The position numbers and the translations under genes are program-made. DNA of 64,000 nt from Spiroplasma gladiatoris (lineage in GTDB: Bacteria; Bacillota_I; Bacilli_A; Mycoplasmatales; Mycoplasmataceae): positions 62,001-126,000 of the forward strand of contig NZ_CP038013.1 of assembly GCF_004379335.1 (NCBI RefSeq), read 5' to 3'. This document shows positions 1-64,000 of this stretch, piece by piece. The notes under the pieces were generated by a model. The model was not told where the DNA came from, made no database searches, and saw only the letters and a list, made by a program, of their open reading frames with translations. Numbering within the stretch: the first letter of the stretch is position 1; each line of letters opens with the position of its first letter.

Positions 1-38
1 TTGTTATTGCAATCTTAATCTTATTCGTTTTAGGATAA
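1..38 (+). CDS. atpE: ATP synthase Fo subunit c, C-terminal end (partial)
   Basis: The first bases encode a hydrophobic tail (VIAILILFVLG) followed by TAA at 36-38, read from base 3. This is the expected end of the second transmembrane helix of the membrane ring subunit c. The call rests mainly on position, 27 bases upstream of atpF in a standard ATP synthase operon. The rest of the gene lies outside the window, so its proton-binding carboxylate cannot be seen. Confidence 0.75.
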   Translation, partial: VIAILILFVLG

Positions 39-65
39 GATTTTTTAGAATAGAGATATAAAGCA

Positions 66-608
66 ATGACAGAAATTTATTCAAGTTTGGTTTTAAATGC
101 AACAGCTGGTATTCCAGAAGTAACTCAAGCATTATTTCCAAACTTACCTAACTTTATTGCTCATATTTTATCAACAATTGTAATTGTTTTATTTTTAGCA
201 AAACTTGTTTACAAACCATTTAGAAAAATGGTTGCAGAAAGAAGAAGAAAAATAAACGAATTACTAGATGATGCTTCATCAAAACAAGCATTAGCAAACC
301 GTGATAAGAAAGATGCAGCAAAATTGTTAATAAAAGCAAGAGAAGAATCAAAAAGTATCATCACAAGTGCAAAACAAGAAGCAGATGTTTTAAAATTTGA
401 AATAATTGATAATGCCAAACAAGAAGCCCAAAATATTCAAGAACATGCAAAACAAGCTATGGAATTTGAAAGAAATGAAGCTCAAGAAAGTATTAGAAAA
501 GAAATCATTGACTTAGCATTCTTAGCATCACAAAAAATTATGGCAAAAGAAGTTAATAAAGAAGTAGATAAAAAACTTATTGAAGAATTCTTAGATAAAT
601 TAGATTAG
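66..608 (+). CDS. atpF: F1Fo ATP synthase subunit b
   Basis: This is the 180-residue subunit b, the peripheral stalk that links the membrane sector to F1. One hydrophobic helix lies at about residues 30-50 (ILSTIVIVLFLAKLVYKPF). It is followed by a long, charged, heptad-like helix rich in K, E, A and Q to about residue 150, typical of the b dimer coiled coil. The N-terminal extension before the helix is longer than in many bacteria, as is common in Mollicutes, where subunit b can look like a lipoprotein; there is no lipobox cysteine here. The stop at 608 is followed one base later by the atpH start, so the two are probably translationally coupled. Confidence 0.95.
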   Translation: MTEIYSSLVLNATAGIPEVTQALFPNLPNFIAHILSTIVIVLFLAKLVYKPFRKMVAERRRKINELLDDASSKQALANRDKKDAAKLLIKAREESKSIITSAKQEADVLKFEIIDNAKQEAQNIQEHAKQAMEFERNEAQESIRKEIIDLAFLASQKIMAKEVNKEVDKKLIEEFLDKLD

Positions 609-609
609 T

Positions 610-1158
610 ATGTTTGTTCAAGAAAGTTTAATTAGAAATTGATCACATGCTATTTGCACAATAGCTATTGAAACAAAAAAGGTAGAAGAATTCTTAAATA
701 CAGCAAAAGATTTAAATCAAATTTTTAAAAACAATACAGAACTTGTTGAGTTTTTATCAAATAAAAGTTTTAATGTTGAAACAAGAATAAAAGTGATTGA
801 TAATATTTTTGCAAAAAAAATAGATCAAAACATTGTGAATGCTTTAAAACTATTAGTAGTAAGAGATCTTGCAAGAGGTGTAAGACATATTGTTAAACAA
901 ATGATAAAAGATCTTTTATTAGAAACTAATACTGTTCAAGGTGTAGTTTATTCAATCGATGCATTGGACCCATCAATTATTAAAAAAATTGAAACCAAAT
1001 TATCAACAAAAATTGAAAAAAAAGTTATCTTAGATAACATAATAGACAAAGAATTAATCGCTGGTATCAGAGTTGAATTAGCAGGGAAAAAATATGACTC
1101 TTCTATTCAAGGAAAAGCTCTTGATATGAGACGTAAGGTTATGAAAAATAGAAAATAG
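610..1158 (+). CDS. atpH: F1Fo ATP synthase subunit delta
   Basis: This 182-residue protein is the delta (OSCP-like) subunit, which sits on top of F1 and binds subunit b. The start is the ATG at 610, one base after the atpF stop. The frame reads through a TGA codon near 642 as Trp. The C-terminal part shows the family pattern, with a region ending IDKELIAGIRVELAGKKYDS, resembling the conserved delta motif that ends in a GG(I/F)xxxxxxxxxD-type stretch. Position between atpF and atpA confirms the call. Standard length for the family. Confidence 0.93.
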
Positions 1159-1167
1159 GGTGATGTT

Positions 1168-2742
1168 ATGCCATTAAAAATTAATGAAATATCAGAAGTG
1201 ATAAAAAAACAAATCCAAGAATATGGTAAAGATCTTGTCATTCAAGAGGTTGGTACAGTTGCTAGTATTGGTGATGGTGTTGCCTTGTTATTTGGTTTAG
1301 ATAAAGCAATGATGGGAGAACTTCTAATCTTTAACGACAATATTTATGGAATGGCTTTAAACCTTGAAGATGGAGCAGTTGGTGCTGTTATAATGGGTGA
1401 CGACTCAGAAATCAAACAAGGTGATAAAGTAAAAAGAACTCAAAGAGTTGTTGAAACTCCAGTTGGAGATGAATTATTAGGAAGAGTTTTAAATGGAATT
1501 GGAAATCCAATTGATGGGAACGGTCCTTTAAAAAACAAAAAATTTGCACCAGTTGAAAAAATTGCATCTGGAGTTATGTCTAGAAAATCAGTTGATCAAC
1601 CAATGGAAACAGGAATCTTATCAATTGATTCAATCATTCCAATCGGAAAAGGCCAAAGAGAATTGATTATTGGAGATAGACAAACTGGAAAAACAGCTAT
1701 TGCAATAGATACAATTATTAATCAAAAAGGAAAAAATGTTAAATGTGTATATGTGGCAATTGGTCAAAAAGAATCAACAGTAGCACAAGTTGTTGAAAAA
1801 TTAAAACAAGCAGCAGCAATGGAATACACAACAGTTATTTCAGCATCTGCTAGTGAATCTGCACCAATGCAATATATTGCTCCATATACTGGAGTTTCAA
1901 TTGCAGAAGAATGAATGGCAAATGGTGATGATGTTTTAGTTATTTATGATGACTTATCAAAACATGCAATTGCATATCGTACATTAGCATTGTTATTACG
2001 TAGACCACCAGGTAGAGAAGCTTATCCTGGAGATGTATTTTACTTACACTCAAGATTATTAGAAAGAGCTGCAAGAGTTAATGAAAAATTTGGTGGAGGA
2101 AGTATTACTGCTTTACCAATTATTGAAACTCAAGCTGGAGATATTTCAGCATATATTCCAACAAATGTTATTTCAATTACTGATGGACAAATATTTTTAT
2201 CAGAACAATTATTTAACTCAGGAATTAGACCAGCTGTTGATACAGGGTTATCTGTTTCTAGAGTTGGAAGTGCAGCACAAATTAAAGCTGTTAAACAAAT
2301 GGGTGGAACTTTAAAACTAGAATTAGCTCAATACTATGAATTACAAGCTTTTGCAAAATTCGGTAGTGATTTAGATGAAACTACAAAAGCAACTTTAGAT
2401 CATGGAGCAAAAATTGTTGAGTTATTAAAACAAAGACAATACTCTCCAATTAGTCAAATTACTCAATCAATCATTTTATTAGCTATTAAAGAAAGATTAA
2501 TTAAATGATTACCAGTAAGTGAAATGATGAATTTCAAAGCTGAATTATTAAAACATTTTAAAACAAATGATAAAGCTAAAGCATTAAAAAAACAATTAGC
2601 TGAAGAAAAAGCATATGATGAAGCTTTAACTAAAAAAATTAGAGAAGAAGTAATTAAGGTGATAAAACACTGTGTACTTGATATTAAAGAATGAAAAGCA
2701 ACAACTTATGGAACTCAAGAAGAATGAGATAAATTAAAATAA
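1168..2742 (+). CDS. atpA: F1Fo ATP synthase subunit alpha
   Basis: The 524-residue alpha subunit forms the non-catalytic nucleotide sites of the F1 hexamer. The P-loop is visible as GDRQTGKTA around residue 170, preceded by the [17 protein letters not shown] region. The C-terminal half has the [20 protein letters not shown] stretch characteristic of alpha. In-frame TGA codons at 1912 and 2506, and two near 2691 and 2724, are read as Trp; without this the gene would look broken. The stop at 2742 is one base before the atpG start. Confidence 0.98.
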
Positions 2743-2743
2743 G

Positions 2744-3592
2744 ATGGCTAACTTAGGTGAGTTAAAAACTCAAATTGCTTCTGTTAAAGATATTGGAAAA
2801 ATAACAGGAGCAATGGAACTGGTTGCTACTGCAAAATTAAAACGTATTTCAAAAAGAGTGGGAGACATTCATGCTTATATGGATGAAATTTATAATGTCT
2901 TTGATTATATTGTTTCTCACTCAGAAGATTCAATTTATTTAAAAAAACCAGATACTCAAATTAATAAAACATTATGAGTAGTCATTACATCAAACTTAGG
3001 TTTGTGTGGTGGATATAATGCAAATATAATTAAAGCAATTAAAGGAAGAATTGGATCAAACGATGAAGTAGTTGCAATTGGTAACAAAGCTATAAGTTAT
3101 TGCAATTCAAACAAATTAAATATAAGAAGAGCAATTACTGATGTTGATGTAAATTATACAAGTGATAATGCTAACTTCTTAGCATCAGATTTATTATCTT
3201 GATATTCTCAAAGAGAAATTGATGCAATTAATGTAGTATATACAAAATTTATTAATAACGTAACTTTTGAACCACACATTATTAATTTATTTCCAATTAT
3301 AAAAGTTGAAGAAACTAATGAAACTCATGAAGATATTTTATTAGAACCAGATGCAGAAACTGTTCTTGCAACTGGAGTTGCTTTATACTTAAATACAATT
3401 ATTTTTGGAACTATCTTAGAATCACAACTTTCAGAACAAGCAAGTAGAAGAACTGCAATGGAAGCTGCAACAAAAAACGGAAAAGAGTTATCAGAATCTT
3501 TAAGTATTGCATACAACCGAAAAAGGCAAGAAAACATTACACAAGAAATTAGTGAAATTGTTGGAGGAGCAAATGCTCAAAGTGATAATTAA
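2744..3592 (+). CDS. atpG: F1Fo ATP synthase subunit gamma
   Basis: This 282-residue protein is the rotating central stalk. The N-terminus MANLGELKTQIASVKDIGKI with ITGAMELVATAKLK shortly after is the classic gamma signature for the helix inside the alpha-beta hexamer. A TSNLGLCGGYNANI-like motif follows at about residue 85. The C-terminus (RRTAMEAATKNG ... ITQEISEIVGGANA) matches the family closely. TGA codons at 2975 and 3200 are read as Trp. The start is the ATG at 2744, immediately after the atpA stop. Confidence 0.97.
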
Positions 3593-5002
<1,410 letters not shown>

Positions 5003-5004
5003 TT

Positions 5005-5298
5005 ATGGAATTAAAATTAAAAGTAATAACTCCTAACGGCATATTTTTAAACTCAATAAAAGTAAGTCACGTTGGAGTTCAAACTACAGATGGAGATATG
5101 ACAATTTATGCACGTCATGCTGCTATTGTTTCAACTTTAAAAATTGGTCTTGTAAAATATACAGATGTGAAAGGGAATATTAAATATATTCATGTTCATA
5201 GAGGAATTTTACAAGTTCATAATAACGAAGTTAAAGTTTTAACTCCTTGACTTTATGAAGTTGATGAAAAAGGTAAAAAACTGGGACCTAAAATTTAA
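5005..5298 (+). CDS. atpC: F1Fo ATP synthase subunit epsilon
   Basis: This 97-residue protein is the epsilon subunit, which couples rotation in F1 and can inhibit ATP hydrolysis. The beta-sandwich domain is recognisable from ITPNGIFLNSIKVSHVGVQT and the GDMTIYARHAAIVSTLKIG stretch. The TGA at 5248 is read as Trp, extending the protein to the TAA at 5298. It is shorter than the roughly 130 residues usual in bacteria: the C-terminal two-helix inhibitory domain is mostly absent. It is the last gene of the operon. Confidence 0.93.
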
Positions 5299-5310
5299 AA
5301 AAATAATTAA

Positions 5311-5346
5311 AAAAACTTATTTTGTTAAACAAAATAAGTTTTTTTA
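5311..5346 (+). terminator. Terminator of the ATP synthase operon
   Basis: An inverted repeat (AACTTATTTTG, short loop, CAAAATAAGTT) is followed by a run of T. It lies 12 bases after the atpC stop. Confidence 0.85.
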
Positions 5347-5462
5347 ATTTAAAGTTTTAGACAAGAAAATATTTAAATTAAATTAAAGCAACAAATATCT
5401 AAATTTAAACTAATTTTATAATATTAATAATAAGTTTTTTAACCAAAATAATTTTAATAAAT

Positions 5463-5492
5463 AAAAACTCTGCTTTAAAAAAGTAGAGTTCT
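5463..5492 (-). terminator. Terminator of the minus-strand lipoprotein gene
   Basis: A hairpin with arms AACTCTGCTT and AAGTAGAGTT (one G-T pair) and A/T-rich flanks lies just past the stop of the gene at 5502-6134 on the minus strand. Confidence 0.6.
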
Positions 5493-5501
5493 GAATTTTA
5501 A

Positions 5502-6134
5502 TTATGATAAATAAATTTTATTACTATAAACTTTTTCAATATAATGTTTTTCATCTTTTTTTACTTTTCCACCATTATAAAAACCTAAAACCAATTTATA
5601 AGTATTAAATGTAAAGAAGTTATCTCCCTCATTACCCTTTATGGTTAATATATATGATGTAGTTAAATAGTAATCACCTTTATCTTCTTTAATTCATTTA
5701 AGTGAATTCAATTCAACAAAAATATCTTTTAATGTAGAATATGGATATTCGCCATAATTACTCCCAATAGTTATTATTCTTCCTTCAAATACACCTAAAT
5801 TATAATCTTCATTATAAAGACCGTTCACATCAATATTTTTACTAGTATCAGTATCTCCGTATTTTTTTTTCAATTTTCCATTTTCAAGTGATAATGGTAT
5901 TTCATTCTCATAAACAACTTTATCATTTTCTAATTTATTAAAATTAATCAATCAAAATTCATCATCACTCATAAAATTATTTACAAGATCTGTATCTGAT
6001 TTTCCCTCTTTATATTGAAGACTTGGTAATTTATTTTCTTCTTTTTCAGCTGGTGTATTATCACATGCCATAACTGAAGATGAAGCACTAAAAATCGTTG
6101 TTAAAGATAATATACTTAATATTAGTTTTTTCAT
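5502..6134 (-). CDS. Predicted lipoprotein, unknown function
   Basis: A 210-residue lipoprotein. The start at 6134 is preceded by AAGGAGAT. The leader MKKLILSILSLTTIFSASSS continues to VMAC, placing the lipobox cysteine at about residue 24. The mature protein is polar and charged with no membrane segment. Two TGA codons (plus-strand TCA at 5952 and 5694) are read as Trp; without them it would appear as two pieces. I recognise no domain. A region near the C-terminus (YSTLKDIFVELNSLK, then a YILTIKGNEGDN stretch) resembles a decayed open frame at 7732-8052, so it may belong to a small local lipoprotein family. It sits alone on the minus strand, convergent with the ATP synthase operon. Confidence 0.8.
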
Positions 6135-6275
6135 TTATTCAATCTCCTTATATTAATAAAATATGTAAAATTAATTACACTTATATAGTAGTTTATTTAA
6201 AAATTAATCAATTTTATGAAAGTAAAAATTATTAAATAAAAAATTAAAAGGTTGTTATTTAAAAAAAGATTATTA

Positions 6276-6380
6276 TATAAAAAACTATTAATTATTTTAG
6301 TAGCGATTAGGATGCTTGCTTTAACAAGGACAGTTTCCTCAAATGTTGTATCATGTCAAAACAGAAATAGAAAAAATTAA
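6276..6380 (+). pseudogene. Remnant of a lipoprotein signal peptide
   Basis: Read from 6276, the frame gives KKLLIILVAIRMLALTRT then VSSNVVSCQ and stops at 6378-6380. It closely parallels the leader of the intact lipoprotein at 10869 (KKLLSLLGAMGMLASTGA ... VVSCK). The expected start codon is TAT, there is no convincing ribosome-binding site, and the frame ends about ten residues after the cysteine. The simplest reading is the decayed 5' end of a relative of the 10869 gene. The downstream 300 bases give no frame I can join to it. Confidence 0.5.
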
Positions 6381-6701
6381 GTTAGGCCCAAAAATATACA
6401 ATAAAACTAGTTACATTGTCTAAGAAAAAAATATTAAAGAGAAAATTATTGTAAATGATTACAAAAATATCGAGGAACAAACCTAAACATTAAAGAAACA
6501 TATTTATATATTTGAAGCAAATATTACCTAGAACTTAATCAAACTGTGAGAAAGATTATAAAAAGCAAAATTTTATTTTAAAAAAGTTTTGAGAAAATGA
6601 AAAAAAGTTTATATAAAAGCATAATATATTAAACAAATTAAATATAGAATAAGTTTTTTGTTAATTTTTACTTTTTAATTTTATTAAAGAGGAAGTTTGT
6701 T
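6381..6701. other. No gene seen
   Basis: This is very AT-rich sequence with stops in all frames. It may hold the rest of the decayed lipoprotein that starts at 6276, but no similarity is visible. A purine-rich AAAGAGGAAG at 6686-6695 is the ribosome-binding site of the following broken gene. Confidence 0.5.
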
Positions 6702-7760
6702 ATGGAAATTTTAATAAATAAAAAATTAAAAGATATTATTTTATACATTATTTTTTCGATTCTCTTCGAAAAGACTATAACGAAGTCTTGTTAATAATTG
6801 ATTTATAAAAAAAGCAAATCTAGGCTTAGAAGCTTATGTCAGGTATGATAAAAATAATAACATCAAAGCCTTTTTAATGATGCAAATTAAAAACGATGTT
6901 GAAAAGGATATTAATCTTATTCAAATCTACTTGAAATGCTTGAAAATATCTACATTTAAAATTGATAAATCTAGTAAGTCGCAAAGAATATCTGAAGCGA
7001 TTATCAATATAATTTTTATAATTATTCAAGAAAAAAATATTAGTGAGGCCTATATAACTTTGTACAAAAATAAACAAATTTTATTACACAGAATTTTAGA
7101 ATCATGAGGTTTTGTTGAAACAGGTCAAAAAAATCAAGAGGTTGTGATGACTAAATTTAATTACAAAAAAAATGAACGATGTTAAAAAAGATTATAAGTG
7201 ATATTTTTCAAATAATATATATAGTTCATACACTGAATCAAATTATTACTTAATTCCTTTAAAAAGTGATTATCACGATAAACCATTACCTGAAAATAAA
7301 TTACATAATTTAAATAATAAAGAAATATCTTATAACACATCATCAATAAGTATTAGCAAAACTTACATTAATAAAGTTAACTATGAGAAACTTCCTAAAC
7401 AAGGTGATTTTCTATTAGAGTATAGAATGGAGTGATGCATCAAATAAAAAATATCGTTCAGTAGTAACCGGTGTTGGTATAGTGGATAAAGTATATGGGG
7501 ACACTTCTATTGATATCGATGAATGATTAAAAAAAGTTGGAAATACATCTGTTTTTACAGAAAATGAATTAAAAGAAGAGTATAAAAAAGGTAGAAAACT
7601 TATAATAAAATTTTTTTATATATTTTCATTTGGAGAAGGAAAAAATATTACATTCAACTACTTATCAGAAAACAACATTTGACCTAAGAACTATTATTTA
7701 CTAGCACATCCAATAAAAGATAAAGAACTATATATTAAAAAAATTAGCAGTAAGCTTTGA
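6702..7760 (+). pseudogene. GNAT acetyltransferase with C-terminal domain, multiply frameshifted
   Basis: Stitching frames recovers a known architecture: an N-terminal GNAT-type acetyltransferase joined to a PUA-like C-terminal domain. The pieces in order are MEILINKKLKDIIL (frame of the ATG at 6702), FFDSLRKDYNE (about 6752), WFIKKANLGLEAYVRY through ILESWGFVETGQ to 7185, then YYLIPLKSDYHDKPLPEN from a new frame at about 7172, then SVVTGVGIVDKVYG and VGNTSVFTENELKEEYKKGR after a shift near 7425. At least four frameshifts are needed, so no full-length product is possible. From memory, intact relatives in Firmicutes have the same order of motifs (FFDSLKEDY, GFV.VG, IP..YHD.LFP, VGN+SVY). A C-terminal fragment could still be translated from an ATG at 7172. 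The 3' limit is approximate. Confidence 0.6.
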
Positions 7761-8052
7761 AGATATTTATATTGAACCATACTATTTAGATGGAGTTGAA
7801 ATTATAATTGGTCAGCATGAGGGTCGTGTAATATATAATTTTAATACATTAAAAAAATATTTTAACGAAGCTCTTAATTTAAAAGAAAAATGAGAAGGTA
7901 TTATTGGGTATATATTTTCTTTAAAAGGAAATAAAGTCGACTCAAAATTCACTTAGATGCTAATTAAATATAGTAGTGAAAATTACTATATTAATAAATC
8001 TATTACCTTTGTATATACAATTACACATAAAATAACTGTAGATATTGTCTAA
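7732..8052 (+). pseudogene. Fragment possibly related to the lipoprotein at 5502
   Basis: One frame encodes FEDIYIEPYYLDGVEIIIG and then a stretch ending YIFSLKGNKVDSKF, a stop at 7954-7956, and a further 31 codons in the same frame to 8052. The spacing of Y..TLK..F.E...LK followed by YI.S.KGN..D matches the C-terminal part of the minus-strand lipoprotein at 5502-6134. There is no start codon, signal peptide or ribosome-binding site. I infer a decayed paralogue; the similarity is by eye and weak. It overlaps the end of the broken acetyltransferase in another frame. Confidence 0.35.
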
Positions 8053-8189
8053 GGTGAAGAACTTAAAATAATAAAATGAACAATTTTAAAAAACTGAATT
8101 TATAATAATTTTAAATTTTTATAGCTCACAATTTGAAAATATATTTCAACTTTATATTGATAAAATAAAAAAGTTATGGAGGTATAAAA

Positions 8190-9749
8190 ATGAAAAAACT
8201 TTTAGTTATATTATCTTCGGTATTATTAATATCACAATCATCAATGATAACAGATTCATGTAAAAAAGCAAAAGATGGTGATAACATAACAACCAATGAT
8301 AATGATTCAAATATAAAAAAAATTAACGATCAAAATATATATGAAACTAAAACTAAAGTAGTTTTAGTTAAAATAAATAATGTTACATCTAACGCCAATT
8401 TAGAAGCATCTAGTAGTGATGAAAATAAGCTTTCTGTAATGATTGATAAAAATCATTCAAGCAAAGAAAAAGGTTATTTTGAACTACAATTAATAGGTAA
8501 ATTAGAAGGAACTAGTAAAGTTACTGTTAAATATGGAGAATTTTCAAGAACATTTAACGTAAATATTATTAAAGAAAAAGCTGACATTCCTCATAGTATT
8601 TTAGAAAATCAATTTAGTATAAAACAAAATATTAAAACACCATTTTCTGTAGATTTTTTAAACCCTGTTAAAGATTGTGATTATGAGGTTATTGCAGTAG
8701 ACGATCAAAAAGTAAATATAACTAAAGAATCAGGAAAAGATACAAATGGAAATGGAAGAGTTATTTTTGAAGCAACAGGACTTATGGTTGGAAAAACAAG
8801 ATTGATTATTAATTATGAAAACTCTCAAGTAATTAAAGAAATAAATATTGAAAAAGTAGAAGAGCAAACTAGTACAACCTCTTTTAAAGAAGTTGTTGAT
8901 GAAACAATGATAATAAATGAAACAATTAACAAAATTATTATTGTTAACAAAGCTATTGAAGGCAAAGTTTTAGAATTTAATAGCGAATCTTCAAATTTAG
9001 AAATTAAATTTAACGAAGAAAATCATGGTATTATTGAACAAAATGAAAATTATTGAGTCTATTTATTAAAAATAACTTCAAAAAACAATATTTCATCAAC
9101 AAATAAAGTTAATTTAAAATTTGATAATGTAGAAACTAACTTCAACGTTGATATAAAAGATACTCCTAAATTTAGTTCAGAGTCACCTGTTGAATTAGAA
9201 GCTAGTACAAAAGGATATAAAAAACTAGAAATAAAAGTTGATAATAGAATTAAATATGCAAATATAAAATTGTTAAACAAAAATAAAGAAAATTTAGATG
9301 CTTTTTTAATGTCAGATTATGATGCGGGAGAAAACTCTAAAATTGAATTAGTAGTTTATGGTCTAGTTGCTTCAACTAATAATAAAGTAGTTTTAAGTTA
9401 CTATAACGATACTATTAAAAGTGAAATATCTATTGATGTAAAAGAACCAGAAAAAAAAGAACCTGTAATTAGTGGTATTGATGAAAACTCTACTGTTGAA
9501 ATGGATAAAAATCAAAGCAGAGCAATGCTGTTTTATATAGACAATCCATTAAAAGAAGAAAGTCTTACTACAACATTTGACAATGAAAAATATAAAAATA
9601 AATTAAAAGTTGAAGTAAAAGGTTATAAAGGAGATCCATACTATCATGTGTTTGTTATCTCTGATAGTCAAACTATTTTAGAACCAATAGAAGTAGAATT
9701 AAATTATACAAATGCTAAACCTTTAAAATTTAAAGTTATAGTCAAATAA
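8190..9749 (+). CDS. Surface lipoprotein with about five Ig-like repeats
   Basis: A 519-residue lipoprotein with leader MKKLLVILSSVLLISQSSMI and lipobox ITDSC (cysteine at about residue 24), preceded by a GGAGG ribosome-binding site. The TGA at 9054 is read as Trp, joining two frames. After a short linker rich in D and N come about five units of 80-100 residues. Each ends in a beta-rich segment of the type SKVTVKYGEFSRTFNVNI, TRLIINYENSQ, NKVNLKFDN, NKVVLSYYNDT or IEVELNYTN. This pattern resembles bacterial Ig-like (BIG-type) domains and suggests a stalk or adhesin-like surface protein. That is inference from pattern; no binding site is visible. It is followed at once by a strong bidirectional terminator. 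Confidence 0.8.
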
Positions 9750-9783
9750 AAAAATATTTTGGTTAACCAAAATATTTTTTTAT
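9750..9783. terminator. Bidirectional terminator between convergent genes
   Basis: A near-perfect palindrome (AAATATTTTGGTT / AACCAAAATATTT) flanked by A and T runs. It serves the lipoprotein at 8190 and, on the other strand, the membrane protein whose stop lies at 9780-9782. Confidence 0.8.
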
Positions 9784-10529
9784 TTGACATTATTTTTTTT
9801 GTATAACTTTTTTTTATCTACATAATTTATCAAAAAATTTAGTGTTACACTTATCAATCATGTTGCAATATAAGTAGATATAATTCCAAATATATATAAA
9901 CCTCATCCTTTTGTATATGGGTTTAATTGTGGATATGGAAAAGCCATCAATGAGTTATTTTCTCAATCCTCAAAAAAATTAATAATCATAAAACTTCTAA
10001 AAATCATGTAAGTTGAGTAAATAAAAATAAATATTAAATTTAATCAGCTATATTTTTTAATATAAGTTTTATTATCTACAGTGTTTTTTTTGCATATAAA
10101 ATAAAATATTAGTATAATTGTTGGGGTTACAAAATGCTCCATTACAGCTTTTAAAATGTTATATCATGTTTCTACACTAGCAATTTCACCTAATCCTAAG
10201 TAATACGCTACAAATGCACTATTGTAAACTAACGATTCAACAAAACTTAATGTAGTAATTGTGGTTAAAAAGTTTCTTCTTGCTACTCAATCACCGATAA
10301 TATTGTGATCTAATTTAATTCAATTTAAAATTCCATAAACCATTGTAAACACAGAAACTCATATGGTTGCATACCTAAATTCATACATAACTGCTATATC
10401 AAAGTATGATGTTTTTTTACCTTCTAAAGTTTCTGGTCAAATTATTAAGCATATAATTTCAAACAATATTCCTAAAGGAGGCATAATTGATAATCATATG
10501 TAAAAAAACTTTTCTGTTTTTTTATTCAT
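9780..10529 (-). CDS. Multi-pass membrane protein, possibly DUF1600/Pr6Pr-like
   Basis: A 249-residue protein that only becomes one open frame when eight or more TGA codons are read as Trp. The start at 10529 is preceded by GAAGGGAAATT. It has about six hydrophobic segments, for example SIMPPLGILFEIICLIIW near residue 20, an ATIWVSVFTMVYGILNWI segment near 60, and a final YIFGIISTYIATWLISVTLN helix near 220. The tail is lysine-rich. The pattern of a W-rich N-terminus and a central loop with EHFVTPTIILIFYF resembles Mycoplasma membrane proteins grouped under DUF1600 (Pr6Pr-like), but I hold this only weakly. No enzymatic motif is seen. It stands alone between two lipoprotein genes on the opposite strand. 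Confidence 0.7.
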
Positions 10530-10821
10530 TTTTTATAATTTCCCTTCTAATAACTCAAACTCAAAAAAATTTTATAATAATTTAGAATACTTGATTAAAA
10601 GTATAATACTAGGTTTATATTTTTAAATTAACCCACTATTATAACTGGTATTTTGTAGGTTTTAATTAACTAAAAGTAAGAATAAAGTTATTTAACAAAC
10701 AAAAAGTACCAAATTTTGAACATTTAAATAAATTTTAGCACATAATAAGTGTAAAATTTTTTTATGTTTATAAAAATATTTTTAAGTTTTATTTTAATTT
10801 TTAAAAAATTTTCCTAAGGAA

Positions 10822-10827
10822 TATAAT
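10822..10827 (+). promoter_or_regulatory. Probable -10 box of the spiralin-like lipoprotein gene
   Basis: A perfect TATAAT lies 42 bases before the start codon and 5 bases before a leader hairpin. No good -35 hexamer is visible 16-18 bases upstream. Confidence 0.5.
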
Positions 10828-10832
10828 TACTT

Positions 10833-10848
10833 TAGGTAGAAATACCTA
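10833..10848 (+). promoter_or_regulatory. 5'-leader hairpin with GAAA tetraloop
   Basis: TAGGTA-GAAA-TACCTA forms a perfect six-pair hairpin, two bases before the AAGGAG ribosome-binding site. If the TATAAT at 10822 is used, the transcript would begin at or just before this hairpin. A terminal stem-loop of this kind is known in other bacteria to protect abundant mRNAs from decay; that role here is inference. An alternative pairing (CCTAA at 10813 with TTAGG at 10832) would compete only if transcription starts further upstream. Confidence 0.45.
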
Positions 10849-10868
10849 CGAAGGAGAAAAAAAATTAT

Positions 10869-11708
10869 ATGAAGAAATTATTAAGTTTATTAGGAGCAAT
10901 GGGGATGTTAGCATCAACTGGAGCAGTAGCTTCAACTGTTGTATCATGTAAAGCATCAACTGCTGATTTATCAACCATTAAAGGTGATGATTTAAAATTA
11001 AAACCAACTGCAAACACTGAAGCAGCTGCAAAAACAGCTGTAATTGCACAAATTAAAGCAAAATTAAGTAAAACAGTTGTTGAAAAAACAGATATTACTT
11101 TTAGTGATTATAAAGATGCAACATCTGCAGCAGCAGGATCAATCAAAGTTACTGCAGTATCATCAAGTAAAAATGTTAAAGGTAGTGCAACATTTTCATT
11201 AGCATTTTCTGAAGCACCAGCTAAAGCTGAATTGTCAACTGTAATTAAAGTAGTTGAATTAGGAGATATTACAATTGCAGCATCAGATGGAAAACCTACT
11301 GCAGATGAAATTTTAGTTGGTGTTAAAGCTAAAAATACAGAAGCAAAAGATTTAACAGTATCAGATTTTGCAGCATCAGAAATTACAACTAGTGGAGCTA
11401 CTCTTACTGGTGCAGGTGATAAATATCAAGGAACAGTTAAAGTAACTTTCTCAAAAAAAGCAGCATCTAAAGCTGAATTGTCAACTGTAATTAAAGTAGT
11501 TGAATTAGGAAATATTACAATTGCAGCATCAGATGGAAAACCTAATGCAGATGAAATTTTAGTTGGTGTTAAAGCTAAAAATACAGAAGCAAAAGATTTA
11601 ACAGTATCAGATTTTGCAGCATCAGAAATTACAACTAGTGGAGCTACTCTTACTGGTGCAGGTGATAAATATCAAGGAACAGTTAAAGTAACTTTCTCAA
11701 AAGGCTAG
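10869..11708 (+). CDS. Abundant-type surface lipoprotein with tandem repeat, spiralin-like
   Basis: A 279-residue lipoprotein. The leader MKKLLSLLGAMGMLASTGA ends in VVSC (cysteine at about residue 28), very like spiralin-type leaders of Entomoplasmatales. The composition is striking: rich in A, T, S, K and V with almost no aromatic residues, and codon use is strongly biased to GCA, ACA and AAA, suggesting high expression. After one diverged domain (to about residue 117) come two nearly identical 82-residue units starting KAELSTVIKVVELG. Strong ribosome-binding site AAGGAG. The second copy ends after FSKG, short of the full unit. The family assignment to spiralin-like proteins is a pattern judgement. 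Likely role: coat or adhesin-type surface antigen able to change length. Confidence 0.85.
   Translation: MKKLLSLLGAMGMLASTGAVASTVVSCKASTADLSTIKGDDLKLKPTANTEAAAKTAVIAQIKAKLSKTVVEKTDITFSDYKDATSAAAGSIKVTAVSSSKNVKGSATFSLAFSEAPAKAELSTVIKVVELGDITIAASDGKPTADEILVGVKAKNTEAKDLTVSDFAASEITTSGATLTGAGDKYQGTVKVTFSKKAASKAELSTVIKVVELGNITIAASDGKPNADEILVGVKAKNTEAKDLTVSDFAASEITTSGATLTGAGDKYQGTVKVTFSKG
11221..11705 (+). repeat. Two 246-bp tandem copies inside the lipoprotein gene
   Basis: Unit 1 is 11221-11466; unit 2 starts at 11467 and is cut short by the stop. Over the roughly 230 shared bases I see only two substitutions (GGAGAT to GGAAAT, giving D to N, and CCTACT to CCTAAT, giving T to N). The unit is an exact multiple of three, so copy-number change keeps the frame. 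Confidence 0.9.
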
Positions 11709-11741
11709 GATAATTGTTTAAATAATAACTTTATAATATTG

Positions 11742-11797
11742 AATAAATAAATAAAAAAATGTGTTATGTTAACATGTTTTTTTATTTATTTAAAATT
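11742..11797 (+). terminator. Terminator after the spiralin-like lipoprotein
   Basis: Long complementary arms (AAATAAATAAAAAAATGT and ACATGTTTTTTTATTTATTT) with a short loop containing GTTAAC, ending in T-rich DNA. Confidence 0.75.
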
Positions 11798-13228
11798 ATT
11801 AAGAGCGTATATGTATTAATATTAAAAATATTTTGTTGTTATTTCTATCTCTAATCTTGATTATTTATTTAACATAATTTTTAAAACCCCTTATATTAAT
11901 AAATTAGAAAATATAAATTATATTTTATATTTATTTAAATATAATAGTACTTTATTAATATTTACAACTTTAAGTTTTTTCTATATTTTATTATATTAGT
12001 TTTAATGACAATAATATAAATAAAATTTCTACTTAAACTTTTTGTATTTATTTTACTTATGGTTTATTTTCTTTATTAAATAAGCAAATTATACTTATAA
12101 TTAATCATTATTAAATATAGTTTCTAAGTATATATTACGTTAAAAAATATAAAGTTTTGCAAGAAGATTATTTATATAGCAAATTTAAAAATACATAAAT
12201 CAAGTATTCTACATATTAATACTAAAAATTAAATTACAAATAAACATTTTAATCAAAAATTATGTTATATATATAACATTTAATATTCAACATTTAAAAG
12301 AATGAACATTAATTAAGAGGTTTATAGTTACGAATCATTTATTTAAAAAAAATAAAAATAAAAATAGAACTAATGTAATGATTCAAAAAATTAAAAAGTG
12401 CAGAACTTTTAAAAAATTCAAAAATCTATTGAAGTGTTAAAGCAAAAAATGATATATTGCTATAAATAATAAATAAATATAAGAGTAAACATCCTGTTTA
12501 TTGCAGATGTAAGCAATTAATTATTACAACAAATAATTATTATATTTGATGTTATAAAAATAAACCAGAATAATAGTTAAATATAGATATGAGTCTAGTT
12601 TTTGAAATAAAATAAAATTTTTTAAAAAACATTTAGACTTTTGGTTTACATTAATACAAATATTTAAATTTTATTTACTTATTATAATAAAAAATGAATA
12701 GAGAATCAAAAGAAGTTAAAAATATAATACATACCCCAATAATGTTGATAGAAATTGTTCTTTATTTTAAAAAAATAAATTATAAGTTCTGATATTGCGT
12801 ATATACCTTTTAATAAAAAATTTTGCTAATTTAAGGGTATAAACTATTAAAAAGGATTGTTTTATATTTGAATATCATGTAAATTTAAAAAAACTTATAT
12901 TTTTATAGAAATATAAGAAAGTTTTTAATTTCATGACAAGAAATTTCTAAAAAACTTATTATACATCTGATAACTAATATCAATACACCTCTATATTTGT
13001 AAAAGATAAGCTAAAAAAATAATATTATAATATCATTATCAAAGCTTGGTGGTTCTATTGATAATGCAATTTATAGTTTTTATTTTTAAAATATGAGTGA
13101 AAAACAAACGAAAGAAAATCCTTTTAATAAATTAAAAACACGTCTAAAAGTCCTATATTAATTTTATACCTATAAAATAATAATTATTATGTAAAGTGGT
13201 TCACATCATACTCTGTATAGATTTTATT
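11798..13228. other. Gene-poor AT-rich region with decayed sequence
   Basis: I find no credible gene in this 1.4 kb. Short frames include one near 12470-12570 reading YKSKHPVYCRCKQL, then YYIWCYKNKPE, stop: a Cys-rich stretch that might be a relic of a zinc-binding protein. Another at 13093 reads MSEKQTKENPFNKLKTRL before stopping. Two orphan hairpins stand out: CTTATATTT/AAATATAAG at about 12896-12919, and CATTATCAA (13034-13042) with TTGATAATG (13058-13066) around a 15-base loop. The region looks like old decayed coding DNA rather than a functional element. Confidence 0.5.
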
Positions 13229-13234
13229 TAGGGT

Positions 13235-13268
13235 AAAAAAATACTTCAAACAATGAAGTATTTTTATA
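13235..13268 (-). terminator. Terminator of the exonuclease/YigZ operon
   Basis: Arms AAATACTTCA and TGAAGTATTT around a short loop, with A and T runs on both sides, about 45 bases past the stop of the minus-strand exonuclease gene. Confidence 0.75.
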
Positions 13269-13312
13269 AAAAACATAATATATACTTAACAATTTATATA
13301 AATAAAAGCTTA

Positions 13313-14287
13313 TTATTTTTCTTTATTATTTCTTATTATTTTTTCATCAATTTTGATTTCATCTTTTAAGCGAAGTTCCAAGCGTTTTTTTCTCTCTTCA
13401 AGTTGAATTTTAGCTTTTTGTTCAATTACTTTAGTAAATGCTCAAATCTTTTCCCTTTTTAAAAAACCCATAAATCTGATATAGTTAACCCTCAAAGGTT
13501 TAAAATTAACTCTACCTAAGTTAACATCTTTTAAAATTCTAGTAATTTTTTTATTTAATAAAACTTGTTCTTTGCAAGCTTCAAGTTTTGCACGATGTTC
13601 ACCGTTAAATTCATTTAAATTTTTAAAAATATTTTCTACACAACCATATTTTTCAATTAATTTTGTAGCTGTATTAAAATGCATTCCTTTAACACCTTTA
13701 ATATTATCTGAATGATCTCCTAATAAACTCTTCATATCAGGTATTTGTGCAGGTTTACAACCAAATTTTTCAAATACTTCTTCTGCTGTAACTACTTCTT
13801 TTTTAGTTTTTTTAGATTGTTGTGATATTACATTAACATCTTCAGAAATTAATTGATATGTATCTTTATCATTTGAAATAATATCCACTTTATAACCTAG
13901 TTTAACAGCTATTCTTGAAATAGTTCCCATAATATCATCACCTTCAAAAGTATCTTTTTCATATCAAGGGATATTTGCACTTGTTAAAAAATCTCTAACA
14001 ATCTGCATTTGAGGTACCAATTCTCCTGGTGTATCTTTTCGAGTTGCTTTATAAGCTGGATAAATTTGTTTTCTTCAACAATCTTTTCCTACATCAAAAG
14101 TTACAATTATTGTATGATACTCATTAGAATTGATCATTTCTTGAATTTTTGCAACAAAAACATAAACTGCATTTATTAAAATTCCATCTCTATTAATTGC
14201 TACTTTTTTTCTTTTTAACGATCCATAATATCCTTTATGCAAAAGATTATACCCATCAACTATTACTATTTTCTTTTTATCTTCCAT
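13313..14287 (-). CDS. Stand-alone 5'-3' exonuclease (PolA N-terminal domain type)
   Basis: A 324-residue protein equivalent to the flap/5'-3' exonuclease domain of DNA polymerase I, here without any polymerase. It would remove RNA primers and flaps during replication and repair. Visible motifs: IVIVDGYNLLHKGYYG near the start, the arginine-containing YPAYKATRKDTPGE near residue 75, the metal site FEGDDIMGT near 115, ISNDKDTYQLI near 135, and the helix-hairpin-helix region QIPDMKSLLGDHSDNIKGVKG near 180. TGA codons (plus TCA at 14075 and 13442, and one near 13965) are read as Trp. A lysine- and glutamate-rich tail of about 45 residues extends beyond the usual domain. It follows the YigZ gene by 13 bases with AAGGAAGGA as ribosome-binding site. 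Confidence 0.92.
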
Positions 14288-14300
14288 GTGTATTCCTTCC

Positions 14301-14903
14301 TTAAAAATAATCTTGTTTTAAAATATCTATAGAACAATACATATTTAAAACTTTTAAATCATCTATTTTATCAATTTTAAAAGTATAAATGACTTCATTT
14401 TCTTTAAAAAGTTTTTTTAAATCTTTTATTAATAAATTATTAAGATATAAATTAATCTTTTTAATATCAGAAATATTGAATTTTATTTTTACAAGATATA
14501 ATAGTTCTAATACTTTTGTTTTTATATATTTTAATAAATTAATAGCTCCTATACTATAAGCCTTTTGTAAACCACCAACTCCAAGTTTAATACCACCATA
14601 AAATCTAATGCAAAAAATTACAATATTTGTTAAATTATTTACTTTTATTAAGTTTAGCAAGGGTTCTCCCGCTGTTCCGTTTGGTTCGCCATCATTGTTA
14701 TAACCAAACCTAATATTATTATTTATTCCAAACTGAAAAGCTCAACAGTTATGTGTTGCATTACTTTGTTTATATTTTTTGATAAACTCTTCTAACTCGT
14801 TTTCATTGTGTATTTTTGCAATATAGGTGATAAATTTTGACTTTTTAATAGTTTTTTCAAAAATAAATATTTTATTTTCTAACAATATTTTTTGAATAGT
14901 CAT
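14301..14903 (-). CDS. YigZ/IMPACT family protein
   Basis: A 200-residue member of the UPF0029/IMPACT (YigZ, YvyE) family, thought to act in translation regulation. The diagnostic motif DGEPNGTAGEPLL is at about residue 70 and FYGGIKLGVGGLQKAYS at about residue 100. The C-terminal part fits the small second domain of the family. TGA at about 14744 is read as Trp. The start is the ATG at 14903; the downstream exonuclease gene follows after 13 bases, so the two form an operon. Confidence 0.92.
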
Positions 14904-15019
14904 ATATTCACCAAAATTATTTTACTCTCTTTTTTAGAAAAAAGAAAATATTATTATTTTGTCTAAAAAGGATTAATAAAATTTATTTTATAATCTAAAA
15001 AATTCTATTAATATTATTG

Positions 15020-15028
15020 TGTTAAAAT
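15020..15028 (+). promoter_or_regulatory. Probable extended -10 promoter of the GH85 locus
   Basis: TGTTAAAAT, an extended -10 (TG, one base, TAAAAT), lies 73 bases before the ATG at 15102. The same nine bases occur before secA, the second lgt and the glycosyltransferase gene. Confidence 0.4.
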
Positions 15029-15101
15029 TACAAAGATATGTAAATATCAAAAAAAAATAAAAAATAAAAAGAAAATAAAAAAAATTAATATAGGAGGAAA
15101 A

Positions 15102-15854
15102 ATGAAAAAGAAAATATTAGTGTGGTCGCTAATATTTAGTTTTTTTATTTTGGTTATTTCTAATTTTGCAAGTAATGCAAGTTTTTTTGCTAAAAAAGCT
15201 GATAAAAGTTTAGATAATCAAATCAGACAAAAACTAAGAATCGGTGAAAGTTGACCCGTTGAGAGTAAAGAATATTTATCAATATGAGAAAAAATGCATA
15301 GACAAGCAACAAAAGATCTAAATGATATAGTGCAAAAAATAAATAAAAGTTATATGGATAATTATTTAAATTTATTATTTTACTATATTGACAATCCATA
15401 TGTTTGTAATCAAGATTGCGACAACAGAGGTGTGCCTAATTTTGAAATTGAAAAAATTTACAAGGAAGCTTGTGAATCAGAAGATATTCAATTATATGCA
15501 GCACAACTTTTAAAGTCTATATACATTGAAGCAAGAATAAACAAAATAAAAGAAGTAAATTATGCATTAATTGATAATAATGAGTTCCAACCATTATGAA
15601 CTTTAAAATACTTTAATGCAATCATATATTATGAATCAATTAGAGAATGAAATGATAAGTTATGACAAATTGTAGGTTTTGCATTAGACATTAATTTTTA
15701 TACATTTGGAGCTTATGTAAATTCTTGAGAAGAAGGTCCAAGTGCGGAAGATGTTGAAAACTATCCTCCAGACATAAAAGTAAAAGTAAACCCTTTAATG
15801 TTAGAATTTATTGATGATTTATATAATTATGTATTTTTAAATAGAAATATATAA
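15102..15854 (+). CDS. Secreted or membrane-anchored protein of the GH85 locus, unknown function
   Basis: A 250-residue protein with an N-terminal hydrophobic segment (MKKKILVWSLIFSFFILVIS) and no lipobox cysteine, so it is either secreted or anchored by this helix. The mature part is acidic and aromatic, with many Trp encoded by TGA, and a CNQDCDNRG motif near residue 105 holding two close cysteines. I do not recognise a domain. GGAGG precedes the start. It is 11 bases upstream of the permease at 15866 and the first gene of the apparent operon with the endoglycosidase, so it may be an accessory part of that system. Confidence 0.8.
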
Positions 15855-15865
15855 CAAGGAGTGCT

Positions 15866-16720
15866 ATGAAATTTAAAACAAATATTAAAAGTTTTGGAAA
15901 AATATTTACTTTAATTTTTAAAAATATTTTTTTAAACTATAGAACTTATTTTTATACCTTTTTACTTTCGGCTGCTGTTTTTTCAATCTCTTTTGTAGTT
16001 TGATTCAGAAACGCAAATCAAGTAATAATGCCGCCATTTATAATTGCTATCGTTACAAGTTGTACATTTTTTTCATCAGCTTACATAGGTATTGTTGTTG
16101 TTGATTGAAAAAAAAGAAATTATTTAACTAAATTACAAATGGGTTCTATAAACAAAATCAATTTATTAATATCATTATTTTTAATTAATTTATTCATATC
16201 TTTTATTTGTATATTAATTAATATTGCTTTATATAACATATTTAATGCAGTAAATTTAGTAACAATTAATCACAAGGTTTTAAAAAATCTAGATGGATTA
16301 ATTTGATTTTTATATTCAACATTTACTATTTTACTAATACTGTTTTTAACAATTGTTAATCTATTACTTACATCAATTTCAAAAAAAGTACCACTTTCAA
16401 TATTTTTTATACTATTATTTTTGATTTTATCTGTAGGTTTGTCGGATGCAATTGTACAACCAAGTGTAACTAGTGAAAGTAAAGCGCTAATAATATTAGG
16501 ATACTTTAGTCCTGCAAAATACTTTGTATGATTTATTATGCTATTGACATCTTACACACTTTTTGATGTTTATGGTATAACACAAATTATTCCAGATTAT
16601 TTTTACGGTCAAACTTCTCCTTTTATTAATATTTTTCAAACTCTTTTACCAGCATTAGCATTTTTAATTGTTGTTGCTGTTGTATATAAATGAGTATTTA
16701 AATGGGGGTATAAAATATAA
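15866..16720 (+). CDS. ABC-2-type transporter permease subunit
   Basis: A 284-residue integral membrane protein with about six hydrophobic segments, for example FYTFLLSAAVFSISFVVW-like sequence near residue 35, LLISLFLINLFISFICILI near 105, and LPALAFLIVVAVVYKWVF at the end. The order (amphipathic start, paired helices, a FSPAKYF-like loop before the last pair) is typical of ABC-2 exporter permeases. Several TGA codons are read as Trp. The stop TAA overlaps the ATG of the GH85 gene by one base (TAATG), so translation of the two is probably coupled. A second permease follows GH85, and an ATPase lies on the opposite strand. Confidence 0.8.
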
Positions 16721-19413
16721 TGAAAAAGTTATTAAACAGTTTACTTTTAGTATCTGTTCCAGTCACTTTTGCAACTCAATTAATAGGTTGTAATTACACA
16801 AATAAACAAAATGAATTTTTAAGTGGGTTTAAAAACTTTGATTGAAAAAATTCAAAGGATGGAGAAGGTTATGAAGTTGATAGTTACTCAAGTGACTTTG
16901 AATTGGATGCTTCTAATGAAAATATTAAAGATCTAGGTAATATAAAACCTGATAACTATAACAGTTTTCTTGATTATGGGACATTTAACACTGGTTTTAA
17001 ATGATCAAAAGATATAGAAAAACAAGTTTCTACTGGTATACCTTTAAACAAAGGGTTTATGCCCAATGGAAATATGGCTTATGATTTTGGTATAGATACT
17101 CCTGCACAAGCTTATAGAAGATTAAATTCAATTTTAACGTTTGACCCAAGCGTTGATATGGACGCAAAATATAATAAATCTTATCAACCAATTAGAAAAA
17201 GAGATTACCCAGGTGTTAAATATTTAGAAAGCCAAGATGAAAGAATAAAATTTAATCTGCTTTCGTATAATACAAAAGGAGCCTCTACATTTAATAATTC
17301 AATTGTTGGTTCAAAAAACCCTTTTGAAATCACTCAATTAAATTGACAATATAACACTAATTTTGTAGGGTGATCTGGTTCATGATATGAAGGACCAATA
17401 ATTCCACCAGCAGCAGATAATATAGAATCAGCTCACAAAAGTGGAGCTAAAATATTTGGAAATATATTCTTAGATGGTTTTCATGGTTTAACAAAAGAGA
17501 TGTTGACTGACTTTTTGAAAAAAGATGAAAACGGAACCTTTTTAATTGTTGATAAACTAATTCAAATTGCTACATATATGGGATTTGATGGATGATATTT
17601 AAACAATGAAGCAAACGGAAACGATCCAAGTGGTACAGTAATAAATAATAATGATTTATTTGAAATAGTATCAGATTTCAACAAAAAAACTTTATTGTCT
17701 AAAGATGAAGCTACTAAAAATTTAGAAATAATTTATTACAAAAATAATGCAAATTTATATTATGATCAAGATACAAAAAAATATCATGATCAAGATATGG
17801 CCAGAATGGCAACATCAGCTTATAGTGATGGAAATAAAACTAAAATCACAGAAATGCAAGTTAATTTTGGAGTTGGTGCAGGAACATGAGATCAGTTCCT
17901 TAAAGATTATCCAAATTATACTTCTTCAAATGTTTATACAATAATAGATGCTGGTTACAACTCATTTATACACGGTACATTTGATTATAGATTCTTAGCC
18001 TATGCAAATGCTAAAGGAGACTTTGACAAAGATCACTATAGCAGTTTTTCAGGATTCTTTGATGGAGGTTCAGGAAAATTTGGTGAAGCTGTAGACAATA
18101 TCCTAGGAAAAGATGCAGATTACTCTAATCCAAGAACATCATTATTCAAAAATCAAGTTAACGCTTTATTTAATGACATAATTTATAGTGGAACAAATTT
18201 ATTTGTAAGTACAAAAGATAAAGGTTTTGCTGACTATAGCAAAATTAGAAAAAATTTAAAAGACTTCCCAAGCGAAACAATTGTTATTGATCCAAGAATT
18301 CATTGAGATAAAAAAGATTATAAGAAAAACCCAGATTTATTAAAATATATATATAATTACAATACTAAATCTGAAGATGTGTTAGGTTCTGGAAATGGTT
18401 ATAACACAACAAGCTTAGGTATAGGAAATTTAATAAGAGAAAAAACTGTATTTGTTGATGAAAATATAGATAACTCATATTTAACAACAAACTTTTCTAC
18501 AGGAAGTGGTATTAAATTCGTAGAAGATCAAAAAACTATTTTTAATAACTATCCATGACTAAACAGAAGGTTGACAGATGTATTGCCTACATACAAATGA
18601 AGAATATTTGACGTAAATGACTCTGATACTCCACTAAAAATTAATGAGTTTTCAGGTGGTTATGATTATGATGATGTATACAACAAAGGAAATTCTATAG
18701 TTATTGGAAATGGTTTTGACCAAGAAGGAAGAATTATTCCTGCAACTAATTGAGACTTAAGTAAAACTTATGGTTGAGATATTATGGGTACTAATATTAA
18801 AAAAGGTGATAAGAAATTATCATTTGTATATAAAGATGGACTATCAGAAAATTTATCCTCTGATGTTAAGTTCCGTTTAACTTTTGGAGATAAAAATCAA
18901 AAGTTAAATAATGTAGTTGAAAAAGAACCAAGCAGTGTAAAAGAACTGGCAGATGGCTGAAAAGAGATTACACTTGACTTATCAAATGCAAATTTAGCAA
19001 TTAATGAAGGAAATGTATTATCTATGGTAGGGTTAAACATTAAACCTAAGTATAAAGAATTTAAATTTAATGTTGGAGAATTAAAAATTGTAAGTAATAA
19101 TTACGTTGATAATTTTGATGTTACAAAATTTTCAATAACAAATCCAAAAGCTGAATATGTAATTTATAGAAAATATGATGATCAAATAAAAAATAGTATT
19201 AGATTTAACTGAGAGGTAAGCGATATTGATAGTGTTGATTATTTTGAAATATATTTATACAAAAACAACAAATGATATAGAGCTGGTGAGACTACTCAAG
19301 ACATGTATTATTTAAAAAATTTAGATGATGGTAACATCCAAATTGGAGTTAGACCTGTATTTAAATCTAATGGTAAGAAAGGAGAAATTTATAAATTTAA
19401 TGTAAATTTATAA
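16720..19413 (+). CDS. Family 85 endo-beta-N-acetylglucosaminidase lipoprotein
   Basis: An 897-residue lipoprotein: leader MKKLLNSLLLVSVPVTFATQ, lipobox LIGC with cysteine at residue 24. The catalytic module (about residues 80-500) carries the GH85 pattern: an aromatic stretch with IIPPAADNIESAHKSGAKI, then GNIFLDGF, then GFDGWYLNNEANG at residues 288-300. N295 and E297 fit the Asn/Glu pair used by GH85 enzymes such as Endo-A and Endo-M for substrate-assisted cleavage of the chitobiose core of N-glycans. The C-terminal 300 residues look like beta-sandwich, carbohydrate-binding and fibronectin-like domains. Many TGA codons are read as Trp. By inference the enzyme sits on the outer face of the membrane and trims host glycoproteins. 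It is coupled to the upstream permease. Confidence 0.88.
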
Positions 19414-19421
19414 AAAAAAAT

Positions 19422-20258
19422 ATGAACTTTCACAAATTAGACAAAGCTATTAGGTATATGTATAAAATTTCTATTAGATCATTTTATACTTACATATTTA
19501 TGTTTTTAATACCTATTTTATTAGAATTATTTATTTATTTTTACTTATTTAAAAAGAATATTATATCCGATAGAGTTATAGTTACAGGTCCGCTTATTTT
19601 CTTAGTTATTGTTGTAAATTCTTTATTTGTAACTAATATCGTTAGTACTTGAAGAGAAACAATTTTTATTAAACAAATTAAAAACTTTGGAATAAACAAT
19701 TTAACTTTTTTAGTATCTCTATTTATAGTTTATTTAACTTATTCATTAGTTTCGCTTATTGTTATTTCTTGTATATTATTAGGAATTGATACAACTTCAT
19801 ATGATAAAAAAGTTATAAACTTATTTAAAACAATGTTTTCTCAACCTTCAGTACTAATAATTTTTATAGGAATTATTCTAAATATTATTTTAATATTTTG
19901 TATATCTATATTAATTGCTGGATTTTTTAGAAATGTATATTTAATTAACTCATTATTTGCGCTAACTCTGCTATACATTATAATTACAGGAGACTATTTA
20001 ATTGATTATAGTTTCACTCAGAGTTTTGTTTACCAAGTATTCAGTTATTTAAATCCTCAAAAATATATAAATTGAATTTTTTATATATCTTACACAAATT
20101 CATTTAACGGTTCAGCTGAACTATATAAAATTCTTGATAATGTAGATAATTACTTTTCATTTAAAAATATATATGGACCATTATTTAGTTCGCTATTTAT
20201 TATACCAATAGGTGCAGTACTAACTTATATGAGTTTCAATATATCAGTAAAAAAATAA
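19422..20258 (+). CDS. ABC-2-type transporter permease subunit
   Basis: A 278-residue membrane protein with about six hydrophobic segments, including FMFLIPILLELFIYFYLF near residue 30, LIFLVIVVNSLFVTNIVS near 65 and an IIFIGIILNIILIFCISILIAG-type segment near 145. Like the permease at 15866 it has the shape of an ABC-2 exporter subunit, and the two may form a heterodimer. TGA at 19650 and 20073 are read as Trp. It begins 8 bases after the GH85 stop with no strong ribosome-binding site, suggesting coupling to GH85 translation. Confidence 0.8.
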
Positions 20259-20285
20259 AAAAGTCGTTCAAACGACTTTTTTATT
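20257..20285. terminator. Bidirectional terminator between permease and ATPase genes
   Basis: A compact perfect hairpin (AAAAGTCGTT, CAA, ACGACTTTT) with A and T tails, lying between convergent stops at 20258 and 20292. Confidence 0.9.
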
Positions 20286-20291
20286 TTGCTA

Positions 20292-20981
20292 TTATATAGC
20301 GTAATATTCCAATAATCTTTTTCTAAGACTTCCATATTTTTTTTGTATTTCTTTTATAGATATGTCTTCAAAAACTTCTCCGTCTTTTAATAATACAACT
20401 CTATCGCATAGATCTTCAACTTCTTCTGGGATATGAGAAACAATTAATAAAGTTAAATCATTATTTTTCTTATAATTTTTAAAAAAGTTAATTAATTTAA
20501 TTTGCATCTCTAGATCTAAACCGGTAATAAGTTCATCTAATATCAAAATTTGAGGATCGTTAATAACAGACAAAAAACAATTTGCTCTTTGTCTTTCACC
20601 TCCAGATAATGAATCTATTGGCTTTTTGATAAATTTATCTAAGTTAAAAGCATCAACTAAATCTAAAAATTCTTTACTTTTTAAATAACTTTTATTTTTA
20701 TAAAAAGTCACTAAATCTAAAATTTTAGTTCCTGGAGGTCAACTTCCATCTTGAAATTGCATACCCACTCTTACTTTTTCTTTATCATTATTTTCGTTAT
20801 TATGTTCAACAGTTCCACTTGTTGGTTTTAATAGTTTAGCAATAATTTCAACAAGAGTTGTTTTCCCACTACCATTAGATCCTAAAAAAGCTACAGCTTC
20901 TGAATTATTAATAGTTAAGTTTATATCTTTTAAAACTTGTTTTTTTCCATAAAATTTATTTATATCTTTTAGTAAAATCAT
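20292..20981 (-). CDS. ABC transporter ATPase subunit
   Basis: A 229-residue ABC ATPase. Walker A is GSNGSGKTT near residue 35, the Q-loop MQFQDGSW near 75, the signature LSGGERQR near 127, Walker B ILILDEL near 147, and the switch histidine is in LLIVSHIPEE near 183. A TGA (plus TCA at 20739) is read as Trp and joins the two halves. Size and motifs match ABC-2 exporter ATPases. It is convergent with the two permeases of the GH85 locus and separated from them only by a shared terminator, so it is the likely motor, although separately transcribed. A structured leader precedes its ribosome-binding site. Confidence 0.92.
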
Positions 20982-20996
20982 TGATTTCTCCTTGTA

Positions 20997-21039
20997 GGCT
21001 CTCGTATGTCAGCACTCTAGTGAGCCAAATTTAATGCTG
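20997..21039 (-). promoter_or_regulatory. Possible pseudoknot leader of the ABC ATPase mRNA
   Basis: On the minus strand the leader contains, in order, CAGCA (21039-21035), GGCTC (21026-21022), TGCTG (21014-21010) and GAGCC (21001-20997). The first pairs with the third and the second with the fourth, which is an interleaved, pseudoknot-type arrangement. It ends three bases before the AAGGAG that serves the start at 20981. The GC content of these arms stands out against the AT-rich flanks. I do not recognise a known riboswitch class. A plain long hairpin from GGCTC/GAGCC alone is the simpler alternative. Confidence 0.35.
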
Positions 21040-21148
21040 CTATTAAATTATATATTTATAAAAGAAATTTTTCAATATAATAAAAAAAGCAATATTTATT
21101 CTTTTATTTAATGGGAGTTTATATACAAATGTTATATAATTATTTTGT

Positions 21149-21157
21149 TGTTAAAAT
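21149..21157 (+). promoter_or_regulatory. Probable extended -10 of secA
   Basis: TGTTAAAAT lies 38 bases before the secA start. A second candidate, TATAAT at 21135-21140, is close by, so the exact start site is open. Confidence 0.35.
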
Positions 21158-21194
21158 ACTCTAATAAGTTTATAAGAAGGGAAGCTACTACTTA

Positions 21195-24176
21195 ATGGCA
21201 AGAGATAAAAAAATAGTTAGCAAACACGGAAAAACAGCTGACTTAATAATAAAAAATGATCAAGCATATTCAAAATTAACAGATGAAGAACTAAAAAATA
21301 AAACACAAGAATTCAAAGAAAGAATTGAACAAGGAGAAAGTCTTGATAGTTTATTAGTTGAAGCATATTCTGTTGTTAGAGAAGCTGCGTACAGAGTTTT
21401 AGGATTAAAAGCATATCGTGTTCAATTAATTGGGGGAATTATTCTTCATGAAGGTGATATTGCTGAAATGAAAACAGGGGAAGGAAAAACTTTAACTGGA
21501 TTATTTCCTGCATATTTAAATGCTTTATCAGGACAAGGGGTTCATGTTGTTACAGTTAATGAATATCTTTCAAAAAGAGATAGTGAAATAAATGGAAAAG
21601 TTTATAATTTTTTAGGTTTAACTGTGGGTTTAAATAGTAGAGAATCAAGCAAAAACGAAAAAAGAGAAGCTTATGCACAAGATATTACTTATACAACAAA
21701 TGCTGAGTTAGGGTTTGATTATTTAAGAGATAATATGGTATTCAATTTTGATCAAAAAGTTCAAAGAAAATTAAATTATGCAATTATTGATGAAGCTGAT
21801 TCAGTTCTAATAGATGAAGCAAGAACTCCTTTAATTATTTCTGGAGGAAGTCAAAATCGTATTAATATGTATATGGCAGCTGATGCTTGTGCAAAAACTT
21901 TAAAAGAACCTGAGGATGTAGAGATTGATTTAGAATCAAAACAAGTTTATTTAACAGACTCAGGTATTAAAAAAGCACAAAACTATTTTAGTATTGAAAA
22001 TTTATTTGATTTTAGAAATACTGAAATTTTTCACTTAATTATGAACGCTTTAAAAGCAAATTTTACATTTAAAAAAGAAATAGAATATACAGTTCAAGAT
22101 GGTGAAATTGTTTTAATTGACCAATTTACTGGAAGGGTTATGCCTGGACGTGCTTATAGTGATGGATTACAACAATCTCTTCAAGCAAAAGAAGGTGTTG
22201 AAGTAGAAGAAGAAACTCAAACACTTGCAACTATTACTTATCAAAACTTTTATCGTTTATATAATAAACTTTCAGGGATGACAGGTACTGCAAAAACTGA
22301 AGAAGAAGAATTCTTAAAAATATATAACACTAGAGTTATTGTTTGTCCTACAAACGAACCAATTATTAGAGTTGATGAACCAGATTTAACTTTTGGAACA
22401 AAAAATGCAAAATTAAAAAGAATGGTAGAAGATTTAAAAGCATTAAATGAAATCGGAAGACCAGTATTGATTGGAACAACAAGTGTTGAGTCATCCGAAC
22501 AAGTTGCAAGATATCTTGAAAAAGCAGGACTAAAATTTGAAATGATTAACGCCAAAAACCACTTACGTGAAGCCGAAATTGTTGAAGGTGCTGGTCAATT
22601 AAAAGCTATTACTTTAGCAACAAACATGGCTGGACGTGGAACAGATATTAAATTAACAGAAGAAACAAGAAAACTTGGCGGATTATTTGTTATGGGTATT
22701 GAACGTAATGAAGCAAGACGTATTGATAACCAGTTAAGAGGTCGTGCTGGACGTCAAGGTGATCCAGGAACTTCAAGATTTTATATATCAATGGAAGATG
22801 AATTGATGATAAGATTTACCGCTCCAAAAGTAAGACAATATTTTATCAAACTTGGAGATGACCATATTAAATCTAAAATGTTTACAAGAGCAATCACAAA
22901 TGCTCAAAAAAAATTAGAAGGTTTAAACTTTGATCAAAGAAAAAACGTTTTAGATTATGACAACATTCTTTCTCAACAACGTGAAGCTATGTATGCTCAA
23001 CGTGATGATATTTTATTACAAACAGATTTAAAAGTTGTTCTTGCAAAATTTCAATACACAATTGCATTTGAAATTATTGAAGAATGTTCTGAACTTGTAA
23101 GAGGAGAAAGAACTGTTAATGTTGATTTATTAATTAAACGTTTAAACTCAGAATATATTATTAAAGATTCTATGGAAGAAAAAGAATTGATCGGATTAGA
23201 AAAACAACAAATGGCAAAACTAATTCAAAAACATATGATGGAACTATACTTACAAAAAATTGAAGGTGTTCCTGAAAATGTAATTCATGAAATGGAAAGA
23301 AGAACAATTCTGCAATCTTTTGATAGATTTTGAACTCGTCATATTAACTTAAGTCAAAAACTAAGAAGTGGTATTTATTTACAACAATACGCTCAAAATA
23401 ATCCATTACATGAATATGTAGAACAATCTGCAAAATTATTTAATAAAATGAAAATTAATATTGCATTCGAAGCAATTGATCGACTATACCAATCATTTAA
23501 CGCTGAAGGTAGCGTTGAAAATATTTCAAATAACAAAATTGATATTGAAAATATTTTAATTAATGCAAATCGTCAAGCACAACAAACTCAACAAGTTGAA
23601 GCAGAAAAAAAAGTTATTAATGTAACTGAAAAAGATATCGATGAAATTTTAAACGAAATCGGTATTAAACAAGAAGAGTTTTCTAGAAATAATGTAACAA
23701 ATCGTTTTGCTCAATTAAAAGAAGAATTTAAAGATGATGTTGAAAGATTTAAAAAACTAGAAATTCAAGAACATATTATTAACGGTCTAATGGACAAGCT
23801 AGATGAAGTTGTTGATGAAAGAAGAAAAAAAGCCTTAGAATTAACTCAAGACGGAATTGATGCTATTGTTAAGAAGTTTGATTTAAAAAATAAATTATTT
23901 ACAGTAGATGATGTAAAACAATCTTTTGAAAAACTTATGAATCAAGATTTAACCGATGAACAAAAAGCTCAAATTGATGTTGAAGCTCAAATTTTATTAG
24001 CGGTTGCTCAAGCAATTGCAGAAAAAAATCAAAAAGATAATCAAGGAAAAGAATTTGTTATGAAGGACAAAAAAGGTAAGGTTGTTAAAAAAATTAAAAC
24101 CAATCCTGATGGATCAATTAACGAAGATGAAATTGAAGATACAGAGCAAGTTCGTTCAAAAACAAAAATTGGATAA
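21195..24176 (+). CDS. secA: Preprotein translocase ATPase SecA
   Basis: SecA drives secreted proteins and lipoproteins through SecYEG. The 993-residue frame reads through one TGA (23331) as Trp. Motifs: QLIGGIILHEGDIAEMKTGE with GKT (Walker A) near residue 90, IIDEADSVLIDEARTPLIIS near 197, TGRVMPGRAYSDGLQQ near 317, and NMAGRGTDIKL plus RGRAGRQGDPG in the second helicase half. The protein is about 150 residues longer than typical SecA: after the helical scaffold there is an acidic and lysine-rich tail (about 760-993) without the zinc-binding cysteines of classic SecA. The ribosome-binding site (AAGAAGGG) is about 13 bases from the ATG, a longer gap than usual. Confidence 0.98.
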
Positions 24177-24183
24177 AATTTAT

Positions 24184-24222
24184 TTAATAAAAGCACTATT
24201 TTTTTGCTTTTATTTTTTTATT
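24184..24222 (+). terminator. Terminator of secA
   Basis: AATAAAAGCA and TGCTTTTATT arms around a T-rich loop, followed by T residues, just after the secA stop. Confidence 0.8.
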
Positions 24223-24235
24223 AAAAATAAAAAAG

Positions 24236-24263
24236 TTGTATTTTTATAAAAAGATGTGATAAT
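24236..24263 (+). promoter_or_regulatory. Probable promoter of uvrBA
   Basis: TTGTAT (24236-24241), a 16-base spacer and GATAAT (24258-24263) with an upstream TG. This is one of the better two-part promoters in the window. Confidence 0.5.
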
Positions 24264-24283
24264 ATCTTTTAGCATATCAATTG

Positions 24284-24303
24284 TACTAGGCAAAAGTCTA
24301 GTA
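24284..24303 (+). promoter_or_regulatory. Small hairpin in the uvrB leader
   Basis: TACTAG and CTAGTA pair around an eight-base loop, 8 bases before a GTAGGTG ribosome-binding site. It is not followed by a T-run strong enough to call a terminator. Its role is unknown. Confidence 0.3.
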
Positions 24304-24322
24304 TTTTTACGTAGGTGATTTT

Positions 24323-26305
24323 ATGAATAAAGAAAGAAGAAATTTTGATTTAGTGACTGAATATAGTCCAAGCGGAGACCAACCAAAAGCAATTGCAAAT
24401 TTGTTAGATGGTCTTAAAAATAACAAAAAGCATCAAGTTTTATTGGGAGCAACAGGTACAGGTAAAACTTTTACTATGGCAAACATTATTAAAAATGTAA
24501 ACAAACAAACTCTTGTTTTGGCTCATAATAAAACTTTAGCAATGCAACTTTACATAGAACTAAAAGAGTTATTTCCTAATAATCGTGTTGAATATTTTGT
24601 TTCTAACTTTGATTTTTATCAACCAGAAGCATACATTCCTTCAAGAGATTTATACATCGACAAAGATGCAAAAAGAAATAATGATTTAGAAATGATGAGA
24701 CTAAGTGCAAAAAATGCATTAATAACAAGAACAGATACAATAGTTGTTGCTTCTGTTGCAGCAATTTATGCAAGTCAAGACCCACGTGAATATGGTGAAG
24801 TTTTTTTTGAACTTAAAGTAGGACAAAAAATTAGTAAAAAAGAACTATTAAGTTTTTTAGTAAAAACTGGTTACATAAGAAATGATAATGTTCTTGCAAT
24901 GGGAGAGTTTAGTGCAAAAGGAGATATAATTCAAATTGCTCCAAGTTGAACTGATTCATTTAATTTAAGAATATCTATGTTTGGTGATGAAATTGAAGCG
25001 CTTGATATAATGGATGTATTAAATAATACAGTTAAAGATAAATTAAGATTGTTTACTATTTTTCCAGCAGCAGCTTATGTTACTCAATGAGATAAACTAA
25101 AAAAAGCAATTGAAAATATTGGAATTGAACTTGAACAAAGAGTGCAATATTTTTTAGATGAAGGAAAATTAATTGAAGCTGATAGACTTTCAAAACGAAC
25201 TAAATATGATATGGAAACATTAGAAGAATTTGGTGTATGTAGTGGAATTGAAAACTACTCTGCTCATTTAGACTTTAGACCTCCTGGAGTAACTCCTTTT
25301 TCACTTTTAGATTATTTTGAAAAAGACTTTTTAACTATAATTGATGAATCACACATGATGATTCCTCAAGTTAGAGGTATGTATAATACTGATAGAAGTA
25401 GAAAAGAAACTTTAGTAGCTCATGGGTTTAGGTTGCCAAGTGCTCTTGATAATCGACCATTAAATTTTGAAGAGTTTGAAAAAAAATTAAACAATGTAAT
25501 TTACACTTCTGCAACACCAGGAGATTATGAAATGCAATTAGCAGATTATAAATTTGCAGAACAAATTATTAGACCAACTGGATTAATTGATCCTACAATC
25601 ACAGTTTTGCCAACAACAAATCAAATGGAAGTAATAATTGAAAATATTAATAAAGTAGTAGAAAAAAAACAAAAAGTTTTTATTACAGCATTAACGATTA
25701 AACAATCAGAAGATATAACTAGTTTTTTACAGGGAAGAAATATTAAAGTTGCTTACTTACATTCTGAATTAAAAACTTTAGAGCGTAATGAAGTCTTATC
25801 TGATTTAAGAAAAGGTGTCTATGATGTAATTGTTGGAGTTAACTTATTAAGAGAAGGGCTTGATGTTCCAGAAGTAAGTTTGGTTTGTATTTTAGAAGCA
25901 GACAAACAAGGATTTTTAAGAAATACTAGAAGTTTAATCCAAACAGTCGGACGTGCCGCAAGAAATTCAGACGGAAGAGTTATATTTTTTGCAGATTCAA
26001 CTTCTCAAGCGATGATTGAAGCTATGGAAGAAACCGAAAGGAGAAGAAATATTCAAATTGCTTATAACTTAGAACATAATATTACTCCAAAAACAATTAT
26101 TAAAAAAATAAGCGACTTTGGTTTAATGGATTCAAAAATTAGAAGTGAAATTGATAAAATAAATAAATCTAAAAAAGATAAACAAAAACAAAAAGATAAA
26201 TTAATTGAACAAATTAGAAAAGAAATGTTAACTGCTGCTAAAGAGCAAAACTACGAAAAAGCAGCAGAGCTTAGAGATTTAATTTTAGAGATCCAAGCAG
26301 AATAG
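24323..26305 (+). CDS. uvrB: Excinuclease ABC subunit B
   Basis: UvrB is the damage-verifying helicase-like subunit of nucleotide excision repair. The 660-residue protein reads through TGA at 24947 and 25088 as Trp. Motifs: [10 protein letters not shown] near the start, [15 protein letters not shown] near residue 40, the beta-hairpin region [15 protein letters not shown]-like (with [20 protein letters not shown]) near 95, TIIDESHMM near 340, and [11 protein letters not shown] near 550. The C-terminal UVR motif that contacts UvrC is visible as [17 protein letters not shown]. The gene is 8 bases upstream of uvrA. Confidence 0.98.
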
Positions 26306-26313
26306 GAGAAAAA

Positions 26314-29157
26314 ATGAGTTTAGATAAAATTATAGTTAAAGGAGCCAGAGAAAATAACTTAAAGAATGTTGATTTAACAATTCCAAAAAATAAATTAATT
26401 GTTTTTACAGGATTGTCAGGAAGTGGAAAGTCTTCATTAGCTTTTAATACAATTTATGCAGAAGGAGAAAGAAGATATATAGAATCTTTATCTTCATTTT
26501 CAAGACAATTTTTAAAGTCAACTGAAAAACCTGATGTTGATGATATTGAAGGATTAAGTCCTGCTATATCAATAGATCAAAAAACTACAAGTCATAATCC
26601 AAGATCAACTGTTGGAACAACAACAGAAATTCATGATCATTTAAGATTATTGTACGCAAACGTAGGAACCCCATATTGTGTTAATGGTCACGGTCCAATT
26701 AGAAGTCAATCATTAAAAGAAATAATAAGTTCAATAAAAAAAGTTACAGAAGATAATGAACAAGTATATGTTTTATCTCCTGTTATTAGAGATAAAAAAG
26801 GAACTCATAAAGATTTATTTTTAAGATTACAAAGGGAAGGTTTTATAAGAGTAAATGTAAATGGGGAAATAAAAAACCTTGATGAAGAAATAGAATTAGA
26901 ACAAAATAAACGTCATGATATTGATATTGTTGTTGATAGAATTATTTATAAAAAAGAAGATGAAGATTTACAATCAAGATTATTTTCTGCAATCGAAATT
27001 GGTTTAACTTACTCTAATGGTTTAATAAAAATATTTTATCCCAACAAAAATAATGAAACAAAACTTTTTTCTACAAAATACTCATGTAGAGAATGTGGAT
27101 TTATGATTCCAAACTTAGAACCTAACTTATTTTCATTTAATAAAAAAGTAGGAGCTTGTGAAACTTGTTCTGGATTAGGAATTAATTTAGAAGCAGATCC
27201 AAGTTTAATCATTCCAGATCCTAACTTATCAATAAGAAATGGTGGAATTTTATATCTAAAAAATTTAGTAGGAACTCAAAATTTAGAATGACAAGAGTTT
27301 AAAATTTTATGTGATTATTATTTAATTGATTTAGATTTACCAATTAGTTCATTAAGACAAAAACAAATTGATGTAATGTTATATGGAAGTGATGAACCAA
27401 TAGAATTACAACTAAATTCAACTAGTGGTAACGTTTTTAATAAATTAAATTACACAGAAGGTATTGCTAATTTAATTGAAAGAAGATATCTAACCACTAA
27501 ATCAGAAGACAACAGAAAGTTTTATGGAAAATTTATGTCTTCAAAAGTTTGTAAAACATGTAATGGTAAAAGACTAAATGATTTAGCTTTATCTGTAAAA
27601 CTAAATGGATTAAGTATTGCAGACTTTGTAGAACTAACTATCGAACAAGAGTTAGAATTTTTATTGAACTTAGAATTAACAGAACAACAAGAAAAAATTG
27701 CTTCATTAGTTTTAAATCAATTACTTTCTAGAATTAGTTTTTTAAATGAAGTAGGTTTAAACTATTTAACATTAGCAAGAAGTGCCACAACTTTATCAGG
27801 AGGAGAATCTCAAAGAATTAGATTAGCAAAACAATTAGGTTCAAAATTGTCTGGGGTTTTATATGTCTTAGACGAACCTTCAATTGGGCTACATCAAAAA
27901 GATAATGACAAACTTATTGCAACACTAAAAAAATTAAGAGACTTAGGAAATACTTTAATAGTTGTTGAACACGATGAAGATACAATGAAACACTCTGATT
28001 GAATTGTTGATATTGGTCCTGGTGCAGGAATTCATGGTGGAGAAGTGATTGCACAAGGTAACTATGAAGATATTTGCAACGCACCAAGATCAATTACTGG
28101 ACAATATTTATCAAAAAAATTATCAATTCCTGTTCCTAAAAAAAGACGCGGTGGTAATGGTAAAAAATTAGAAATTATTCAAGCTAGTGAAAACAATTTA
28201 AAAAACTTAGACATAACAATTCCACTTGGAAAGTTTGTAACTATAACTGGAGTTAGTGGAAGTGGAAAATCAACTCTAATGGAAGAAATAATTTACAAAG
28301 GATTAAGAAAAGAAGTTGCAAAAGAATTAATTCATCCTGGTAAATACAAAAAAATGAAAGGAACTGAAAACATAGATAAAATAATTTATGTTTCTCAAGA
28401 TCCAATTGGAAAAACACCAAGATCAAATCCTGCAACTTATACTTCTGTATTTGATGATATAAGAGACTTATTTGCAGAAACTCCTGAAGCAAAAATGCGT
28501 GGATATAAAAAAGGAAGATTTAGTTTTAATGTTCCAGGTGGAAGATGCGACGCATGTCAAGGAGATGGTGTTGTAAGAGTTGATATGCAATTCTTAGGTT
28601 ATGTTGAAGTTATATGTGAAGTTTGTGAAGGTAGAAGATATAATGAAGAAACTTTACAAGTAAAATATAAATCAAAAAACATATGAGATGTTTTAAGTAT
28701 GACTGTTAACGAAGCTTTTGAGTTTTTTGAAAATATACCAAAAATTAAAGAAAAATTAGACACAATACTAGCTGTTGGTCTTGGTTATATTAAACTTGGA
28801 CAAAATGCAACAACTTTATCTGGAGGAGAAGCTCAAAGAGTAAAACTTTCTACATTTTTATTAAAAAAACAAACTGGAAAAACTTTATTTTTACTTGATG
28901 AACCAACAACTGGATTACATGTTGATGATGTAAGTAGACTAATTAAAGTTTTAAACATTTTAGTAGATCAAGGAAATACTGTTTTAACAATTGAACATAA
29001 CTTAGACTTTATAAAAGTTTCAGATTATTTAATTGATTTAGGACCAGATGGAGGAATGGCTGGAGGAGAAATTCTTGCAACTGGAACTCCTGAACAAGTA
29101 GCTACTGTTGAAAAAAGTTATACAGCAAAATATTTAAGAGAATATCTAAATGATTAG
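26314..29157 (+). CDS. uvrA: Excinuclease ABC subunit A
   Basis: UvrA is the dimeric ABC-type ATPase that scans DNA for damage and loads UvrB. The 947-residue frame contains several TGA Trp codons (27289, 28000, 28684). Two ABC modules are seen: [15 protein letters not shown] near residue 35 and [15 protein letters not shown] near 645, with signatures [12 protein letters not shown] near 490 and [12 protein letters not shown] near 830. Zinc-finger cysteines are present (CRECG ... CETCSG near 258-285; CKTCNG near 413; CDACQG and CEVCEG near 745-775). It forms an operon with uvrB and overlaps the start of folC by 8 bases. Confidence 0.98.
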
Positions 29158-30262
29158 TGTAGAAAAAAACATTATTCCTACTGAACTATTTTTTAAAAAA
29201 GAATATAACTTAAAAAAACTTTTAAATGACAAAGGCAATCCTCAAAATAATTTTAAAGTAATAAATGTAGTTGGAACAAACGGTAAAGGCTCTACTGCTA
29301 ATTATCTATATAACAATTTAAATTCTAAATACAAAAGTGTGGGATTATTTTTTTCCCCAGCTTTTTTATTTCACAATGAAAGAATTCAAGTTAATAATAA
29401 TTATATTGATGATAAAACTTTATTAGAGTTAATTAACAACAACACTAAACTATTTTTAAAATATGAATTAACCTTTTTTGAAATTTGAACTTATATAGCA
29501 ATAGAATACTTTAATAAAATGAAAGTTGAGATTGCTGTTATAGAAGCGGGGATTGGAGGAGTAAAAGATTCAACAAATCTTTTTGAAAATCAATTAGCTG
29601 TTTGTTTGACTTCTTTAGGATTTGATCACGTAGAAGTATTAGGAAATAGCATTGAAAGTATCATTGAAAATAAAATTAAAATTGTAAAAAATAATAATAA
29701 AATTTATACAACTTCAATTAATAAACAGTATGAAAATATTTTTAAAAGTTTTGTTAATAACAAAATCATTTATTGTGAACCGACAAATGACTTAACTTAT
29801 CAAAAATATAATCAAGGAATAGCAAAAAAACTTCTTGAAGATTTAAATATAAAATCTTTTAATTTTCAAAAAACTCTTTTGGGAAGAAGAACTATTTTAA
29901 ATAAAGAACCAAGTTTCATAATTGATGGATGTCATAATTTAGATGGAGCTATTGCTTTAGTAAACTCTATTGATAACATTAAAGATTACACAATTTTATT
30001 TACTTCAAGTAAAGGTAGAGAAAATAATGAAATGATTGAATTTTTAAAAAATAAGTGTAAAGAATTTTATGTAACAACCTTCGATCATATAAAAGCTTGA
30101 AATTTTGATTTAGTTCAAAACAAAAATAAAGTTTTTAATTGGAAACAATTTTTAAATGATAATATTAAAAAGAATATACTAGTATGTGGAAGTTTATATT
30201 TTATTCCATTAGTATATGAATGATACGGAGAACAAAATGACAAATTTTTATTTGATTACTAA
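29150..30262 (+). CDS. folC: Folylpolyglutamate synthase-like (FolC/Mur ligase family)
   Basis: A 370-residue Mur-ligase-type protein that would add glutamates to folates, keeping them in the cell. The P-loop is [18 protein letters not shown] near residue 42, and later come [15 protein letters not shown] near 66, the metal-site region [13 protein letters not shown] near 128, and an [12 protein letters not shown] motif near 258. It is shorter than the usual 420 residues, the C-terminal domain being reduced. TGA at 29486, 30098 and 30221 are read as Trp. The start overlaps uvrA and the end overlaps the ECF transporter gene by 26 bases, so the three genes are tightly coupled. The neighbouring folate-type transporter supports the substrate. 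Confidence 0.9.
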
Positions 30263-30908
30263 TATAATTGGTTTTATTGGAGTAGCAACTCTATTTATAG
30301 CAGCATTAGCATTAGAAAAATTTAGTTTTAAAAAAATCTCAATTAGACATATAACAGTTATGGCAACTTTTGGTGCTGCTAGTGTAGTTTTAACAAATCT
30401 TGTTGGATATAATATTCCAATTTTAGGAAATATTAGATTAGCATTTGGAGATTGAATCATCTTCTTGCTTGGAATGGCTTTTGGACCTTTATGTGGTGTT
30501 ATTTCTGCAATTTCAATTGACACATTAGGAAATATAATTCCTAATTCTTTTGGATATCATTCAGGATATATGATGAATAAAGCTGTCTTAGGATTATGTG
30601 GAGCACTTGTTTTTTTATTCAAAAAAGATAATTTAATTATTTTAAAAACTGTTTTATTTTATGCAATTCCTTATACACTTCAAAGTTTATTATTAAATCA
30701 AATTTGAATGATGTCATGAAGAGGTGTTTCTGCATGATTAGATATTGTTCCAAAACTAATTAAACTTCCAATTGCTTTAACAATTTATATTAGTGTTAGC
30801 TTTAGTGCTTTTAAAGTCTTACAAAAATTATTAGATAAATGACAAACAGATGGAATATGGTGCTTTAAAAATAAATATTTTAATAATGTAAAATTAGAAT
30901 TACAATAA
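30237..30908 (+). CDS. folT: ECF transporter S component, probably folate-specific
   Basis: A 223-residue membrane protein with about six helices. The core motif is FGDWIIFLLGMAFGPLCGV followed by a DTLGNIIPNSFGYHSGYMMN loop, the pattern of FolT-like substrate-binding subunits of energy-coupling-factor transporters. These bind folate and share an EcfA/T module encoded elsewhere. The ATG at 30237 is preferred over one at 30216 because GGAGAA sits six bases upstream. TGA codons are read as Trp. The overlap with folC strongly suggests folate or a precursor as substrate; this is inference from context. A hairpin terminator follows. Confidence 0.85.
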
Positions 30909-30937
30909 TAAGACTTAGTCTTATTATTTTTTTATTA
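30906..30937 (+). terminator. Terminator of the uvrBA-folC-folT operon
   Basis: AATAAGACT and AGTCTTATT arms with a two-base loop, then a T-rich tail. The stop codon is inside the left arm. Confidence 0.85.
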
Positions 30938-30971
30938 TTTGTTATATTATTAATATAAAGAAGGATGAATT

Positions 30972-31943
30972 ATGAAGTTTAATAAATGATATTTCGAACA
31001 AGCATATTTAAAGAATGCACACAGTTCAGCAAGAATTGAAGCTAATAAATTATCTTTAAAATCATTTGAAAAAATTATTTTTGATAATGATAGTAAAAGT
31101 ATTTGAGAAAATATTAGCGAAGAAAGTAACGAGTATGATAAAGATACCAAGCTAAAATGATATGAAGAGGCATTGGGTTTTAAAAAGGCATATTCATTTT
31201 TATATTATGAAGTCCATAACAATCCAAATCAAGAATTAGATTTAAGTATAATTAAAAAAATACATTTTGTATTAACAGAAAATATTAATGACTTTAACGA
31301 TGAAGATAAAGGAAAATTTAGAACAAAAGAAATTTACATATCTAATGCATGTGTAAAAAGCTCGCATTCAACAAGAATTGAAAGTGATTTAATCGAAGTT
31401 TTAGATGAATACAATCAAAGAAAACAGCTAGCAAAAACTTTAAAAGAAAAAATTCAAGCATTAGCTTTTTTACATGCAGCATATGAAATAATCCACCCTT
31501 TTATTGATGGAAATGGTAGATCTGGAAGAATGATAATAACATTAGAATCCTTAAAAATGGGATTGTTTCCAATTTCGTTTAATTATCAAAATCAACATTT
31601 ATATTATTTAGGACTACAAAAAGTAAGTTTGTCTTCTGATCCTGTTTCAAATAATATTTTTAAAAAAATGGCTAAAAATAATTTTTCAATTTTAGAAGCA
31701 CTAATGTTTAAATCATTTAAAGACAATTTAAACATTATTAGAGAAGATAATTTAATTAAAGGGTATATGAACTTTGATAAAGTAAATCAACATATTGTTG
31801 ATAAAAAAGAATTTGAAAAGTTAAATAATGATTATAAAAAATTTTTATTAGATGAAACTATTGCGACTTACGAACTAAAAGCATTACAAAAACAAATGAG
31901 AGCAGATTGAGTCAAAAAATATGATTATGTATTTAAAGATTAA
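30972..31943 (+). CDS. Fic domain protein (predicted AMP transferase)
   Basis: A 323-residue protein with a full Fic core: HPFIDGNGRSGRM at about residues 175-187, matching HPFxxGNGRxxR, preceded by the helix with LAFLHAAYEII. Fic enzymes usually transfer AMP from ATP to Ser, Thr or Tyr of a target protein. Near the N-terminus, AHSSARIEANKLS resembles the class II inhibitory motif (S/T)xxxE(G/N), but with A after the glutamate and N one later. TGA codons at 30987, 31103 and 31158 are read as Trp; the start is the ATG at 30972 after GAAGG. No adjacent antitoxin gene is seen. It lies alone between the folate operon and hprK. Target unknown. Confidence 0.9.
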
Positions 31944-31974
31944 TTAAGTTATAATTGAAAAGTGAGGTAAGTTT

Positions 31975-32907
31975 ATGAAAAAAGTAAAGCTAAGAACAAT
32001 TGTTGAAAAACTTAGTTTAGAAACTCTTTCTGGAGAAAATAACTTAGATAATATAATTCAAGTTTATGGCCTTAATAGAGCAGGGCTTGAATTAGCAGGA
32101 AATTTTGAAGAAGGCGAAAAAGCTCATCGCCTTATTTTAATGTCTACAAAAGAATATAGTTATATAATGAAATTTAGTGAAGAAGAAAGAAAAGAGCGTT
32201 ATGAAAACCTTTTAAGTGAACACATACCTGGAGTTATTATTACAAGCAAATTTCAAGATAAATTATTCTTAGAAGTTGGAAAACGACTAGAAATACCAAT
32301 TTTAAAAACACATGCAGAATCAACTAGTGATTTTACAAAAGATGTATTAGACTTATTAGATGATTATTTTGCACCAACAACAGAAATGCACGCCTCTTTT
32401 ATAAATATTTTTGGAAAAGGAACACTGTTAACTGGAGAATCAGGAATTGGTAAATCAGAACTTGCATTAGAACTTGTAAAATCAAATCACTTGTTTGTAG
32501 GAGATGATAGAATTGTTATTACAAAAAAAGCTGGTAACTTGTATGGAAAATGTCATCCAATTTTAAAAAACCTTGTTGAGGTTAGAGGAATTGGAATAAT
32601 TGATGTTGCAAAAACAAACGGGTATAAAGTTATTATGGAACAATCAACTGTAGATTTAATTATTGAACTTTCAATTTTTAAAAAAGACGGAGTTGATGAT
32701 TCAGAACGATTAGGTCATGATTTTAAAACTTTTGACATACTTGGCGTTAAAATCCCTTATATTAAAATCCCAGTATCTTCAGGGAGAAATATTCAAAACA
32801 TTGTTGAAACAGCAGTTTCTAAACTAAAAATTGCATTAAGTGGATTATACAAAGATGATTCAGATTTATTAACAGAAAGAATGCGTGAATTTTCAGATGA
32901 CGAATAA
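31975..32907 (+). CDS. hprK: HPr kinase/phosphorylase
   Basis: HPrK phosphorylates Ser-46 of the PTS carrier HPr in response to sugar intermediates and can remove that phosphate, so it tunes sugar uptake. The 310-residue protein is of standard size. The P-loop GESGIGKSELALELVKS is at about residue 153, and the family's second signature region, around LVEVRGIGIIDV, near residue 203. It fits with the PTS EIICB at 46808. The last 11 bases overlap the start of lgt, an arrangement also known from Firmicutes, which suggests translational coupling. Confidence 0.97.
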   Translation: MKKVKLRTIVEKLSLETLSGENNLDNIIQVYGLNRAGLELAGNFEEGEKAHRLILMSTKEYSYIMKFSEEERKERYENLLSEHIPGVIITSKFQDKLFLEVGKRLEIPILKTHAESTSDFTKDVLDLLDDYFAPTTEMHASFINIFGKGTLLTGESGIGKSELALELVKSNHLFVGDDRIVITKKAGNLYGKCHPILKNLVEVRGIGIIDVAKTNGYKVIMEQSTVDLIIELSIFKKDGVDDSERLGHDFKTFDILGVKIPYIKIPVSSGRNIQNIVETAVSKLKIALSGLYKDDSDLLTERMREFSDDE

Positions 32908-34279
32908 CTTACTAACTTATGAAAATCCTTTATGAAAAGCATGATCTAAAGGTACAGGACAAGGAGACAGTTTATCTTTCTTATACTCTACGTTTTTAAC
33001 AATTGGAGTTTTTGTAACTTTAATAGCATCTGTAATTATGTTAAGAATTAGAAAAATACCTTTAACAGAAGTTATGAATGCAACATACATAGTTATTATT
33101 GCAGGAGTATTAGGAGGTTCTATTTTTGGAAAACTTGGAACAGGAGTTCCTTTTTACAAGTTTTTTTATATTTGAGAAGCTGGAATGAGTTTTTTTGGAG
33201 CTTTTTTATGCGGGTTTGTTGGAGGATTTGTTTTTCTCTATAACAAAAAAGATAATAAAAAAGTTTCAATATGAGTTTATGCAGATTGTATTGTGCCAAA
33301 TGTTTTACTAGGACAAGCAATTGGAAGATGAGGAAATTTATTTAATCATGAAATTCTAGGAAGAACTACTTCTGTTGAAAAACTACAATGACTACCTTCA
33401 TGGATATGACAAAGATTGTTTTATTATGTTGACCCTTCTACTGGAAAAGAAACTTCTGAGCTTGTTTATAAAGAACCATTATTTATGTATGAAATGATTG
33501 CAACTTTAATAAGTTGATTTTTAATAGTTTTTGTAATTAACAATTTAGGGAAATGATTTAGCAAAAAACCTTGAAAACTAGATCCTCATGCATTTCCAGT
33601 AAAAAAAGCAGTTCGATATGATGAAATTAAAGTTATAGATACTTATATTGATATTAAATACAAACAAAAATTTATTAATGGTGAAGAATTATATAAAATG
33701 TCAAAACGTCAAGCTTGACTAAAAGCTTATTTTGCTTATCAAGCTGACTTAACAAAGTCAGATCAAGCACAAAAAATTATAGATGATCATACAAATATTT
33801 ACTTAAAAGCCTTAGATAAATTTAAAAACTTTAAAAATATATTTAAAGAAAATCAAAAAAAACTTCAAATAAAAATGAAAAACAACAAAATTACAAAAGA
33901 AGAATTTAAAATACAAATTAAAGATCTAAAAACCCAGTTCAAAGATGATACAAAAGATTTAAGAATAAAAAAATCAAGATTTAAATCGTTTTTAACTTTA
34001 GATAGTAAAAAACTTTACGAATTAAATAATCCTAATAATTATTTTGTAATTAATTGTGGAGTTGCAACATCAAGTTATATAATATTTTATGCAATTATTA
34101 GATTGGTATTAGACTCATTTAGAACTAGTTACGAACTTGCGTTTAAATGAAGTCCAGTATTTAATTATATGTCTATTGTTGGAATTTTAATTTTGGGAGT
34201 AATTTCATTAGTTATAGCTCAATTTATTGCTCCAAAAAAATGAAGAGAAGAGGGATGGTTATATGAAAAATCATATTAA
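32897..34279 (+). CDS. lgt: Prolipoprotein diacylglyceryl transferase, copy 1
   Basis: Lgt adds diacylglycerol to the lipobox cysteine of lipoprotein precursors. The 460-residue frame depends on about twenty TGA Trp codons. Motifs: FYIWEAGMSFFGAFLCGF near residue 92, the arginine/asparagine signature GQAIGRWGNLFNHEILG near 137, and a late MYEMIATL helix. After the core (about 235 residues) there is a long charged, coiled-coil-like insert, followed by two more membrane helices near the end. It overlaps hprK by 11 bases and trxB by 17. A second Lgt gene follows at 35253. Confidence 0.95.
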
Positions 34280-35198
34280 AAACGATTATGATGTAATAAT
34301 TGCAGGAGCAGGACCTGCTGGATTAACTGCTGCAATTTATGTTGTTAGATCTGGTATGAGTGCTGTTGTTTTAGAAAAAGAATTACCAGGAGGTAAAGTT
34401 ACTAAAACTGGAGAGATTGAAAACTATCCAGGATTTGATAAAATTGAGGGTCCAGACTTAGCATTTAAATTTGTAGATCAAGCAACAAAATTAGGAGCAG
34501 TTTTAGAATATTCAGGACTTAAAAAATATAAAAAACAAAAAGAAGGTTTTATTGTTGAACTAACTAATGGAAAAACAATTACAGGAACAGCTTTAATATT
34601 AGCAACAGGAACAAAAGAGAGACTTTTAAATGTACCTGGGGAAACAGAATTTTATGGTAAGGGTGTTTCTTATTGTGCAGTTTGTGATGGAGCAAACTAT
34701 AAAAATGAAATTGTTGCTGTTGTTGGTGGAGGATATTCAGCTGTTGAAGAATCATTGTTTTTAACTAGACTTGTTGATAAAGTTCATTTAATACATAGAA
34801 GTCAAAAATTTAGAGTAGATCAAAAATTATTAGAAAAGTTAAAAACAAATGAAAATATTATTTTGCATTTAGATAGTGTTGTAAGTTCAATTAATGGTGA
34901 TACAAAAGTTAATAGTGTGACTATTGAGAATTTAAACAATAATGAAAAATATAATATTGATATTGCAGCAATTTTTCCATTTATCGGTCAAGACCCAGTA
35001 ACAGAATATATTGATGAACAAAATATTTTAAATGAAACTAAACATATTCTTGGAGATGAAAATATGAAAACCCAAGTTGAAGGTCTGTTTGTCGCAGGAG
35101 ATGTTAGACAATCACCTTTAAAACAAATTGCAACAGCTGTTTCAGATGGAGCTTTAGCAGGTCAAAATGCAGTTAAATATATTGAAAACCTTGATTAA
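34263..35198 (+). CDS. trxB: Thioredoxin reductase
   Basis: A 311-residue FAD/NADPH enzyme that keeps thioredoxin reduced. The N-terminal FAD motif VIIAGAGPAGLTAAIY is at about residue 12, the redox pair CAVC in SYCAVCDGANYK at about 139-142, the NADPH motif VVGGGYSAVEE near 155, and the C-terminal VEGLFVAGDVRQSPLKQI near 276. The start is the ATG at 34263 with AAGAGGG upstream; an upstream TTG in frame is less likely. It is embedded between two lgt genes and overlaps the end of the first. Confidence 0.97.
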   Translation: MKNHIKNDYDVIIAGAGPAGLTAAIYVVRSGMSAVVLEKELPGGKVTKTGEIENYPGFDKIEGPDLAFKFVDQATKLGAVLEYSGLKKYKKQKEGFIVELTNGKTITGTALILATGTKERLLNVPGETEFYGKGVSYCAVCDGANYKNEIVAVVGGGYSAVEESLFLTRLVDKVHLIHRSQKFRVDQKLLEKLKTNENIILHLDSVVSSINGDTKVNSVTIENLNNNEKYNIDIAAIFPFIGQDPVTEYIDEQNILNETKHILGDENMKTQVEGLFVAGDVRQSPLKQIATAVSDGALAGQNAVKYIENLD

Positions 35199-35217
35199 TA
35201 TCAAGGTTTTCTTTTAT
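35183..35217 (+). terminator. Terminator after trxB
   Basis: GAAAACCTTGAT and ATCAAGGTTTTC form a perfect 12-pair stem with a four-base loop, followed by T-rich DNA. The left arm encodes the last residues of TrxB. Confidence 0.8.
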
Positions 35218-35220
35218 TTA

Positions 35221-35229
35221 TGTTAAAAT
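35221..35229 (+). promoter_or_regulatory. Probable extended -10 of the second lgt operon
   Basis: TGTTAAAAT, directly after the trxB terminator and 23 bases before the start codon. No clear -35. Confidence 0.4.
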
Positions 35230-35252
35230 TGAATGGTTAGAGGTGAAAGTTA

Positions 35253-36617
35253 ATGGAAAATTGAGAAGACTCGTTATTTAGACCAGACGAGAGTAGATGA
35301 ACTATAAAGAGTGATTATCTTGGTGATTTTCTTCACATGTATGCATTTTTTATGACATGTGGTGTATTAGCAGCAATTTTATTAGCATATTATCAACTTA
35401 GAAGAAGAAATTTACCACCATGAGAAATGTTGATAGCTTCCACTGTGATTGTGCCTTCAGGACTTTTTGGAGGAAGTTTTTTTGGAAAAATAAATGCAAG
35501 CGGTAATGATTGACTTAACGGAGAAAGTTTTTTTAAACTATTTGCGTTTTGAGAAGCGGGAATGTCAATTCATGGAGCTATTTTAGGTGGAGCAATTGCT
35601 GCATTAATAATGATGTACTTTTTAGGAAGAAAACCTAGAATTTCTTTACTAACTTATGGGGACTGTATTGCTCCAGGAATATTAATTAGTCAAGCAATTG
35701 GAAGATGAGGAAACTTCTTTAATCATGAATTATTTGGTAGACCATTAGGACTTTATGATCAAGTCAACATGCCAAGTTGATTAAAAGATAATATGACATA
35801 TATTTATAACGGACCATCTAATAATGTTATAAATGGTGTTGGTTTACAAAACGGGCAATCATATGTTATGCAACCTTTATTTTTATATGAATCAGTTGGT
35901 TTTTTAATTGTCTATTTAATGATAGTTCTAATTATTCCTGGAATTGGAAAATGAATTAGTAAAAAACCTTGAAAATTACATCCAAATGAATTTAATCTTA
36001 GTTGAAAAAACTCATGAATTCATGCTTTTACTTGAGATAAAAAAATTAAAAATACTACTTATTTTGGAATTTGAAATAAAGCTTATTTTGAAAAAGTAGA
36101 AGTTGATCAAGTTGATTGATATGAAGAAGAAAAAAGAAAAATAACAACAACAAACAAATTAAAAAGAAAATGGCAAGAAGGAAAGTTGTTAGACAAAGCA
36201 AATAATCCTGACGGATATATTATGGCAAGATGTGGAGTCCAACTTGGTGCGTACTTTTTAGCTTGAAATGCAATTAGGTTTTATGTAGAAACTAATAGAA
36301 GTCAAGAAGGATTATTTATAATGCATAATTCTGAGTTATCATTAACAATTATTGGGTTGACTGGTTTAATTGGTGTTTTAATTATGTACTTGTCACAATT
36401 TGTATTCCCATATTTATTAAGAACACCTGGTTTTTTCTATGAAAAACCATATTTCTATACAAAAGAGGTTTTAGAAAAAATTAATAAAAAAATCGAAGAT
36501 AATAAAGCAAAAAAATTAATAAAAACAAAAATTAATAGCGACAAACAAAAAATGATTCAAGAAAAATTAAATAAAGCTAGAGAAGAATCGTTAAAAAATA
36601 AAGACTCAAAAAAATAA
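35253..36617 (+). CDS. lgt: Prolipoprotein diacylglyceryl transferase, copy 2
   Basis: A second, 454-residue Lgt homologue. Motifs: KLFAFWEAGMSIHGAILGG near residue 90, with the HGAxxGG sequence of canonical Lgt (copy 1 has FFGAFLCG there), and SQAIGRWGNFFNHELFGRP near 148. A loop of about 30 residues follows, then MQPLFLYESVGFLIVYLM. The C-terminal half is a charged segment and two further helices, ending in a lysine-rich tail. About twenty TGA codons are read as Trp. It has its own promoter-like sequence and AGAGGTG ribosome-binding site. Because it keeps the catalytic-type HG motif, it may be the more conventional enzyme of the two; this is inference. Confidence 0.95.
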
Positions 36618-36644
36618 AGATAGTAATAAAAAGTTGGTGAAAAT

Positions 36645-37595
36645 ATGTCGTTTGCAAGCTCTGTTAAAGAAGAAATAGTAAGTCACAACTTTATTAAAGA
36701 ACAAGCGATTATGTTATTGTCTGGTTTTATAAAATATAATGGGGAATTAATTTATACTAGCACAGGAACAATGCTACGCCTTACTTCAAGATCAAATAAA
36801 GTTATAAGAGTAATTTTAAAACTGCTAAAGCAGTTTTATTTTGGCAACATTGAAATATCAATTATTCAAACTCAACTACTAAAAAAAGACAAAGTCTATC
36901 AATTGCTTTTAACAGATAATGTTAAAAGTTTTTTGCGTGATAATAATATATTTGATACTAATAAAAATGATAAAATTATAGAGATTAGTTTAAACCAAGA
37001 CTTCGATAATAGTCTGGTTCGCGCATATATATCTGGAGTTTTTATTGCCGTTGGCAGCGTCAATAACCCAGAGACCACAAACTATCACATCGAATTTCAG
37101 TTTAAAGAAATTGAATCTGCAAATTATATTTGCTCAATCATCAATAAATTTGATTTTGGTTTTAAAGTAATCGCAAAAAAAAGCAAATACATTTGTTATG
37201 CTAAAAAATCTCTTGTAGTTTCGGATTTTTTAAAGTTTATTGACGCACCTCAATCAGTGCTGAGTTTTGAAACTACTCGAATAGCAAGAGATTTCAACAA
37301 CAGTGTTAATCGAATTATGAACATAGATATTTATAATACGAAAAAAACCACTATTGCTGGATCAAAACAAGTTCTGCAAATAGAAAATATTATAAAAAAT
37401 AATCTATTTAGCAGATTGTCAGATAAGGCTCAAAAATTAGCAAACATACGTTTAGAACACCAGGATTTATCATTTAGTGAATTAGAAACGATAATGAACG
37501 AAAATGGTATATATATAACAAAATCTGGTATAAGCAATTTGTTTAAAATAATTGCAAAACTATCGGAAAGCATAGGTGAAGATTATGAAAAGTAA
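36645..37595 (+). CDS. whiA: WhiA-like DNA-binding protein
   Basis: A 316-residue protein of the WhiA (DUF199) family, which pairs an N-terminal homing-endonuclease-like fold with a C-terminal helix-turn-helix; relatives act in cell division and, in mycoplasmas, in ribosomal protein gene control. Recognisable pieces are MSFASSVKEEIVSH at the start, ISGVFIAVGSVNNPETTNYH near residue 130, and the C-terminal ANIRLEHQDLSFSELETIMN followed by ITKSGISNLFKII. The codon use is less AT-extreme than its neighbours (GCC, CGC, GGC codons occur). The last 11 bases overlap the XRE regulator gene. Confidence 0.95.
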   Translation: MSFASSVKEEIVSHNFIKEQAIMLLSGFIKYNGELIYTSTGTMLRLTSRSNKVIRVILKLLKQFYFGNIEISIIQTQLLKKDKVYQLLLTDNVKSFLRDNNIFDTNKNDKIIEISLNQDFDNSLVRAYISGVFIAVGSVNNPETTNYHIEFQFKEIESANYICSIINKFDFGFKVIAKKSKYICYAKKSLVVSDFLKFIDAPQSVLSFETTRIARDFNNSVNRIMNIDIYNTKKTTIAGSKQVLQIENIIKNNLFSRLSDKAQKLANIRLEHQDLSFSELETIMNENGIYITKSGISNLFKIIAKLSESIGEDYEK

Positions 37596-37815
37596 CGACG
37601 TAATAGCTGTTTTTAGTCAAAACATGAAGGAGTTAAGAATCCAAAAAGGACTTACTCAAGAAGAACTTAGCTTTAAAGCGGGTATACACAGAAATTATAT
37701 TTCTGATACAGAACGCGGTCGCAGAAATGTGTCTTTAAAAGCTGTGGAAAAAATAGCACAAGGACTTGATGTTACAATTCAAGAACTATTTAGTAATAGT
37801 ACTATCATTAAATAA
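37585..37815 (+). CDS. Small XRE-family DNA-binding regulator
   Basis: A 76-residue helix-turn-helix protein made of little more than the domain: KELRIQKGLTQEELSFKAG, then IHRNYISDTERGRRNVSLKA and VEKIAQGLDVTIQELF. The pattern is very like controller (C) proteins of restriction-modification systems and other short XRE repressors. No restriction or methylase gene is next to it. The ATG at 37585 has AGGTGA upstream; a GTG at 37576 is the alternative. It overlaps whiA by 11 bases, so the two are co-transcribed. The gene's codon use is also relatively GC-tolerant. Confidence 0.9.
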   Translation: MKSNDVIAVFSQNMKELRIQKGLTQEELSFKAGIHRNYISDTERGRRNVSLKAVEKIAQGLDVTIQELFSNSTIIK

Positions 37816-37816
37816 A

Positions 37817-37848
37817 AAAAACTCACAAACTTATTTGTGAGTTTTTTT
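37817..37848. terminator. Bidirectional terminator
   Basis: AAAAAACTCACAAA and TTTGTGAGTTTTTT around a four-base loop, between the convergent XRE and rhodanese-like genes. Confidence 0.9.
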
Positions 37849-38245
37849 ATTTATATATCATTACTTTAGTAAATTGATCGACTTCAGGAGAATTAATTAA
37901 ATCAGCATAATTAGAATACAATAAATAAACTTTAAATCCTTTTGATTTTAATAAACGATAAATATTTAAGTTATTTCGATAATTACTATGAATTAATAAA
38001 ATATTTTTACTTTTATCTAATTTTTTATAATAGTTATAGTTAAAAGTCATAACAGGCAAACTAATTGTATTGATTATGTGATTTTCTTCATAAACAAGAG
38101 GCCCTCTTAAATCTGCCACTTGTCATTTAGCGCTATTCAAAATTTTTAAAAATTTATTTAAAGGTTTAGTTTTGTATTTTCTTTTAAAAGCATTAGAAGC
38201 AAATATTTTACCAATAATCTTAAAAACATATTCTAGTCATTGCAT
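37847..38245 (-). CDS. Rhodanese-like domain protein without the catalytic cysteine
   Basis: A 132-residue protein. The N-terminal 40 residues are basic and include a hydrophobic start (MQWLEYVFKIIGKIFA). The rest follows the rhodanese fold: WQVADLRGPLVYEENHI (the usual IDVR.P.E...GHI strand and loop), an INTISLPV strand, then ILLIHSNYRNNLNIYRLLKS and GFKVYLLYSNY. Active rhodaneses have Cys in the loop C..G.RS; here the position reads HSNYRNN, so no sulfur-transfer cysteine is present. Start at 38245 after GGAGAT. Two TGA codons are read as Trp. It may be a regulatory or binding protein. Confidence 0.75.
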
Positions 38246-38338
38246 AATTTTAATCTCCAATAAAATTATATTATATTTTAAAAACTATTTAAAAATATAA
38301 AGTAAAATAATTAAAATGATTTGAAAAGAGTAAATAAA

Positions 38339-39439
38339 ATGAAAGACAAAGTAAATATTTATGAAAAAACAATTTATCCAAGTAAGTTAAATAAAGATGA
38401 TGCAATAGCAATTGTTAGTTTATCAAGTGGAATATTAGGAGAAGATTTTTGTAATTATCAATTAAATTTAGGAATTACAAGATTAGAAGAAATTGGATTA
38501 AAACCTAAATTTATGTCAAATAGTTTAAAAGGAGAAGAGTTTATAAAGAATAACCCTGAAAAAAGAGCCCAAGACTTAATAGATGCATTTTTAGATAACG
38601 AAGTAAAAATTATAATGAGTGCAATTGGTGGAGATGACAGTTACAAAATAATTGAACACTTAATAGAAAAAGATATTGAAACAATTATAAAGAATAATCC
38701 TAAAATATTTATTGGTTATTCTGACATAACAAATATTCATTTGTTATTAAATAAATTTGGTCTTTCAACAATTTATGGACATGCGTTTTTAACAGATATT
38801 GCAGAATTCGACACTAAAATGTTAGATTACAGTTATAATTCTTTTTTAGAATTATTTAAAAGTTCAAAAAGTTATGAAATAACTTCTGCAAAAGTTTGAT
38901 ATGAAGAAAGAAAATCTTGAAAAAAATCTGAAATTGGCACACCAAGAATTCATCATATCGAATCTACAGGATATGAATTTATTAACTTTAAAGATAACAT
39001 TGAAGGTTATTTATATGGAGGGTGTTTAGAAAGTTTATATTCGATATTAACAGGAAATAGGTATTTAGACCAACCAAAAGTATTTGAAAAATATAATATT
39101 TTATTAAATAACAACGAGTTAAAAGAAACCATTTTTTATTTAGAAACTTCAGAAGCAAAACACGAACCTGAGTTATTTAAATTAATGCTAGAAAAATTAG
39201 TAGAGAATCAAATTTTACAAAATATTAAATGTTTAATTGTAGGAAAGCCTCAAGATAATATTTATTATGATGAGTATAAAAAAGTGTGCATAAGTATTAG
39301 TGATAAATATAACATCCCAATAGTTCTTAACTTAAACTTTGGACATTCTTATCCAAAAACTATTATTCCCAATCTTGCTAAAATGAGTATAGATCCTCAA
39401 TCTAAAAAGATATTTGTTAATAAATTTTTAAAGGATTAA
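38339..39439 (+). CDS. S66 family serine peptidase (LD-carboxypeptidase/MccF-like)
   Basis: A 366-residue member of the S66 family, which includes LD-carboxypeptidases and the microcin-C immunity peptidase MccF. The nucleophile region is FIGYSDITNIHLLLNKFG near residue 130, the region with the conserved Glu is YGGCLESLYSILTG near 228, and the histidine is in NLNFGHSYPKTI near 335. The length and the extra insertion fit the MccF branch better than short LD-carboxypeptidases. Mollicutes have no peptidoglycan, so a cell-wall role is unlikely. TGA at 38898 and 38919 are read as Trp. The start is the ATG at 38339, chosen over an upstream TTG at 38321. The unknown gene at 39455 follows after 15 bases. 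Confidence 0.9.
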
Positions 39440-39454
39440 AAAAGGTTAAAGTAT

Positions 39455-40279
39455 ATGAATGAAAAAAAAGATTACACTATAAATGATTTTAAAAAAGTTA
39501 AAATTAATGACTATAAAGTTATATTTAATTTTACTTATATTCAAGAGTTTTTAAATATAGTTAAAAATAAAAATATTACATTAATTGATTATGAATGTTT
39601 TCAAATGTTTGGTTTTAAAAATAAATTAGATCCAAAAAGATATTTTAGCGAACTTAAAAATATCCCATTTTTAGTCAATTGTAAAACAATCCATTATGAT
39701 GAATCAAATCAATTATTTAAGTTTGATAAAAAAATAACCTATTACTATTCAAAAAAACTTGAAGATGAAAAAATTTTCTATAAAGAAGTTTTTGAATTAG
39801 CTATTCAAGTTAAAAAATTTTATAATAAACACTTTATAGACACAGTTCTAGTAATGGGAAAAGATACTGAAATTAAATTTTCACACCTTGCAAATCAACA
39901 TTTAAAAGTAAAAATCCTTAAAGAAAGTCTCGAATTATGAGATATTTTCAATTGAAATCGAACAACCCATTTAAGAATAAATGGATTAAATAATTATTTT
40001 TCATTGAATCAACTATTAAAATCTTTACCAATTAGAAAAGATAATATTATTTCAGGAAAAGAGATAGCAAATAAATCTACACAATGATTTACTACTTTAA
40101 ACACTATTGATGCTAAAATTTTTTTTCATAAAGCAATTGATCATGTTGAATATGATTTAGAAAAAGGATTATATTTATTAAATTGATTAAATAAACTTTT
40201 ATATAGTAAATATCTTCAAAATATTGATGAAAATGAATATTTTGATAATAAATCTTTAGTAAATATATGAGATTTTTAG
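39455..40279 (+). CDS. Protein of unknown function, downstream of the S66 peptidase
   Basis: A 274-residue, soluble-looking, lysine- and aromatic-rich protein; I recognise no family. TGA at 39938, 39953, 40084, 40181 and 40268 are read as Trp. Recurrent features are short hydrophobic helices alternating with FK/YK-rich segments, and no signal peptide or membrane helix. AAAGG precedes the ATG. It probably shares a transcript with the S66 peptidase. The spread of in-frame TGA without any other stop, and normal ribosome-binding sequence, indicate a real gene. Confidence 0.75.
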
Positions 40280-40385
40280 TAAAAATTAATTATTCATGAA
40301 AAAGTTTTTTATTTTTCTTAAAAAAAGAGTATTATATTTGCATTTAATATTTTAATTTGATAGTCTAATAAAAAGGAGATTTAAT

Positions 40386-43300
40386 ATGAAAAAACTTTTA
40401 GTATTATTAAGCTCTTTTCTAGTCACTTCACAATTAACAACAGTTATTGTTGGTTGTGAACCTAATGGAAGTAATAAAAGTACAGATCAAGATGATCCAA
40501 TCGACTTTAAAAATCCAAATGCAGATAAAGGTTCAAATGAAGTAACTGCAGAAAGCTTAATGAAAACAAGAAATATGAATTGGGCTAGTATTTTAAACAA
40601 AGATTATTCACAAAGCTCTAATAAGTCATTATTGTCAACAAAGCAATCATTATCTACAAACAATGTTACTAAAATTAACAATATCGATAATGATTCAATT
40701 GAAACTACTTCAACATTAGCCAAAAAAGATTTATTATCATCAAAATTATTATCTGATGGATATTCTTTTACACCTTATACAGATATAGGGATTGTAGAAG
40801 ATAGCAAAGAATATCTTTTAAAAAATAAAAGTTTAGGTGGAGGTTATCGTGACAAAGTAACTTTTGATTCGGATTCAAAAGCAGCAGACAATGAATATAA
40901 CAACCTAGCTAAATTATGAAATAATGATAAAATATTTGACAAAGTTAAAGATGGTATCACAATCGGATTTATGCAAAATGCAAGTGATGAAAACGAATTG
41001 GTACCAATGTGAGATGCAGCTCCAAATAAAACATCAAATAATTCCGCACAATGATTTCAAGATCGTTGAGATAAATGAACAAAAAAAGATGATAAAGAAC
41101 CAAGCAAAGAACTTTTAGATGCTTCAAAAGTAACAATATCTTTTGGTCCGTTTGCAAACTCATTATGGCATGAGGCATATAAAAATAACATTAATGAAGA
41201 ACAACTTGCAAATAAATTAGCAGAAATTGGAGCAAAATATGGAACTAAAAAGTTTGACTTTTATTTTGCAGCACCATACTTAACAAATTCAGGAAGTTAT
41301 GCAGATTCACAAAGACTACTTGCAGGGGCTTTAAAAATCTTAATTGAAAGAGATAATGATTTTGATATTAGATTATCTTTAGTAGTTTCTACAAAAGATG
41401 GAATAGCAAGTGTTATAGCAAATAGTGGTGGAAATGCTTGAGATGGAGATATATCAAAAATAGGTAACGAAGAATTTCCTCTGTATATGTTTACAAAATT
41501 TTTAGGAATGAACTTTAGACTAAATTTAGTTTTACCCTATTTAACATATTCTGATTTTAATACTTCTGGATTAACAGTTAATAATTGAGAAGTACAAATA
41601 ATGGAGCAAGCTATAACTAAAACCGAAGAAACTTGAAGAATAATTAACGATAAAGTCAATGGTTCAAGTAGAGTAAAAATTGATAATGCATATAGCAGGA
41701 TGGCTATTACTCCATGAATTGGAAAAAGAGCTGAAAAAGCAGTTTATGATTTTGATGCAAACGATGCATTAAGATTAAGAAAATTTGCAAATGATAAAAA
41801 TATAGGTCAAGTATCTATGTTCTATTTAACTAGAGATTATCCTTCAGAATTTATGAGTAACGGATTGGGAAAGGATGCATTAGCAGATACAAACCCAATT
41901 GATCAAAACATTCGCTCAGGTAGTGGATATGAAAAACTTACTTACGCAAAAGTTTTATCAGGAAAAATGGCTGAAAATGACATACCATTAGAAAAAACTA
42001 AAAAAGAAGACTTAAAAACTTTGGATGGATTTTTAGATTATGACAATGACATTAGAAATAATAAATCATTAGACGAAGTTCAACAACAACAAGGTGCAAC
42101 TGGTTGAGATGGTGTTAATGGTGGGAATGATGCACAACAATGAGAAAATAATGGACCATCATCTAATGATGGAAATGTTGTAAGTCCTACAACTCCAACA
42201 ACTTCTTCAAAAAGCAATTATGTTGATTGAAAAGATGCTAACCCAAATAGAGATAAAAATATTGTAGATAAAGCAGAAAGTAATCAAAGAACATACTTCT
42301 CACCTTACTTAGATGCAGGTTTATATGAAGGAAATAATATAGGAGATATTGTAAATAAAACTAAGTTAGATCATTTAACACTTGCGTTTGTACAACAAGT
42401 TAACTCACACAATAACAGTTTAGATTTATCTATTGCTGGAATTGAAAACAAAGGTGAAGGTTATGAATGATGAAAAAACTCAGTTCTTTATGAAAAAGAC
42501 TTATTACCATTAATTAACTCAAATAACTTCGAAAACATTAAAGTAGCTTATGGTGGAGCAACAACTGGTGGATATATTGAAAAAAATCCTTGAAACTTAG
42601 CTTATAAATTAGCTGGTGGAGATGTTAACCAAGCAAGTTCTTTATTATCAAAAGCACTTATAGGTTACAACGAAGATTTAGCTAGTTTTGCAAGTAAAAA
42701 AAGTGAAAAATCATTAGGAACTCCAAAAAATATCGACTTTGATATTGAAGGAGAAGCACAAAACGATCACAACGCAAATAAAGTATTAGCAAGAACATTA
42801 GCTAATATGAAAAAAGCAGATAAATCATGGAACTTTTCTATTACTTTACCAGTTCTTCCTTCTGGATTAACTAATGTTGGATATAATGTTATGGATGTAT
42901 TTGTAAATGCATTTAAAGAAGCTGGATTAAATTACAAAGACTTACCAGTAATTAACTTAATGTTAATGGATTATGGTGATCCAATTTATGTTGCTGCAAA
43001 AAACAAAGGAGAAACAAACTTCGATTTAGCAGTACAAGCAATCGAAAATACAAAAGAAAATTTAGCAAAATCAATTATGGCAAATTATAAAGTAAGTAGT
43101 TTGACAAATCGTCAAGTACATAGATTAATTGGAGCAACTCCAATGATTGGTGTAAATGATACAGTTGAAGGAGTATTTACTTTAGAAGATGCAAAAGAAC
43201 TTTACAATTGAGCTCAATCAGCTGATTTAGCTTACTTATCAATGTGATCAATGAATGATGACAGAGGTAAAGTAAATAATATTGGTAGACCAAAATCATT

Positions 43301-43400
43301 AATTAGTCATGGTTTAAGTTACTTACAAGAATATGACTTCTCAAAAGCATTTAATGGCCAATGAGATGAAAAAGTAAAAGTTCCAAATAAAAAAGCTTAA
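40386..43400 (+). CDS. Lipoprotein with two GH18 chitinase-like domains
   Basis: A 1004-residue lipoprotein (leader MKKLLVLLSSFLVTSQLTT, lipobox IVGC, cysteine at residue 24; GGAG upstream). After a Ser/Thr-rich spacer come two GH18-like barrels, about residues 175-560 and 630-990, joined by a Q, N, P, T-rich linker. The second has the catalytic DxDxE pattern: NIDFDIEG with D784, D786 and E788. The first has KFDFYFAAP at the same place (D291, Y293, A295), so its acid/base glutamate is gone. Matching C-terminal motifs (MAITPWIG ... VSMFYLT and GATPMIG ... LSMWSMN) support a duplication. Expected activity: hydrolysis of chitin or N-acetylglucosamine-containing glycans outside the cell, with the first module perhaps binding only. 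About twenty TGA codons are read as Trp. Confidence 0.88.
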
Positions 43401-43403
43401 TTT

Positions 43404-43440
43404 AAAATCTTAATCAAATGTTGATTAAGATTTTTTTATA
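43404..43440 (+). terminator. Terminator of the GH18 lipoprotein gene
   Basis: AAAATCTTAATCAA and TTGATTAAGATTTT with a three-base loop, then T residues. Confidence 0.9.
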
Positions 43441-43547
43441 TTTTTAATAACTTTTTGTTAGTGTAAATTAATTGAAAAAAGCCAAATTATAGTTTAGAAT
43501 ATTATAGAAGTATTATAAATAGAACAAAAGAAAGGTAGGCGAAATTG

Positions 43548-43856
43548 ATGGTTGAATTATTTGCAAGTACATCTGAAAGATTACTAGGGAATAGAATCAT
43601 TTTTGCATTTGAAATATTAGCTTTAATAATATCAGTTTTAATGATTACAGTTGGTATGATCCAAAATAAAACATCTCAAACAGGTTTAAGTGCTTTAAAC
43701 GGAGGAAATGATGAGTTATTTTCTAACTCAAAAGAAAGAGGTTTAGATAAAACTCTTTCAATTTGAATGTTTAGTCTTGGGATTATTATTTTTGTATCAA
43801 CAATTGTTATTGGTATAATCACAAACGTTCTATTAGCTGAAGCAGCAGCTTCTTAA
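43548..43856 (+). CDS. secG: Preprotein translocase subunit SecG
   Basis: A 102-residue protein with two membrane helices (IIFAFEILALIISVLMITVG near residue 17 and a MFSLGIIIFVSTIVIGII segment near 73) separated by a loop containing MIQNKTSQTGLSALNGG, which is the conserved SecG pattern. SecG assists SecYE during export. The longer loop and N-terminus are typical of Mollicutes. It starts the secG-rnr-smpB cluster, a widespread order in Firmicutes. TGA at 43764 is read as Trp. Confidence 0.9.
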
Positions 43857-43886
43857 TATTTAGCTTATTAGAAGGTTGGAAAATAT

Positions 43887-45983
43887 ATGAATGACCAGGT
43901 TTTAGCAATTATAAAAGAAAAACAAAAATTACATTTAAATGAATTAACTAAAGTTATAAAATACGATAATGAACAAATTACAAATTGTTTAAAAGAACTA
44001 CAAAATGAATATAAAATTGGATGATCAAAAGATAATGTAATTTATTTTATTGGAGAAAAATTTAAAATTGGATCGCTAAAAATTAATGAGCGAGGATTTG
44101 GATTTGTAAAAGATTTAAACGATATCGAACAAGATTATTTTGTTCCTCCAGTTTCTTTAAAAGAAGCAATTTCAACTGATGAAGTTGTTTTTAGTGTTTT
44201 TAAAGAAAGTGAAGATAAATACAGAGCTAATGTTGAAGATATATCTTTAAGAACAAAAACAAGTTTAGTAGGAGAAATTCACCTTTCAAGAGACGGAAGA
44301 TTTTTAGATTTTCATGCTAATGAACCTGGATTTAAAAATTATCGTATAGTAATGATAAACGCAAAAGATTTTAAGTTAAAAAAAGATCTTATTGTAAAAG
44401 TTAAAATAATGTATGTAAGAGAAAAGAAATTATTTACAAAAATACAAAAAATTATTGGAGATGCTAATAAAGCAATTGATAGAATTTATTCAATTGCTTA
44501 TGAATTTGATATTAACCCTGATTTTAATCGACAAACTTTAGAAAATGCAAATATGGTAGCAAAGCCAATTAACTATGAAGATATTCAAATTAAAAGAAGA
44601 CAAAATAATTTAATCACAGATAAAAATTTAGTAACTATTGATGGTGCTGATTCAAAAGACTTAGATGATGCAATATATGTTGAAAAAACAAAAGATGGTT
44701 ACAAACTATTTGTAGCAATAGCTGATGTAAGCTATTATGTAACTCCTTTTTCTCCACTTGATAATACTGCTTTATATAGAGGAAATTCTGTTTATCTTGC
44801 TAATAAAGTAATACCAATGCTTCCTGAACAACTTTCTAATGGAGTTTGTTCTTTAAATCCAAATGAAGATAAACTATGCATGGTTTCAGAAATGGAATTT
44901 GATAAACATGGGAAAATGATTAAGAAAAAAGTATATGAATCAATTATGAACTCAAAAGCAAGATTAACTTATTCAGAAGTCAACGAGTTATATGCAACAA
45001 ATCAAAGCCAAAGAAGCAAAGAAATCATAGATATGCTATATGTAGCAAAAGAGTTACATGAACTAATTGATAATTATCGTGTTTCAAAAGGTTCTATTGA
45101 ATTTGATGTTCCAGAACCAAAAATTATTTTAGATAATGATAGTAATGTAATTGATATTAAACCAAGAGATCGAGGAATTAGTGAAAAGCTAATTGAAAAC
45201 TTTATGGTTAGTGCAAATGAATCAGTTGCAGAAATAATTTTTGAAAAAGAATTACCTTATGTTTATCGAGATCATGGTGTACCAAAAGAAGAAAACTTAA
45301 TTGAATGACATAATAATTTAAGAGCTTTAGGTATAAATGTAAAACTAACAGATTTAGATAAAATAAATCCTAAAACTATTAGACTAGCACTAGATCAAAT
45401 TTCTCAACAAGTTAAAGATCAAACAGAGCGAGATGTAATTAATGTAACTTTATTAAGATATATGGAAAAAGCAGTTTATGACCTAGAAAACATTGGTCAT
45501 TTTGGATTAGCTAGTGATTGTTATACACATTTTACAAGTCCAATCAGAAGATATAGTGATTTAATGGTGCATCGGTACTTAAAACAATATTTAGTTGATA
45601 AAGACTTTAATAAACATAAACTTGATTTAAATGAAAAGTTCATTTTAAAAGCTTGTTCAATAATTAATGATACTGAAAAAAAGGCAGTTAATGCAGAACG
45701 AGAAGTTAACAAGGTATGTATGGCTGAATTTATGACAAAACATATTAATGAAGAATTCGAAGGTGTTGTAGCAGCGGTATTGAAGTTTGGTTTATTTGTA
45801 CAACTACCTAACTGTGTTGAAGGTTTAATTCATATTTCTGAACTTCCTGAATATAAATTTGATGAAAAAACAAATATTCTTGTAAATAATCAAAATAAAA
45901 TATTTAGATTAGGACAAAAAGTAAAAATTAAAGTAAAAAATGCAGATGTAAAAAAAAGAATTATTGACTTCGTCATTGCATAA
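43887..45983 (+). CDS. rnr: Ribonuclease R
   Basis: A 698-residue 3'-5' exoribonuclease that degrades structured RNA and works with tmRNA-SmpB in ribosome rescue. Domains in order: N-terminal helix-turn-helix, cold-shock domains (GERGFGFVKDLNDIEQDYF-like near residue 70), the RNB catalytic domain with DGADSKDLDDAIYVEK near residue 252 carrying the metal-binding aspartates, HFTSPIRRYSDLMVHRYL near 548, and a C-terminal S1 domain (EFEGVVAAVLKFGLFVQLPN). TGA at 44021 and 45306 are read as Trp. It sits between secG and smpB. Confidence 0.97.
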
Positions 45984-46006
45984 AAAACAGTTAGAAGGTA
46001 TTAAAT

Positions 46007-46450
46007 ATGGGAGAACATGTCATATTAAAAAATAAAAAAGCTTATTTCAACTATGAAATTTTAGAAACTTGAGAAGCAGGAATTGTATTAACAGGGCCTG
46101 AAATTAAATCTATTAGAGCAAAAGAAGTTGCAATCGAAGAAGCATTTATTCTGATAAGAAAAGGTCAAGTTGAAATTCTTAATATGAATATTAAGAAATA
46201 TGAATTTGCAAACTATGTCAATCAAGATCCAACAAGAACTAGAAAACTTTTATTACATAAACAAGAAATAAAAAAAATTTTAAAAAGAGTACAACTAGAA
46301 AATTTAACTTTAGTACCGATAAAATTATATTTTAGAGGAAATTATGTAAAAATAGAGATAGGACTTGGTAGAGGAAAAAAACTAGTCGATAAAAGAGAAG
46401 CTATTAAAAAAAGAGATATTGAAAGAAGACTAAATAAAATAAAATATTAA
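46007..46450 (+). CDS. smpB: SsrA-binding protein SmpB
   Basis: A 147-residue protein that binds tmRNA and carries it into stalled ribosomes. Motifs: [19 protein letters not shown] near the start, the [13 protein letters not shown] stretch near residue 33, and [20 protein letters not shown] near 86, ending with the basic tail [22 protein letters not shown] at about 46070 is Trp. The start is the ATG at 46007 with AGAAGG upstream. tmRNA itself is at 51421. Confidence 0.97.
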
Positions 46451-46460
46451 GGATGATGTT

Positions 46461-46712
46461 ATGGAACTTACACAACAAAGAATTATCTATTTATCAGTAG
46501 CAATTGCTTTTTTTGTTTTAATGATAATATTAATGACTGTTAAATTGATTTTGGATAAAAAAAACAAAGTAACTGGAAAAATTACTTTAAAAGATATGAA
46601 TTATACTGGTTTAGCTGGTGTATGGCAATTTACAAAAAGACATATTTGATCATTTGCAATTATTGCCTGTTTAGGATTTGGAGTAATTGCTGTAATACTG
46701 ATGTTGCAATAA
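46461..46712 (+). CDS. Small two-helix membrane protein, unknown function
   Basis: An 83-residue protein with one helix at the N-terminus (RIIYLSVAIAFFVLMIILM), a basic middle with KLILDKKNKVTGKITLKD, and a second helix at the C-terminus (SFAIIACLGFGVIAVILM). TGA at 46647 is read as Trp. It follows smpB by 10 bases after an AAGGATG, so it is probably in that operon. No family recognised. Confidence 0.75.
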
Positions 46713-46807
46713 AGTTTATGAAAAAAATTTTCAAAAACTTTATTTTTTTTAAAAAAATTTTCTATTCATATATAATAAATTTGGAAATAAAAGAAAGGAA
46801 ATGTAAC

Positions 46808-48778
46808 ATGTCAGAAAAACAAATAGTTAAAAGTAAACCTGATAGAAATACCAAAATAGGCTCATCCTCTGGTAAATCAGAAGTATGAAAAAAAATTAGA
46901 CAAAAAACAGGCGCTACTTTATCAAAATTAAGTAAAGCTTTCTTGTTGCCAATTGCATTGTTACCAATCGCCGGGGTATTCCTGGGGGTTGGTGCAACAA
47001 TTTCGGCACAAACCGCAGAACAATCTGTTGGTTGATACATTGGTAAAACAATGAATACAATGGGTGATGTTGCCTTTGGTAACTTACCAATTTTATTTGC
47101 AATATCAGTTGCTATTGCATATACTGAAGATTCTGGGGTTGCTGCAATAACTGCAGTTGTTGGATTTTTAGTAATGAACGGTATAGAAGCTGCACTTATT
47201 GGTCAAGGAACAGAATGAGTATGAAAAGTAGGAGAAGATGGTCATACTCTTGAAAACGCGTCATCTGCCTTTAAAAAAGGTTATGAGTGAGTAAAAGATG
47301 GAGATATAGAAGGTTGAAAAGCTCCAGGTAAAATAACATTATTATGATGAACAGATGTTCCTGCTGGTTTAATTACAAATAACGTTGGAATTAAATCTTT
47401 AAATACAGGAGTATTTGCTTCAATTTTTGTTGGAGCAATTGCTGCTGTAATGTACAACAGATTTCACAAAACACAATTACCTTCATTTATTAGTTTCTTC
47501 TCAGGATCTAAATTAGTACCAATTATAAACTTTTTTGCTGTAATACCTTTAGCATTTATATTTATGTTTGTATGACCAGCAATCGGTTTAGCATTACAAT
47601 GATTTGGAACAAACTCAGGTAAATTACCTGGTGGATTAGATTCATTCATTTATGAAATAATTGAACGTTCACTAATTCCATTTGGATTGCATCACGTGTT
47701 TTACGCACCATTGTGATGATCATCAGCTGGAGGGTCAATATTAGATACAATTAAAAACTATGCTGGTGATGAAAACTCAGAAAAATGACAAGAAACACTT
47801 AAATCAGGTGTAACATTAAAAGCTGCATATGATTATTTAAATTCATTACCGGATAAATCACAATTAATTGGAGATCAATATATGATGTATTGAGTTCTTG
47901 GGGCAGCTAATAAAGCTTCTTTAGTACCTGGTTATGAAAGTGTAACAGGTTCATTATTTACATTTGAAGATTTATCAAATATTGGTCTTAACTTAGGAAG
48001 ATTCCAATCAGGAAAATTTGGATTTATGTTATTTGGTCTTCCTGCAGCTGGAGTTGCAATGTGATTAAATGTACCTAAACAAAATCGTAAATCTGTTATG
48101 GGAATTTATTTCTCAGCTGCATTCACTAGTTTCTTAACAGGAATTACTGAACCGATTGAATTCTCATTCTTATTCTTGGCACCATGATTATTCTATGGAG
48201 TACATATGCCATTAGCTTCAATTTCATTCCTACTAACAGGATTATTAAAAGTCCATGTATGTATGACAGTATCAGGAGGAATGATTGACTACATCGTATT
48301 TGGTTTAATTCCATGAAACTTAGGAACAAATGCTCACTGAGCAATTGTAATAGGTCTAGTTATGGCTCCAGTCTATTTCTTTGCATTCTACTTTGCTGTA
48401 AAATACGGAAAAGTAAATGTACCAGGAAGATCTGGAGAAGTAAAATTATTTACAAAAGCAGACGTTAAAGCTAAAAAAGCTGGACAAGCTGCAGGCTCAA
48501 CACAAGCAAACGCAACTGAAAAAGCTACAAAAATAATTGAATTCTTAGGTGGAGAACAAAACATAAAATCAGTTGACTCATGTGCTTCAAGATTAAGATT
48601 AACAGTTGTTGATGCAAGTATTGTTGATAAAGATGGAATTATGGGACTTGGAGGAGCTTCAGGAATCATTGCCAAAGGAACAAGTGTTCAAGTAGTATAT
48701 GGTGGAGAACAAGAAGTTATTAAACCATATATGAAAGAAATATTAGCAGAACAAAGAAAACAAAAAGAAGTTAAATAA
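46808..48778 (+). CDS. PTS transporter EIICB, glucose/N-acetylglucosamine type
   Basis: A 656-residue sugar phosphotransferase transporter. The IIC domain starts with [20 protein letters not shown] near residue 38 and contains the [12 protein letters not shown] substrate region near 297 and [20 protein letters not shown] near 445. A linker rich in K and A leads to a C-terminal IIB domain with the phospho-cysteine in [16 protein letters not shown] near residue 598. There is no IIA domain. Glucose and N-acetylglucosamine transporters share this layout, so the sugar is not decided here; nearby glycosidases make N-acetylglucosamine plausible. The frame includes many TGA Trp codons. A TATAAT-like sequence lies near 46771. 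Confidence 0.93.
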
Positions 48779-48788
48779 GAATATATAA

Positions 48789-48816
48789 AAAAATCACTTT
48801 TAAAAGTGATTTTTTT
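48789..48816 (+). terminator. Terminator of the PTS gene
   Basis: AAAATCACTTTT and AAAAGTGATTTT arms followed by T residues, about 10 bases after the stop. Confidence 0.9.
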
Positions 48817-48938
48817 ATATATTCAACAATGTTGTTAAATAGTACAAAAAAATTTTTTTTCAAAATATTATTTAAGAAACAATGATAATATTTACTATGT
48901 TAATATTTATAAGTAAGATAAATAAGGAGAAATTAAAT

Positions 48939-49895
48939 ATGACAAATGGTAGAAAAATAGTTTTAGTAGGTTGTGGAGCAGTTGGAACAAGCTTTGTTTA
49001 CTCGGCAATTAACCAAGGTTTAGCACAACACTATGTTTTAATCGATGTAGTTAAAGATTTTGCGGAAGGAAATGAAATGGATTTAACAGATACACATGCT
49101 GTTTTACCTTCACCTTTTGCAACAATTAAAGCAGGAGATTATGAAGATTGTAAAGATGCAGACGTAGTTGTAATAACAGCTGGAAGACCTCAAAAACCAG
49201 GAGAAACTAGATTACAAATGGTTGCAGATAATGCAAAAATTATGAAACAAGTAGCAACAGGAATTAAAAACTCAGGATTTACAGGAATAACTGTAATTGC
49301 CTCAAACCCAGTCGATATTCTTACACAAGTTTATCAAGAAGTAACAGGGTTTGATTCATCAAAAGTTATTTCATCAGGAACAACTCTTGACTCATCAAGA
49401 TTAAGAAAATTATTAGGTGCAAAATTAAATGTATCACCAAGATCAGTTAAAGCTTATTTAATCGGTGAACATGGAGACTCATCAGTTGCAATCTGAAGTA
49501 GATCAATTGTTATGGGAAAAACAATTGCAGAATACATTGAAGAAGGTGTTGTAACTGAAAAAGAACTTGCAGAAGTAAAAGATGAAGCAACTCATATGGC
49601 ATATAAAATTATAGAAAAAAAACGTGCAACATTTTATGGTATTGGAGCATGCTTAGCAAAAATTGTTAAATCTGTTTTAAATGATGAAAAAGCTTCAATG
49701 ATGGTTGGTGCTTATTTAACTGGACAATACGGATTAGAGGATGTTTATGTTAGTGTTCCTTGTATAGTTGGAGCAAATGGTATTGAACAAATTATTGAAT
49801 GAAACTTATCAGAAGATGAAGTTGCAGGATTACGTCAATCAGGAGCTCAATTAAAAGAAGTTTATAAAACTGCAAAAGCAGCAATAAATGAATAA
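48939..49895 (+). CDS. ldh: L-lactate dehydrogenase
   Basis: A 318-residue NAD-dependent enzyme that reduces pyruvate to lactate, ending glycolysis. The nucleotide-binding motif IVLVGCGAVGTSFVYSAI is at residue 7, followed by ITAGRPQKPGETRLQMV near 80, the VIASNPVDILT region near 125, and the active-site histidine in LIGEHGDSSVAIW near 178. TGA at 49494 and 49800 are read as Trp. GGAGAAA precedes the ATG at 48939. The conserved GETR loop arginine favours lactate over malate dehydrogenase. Confidence 0.97.
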
Positions 49896-49897
49896 TT

Positions 49898-49941
49898 AAA
49901 AAAACTTAAACTTATTCTATCAAGTGTAGAATAAGTTTTTA
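49898..49941 (+). terminator. Terminator of ldh
   Basis: AAACTTATTCTA and TAGAATAAGTTT arms with a short loop and a T-rich tail. Confidence 0.88.
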
Positions 49942-50041
49942 TTTTGCTTTGTAAGATAAAATTATTTAACTTAACTTTTAAAAACTAATCAATGAATACA
50001 CTTATTAATGTATAATTTTTATTAGAAAGGGGATTAATAAA

Positions 50042-50350
50042 ATGAATGCAGGATTTTGATCAAGAATAGGAAGACATCTTATAAATAATTTTCTTTGTGT
50101 AATAACACTTGGAATATATTGAATATTTTTATGTGTATGATTTCTTTCAGGAAAACAAAGTGTTGGAATGAAAGCGGTAAAAGTAAATTATTCTAAAACA
50201 GATTCAATGGGATTATTTTTATTGTATTTAATTTTAGCTTACTTATTATACATATTATTTATACCTATCATTATGGATATGATTTCTATTATTCAAAGAA
50301 AAGGTACTTTTGCAGAAAGATGAGCAGATACATACTACGTTAATGCTTAA
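50042..50350 (+). CDS. RDD-like small membrane protein
   Basis: A 102-residue protein with two or three helices. It begins FWSRIGRHLINNFLCVITLG and contains SGKQSVGMKAVKVNYS, then two helices and a polar end with KGTFAERWADTYYVN. The order (short start, helix, G(K/Q)S.G.K...+V segment, helix, charged DK/AD-type end) is that of RDD family membrane proteins, in reduced form. Six TGA codons are read as Trp. AAAGGGG precedes the ATG. It seems to share a transcript with the gene at 50374. Confidence 0.7.
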
Positions 50351-50373
50351 TAGAATTGGAGAGGTGCATTTAA

Positions 50374-50784
50374 ATGACGCAACAAACTAAAACAGGTTTA
50401 ATATTATCAATAGTTGGAGCTTCTATTTTAATTTTTATAGCTTTAATATTAGGTTCTCTAATGATGGCGGGAATAATATTTGCCTCTACTTCAAGTAATG
50501 CAGCTACTTATGGTTATGCTTATAATGATCAAGAAAATTTAAAAGCAGCTGCTTCTATAATTATGGTTGTAGGAGGGGTAATGGTTTTTGTATTTGGAAC
50601 TCTTCCAAATATATTAATTATCGCTTTTTCAGCAGTTGCTTTGAAAAAAGAAAAAGATTGAGCAGTACTTGCTAGTGCTATTGTATCTATTATATTAGGT
50701 GTAGGCTCAATATTTGCATTAGTTGGTATTCCTTTATTGGTTGGCGGTATTCTTTCTATTGCAGGAAGAAACCAAAATAGATAA
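50374..50784 (+). CDS. Small four-helix membrane protein, paralogue of 50956
   Basis: A 136-residue membrane protein with helices at about 9-35 (LILSIVGASILIFIALILGS), 60-85, 88-105 and 112-130. The outside-type loop is YGYAYNDQENLKA. It resembles the next protein (50956) in length, helix order and details: both begin KTKT-like, have a FGTLPNILIIAF / FPSIPHILIIIF segment and end GGILS.(I/A)GR. TGA at 50659 is read as Trp. GGAGAGG is upstream. No function recognised. Confidence 0.75.
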
Positions 50785-50816
50785 ATTTACTATTTTTAAA
50801 TAAATTTGTAAAGCAA

Positions 50817-50848
50817 AATAAGAACTACTAGATAGTTCTTTTTTTATA
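50817..50848 (+). terminator. Terminator between the two paralogues
   Basis: AAGAACTA and TAGTTCTT arms around CTAGA-like loop bases, followed by seven T. Confidence 0.85.
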
Positions 50849-50955
50849 AAACACTTCACAGACTTTATTTTTTTTATACACATAATATATAATTTTATTG
50901 AAAGGATTAAACATTAAATAGATATTAACTTCTAATTTAATCAAAAGTTACAATT

Positions 50956-51363
50956 ATGTCTTTAAAAACAAAAACCTGTTTAATAATTTCAACTGTTATG
51001 GGTTCTATTATAACTTTTATTATAGTAATTTTTGGAATATTAATTATTGCAGGAGTAGTTTTACATAGAACAAAGATCGATGAGAGTAGAACAGATTTAA
51101 TGCCAAGTCAAATACATGATATAGAAGTTTTCAATAATAAAGTAACAATTATTGGTATTTGTGTTTTAATTTTCCCAAGTATTCCTCATATTTTAATTAT
51201 AATTTTTTTAGTAATTGGTTTAAAAAAACAAAATGATAGAGCAATTTCTGCAATTTTAATTATTTCTATTATTTTTGGTATTTTTTTCATATGTTTATTG
51301 ATCAGTATTTTATTATTAATTGGAGGAATATTGAGTTCTATTGGTAGAAAAGAAATAGAATAG
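50956..51363 (+). CDS. Small four-helix membrane protein, paralogue of 50374
   Basis: A 135-residue membrane protein, diverged copy of the preceding gene. Helices include TCLIISTVMGSIITFIIVIF near residue 7 and a FGIFFICLLISILLLIGGIL segment near the end; the loop between the first two is charged (HRTKIDESRTDLM). It needs no TGA codon. It is separated from its paralogue by a terminator and has no strong ribosome-binding site directly before the ATG, so it may be weakly expressed or start differently. tmRNA follows 57 bases later. Confidence 0.7.
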   Translation: MSLKTKTCLIISTVMGSIITFIIVIFGILIIAGVVLHRTKIDESRTDLMPSQIHDIEVFNNKVTIIGICVLIFPSIPHILIIIFLVIGLKKQNDRAISAILIISIIFGIFFICLLISILLLIGGILSSIGRKEIE

Positions 51364-51406
51364 TACTAATCTAGTAAATAACTTATCAGTTTTTTAAATT
51401 TTGTTT

Positions 51407-51412
51407 TATAAT
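51407..51412 (+). promoter_or_regulatory. -10 box of the tmRNA gene
   Basis: TATAAT, 8 bases before the mature 5' end at 51421. The -35 region is poor. Confidence 0.6.
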
Positions 51413-51420
51413 ATTTATAT

Positions 51421-51833
51421 GGGGGTGTCCCGGTTTCGACAGGATATGTCTCGCCCATAACTGCAGTGGTTCGGTAGACCTTAATACTACTAGGTTTGAT
51501 AAAATGCAAACAAAAAATCAGAAAAATTTGAAATGCCAGCGTTTATGATCAATAATGCATCAGCTGGAGCTATGTTAATGGCTTAATTAACCTTTAAGGT
51601 TAATAGCAGTTCAACGTTATTTAGGATTCTTACATCGTTCTGATTTAACGTAATAAAGAATGTAATAGGTAATACGATTTTAGCAATAAGTATTATTGAA
51701 GCTCAATTGCTAACTCTACAAATCAAATCATGTTTCTTCTGTTGATTTGTAGAGTAGTTCAGAAGAGACTAAACTGTAGACGTTGTGGTTCGGAGTATTT
51801 TGGACGCGGGTTCGATTCCCGCCATCTCCACCA
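51421..51833 (+). ncRNA. ssrA: Transfer-messenger RNA (tmRNA)
   Basis: tmRNA rescues stalled ribosomes and tags the nascent protein. The 5' end GGGGGUG pairs with CAUCUCC before the 3' terminal ACCA, giving a tRNA-like acceptor with a G-U at the third pair, the alanine identity element. The T arm (GGTTCGATTCC) is at the 3' end and the 5' GTTTCGACAGG is the conserved tmRNA sequence. The tag frame runs from the GCA at 51506 to the TAA at 51584-51586: 26 residues, ANKKSEKFEMPAFM then INNASAGAMLMA. An alanine from charged tmRNA would precede it. Pseudoknot-forming sequences follow the tag. The encoded CCA is followed by a T run that probably ends transcription. Confidence 0.97.
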
Positions 51834-51860
51834 TTTTTTTTTGTTTTATAAGAAAGGAAC

Positions 51861-53816
51861 GTGATTATTTTGAATATTTTATTTGCATTAATTGCATGTC
51901 TTTCTTATACAGCAATCGTGGCTTTTGTATACACTATTACTTGGGGTTTATCAAGACACTTGTTTGATAAAATCAAAATTTATTATGAACTTGTTCTTGG
52001 TTTAGTTTTAGGAGTTATTTCAATTTTTGGAGTTATTATATTATCTTTACTTATGAAAGATAATAAAAATATAATGCTACCAATTTTATTGCCAATCTTT
52101 TTATTTTGAACTTGTTTAATTTTCATTTCAATTTATGCTTCTTTAGGAGTAATTGTATGTAATATGTTAGGATTGTTTTTATTACCTAATCCATTTCCTG
52201 AATATTTTCCTGAAGTAAATAATGAACAAACTCTCGCTTTAGTTGTTGTTAGTTATATGGTAATTCTTGTAATTTATTTTATTAATTTATTTTGAAAGAA
52301 AATTACAAATTGATCTGCATGATCTTTAATTACAATTATATCTTTAATAACTGCAACAATTATTTCTCTACCAAATATTAAAGCAACAGAAACAATTGAT
52401 TATTTAATAACAATACTAATGTGATTAGGAGTTGGGTATTTAACTTATGCTTATCTTGCAATTATTGATCAAATATACAACCATGCCTTGCAGCTTCAAA
52501 ATGTTGTTAGGTATGATTATCAATATTATTTAAATCAAGCATCTGCACATGAAGAAATCTTAAGTTTTATTCACAAATCTAGAACACGTTTTGGAACTTA
52601 CTTCACATTTTTTATAAAAAATTACGATAAGTTTGATGAAAAAGTAAATAACGAAATTAGAGAAACTGTTGTAACATCAATTGCAAAACAAGCTCATGAA
52701 ATATTTTATGAAATTTATCCTAGTGCAATATTTTTTAAACCAAATTATAAAACGTTTGGAATATTTATTCCAATGGAAAGTATTGATGATAGTACAAGAG
52801 AATTAAGAACAAATAAAGTATTAGAAAGAGTTTCTAAAGCATTATCAAAGATACAAACAACTTTTAAAATTGAAAACTTCAAAGTAAGTATTAAAGTTAA
52901 AGGAGTAGTTTCTTTTTATGGTTATCATTCAAATAGTTTAGAAACTTTATTTGAATATAACGTGATTACACAAAACAACAACTCATTTGGTGATAAACAT
53001 AAAGTTATTTTAGTTGAACCTAAAGAAGTAGTTAGAGAAAAAACTAAATATAAAAAAATTCTTACTTTAAATGAAATAGTTGCTTTAAACCATAGTGCAA
53101 CAATATTTGAATCAATTTATAATATTGAAAATAATGATTTAGAAAGTTATTATTTAAATAGTGCAATTGAAGGTATTGAAATTACTTCAAAACTTTTTAA
53201 CAAACAATTAAATAGTATAAGAGAATATGGTTTAACTTCATTATTCACTAGATATCTTGCACTAAATTCCTTAAAAACTATTGCAAAGCATAAGCTAACA
53301 ACTAAAAAAAGTTTTATAAGTTATGATTCATTGTTTATTTCAAGTGAAAGCTTTAATGTAGAAAACTTTATTAGTAAAATTAAAGCATTTAAAATTAATA
53401 TTGAAAATATAGTTTTTAATTTTTCTATAACTCAAGAAGTTGAAAACACAAAACTATTAGAAAAAAATATAACAGAATTAAAAAACCTTGGAGTAAAATT
53501 TTCTATTTCTGATTTTGGGTCAATTGATACAGATTTTAGGTTGGTTGGAATTTATCAACCAGACTATGTTTTTTTAGATAGAAATATAACTAAAAAAATA
53601 AATATGGTTAAAGAAAATGAACAAATAGTTTTAAATAGCTTAAAAATTTGTAATAAAATAAATGCAAAGTTAGTAGCAACAAATGTTGATACTTATATGA
53701 TTTATAAAACTTTAAAAATGTTAGGCATAAAATATTTTATAGGTAATTTAATTGGTCAAGGTTTAGAACCAAAATTACTTTTAGAAGAAGAATTAAAATA
53801 TTTATTAATTAAATAA
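51861..53816 (+). CDS. Membrane protein with degenerate EAL-like domain
   Basis: A 651-residue protein. The first 200 residues have about seven membrane helices. A middle region (about 215-400) may be a degenerate GGDEF-like fold, and the C-terminal 250 residues follow the EAL phosphodiesterase layout: IFESIYNIENND where EAL is expected, a helix-rich middle, then VKFSISDFGSIDTDFRLVG and IYQPDYVFLDRNIT (like DDFGTG..S and DYIKID), and a late LVATNVD and GIKYFIGNLIGQGLEP (like AEGVE and G...QG+...P). Key metal and catalytic residues differ (EAL to ESI, DDFG to SDFG, AEGVE to ATNVD), so cyclic-di-GMP cleavage is unlikely. The GTG at 51861 is taken as start; a TTG at 51870 is possible. Confidence 0.7.
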
Positions 53817-53826
53817 AAGGAGAAAC

Positions 53827-55287
53827 ATGAGAAAACAAAACTTATCACCAGACAAGCTCGGCGAGTTATTAGATGATATTTTAAAAACAAACAACTTTAA
53901 CTTGTACAGAGAAACTTTAAAAGATTATTATCCAGCAGATTTAGCTGATGCTTTAAGTAGTTTGCCAATCGAAAGAATTATAATTGCTTTAAGAATAATG
54001 CCAACCGAAGACCTTGGAGAAATATTTCCATTTTTTAATAACGACATACAAGAAGAAATAATTAGTTCATATACTTCGTTAGAAATAAAAGAATTATTTG
54101 ATCAAATTTTTACAGATGATATTGTTGAAATTATTGAAGAACTACCAGCAGACATTGTTGAAAAAATTTTAAGAGCTACAACTCCTGAATCTAGACTTCA
54201 AATTAACTCAATTTTGAAATATCAAGTTAATACAGCTGGAAGTATTATGTCAGTAGATTACACAAAGTTGCATTTAGATTGAACTGTAAGAGAAGCGATT
54301 AATGCAATAAAAAAAGAAAGAGAAGAAGCAGAAGAAGTACATTACTTTTTTGTAGTTGATGATTTAAATAATCTAAAAGGTGTTGTTGAATTAAAAACTC
54401 TTTTCTTTTCAAAAAGTGATCAACTAATTAAAGATATAATGGATGATAGAATTATTTTAGCAACTACTAAAACAGATCAAGAAGAAGTTGCAAACATGTT
54501 TAAAAAGTATGACGTTACAACATTACCTATTATCAATAGTCAAAATAAACTTGTTGGAATTATAACTGTTGATGATGTTTTAGATGTTTTAGAAGAAGAA
54601 GCTACTGAAGATATTCATAAAATGGCAGGTATAAGTCCTGTAGAAGACGAGTATTTTAAAACAAGTATTTGAAAAATGGTTAAGTCCAGAATCATATGAT
54701 TATTATTCTTAATGTTATCTGCAACAATAACTCAAGTTATCATTTTAGTTTTTTTAAACCTATATGGTGTAGAAGATCAAATCTCAGCTATTAAAACAGA
54801 AAAAGCAAATTTTTCAATTAGTTATATAGTCGCTATATTACTAACTCCATTGTTAACAGTTATTTCAGGAACTACAGGAAATGCAAGCAGTCAATCATCA
54901 ACAATGATTGTTAGATCGCTTTCTTTAAAAGAGATTGAACCAAAACATTATTTAAAAGTTTTAGGAAAAGAAATTTGTGTATCATCATTTCTAGCTATAA
55001 TTTTAATTTGCGTAAACTTTGTAAGAATGATAATAATATATGCAGTTGAATTTAAAGGTGACATAAATCAAAAAGTTTTGTGATATGTAATTGCAACTAT
55101 TTCAATAGCAATGTTTTTATCAATTGTTTTTTCAAAAGTAATAGGAGCCACATTACCAATTATTGCAAAAAAAATTAAAATGGATCCAGCTATAATGGCA
55201 GGTCCACTACTTACAACAATTGTTGATGCTTTATCAACTACAATATTTTTTTCAATAGGTATGATTTTCTTTTTTGTACTTATATAG
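53827..55287 (+). CDS. mgtE: Magnesium transporter MgtE
   Basis: A 486-residue magnesium channel. It has the N-terminal superhelical domain (YYPADLADALSSLPIERI near residue 40), a pair of CBS domains (VNTAGSIMSVDYTKL near 140 and KLVGIITVDDVLDVLEEEA near 240), the plug helix (IHKMAGISPVEDEYF) and a C-terminal five-helix pore domain with SGTTGNASSQSSTMIVRSL near 350. TGA at 54280, 54670, 54697 and 55081 are read as Trp. AAAGGAGAAAC precedes the ATG. It directly follows the degenerate EAL gene by 10 bases, suggesting co-transcription. The CBS and N domains normally sense intracellular magnesium. Confidence 0.96.
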
Positions 55288-55298
55288 AAAGTAAAATA

Positions 55299-55946
55299 AT
55301 GAGATTAAGAAATAAAAACTGAACAAAAGATTTTATAAAAGAAAACGAAAAACATTTATTAAACAAAGAAGAAAAAGTAAATTTATTTAAATGTTTTAAA
55401 AATGAAAATAATTGTTTTTTAGAAATTGGTTGTGGTAAAGGTCAATTTATAATTGATAATGCAACAAAAAACTTGAATAATAATTATATTGCTATGGAAA
55501 AAGAATCAACTGTAATCGGTGTGGCTTTAAAAAAAGCCTTAGAAAGAAATAAAGAACTTCATAATCTAAAATTTTTAAATACATATGCAGAAAAACTAAA
55601 AGACTTATTTAATAAAAAAACTTTTGAAAAAATATTTTTAAATTTTTCTGATCCATGACCAAAATCAAAACATTATAAAAAACGATTAACTTACAAAAGT
55701 TTTTTAAATATTTATTATGAATTATTAAAAGACAATGGCAGATTAGAAATAAAAACTGATAATGATAAACTTTATTTATTTACATTAGAACAAATTGATT
55801 TAAATATGTGAAAAATAATTTATAACACTACAGATCTTTACAAAGATTTAAAAGAATTAGAAACAAATATACCAACTGAATATGAACAAAAGTTTCATAG
55901 TCTTGGTAAAAATATTAATAAAATTATATTAAAAAAAATCAGTTAA
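55299..55946 (+). CDS. trmB: tRNA (guanine-N7-)-methyltransferase
   Basis: A 215-residue SAM-dependent enzyme that makes m7G46 in tRNA. The start MRLRNKNWTKDFIKEN matches the family, the SAM motif is FLEIGCGKGQFIID near residue 45, and the family signature FSDPWPKSKHYKKRL is near residue 120. The C-terminal EYEQKFHSLGKNINKI is typical too. TGA codons at 55317, 55658 and 55809 are read as Trp. It starts 11 bases after mgtE and ends at a hairpin terminator. Confidence 0.96.
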
Positions 55947-55975
55947 TCTTTTTTAGACTAAACTGATTTTTTATT
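55933..55975. terminator. Bidirectional terminator
   Basis: AAAATCAGTT and AACTGATTTT arms around a T-rich loop, overlapping the ends of the convergent trmB and minus-strand membrane gene. Confidence 0.75.
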
Positions 55976-56513
55976 ATCGATATGTTCTTTTGCATTTTTA
56001 TAAAAATCTATATAAGATAATTTAAATTTCTCACTTGCATTCAATAAATATGAGTTTATATTAAAAAATAAATAAAAATAAATTATGTTATAAACCATTA
56101 TTATCATAAAAACTCATCAATAACTTTTTGCATAATCACCTCATGTAATTTTTTGCAATTGAGACCCACTCGTAATGTGAATAAAAAAACAAATTATTGA
56201 AAAAAAAATAGAGAATATGTGTGTATATTTACTTGCTTTTATTTCTACATTAATTTCATTTGTTTCTAAATTTGTAGTTGTGTGAATATCATTAAATATT
56301 GTTACAGAAGCTTTTGAAAAGTTTAACACTATGCTAACAAAATAAATACAAATAAAATTTAAACTAATTTGACAAACTCAAATTATTTTCGCTTTTTTTT
56401 CTAAGGAAGTTGTTAATATTACTATTAAATAAATTATTAATGTTGCAAAAACAATCGAACCCATTCATATAAGTGGTTTTTTCAAGATTGGCTTAACTAA
56501 TTTAAATTCCATT
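55958..56513 (-). pseudogene. Membrane protein gene with one frameshift, unknown function
   Basis: On the minus strand an ATG at 56513, after GGTGATT, opens MEFKLVKPILKKPLIWMG; one base later in the CCCC run at 56459-56462 (plus strand) the frame changes, and the other frame continues SIVFATLIIYLIVILTT to a TAG at 55958. Joined, they give a protein of about 184 residues with four membrane helices and a charged loop (NLETNEINVEIKASKY). With four C the frame is broken, with three it would be open. So it is either a genuine recent frameshift, a slippery run, or a sequencing error. TGA codons within are read as Trp. No family recognised. Confidence 0.6.
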
Positions 56514-56642
56514 TTAATCACCTAAACTCTATTATAAATTAATTTGATAAGATAATTAAAAAATTGAAACTATTCTTGATTATTTATAAATTCTCTAAAA
56601 AAAGTGTGTAAAATAAAAATATATTTGAAGGGAAAAGATTCA

Positions 56643-57353
56643 ATGACACCTCACATTAGTGCCAAAAAAGGAGAAATAGCAAAAATTGTTTTAATGCCAG
56701 GAGATCCTTTAAGAGCAAAAAAAATTGCAGAAAATTACTTAACAGACTACAAGTTAGTAAGTGAAGTCAGAAATATGTTTATATATACTGGAAAATATAA
56801 AGGAATAGAAGTAAGTGTTGCTGGTAGTGGTATGGGATGCCCAAGTATTGGTATTTACTCTTATGAACTATATAACTTTTATGATGTTGACTATATTATT
56901 AGAGTCGGATCATGTGGAAGTTATCGTAAAGAAATTAATGTTTATGATATTTACAATGTTAAAGAAGCGTATGGAGATAGTAATTTTGCAAAAATAGCTG
57001 CAAATATCGATAATAAAGTAATCCCAGCAGGAACAAAAATTTATAATTTAATTCAAGATACAGCTAAATTAAAAGGACTAAGTATTCATACAGGAAGAAT
57101 TTATTCATCAGATGTATTTTATACTTATGAAAATAAAGAAAATTTTGCTGATGAACATGAGCTTGATGTTGTAGAAATGGAATCATTCGCTTTATTTGCA
57201 AATGCTATTCATGCTAAAAAACAAGCAGGATGTTTATTAACTGTTTCTGATAGTTTTGTAACAAAAGAACAAACAACCCCAGAAGAAAGACAAAACAATT
57301 TTATGGCGATGATTGAATTAGCTTTAGATTCAGTAATTAAAATAGCAGACTAA
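56643..57353 (+). CDS. deoD: Purine-nucleoside phosphorylase DeoD type
   Basis: A 236-residue enzyme that cleaves purine (deoxy)nucleosides with phosphate to free base and (deoxy)ribose 1-phosphate, for purine salvage. The start MTPHISAKKGEIAKIVLMPG with DPLRAKKIAENYL is the classic DeoD opening; VAGSGMGCPSIGIYSYEL is near residue 60, the IIRVGSCGSYR stretch near 84, VVEMESFALFANA near 178, and the catalytic aspartate region LLTVSDSFVT near 198. The ATG at 56643 is preferred over an upstream in-frame ATG at 56604 because of alignment with the family and GAAGGG upstream. Confidence 0.97.
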   Translation: MTPHISAKKGEIAKIVLMPGDPLRAKKIAENYLTDYKLVSEVRNMFIYTGKYKGIEVSVAGSGMGCPSIGIYSYELYNFYDVDYIIRVGSCGSYRKEINVYDIYNVKEAYGDSNFAKIAANIDNKVIPAGTKIYNLIQDTAKLKGLSIHTGRIYSSDVFYTYENKENFADEHELDVVEMESFALFANAIHAKKQAGCLLTVSDSFVTKEQTTPEERQNNFMAMIELALDSVIKIAD

Positions 57354-57374
57354 CTGTTATTTTTTTAAAAATTT

Positions 57375-58331
57375 ATGACTATTTTAGCAATCGAATCAAG
57401 TTGTGATGAATTTAGTGTTGCAATAATGATTGATAACAAAATCAAGGCAAACATAATTTCATCACAAATTAAAGATCATAGCCAGTACGGGGGCGTTATT
57501 CCAGAGTTGGCTTCAAGATTACACGTAAAAAACTTTTCAATTGTAATTAAAGAAGCTTTATTAAAAGCAAATATATCGCTTGATAAAGTTGAGCAAATTG
57601 CTTATACTGCAAGACCAGGTTTGATAGGAAGTTTAATTATTGGTAAATTAGTAGCTCAAACTTTGGCTTTGTATTTAAATGTACCAATTATGGATTTAAA
57701 TCATATTGAAGGACATATTTATGGCGCTTCAATCGAAGAAGAATTCATCTATCCTGTTTTAGCTTTAGTTGTTAGCGGAGGACATACTCAAATAATTCAC
57801 TTAAAAGAAGCATTAAGTTTTGAAATTCTGGGAACCACTCAGGATGATGCGGTGGGTGAGTGTTATGATAAAGTAGCAAGAGCACTTGGTCTCGGTTATC
57901 CTGGTGGACCTAAAATTGATAATAATGCTCAAAATGGAAATGAAAATTTTTACATTCTTCCAGTGGTGAAAAAGGATGATAGTTTTGATTTCTCATTTTC
58001 AGGTCTAAAAACAGCGAGTTTAAATTTAATTAATAAATTAAAAATTTCAAATAAAGAAATTAATGTAAACGATTTTTGTGCAAGTTTTCAAAAATGTGCA
58101 ATTGAAAATCTAATGATAAAGTTCGAAAAAGCAATTAAAATAATTAAACCAAGAACAATTACGCTTGCTGGTGGTGTATCTTCCAATAAGTTGTTAAGAA
58201 AAAAAATTTTTTCCATAGCATCTATGTATAATATTAGCAGGACTATAGTACCTCAATTGCAATATTGTACAGATAATGCAGCTATGATTGCGAATTTATG
58301 TAGAGAATATTTAATAAAAAATAAAAAATAA
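57375..58331 (+). CDS. tsaD: tRNA N6-threonylcarbamoyladenosine transferase component TsaD
   Basis: A 318-residue protein that makes t6A at position 37 of ANN-decoding tRNAs, with TsaB and TsaE. It begins MTILAIESSCDEFSVAIM. The metal-binding histidines are in LNHIEGHIYGA near residue 110, the VSGGHTQI motif is near 135, DDAVGECYDKVARALGLGYP near 158, the FSFSGLKTA motif near 207, and TLAGGVSSNKLLR near 262. Normal length. Its codon use contains some GC-rich stretches (for example near 57490). It lies 21 bases after deoD. Confidence 0.97.
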   Translation: MTILAIESSCDEFSVAIMIDNKIKANIISSQIKDHSQYGGVIPELASRLHVKNFSIVIKEALLKANISLDKVEQIAYTARPGLIGSLIIGKLVAQTLALYLNVPIMDLNHIEGHIYGASIEEEFIYPVLALVVSGGHTQIIHLKEALSFEILGTTQDDAVGECYDKVARALGLGYPGGPKIDNNAQNGNENFYILPVVKKDDSFDFSFSGLKTASLNLINKLKISNKEINVNDFCASFQKCAIENLMIKFEKAIKIIKPRTITLAGGVSSNKLLRKKIFSIASMYNISRTIVPQLQYCTDNAAMIANLCREYLIKNKK

Positions 58332-58355
58332 AAAATAAGACAGGAGAATAAATAG

Positions 58356-59141
58356 ATGAGATCGTTTTTAAGTAAGTTAACTACAATTGATGAAAAAGAT
58401 CTAACAATTAAAGAGAAAAAAATTGTTGACTACATTAAAAATCATTTAAAAGAAATTGTTGAAACAAATATGAAAATTGAAAGAATGGCTCAGGAAGCAG
58501 GTACAGGGTATAGTGCAATTTATGGTTTGTTAAAAAAATTAAATATAAAAGGTTTTAGAGATTTTGCTATTTTATTAGCAAATGATGCAGAAAATCAAGA
58601 AATCAATATAGCAAAAAATGATGAAAATGTTGTATTTGGATATATCAATTTAATTAAGCAAAATTTTGCTTTAATTGAAAAAAGATCAATTTTTGAAACA
58701 CTAAATGTTATTAGAGATGTTGAGGGAGCAAGAGTTTTCTTTTGTTATTGAGAGAATTTATTAGCAGGACCTGCACAAGAACTTTCAAACTTCTTTTATA
58801 AGGAAGGATTTAATGCAATCTTGTTAGATAGCGATCAAGAAATTTTAAAAGACAGAATAAATTCATCTTTAGAAAAAGATGTATTTGTATTTTTTACAAG
58901 ATATGGCAATTCAACAAGACTTAATAGTTTTATTGAAAGCATTGGTGAAATGAATAGAAAAATTATTTATGTTTCAGGAAAAGTTGCATCAAATAATATT
59001 ACTCAATACTTAACTTCAATCCATACATTAATAGTTGATAATCCAGATCAAAAAGCTTTTAAAGGACACATATCTCAATCTGTTCCATTTAATTACTTTA
59101 ATGACCTACTTATTTATCATTACTTAAATTCAGAAAACTAG
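58356..59141 (+). CDS. MurR/RpiR family transcriptional regulator
   Basis: A 261-residue regulator. The N-terminal helix-turn-helix (residues 1-80) contains LTIKEKKIVDYIKNHLKEIV and an IERMAQEAGTGYSAIYGLLK helix pair, as in RpiR proteins. The C-terminal part has the shape of a SIS-like sugar-phosphate-binding domain (RDVEGARVFFCYW ... AGPAQELSNFF ... KDVFVFFTRYGNS ... KIIYVSGK). The TGA at 58749 is read as Trp. It is one base upstream of manA, so a sugar phosphate such as mannose 6-phosphate, or a related amino-sugar phosphate, is a reasonable effector; that is inference. Confidence 0.88.
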
Positions 59142-59142
59142 T

Positions 59143-60043
59143 ATGGCAATTTTTAAAATAGAACCTTTTTTTTCTCAAAAAATTTGAGGAAGTAACAAAC
59201 TTAAAGATATGGGATATAAAATTAAAAGCAATGATATTGGAGAAGCGTGAGTAGCTTCTGCACACAATAATGGGATGGGTTATTTAAAGTGAAAGAATAA
59301 AAAAATAAGTTTACAAAAGTTTTACTCAGAAAATAGTTTTTTTAATAACGAATATGATGAATTTCCTTTACTTGTAAAAATAATCACAGCAAGTGACTTT
59401 TTATCAGTTCAAGTTCATCCAAATGATGAGTATGCTAAAAATAGACATAATTCATTAGGAAAACCTGAAAGTTGATATATTTTAGATTGTCCTGAAGATG
59501 CTTATTTAATTTATGGACATAATGCAAAAACAAAAGAAGACTTTGTAAAAGCAATTGAAAGTAATGATTGAAATAGTGTTTTAAAAAAAGTGTCTATTAA
59601 AAAGGGAGATTTTCTTTACGTACCTCCCAGGAAAAATTCACGCTATAACTCCAGCAGTGACCTTATACGAACTACAAAGATCAAGTGACATAACATATCG
59701 ATTATATGATTTTGATAGAGAAGATAAAAATGGTAACAAAAGAGAGTTACATATCGAGGACTCACTTAATAACGTTAATATTCCAGATGACTCAGATTTT
59801 ATTGTAAAAAATGCAAAAGGAAATATATTTAATTCTCAATATTTTTCATTATTCTTGTATGATGATAATAATATTAATTTTTCAACAGGCAATGCTAAAT
59901 GGTTGATAATGACAGTCATTAATGGGAATGGTCAAATTGATGATTTAGATGTCAAAGTTGGAGAAACATTTATGTATTTGTTAGATAGCACACCTGTTAT
60001 CAAAGGAAACTTAGAAATACTAATTGCTTGAATAAATAAATAG
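59143..60043 (+). pseudogene. manA: Mannose-6-phosphate isomerase, class I, with one frameshift
   Basis: The enzyme interconverts mannose 6-phosphate and fructose 6-phosphate. The first frame, from the ATG at 59143, has FSQKIWGSNKLKDMGYKI, then FLSVQVHPNDEYAKN with the zinc-site histidine, GKPESWYILDCPEDAYLIYG, and GDFLYVPP near 59625. The family then expects GKIHAITPAV, which is present but in the next frame, continuing LYELQRSSDITYRLYDFDR and a C-terminal domain to the TAG at 60043. A CCC at 59626-59628 where CC is expected accounts exactly for the shift. As written the protein would be truncated after about 160 correct residues, before one histidine ligand. It could be a sequencing error or a real loss. 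Confidence 0.85.
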
Positions 60044-60053
60044 GAGGGTTTAA

Positions 60054-61133
60054 ATGTTTATAAGAAAGAAAAAAAATAAAAGCACATTAATAAATGGAGT
60101 TAGAAAAACATTTGTTAAAATTTATTATGCTTTTGAAAAACCTTATTCACCTGTTCCTTTTTATTTAAATAAATATGATAAAGCAATTCGTCCTTTAGTT
60201 AAAACTAATAATATAATTAAAAGGTTTTATAAAAGAGAAGAATTGGTTGTAGATGACTATGAGAACTTAGAATCTATTACATTTAAATCACAAGATGGTA
60301 TTGAATTAGCAGGATTTGTTTACACACCAAATAAAGAATCTAATAAATGATTAATTGCTTGTCATTGGTTTGCAGGACATAAATGTTGAGCACTTCATCA
60401 TGCTAAAATATTTACAAAAATGGGATATAATGTTTTAGTTTTTGATTTTAGAGGTCATGGAAATTCTCAAGAAAATTCAACAACTATGGGGTTAAGAGAA
60501 GAATATGATTTATTAGCAGCAATTGAATGATTAAAAAATAATAAAAAAATTGATTCGCTGGCCTTATACGGAACTAGTATGGGGGGATATTGTGTTAACT
60601 ATGTCTCTTTAAAGTACTCTGAAGAACTAAAAAAACTAAATTTAAAATTTGTAATTTCAGATGCAGCATACGGTAGTGTTTATAGATTATTAATACATGT
60701 AAGAAATATTTATTTAAAAATAATTAATAAAAAGAAAACGAAAAAAATTGTATTAAAAATTATGCAAAAACATAACGAACTAGAACAAGATGTTGATTTT
60801 GGAAAAGCTAGTGTTTTTGAATTAATTAAAAAAGGATACAAACCAATTTTTCCAACATTATTCTTTCACAGTAAAGATGATAAAGTTACGCCACCAACTG
60901 ACACTTATGAATATCTGCTAGAAAGAAACAAATACATTGAAGACGACTATCTAATTTATTCATACTCAATGCATACACAAGCAATAAGACAACATTTTTT
61001 ATCTTATAATTACAAACTTGCTAGCTTTATATCAAAAATGGATAATAATAAAGCAGATTTTGATAGGGTAACAAAAGAATGAAGCTTGGTAGAGTTTAGC
61101 GATCAAGACCAAGATGAAAAAAATTCTAACTAG
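60054..61133 (+). CDS. Alpha/beta hydrolase
   Basis: A 359-residue protein with a typical alpha/beta-hydrolase core after an N-terminal basic segment of about 75 residues. The oxyanion region is LIACHWFAGHKCWALHHAK, the VFDFRGHGNS stretch follows at about residue 125, the nucleophile elbow is GTSMGG near 173 (Ser), the acid is in FFHSKDDKVTP near 277, and the histidine in YSMHTQAIRQH near 307. No signal peptide, but residues 12-35 could bind membranes peripherally. TGA codons at 60348, 60386, 60528 and 61080 are read as Trp. Substrate unknown. It is 10 bases after manA and 8 bases before asnS. Confidence 0.9.
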
Positions 61134-61141
61134 GAGGATTT

Positions 61142-62506
61142 ATGCAAATTAAAGATATATATGATAAGTATTTAATAGAAGAAATAAAAAAAGTTGAGTT
61201 TTTAGCAAGAGTTAGAACTCATAGACAAGGGAAAGTTGTTAGTTTTTTAGTTTTAAATGATGGAACAACATTAAATGACGTTCAAGTTGTTTATAAACCA
61301 GAAGTAAAAGGATATAGTGAAATTCAAAACGCAAGAGTAAGTAGTGTTGTAAAAGTTTGAGGAGAGTTAGTTTTAACACCAGACAAACCTCAACCATTTG
61401 AAATACAAGCTAATGAAGTTGCTTTATTAGATGAAGCTGCTGAAGATTATCCATTACAAAAAAAAGAACACTCTCCAGAGTTTTTAAGAGAAATTGCTCA
61501 TTTAAGAGTTAGAACAAAAACTTTTCAGTCAATTTTTAGATTAAGAAGTTCATTAGCTTATGCTATTCATAAGTTCTTCCAAGAACAAAACTATGTTTAT
61601 GTAAATGCACCAATTATAACAGGAAACGATGCAGAAGGTGCGGGAGAAGCGTTTTTAGTTACAACCAGAACTGATGGAAATCATGAAGAAGACTTTTTTG
61701 GGAAAAAAGCATCATTATCAGTTTCTGGGCAACTTCATGCAGAGGCTTATGCTCAAGCGTTTAATAAAATTTATACATTTGGGCCAACTTTTAGAGCAGA
61801 AGAGTCTAACACTTCAAGACATGCAGCAGAATTTTGAATGATCGAACCTGAAATTGCTTTTATTGATTTAGCAAAAAACTTAGAAATAATTGAGAATATG
61901 ATAAAGTTTGTTATTAACTATGTTTTTGAAAACAATAAAGCAGAATTAGAGTTTTGTGATGCAAACTTAGAAGAAGGGTTAATAAATAAACTTACAAACG
62001 CAAAAGACTCAAAATTTGTTACAAACACTTACGAACAAGCAATTGAAATTTTACAAAAAGCTGTTGAACAGGGAAAAGAATTTGAAAACAAAAATATAAA
62101 ATTTGGTATGGATTTAGGTTCTGAGCATGAACGTTATATTTGTGAAGAAGTTTATAAAAGTCCAGTATTTATAATTAACTACCCAAAAGATATTAAAGCT
62201 TTTTATATGAAATTAAATGATGACAACATTACTGTTGCTGCTTCTGATCTATTAGTTCCAGGAATTGGTGAATTAGTTGGAGGAAGTCAAAGAGAAGATG
62301 ACTTTGGAAAATTAAAAAAAAGATGCTTAGAAATGAATGTAAACATAAACGAATTAGACTGATATAACAACCTTAGAAATTATGGTTACTATAAATCAGC
62401 AGGATTTGGTCTAGGGTTTGAAAGACTTGTTATGTATATAACTGGCGCATCAAACATAAGAGATGTTATTTCATTTCCAAGAACACCTAAAAACTTGTTA
62501 TTTTAA
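61142..62506 (+). CDS. asnS: Asparaginyl-tRNA synthetase
   Basis: A 454-residue class II synthetase that charges tRNA-Asn. The N-terminal OB-fold holds [20 protein letters not shown]. Class II motif 2 is [20 protein letters not shown] near residue 207, followed by WMIEPEIAF, and motif 3 is [17 protein letters not shown] near 420. The presence of [13 protein letters not shown] supports AsnRS rather than AspRS. TGA at 61358, 61835 and 62360 are read as Trp. GGAGG precedes the start. Confidence 0.97.
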
Positions 62507-62536
62507 TAAAAAAACTCTTAAAAGAGTTTTTTTATT
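62505..62536 (+). terminator. Terminator of asnS
   Basis: AAAAAAACTCTT and AAGAGTTTTTTT arms immediately after the stop. Confidence 0.9.
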
Positions 62537-62542
62537 AATAAA

Positions 62543-62551
62543 TGTTAAAAT
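62543..62551 (+). promoter_or_regulatory. Probable extended -10 of the glycosyltransferase gene
   Basis: TGTTAAAAT, 36 bases before the start codon and just after the asnS terminator. Confidence 0.4.
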
Positions 62552-62587
62552 TATAAAGAATGTAATTTAAAAGCGGAGGAAATATTT

Positions 62588-63556
62588 ATGCTAATTTCAT
62601 TTGTTTTAGTTTCTAAGGGATCTTTAAGTAAGGTTGAAAAAGCGATTAAAAACATTGAGCAACTAAAAGACAACGACTATGAAGTCATAATTATTGCAGA
62701 TTGCAATATTGAAGATAGTATGTTAGATCAAGATTTAAAAAATGAGTTTTGATTAAAAAATAATGTAAAAATTATTTTAAATAGTTCTTCTCAGGGTAAA
62801 TCGGTTTCATGGAATATGGCAATTGATCTAGCAGAGGGTGAATACATAAAGTTTGTTTCTGAAAAAGATACAATCGATAATAACTTTATAGCAAGTTTTA
62901 GAGAAGTTCTTGAAAAAAATAAAGATAAACAAATCGACCTAGTTGAATATTTAATTGAATTAAAAGGCTTAGGTCAAGGAATCGATGTAGAAAATTTTTT
63001 AGAAAATCAAAAAGCTTATAACCTAGCAGAAAATTTTGAACCGTTTGCATTTTTAAGTCCTACATTATTTAATAAACTTTTTAAAACCAGTTTATTACAA
63101 GAGTTTGGTTTTAAATTTAGAAGGTTTGTAAGATTTGATATGTTATTTGTGTATAAAGTTTTAGGACAAGCAAAAAGTTTTATATTTATGGGTGATAAAT
63201 TATATGGAGATAGATATTTAGAAGAACCTTCTTATTCTTCTTTTGATTTAGTAAATCAAGGAACACATATTATAAATTACTATAGAAGAATTGGAAAATA
63301 TAAAAATTTAAAAGATCATTTAAATTATGCATATTTTAAAACTTTGTGTTTTGTCTGATTACAGTTAGTAAAACTTTACAATAACAAGTTACTAATGAAA
63401 AAAGCAATTATTTTTGCAGAAAAAAAATTCTCAGAAAAAAGAGAAGAGTTTATTCAAAACAACTCGGTATTAAAATTAAATAGAGATACAAAGTTTAGAG
63501 AAATTTGTCAAGACTTTAATAAGTATATTAAAGATTTGTTAAAGTTAGTAAAATAA
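62588..63556 (+). CDS. Family 2-like glycosyltransferase
   Basis: A 322-residue protein with a GT-A start: ISFVLVSKGSLSKVEKAI, a VIIIADCNIEDS strand near residue 37, then SSQGKSVSWNMAIDLAEGEY near 70, which is the usual G.+..A.N.gi..A.GEYI pattern, and FVSEKDTIDNNF where the metal-binding DxD is expected (EKD here). The remainder is alpha-helical with a basic C-terminus. TGA at 62748 and 63356 are read as Trp. GGAGG precedes the ATG. It might decorate glycolipids or proteins at the inner membrane face; acceptor and sugar are unknown. It has its own promoter. Confidence 0.85.
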
Positions 63557-63566
63557 AAGGATTGCA

Positions 63567-64000
63567 ATGAACAAAATAGATCAAGAAAAAAAATCTAATT
63601 ACAAATTGAGTTCTTCACAAGAGTGGCAAATACCACATTTGGGGAGAATTTTTTTTGCTAGACTTATAGATTTAACAATTTCATCGATACCAATGATTAT
63701 ATTATTATTTTTATATAAAGTAGAAGATTGAAAATCAGCTACAATAGTTACGACTTTAAATATAACTTTTCTATTTTTATATTTTGTTTTATTACCAATA
63801 TTTTTAAAAGGAAATACAATAGGAAAATTAATTTTAAATTTAAGATTAAAAAAAGAAAATTTGAAAATAAACTTTTGAGATATTTTTTGTAGAGAAACTT
63901 ATTTTGTTTTTATTCCTACTTTAATACAAATTTTATTTCAAATAATTACTTTAGTAGTTTTTATAACATTAAACAAAGATAAAAGCGATGAAACAAAAGG
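63567..64000 (+). CDS. RDD family membrane protein (3' end outside the window)
   Basis: The first 144 codons of a membrane protein. After a polar N-terminus comes RIFFARLIDLTISSIPMIIL, the RDD-type first helix with conserved R and D, a second helix, then GNTIGKLILNLRLKKENLK, which corresponds to the usual G.T.GK...+.V segment, and WDIFCRETYF. Two TGA codons are read as Trp. It begins 10 bases after the glycosyltransferase stop, with AAAGGATTG as ribosome-binding sequence. RDD proteins are of mostly unknown, partly ion-exchange-related function. Confidence 0.85.

What the first reader, a model, noticed from the sequence alone, without database searches (positions are those of the whole stretch)
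15102..20981. GH85 endoglycosidase lipoprotein wired into an ABC-2 transporter locus
A secreted unknown protein, permease, GH85 lipoprotein and second permease are packed with overlaps or gaps of 11 bases or fewer, and a matching ABC ATPase lies convergent behind one shared terminator. GH85 enzymes cut the chitobiose core of N-glycans, and N295/E297 look intact. Why two exporter-type permeases flank the enzyme is not obvious: they may import or export a glycan fragment, insert or release the enzyme, or form a surface machine. I know no described system with this exact set. The unknown protein at 15102 would be the fifth part.
Basis: partly seen in the sequence, partly recalled or inferred. Interest (0 to 1): 0.65.

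Follow-up and report, generated by a model that had tools for sequence, protein, structure and literature searches.

The report
Sugar-cutting enzyme with its own transporter
Spiroplasma-type bacteria carry a surface enzyme predicted to cut sugar chains off host proteins, and it is inherited almost everywhere with its own ATP-driven membrane transporter and often a fifth helper protein; we found no description of this pairing, which suggests an energy-powered surface machine rather than a simple scavenging enzyme.

Summary
Under genetic code 4, window 15102-20981 holds a membrane-anchored unknown protein, an ABC-2-type permease, a GH85 endoglycosidase lipoprotein, a second permease, and a convergent ABC ATPase. 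The set is a real, conserved unit. In 198 genomes of the order, 53 of 58 GH85 loci (9 genera, 2 families) carry ABC-2 permease(s) and ATPase; the exceptions are two decayed loci and three solo enzymes. GH85s of other Bacilli (10 loci) lack it. GH85 and ATPase co-diversified (distance correlation 0.87, 0 of 2000 permutations; none of 30 paralogues has its nearest ATPase in its own genome). In sister genomes the ATPase sits inside the operon, so the convergent one belongs. Two-permease versions include an accessory protein: the window's unknown protein or remote homologues. One-permease versions need only three genes. A GH85-free paralogous transporter exists but groups apart. The window's genome has no GH38, GH92, GH125 or GH20 enzyme, and a catabolic-looking GH85 in a relative sits with alpha-mannosidases without ABC-2, so feeding on imported glycan is unlikely. 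My preferred mechanism is ABC-powered action or reset of a surface-anchored endoglycosidase (about 0.4), by analogy with MIB-MIP and its ATPase. No description was found.

The parts
15102..15854 (+). U15: 250-aa accessory protein with N-terminal hydrophobic anchor (no lipobox Cys), otherwise outside the cell; no Pfam/PDB relative
   Evidence: (no family); 13-row alignment A2; intact only at GH85 type A loci; remote homologues in type C and D loci
15866..16720 (+). P1: ABC-2-type permease, 284 aa, about 6-8 predicted TM segments
   Evidence: orthologues hit PF01061 ABC2_membrane E 2.9e-5
16720..19413 (+). GH85 endo-beta-N-acetylglucosaminidase lipoprotein, 897 aa, lipobox LIGC (Cys24)
   Evidence: Pfam PF03644 E 8e-21; Endo-A profile hit E 1.4e-43
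17602..17610 (+). codons of N295 and E297, the GH85 catalytic pair (N-x-E)
   Evidence: Aligned with Endo-A N171/E173; invariant in A1; N-x-E kept in the full-length Mollicutes GH85s examined
19422..20258 (+). P2: second ABC-2-type permease, 278 aa
   Evidence: orthologues hit ABC2_membrane E 1.6e-5 and ABC2_membrane_3 E 3.7e-4
20252..20287 (.). bidirectional terminator-like palindrome (AAAAGTCGTT-CAA-AACGACTTTT type) shared by P2 and the ATPase gene
   Evidence: one found in the region, 1.2 expected by shuffling; its position between convergent genes supports it
20292..20981 (-). ABC ATPase, 229 aa, intact Walker A, Q-loop, LSGGE signature, Walker B with catalytic Glu, H-loop
   Evidence: PF00005 E 7e-26; motifs conserved in A5; nests in the type A ATPase clade

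Best explanation
The locus encodes one membrane-bound machine: an ABC-2 heterodimer (P1+P2) driven by the convergent ATPase, an outward-facing anchored GH85 endoglycosidase, and an anchored accessory protein (U15). SHOWN: the parts co-occur, co-diversify and keep the active-site and ATPase motifs. INFERRED: GH85 cuts the chitobiose core of host N-glycoproteins at the cell surface, and ATP hydrolysis by the ABC-2 module is passed across the membrane to the enzyme and accessory protein to release or reset the bound glycoprotein, not to feed the cell with the glycan. In one-permease relatives a permease homodimer does the same without the accessory protein.
For: 53 of 58 GH85 loci of the order have ABC-2 permease(s) and ATPase. 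GH85 and ATPase distances correlate (r 0.87, 0/2000), and ATPase and GH85 trees resolve the same architecture groups. U15 is found intact only at these loci; type C accessory likewise, all 15 strong hits. All two-permease types (A, C, D) have an anchored accessory with remote homology to U15: hhalign 36-47 against shuffled maxima 18-24. Enzyme and accessory keep an N-terminal anchor although its kind switches between lipobox and TM. No solute-binding protein in the locus; no GH38, GH92, GH125 or GH20 in the window's genome. In G168 a catabolic-looking GH85 lies among GH38 genes and a MalK-type ATPase with no ABC-2. Precedent in Mollicutes: MIB-MIP needs a dedicated ATPase to work on antibodies (PMC12994834).
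Against: No experiment and no usable structural model shows contact between the transporter and GH85 (searches failed). ABC-2 systems usually export a substrate, which here is unknown. The mechanical step is analogy only, and the authors of the MIB-MIP paper say that their own release model is not fully supported. A type I phosphomannose isomerase in the window (59143-59718) leaves some mannose use possible, and other mannosidase families were not searched.
Confidence: 0.4

Rival explanations
1. Glycan uptake: the ABC-2 module works as an importer that takes in the oligosaccharide released by GH85, as ABC(NG) does for EndoD in Streptococcus pneumoniae.
For: GH85 next to an ABC transporter is the logic of the pneumococcal N-glycan system (PMC5215778). 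A phosphomannose isomerase and an RpiR-type regulator lie in the window.
Against: No solute-binding protein in the locus; the permeases are ABC-2 type, almost all known members of which export (general knowledge). The window's genome has no GH38, GH92, GH125 or GH20; in the genus GH38 is in 5 of 20 genomes, GH20 in 1, GH92 and GH125 in none, while GH85 is in 18 of 20. The catabolic-looking locus of G168 uses a GH85 without ABC-2.
Confidence: 0.17
2. Export for transglycosylation or processing: ABC-2 exports a lipid, glycan or peptide that the anchored GH85 then modifies, or to which it transfers host glycans (GH85 enzymes are known transglycosylases).
For: ABC-2 transporters commonly export polysaccharides, lipids and peptides (general knowledge). 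The enzyme is fixed next to the exporter in the membrane.
Against: No biosynthetic gene or small cargo gene was seen to recur beside the loci. The loci sit in different genomic contexts without a shared further neighbour.
Confidence: 0.2
3. Maturation or placement: the ABC-2 module helps insert, extract or position the GH85 (and accessory protein), rather than acting during catalysis.
For: Enzyme and transporter are nearly inseparable and co-diversify. The anchor type of enzyme and accessory changes while the pairing stays.
Against: GH85 has an ordinary Sec signal and lipobox (MKKLL...LIGC) like the other lipoproteins of this genome, which have no such partner, and Lgt is encoded in the window. 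Solo GH85 lipoproteins exist (L038, L051).
Confidence: 0.13
4. Incidental operon: two unrelated functions transcribed together.
For: Genome-reduced bacteria have dense gene packing; a GH85-free paralogue of the transporter exists.
Against: Five architectures with reshuffled gene order in nine genera still keep the pairing; even where the ATPase gene has left its place in the operon (window, L032, L042, L067; 379 kb away in G100) it is kept, and in the four that were put in the tree it stays in the cognate clade.
Confidence: 0.03

Closest known systems
EndoD with ABC(NG) (NgtS-NgtP1-NgtP2) of Streptococcus pneumoniae (PMC5215778)
   Same: GH85 enzyme functionally tied to an ABC transporter with two permeases.
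   Different: The pneumococcal transporter is an importer with a solute-binding protein, unlinked to endoD, with GH38/GH92/GH125/GH20 genes for glycan breakdown. Here: ABC-2 permeases, no solute-binding protein, tight linkage, those breakdown enzymes not found, anchored accessory protein.
MIB-MIP with the F1-like X0 (Type 3) ATPase of mycoplasmas (PMC12994834)
   Same: Mollicutes surface system that cuts host glycoproteins (antibodies) and needs a dedicated, co-occurring ATPase; proposed ATP-driven reset.
   Different: Protease and F-type ATPase there; glycosidase and ABC-2 transporter here. No shared family was seen.
Endo-A (PDB 3fha), EndoD (PDB 2w91) and other GH85 enzymes
   Same: Catalytic domain by sequence and the N-x-E pair (Endo-A N171/E173).
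   Different: Mollicutes members have a conserved N-terminal region (TGVPLNKGFMPNGN) before the catalytic domain, a membrane anchor and a near-obligate transporter; the ten other Bacilli GH85 loci examined have no such ABC-2 neighbour.
NosDFY-type ABC-2 systems (from memory)
   Same: ABC-2 permease and ATPase thought to act on a protein outside the cytoplasm.
   Different: Different outside protein and function; no sequence test done.

Membership tests
GH85 endo-beta-N-acetylglucosaminidase | GH85 catalytic domain by sequence | tested here: met
   PF03644 75.3 bits, cut-off 22.2; PDB Endo-A profile hit E 1.4e-43
GH85 endo-beta-N-acetylglucosaminidase | catalytic Asn and Glu (N-x-E) | tested here: met
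   N295/E297 align with Endo-A N171/E173, invariant in orthologues
GH85 endo-beta-N-acetylglucosaminidase | activity on the chitobiose core of N-glycans | not testable with these tools
   needs an enzyme assay
ABC-2-type transporter | permease of the ABC2_membrane family with about six TM segments | tested here: met
   orthologues of P1 (1 of 14) and P2 (4 of 14) hit PF01061 at E 2.9e-5 and 1.6e-5; the window copies themselves do not reach it; TM counts
ABC-2-type transporter | cognate ABC ATPase with intact motifs | tested here: met
ABC-2-type transporter | fold of permease like solved ABC-2 structures | tested here: inconclusive
   two-row prediction of P2 had pLDDT 42; no PDB hit by profile
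N-glycan importer of the EndoD/ABC(NG) kind | solute-binding protein in the transporter | tested here: not met
   none recognised in the locus; U15 hits no family
N-glycan importer of the EndoD/ABC(NG) kind | exo-mannosidases/hexosaminidase for glycan breakdown in the genome | tested here: not met
   GH38, GH92, GH125 and GH20 absent in G000
MIB-MIP/F1-like X0 system | MIB, MIP and seven-gene F-type ATPase cluster | tested here: not met
   none of the five proteins hit such a family; analogy only

The most novel reading that the evidence does not exclude
An ABC-2 transporter that moves no soluble substrate but powers a membrane-anchored endoglycosidase from the inside of the cell: an ATP-energised glycan-cutting surface machine with an accessory protein family found only with it, evolved into at least four or five architectures in Spiroplasma and relatives.
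Probability: 0.35. Interest if true: 0.88.

Novelty: new variant of a known kind. Interest (0 to 1): 0.66.

Why it matters
Glycosidases that act outside the cell normally need no ATP. A GH85 that is almost never inherited without its own ABC-2 transporter, in wall-less bacteria living in insects, ticks and plants, means either a new kind of substrate for ABC-2 transporters or ATP-powered action on host glycoproteins. It would also explain several gene families of Spiroplasma that currently have no function and makes the question testable in culturable species.

Tried and rejected
(1) Structure of U15 alone: pLDDT 39. P2 with the S. poulsonii relative: pLDDT 42. No fold search was run on either. 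Deeper alignments hold loci from the genome search/get_from_genomes, which the rule of structure prediction does not name as allowed, so they were not sent. (2) Rfam over 12-24 kb: nothing. (3) PDB sequence searches with U15 and P1 profiles: nothing. (4) genome-contig scan gave one named relative only, Spiroplasma poulsonii MSRO_BK, whose copy is in pieces. Viral contigs: none. (5) PADLOC: only hits of the ATPase, of the generic kind, so a phage-defence reading was rejected. (6) My first impression that type D loci and L079 lack an ATPase was an artefact of my ORF picking; one search found the ATPase in place. (7) Whole genome was not available as a file. (8) Promoter scan uninformative (66 found, 67 expected). 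(9) Papers: GH85 with Mollicutes, Spiroplasma with endoglycosidase, and NosDFY gave no paper; S. mirum/eriocheiris and S. poulsonii papers only mention the enzyme by annotation.
Full report
WHAT IS THERE. The window lies in a 1.16 Mb single-contig genome (G000) that reads TGA as Trp. It is Spiroplasma-like: a spiralin-domain lipoprotein lies at 10869-11708, and the one named relative found is Spiroplasma poulsonii. The five genes are at 15102-15854 (U15), 15866-16720 (P1), 16720-19413 (GH85), 19422-20258 (P2), all +, and 20292-20981 (ATPase, -). P2 and the ATPase converge on one palindromic terminator-like sequence at 20252-20287. The neighbours are yigZ and a 5'-3' exonuclease gene upstream and secA, uvrB and uvrA downstream (named from their sequence).

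WHAT EACH PART IS. The GH85 has a clear Pfam hit (PF03644, E 8e-21). A profile of 11 orthologues finds Endo-A, EndoD and the pneumococcal GH85 in the PDB, with N295/E297 on Endo-A's N171/E173. Both residues are invariant among the orthologues, and N-x-E is kept in the full-length relatives of all architectures. P1 and P2 have no hit of their own, but orthologues hit ABC2_membrane. The ATPase has all ABC motifs. U15 has an N-terminal hydrophobic anchor and no known relative.

IS IT A UNIT? In 198 genomes of the order, GH85 occurs in 35 genomes, 9 genera, two families. I fetched 57 loci besides the window and annotated them with profiles. 53 of the 58 have ABC-2 permease(s) next to GH85 and a cognate ATPase, in five architectures: A, U15-ATPase-P1-GH85-P2 (14, including the window and one broken copy); B, GH85-ATPase-P (16); B', ATPase-P-GH85 (5); C, ATPase-P-P-accessory-GH85 or accessory-ATPase-P-P-GH85 (15); D, accessory-ATPase-P-GH85-P (3; ATPases located). 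The exceptions are L075 and L087 (broken genes) and three solo enzymes, L038, L051, L052. Ten GH85 loci from other Bacilli show no such permease.

THE CONVERGENT ATPASE BELONGS. In most type A loci the ATPase lies between U15 and P1. In the subgroup of the window it has moved: convergent behind P2 in the window, L032 and L042, co-directional behind P2 in L067, and 379 kb away in G100. In a tree of 72 ATPases each architecture is one clade, A and C (two permeases) join with support 96/96, and the window ATPase is sister to that of L032. GH85 and ATPase distances correlate at r 0.87 (0 of 2000 permutations). For 30 paralogues in multi-copy genomes the nearest ATPase is never from the same genome. 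The GH85 tree gives the same groups, except that B is interrupted (3 changes) by solo or broken genes.

REVERSE TEST. U15 is found in 14 genomes at full or near-full length, always at a type A locus; two further genomes have only remnants. The type C accessory gives 15 strong hits, all at type C loci. The best P1-type permease hits are all GH85-linked; a lower-scoring single-permease paralogue with its own ATPase, without GH85, is present in many genomes including the window's own (G000:C1:962738) and forms a separate ATPase group, weakly supported as one clade (28/89).

THE ACCESSORY PROTEIN. Types A, C and D, the three two-permease types, each have an anchored accessory protein of about 250-450 aa. 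Profile comparison links them: U15 to C, score 45.7 over the N-terminal part and 36 independently over the C-terminal part (shuffled maximum 20.8); D to U15, 47.4 (shuffled maximum 23.8); D to C, 42.4 (shuffled maximum 18.4). The probabilities reported by hhalign are moderate (62-85%), and two of the matches include the signal region, so this is likely but remote homology. One-permease types lack such a neighbour by these profiles. The rule 'two permeases, then accessory' suggests that the accessory protein docks on the asymmetric transporter. Both GH85 and accessory switch between lipobox and TM anchor but keep an anchor.

WHAT IT DOES. A nutritional role is the obvious idea, as in S. pneumoniae where EndoD releases glycans that ABC(NG) imports (PMC5215778). 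Three facts speak against it: no solute-binding protein; no GH38, GH92, GH125 or GH20 in the window's genome, and only 5, 0, 0 and 1 of 20 genomes of the genus have them, while 18 of 20 have GH85; and in G168 a GH85 that does look catabolic (L051) lies among GH38 alpha-mannosidases with a MalK-type ATPase and has no ABC-2. Other mannosidase families were not searched, and a phosphomannose isomerase is present in the window, so this is not closed. I think it most likely that ATP hydrolysis is used on the outside: the ABC-2 module moves or resets the anchored enzyme and accessory protein to release host glycoproteins. The precedent within Mollicutes is MIB-MIP, which fails in protection when its dedicated F1-like X0 ATPase is deleted or inactivated (PMC12994834); its authors propose, without full support, ATP-driven opening and reset. 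For our locus this step is inference. Export of an acceptor for transglycosylation, and help in placing the enzyme, remain open.

NOVELTY. Searches of an open-access library found no paper on GH85 in Mollicutes or on this pairing; Spiroplasma papers mention the enzyme by annotation only. Subscription papers are not covered. All families except the accessory are known; the combination and its near-obligate character appear undescribed.

LIMITS. Genomes of the genome search are unnamed; architecture labels were assigned by me from profile hits; no structural model was usable; no function was tested.

Noticed in passing
L052 (G168:C1:88000-106000), 6869-15439: The same yigZ-secA interval that holds the window locus holds, in G168, a different solo GH85 (665 aa as called) with a 505-aa lipoprotein: two GH85 systems of different clades in one chromosomal slot.
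   Followed up: partly
L051 (G168:C1:164000-182000): Catabolic-looking N-glycan cluster: MalK-type ATPase, two GH38 alpha-mannosidases, solo GH85 lipoprotein flanked by two similar-looking lipoproteins of unknown family, and an RpiR-like regulator.
   Followed up: partly
L088 (Spiroplasma poulsonii MSRO_BK), 8108-13762; L135 (G056); L045 (G019); L137 (G041): Type A locus broken into pieces or reduced to remnants, suggesting loss in some lineages, including a vertically transmitted insect endosymbiont.
   Followed up: partly
L117 (G000:C1:955000-971000), 7015 onward, and L118-L140: A single-permease ABC-2 transporter paralogous to the GH85-linked ones occurs without GH85 in many genomes of the family; its substrate is unknown.
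   Followed up: partly
L032 2926-4596 and L035 6043-7377: GH32 (levanase/invertase-like) proteins lie beside GH85-ABC loci; the one in L032 looks like a lipoprotein.
   Followed up: partly
window 32897-34279 and 35253-36617: Two lgt (prolipoprotein diacylglyceryl transferase) genes on either side of a thioredoxin-reductase-like gene.
   Followed up: partly
L063 (G088:C1:600001-620000) 4867-12209: Two GH85 lipoproteins (824 and 844 aa) flank one ATPase-permease pair in one locus.
   Followed up: no
window 40386-43400: 1004-aa lipoprotein with no Pfam match at E 1e-5.
   Followed up: no
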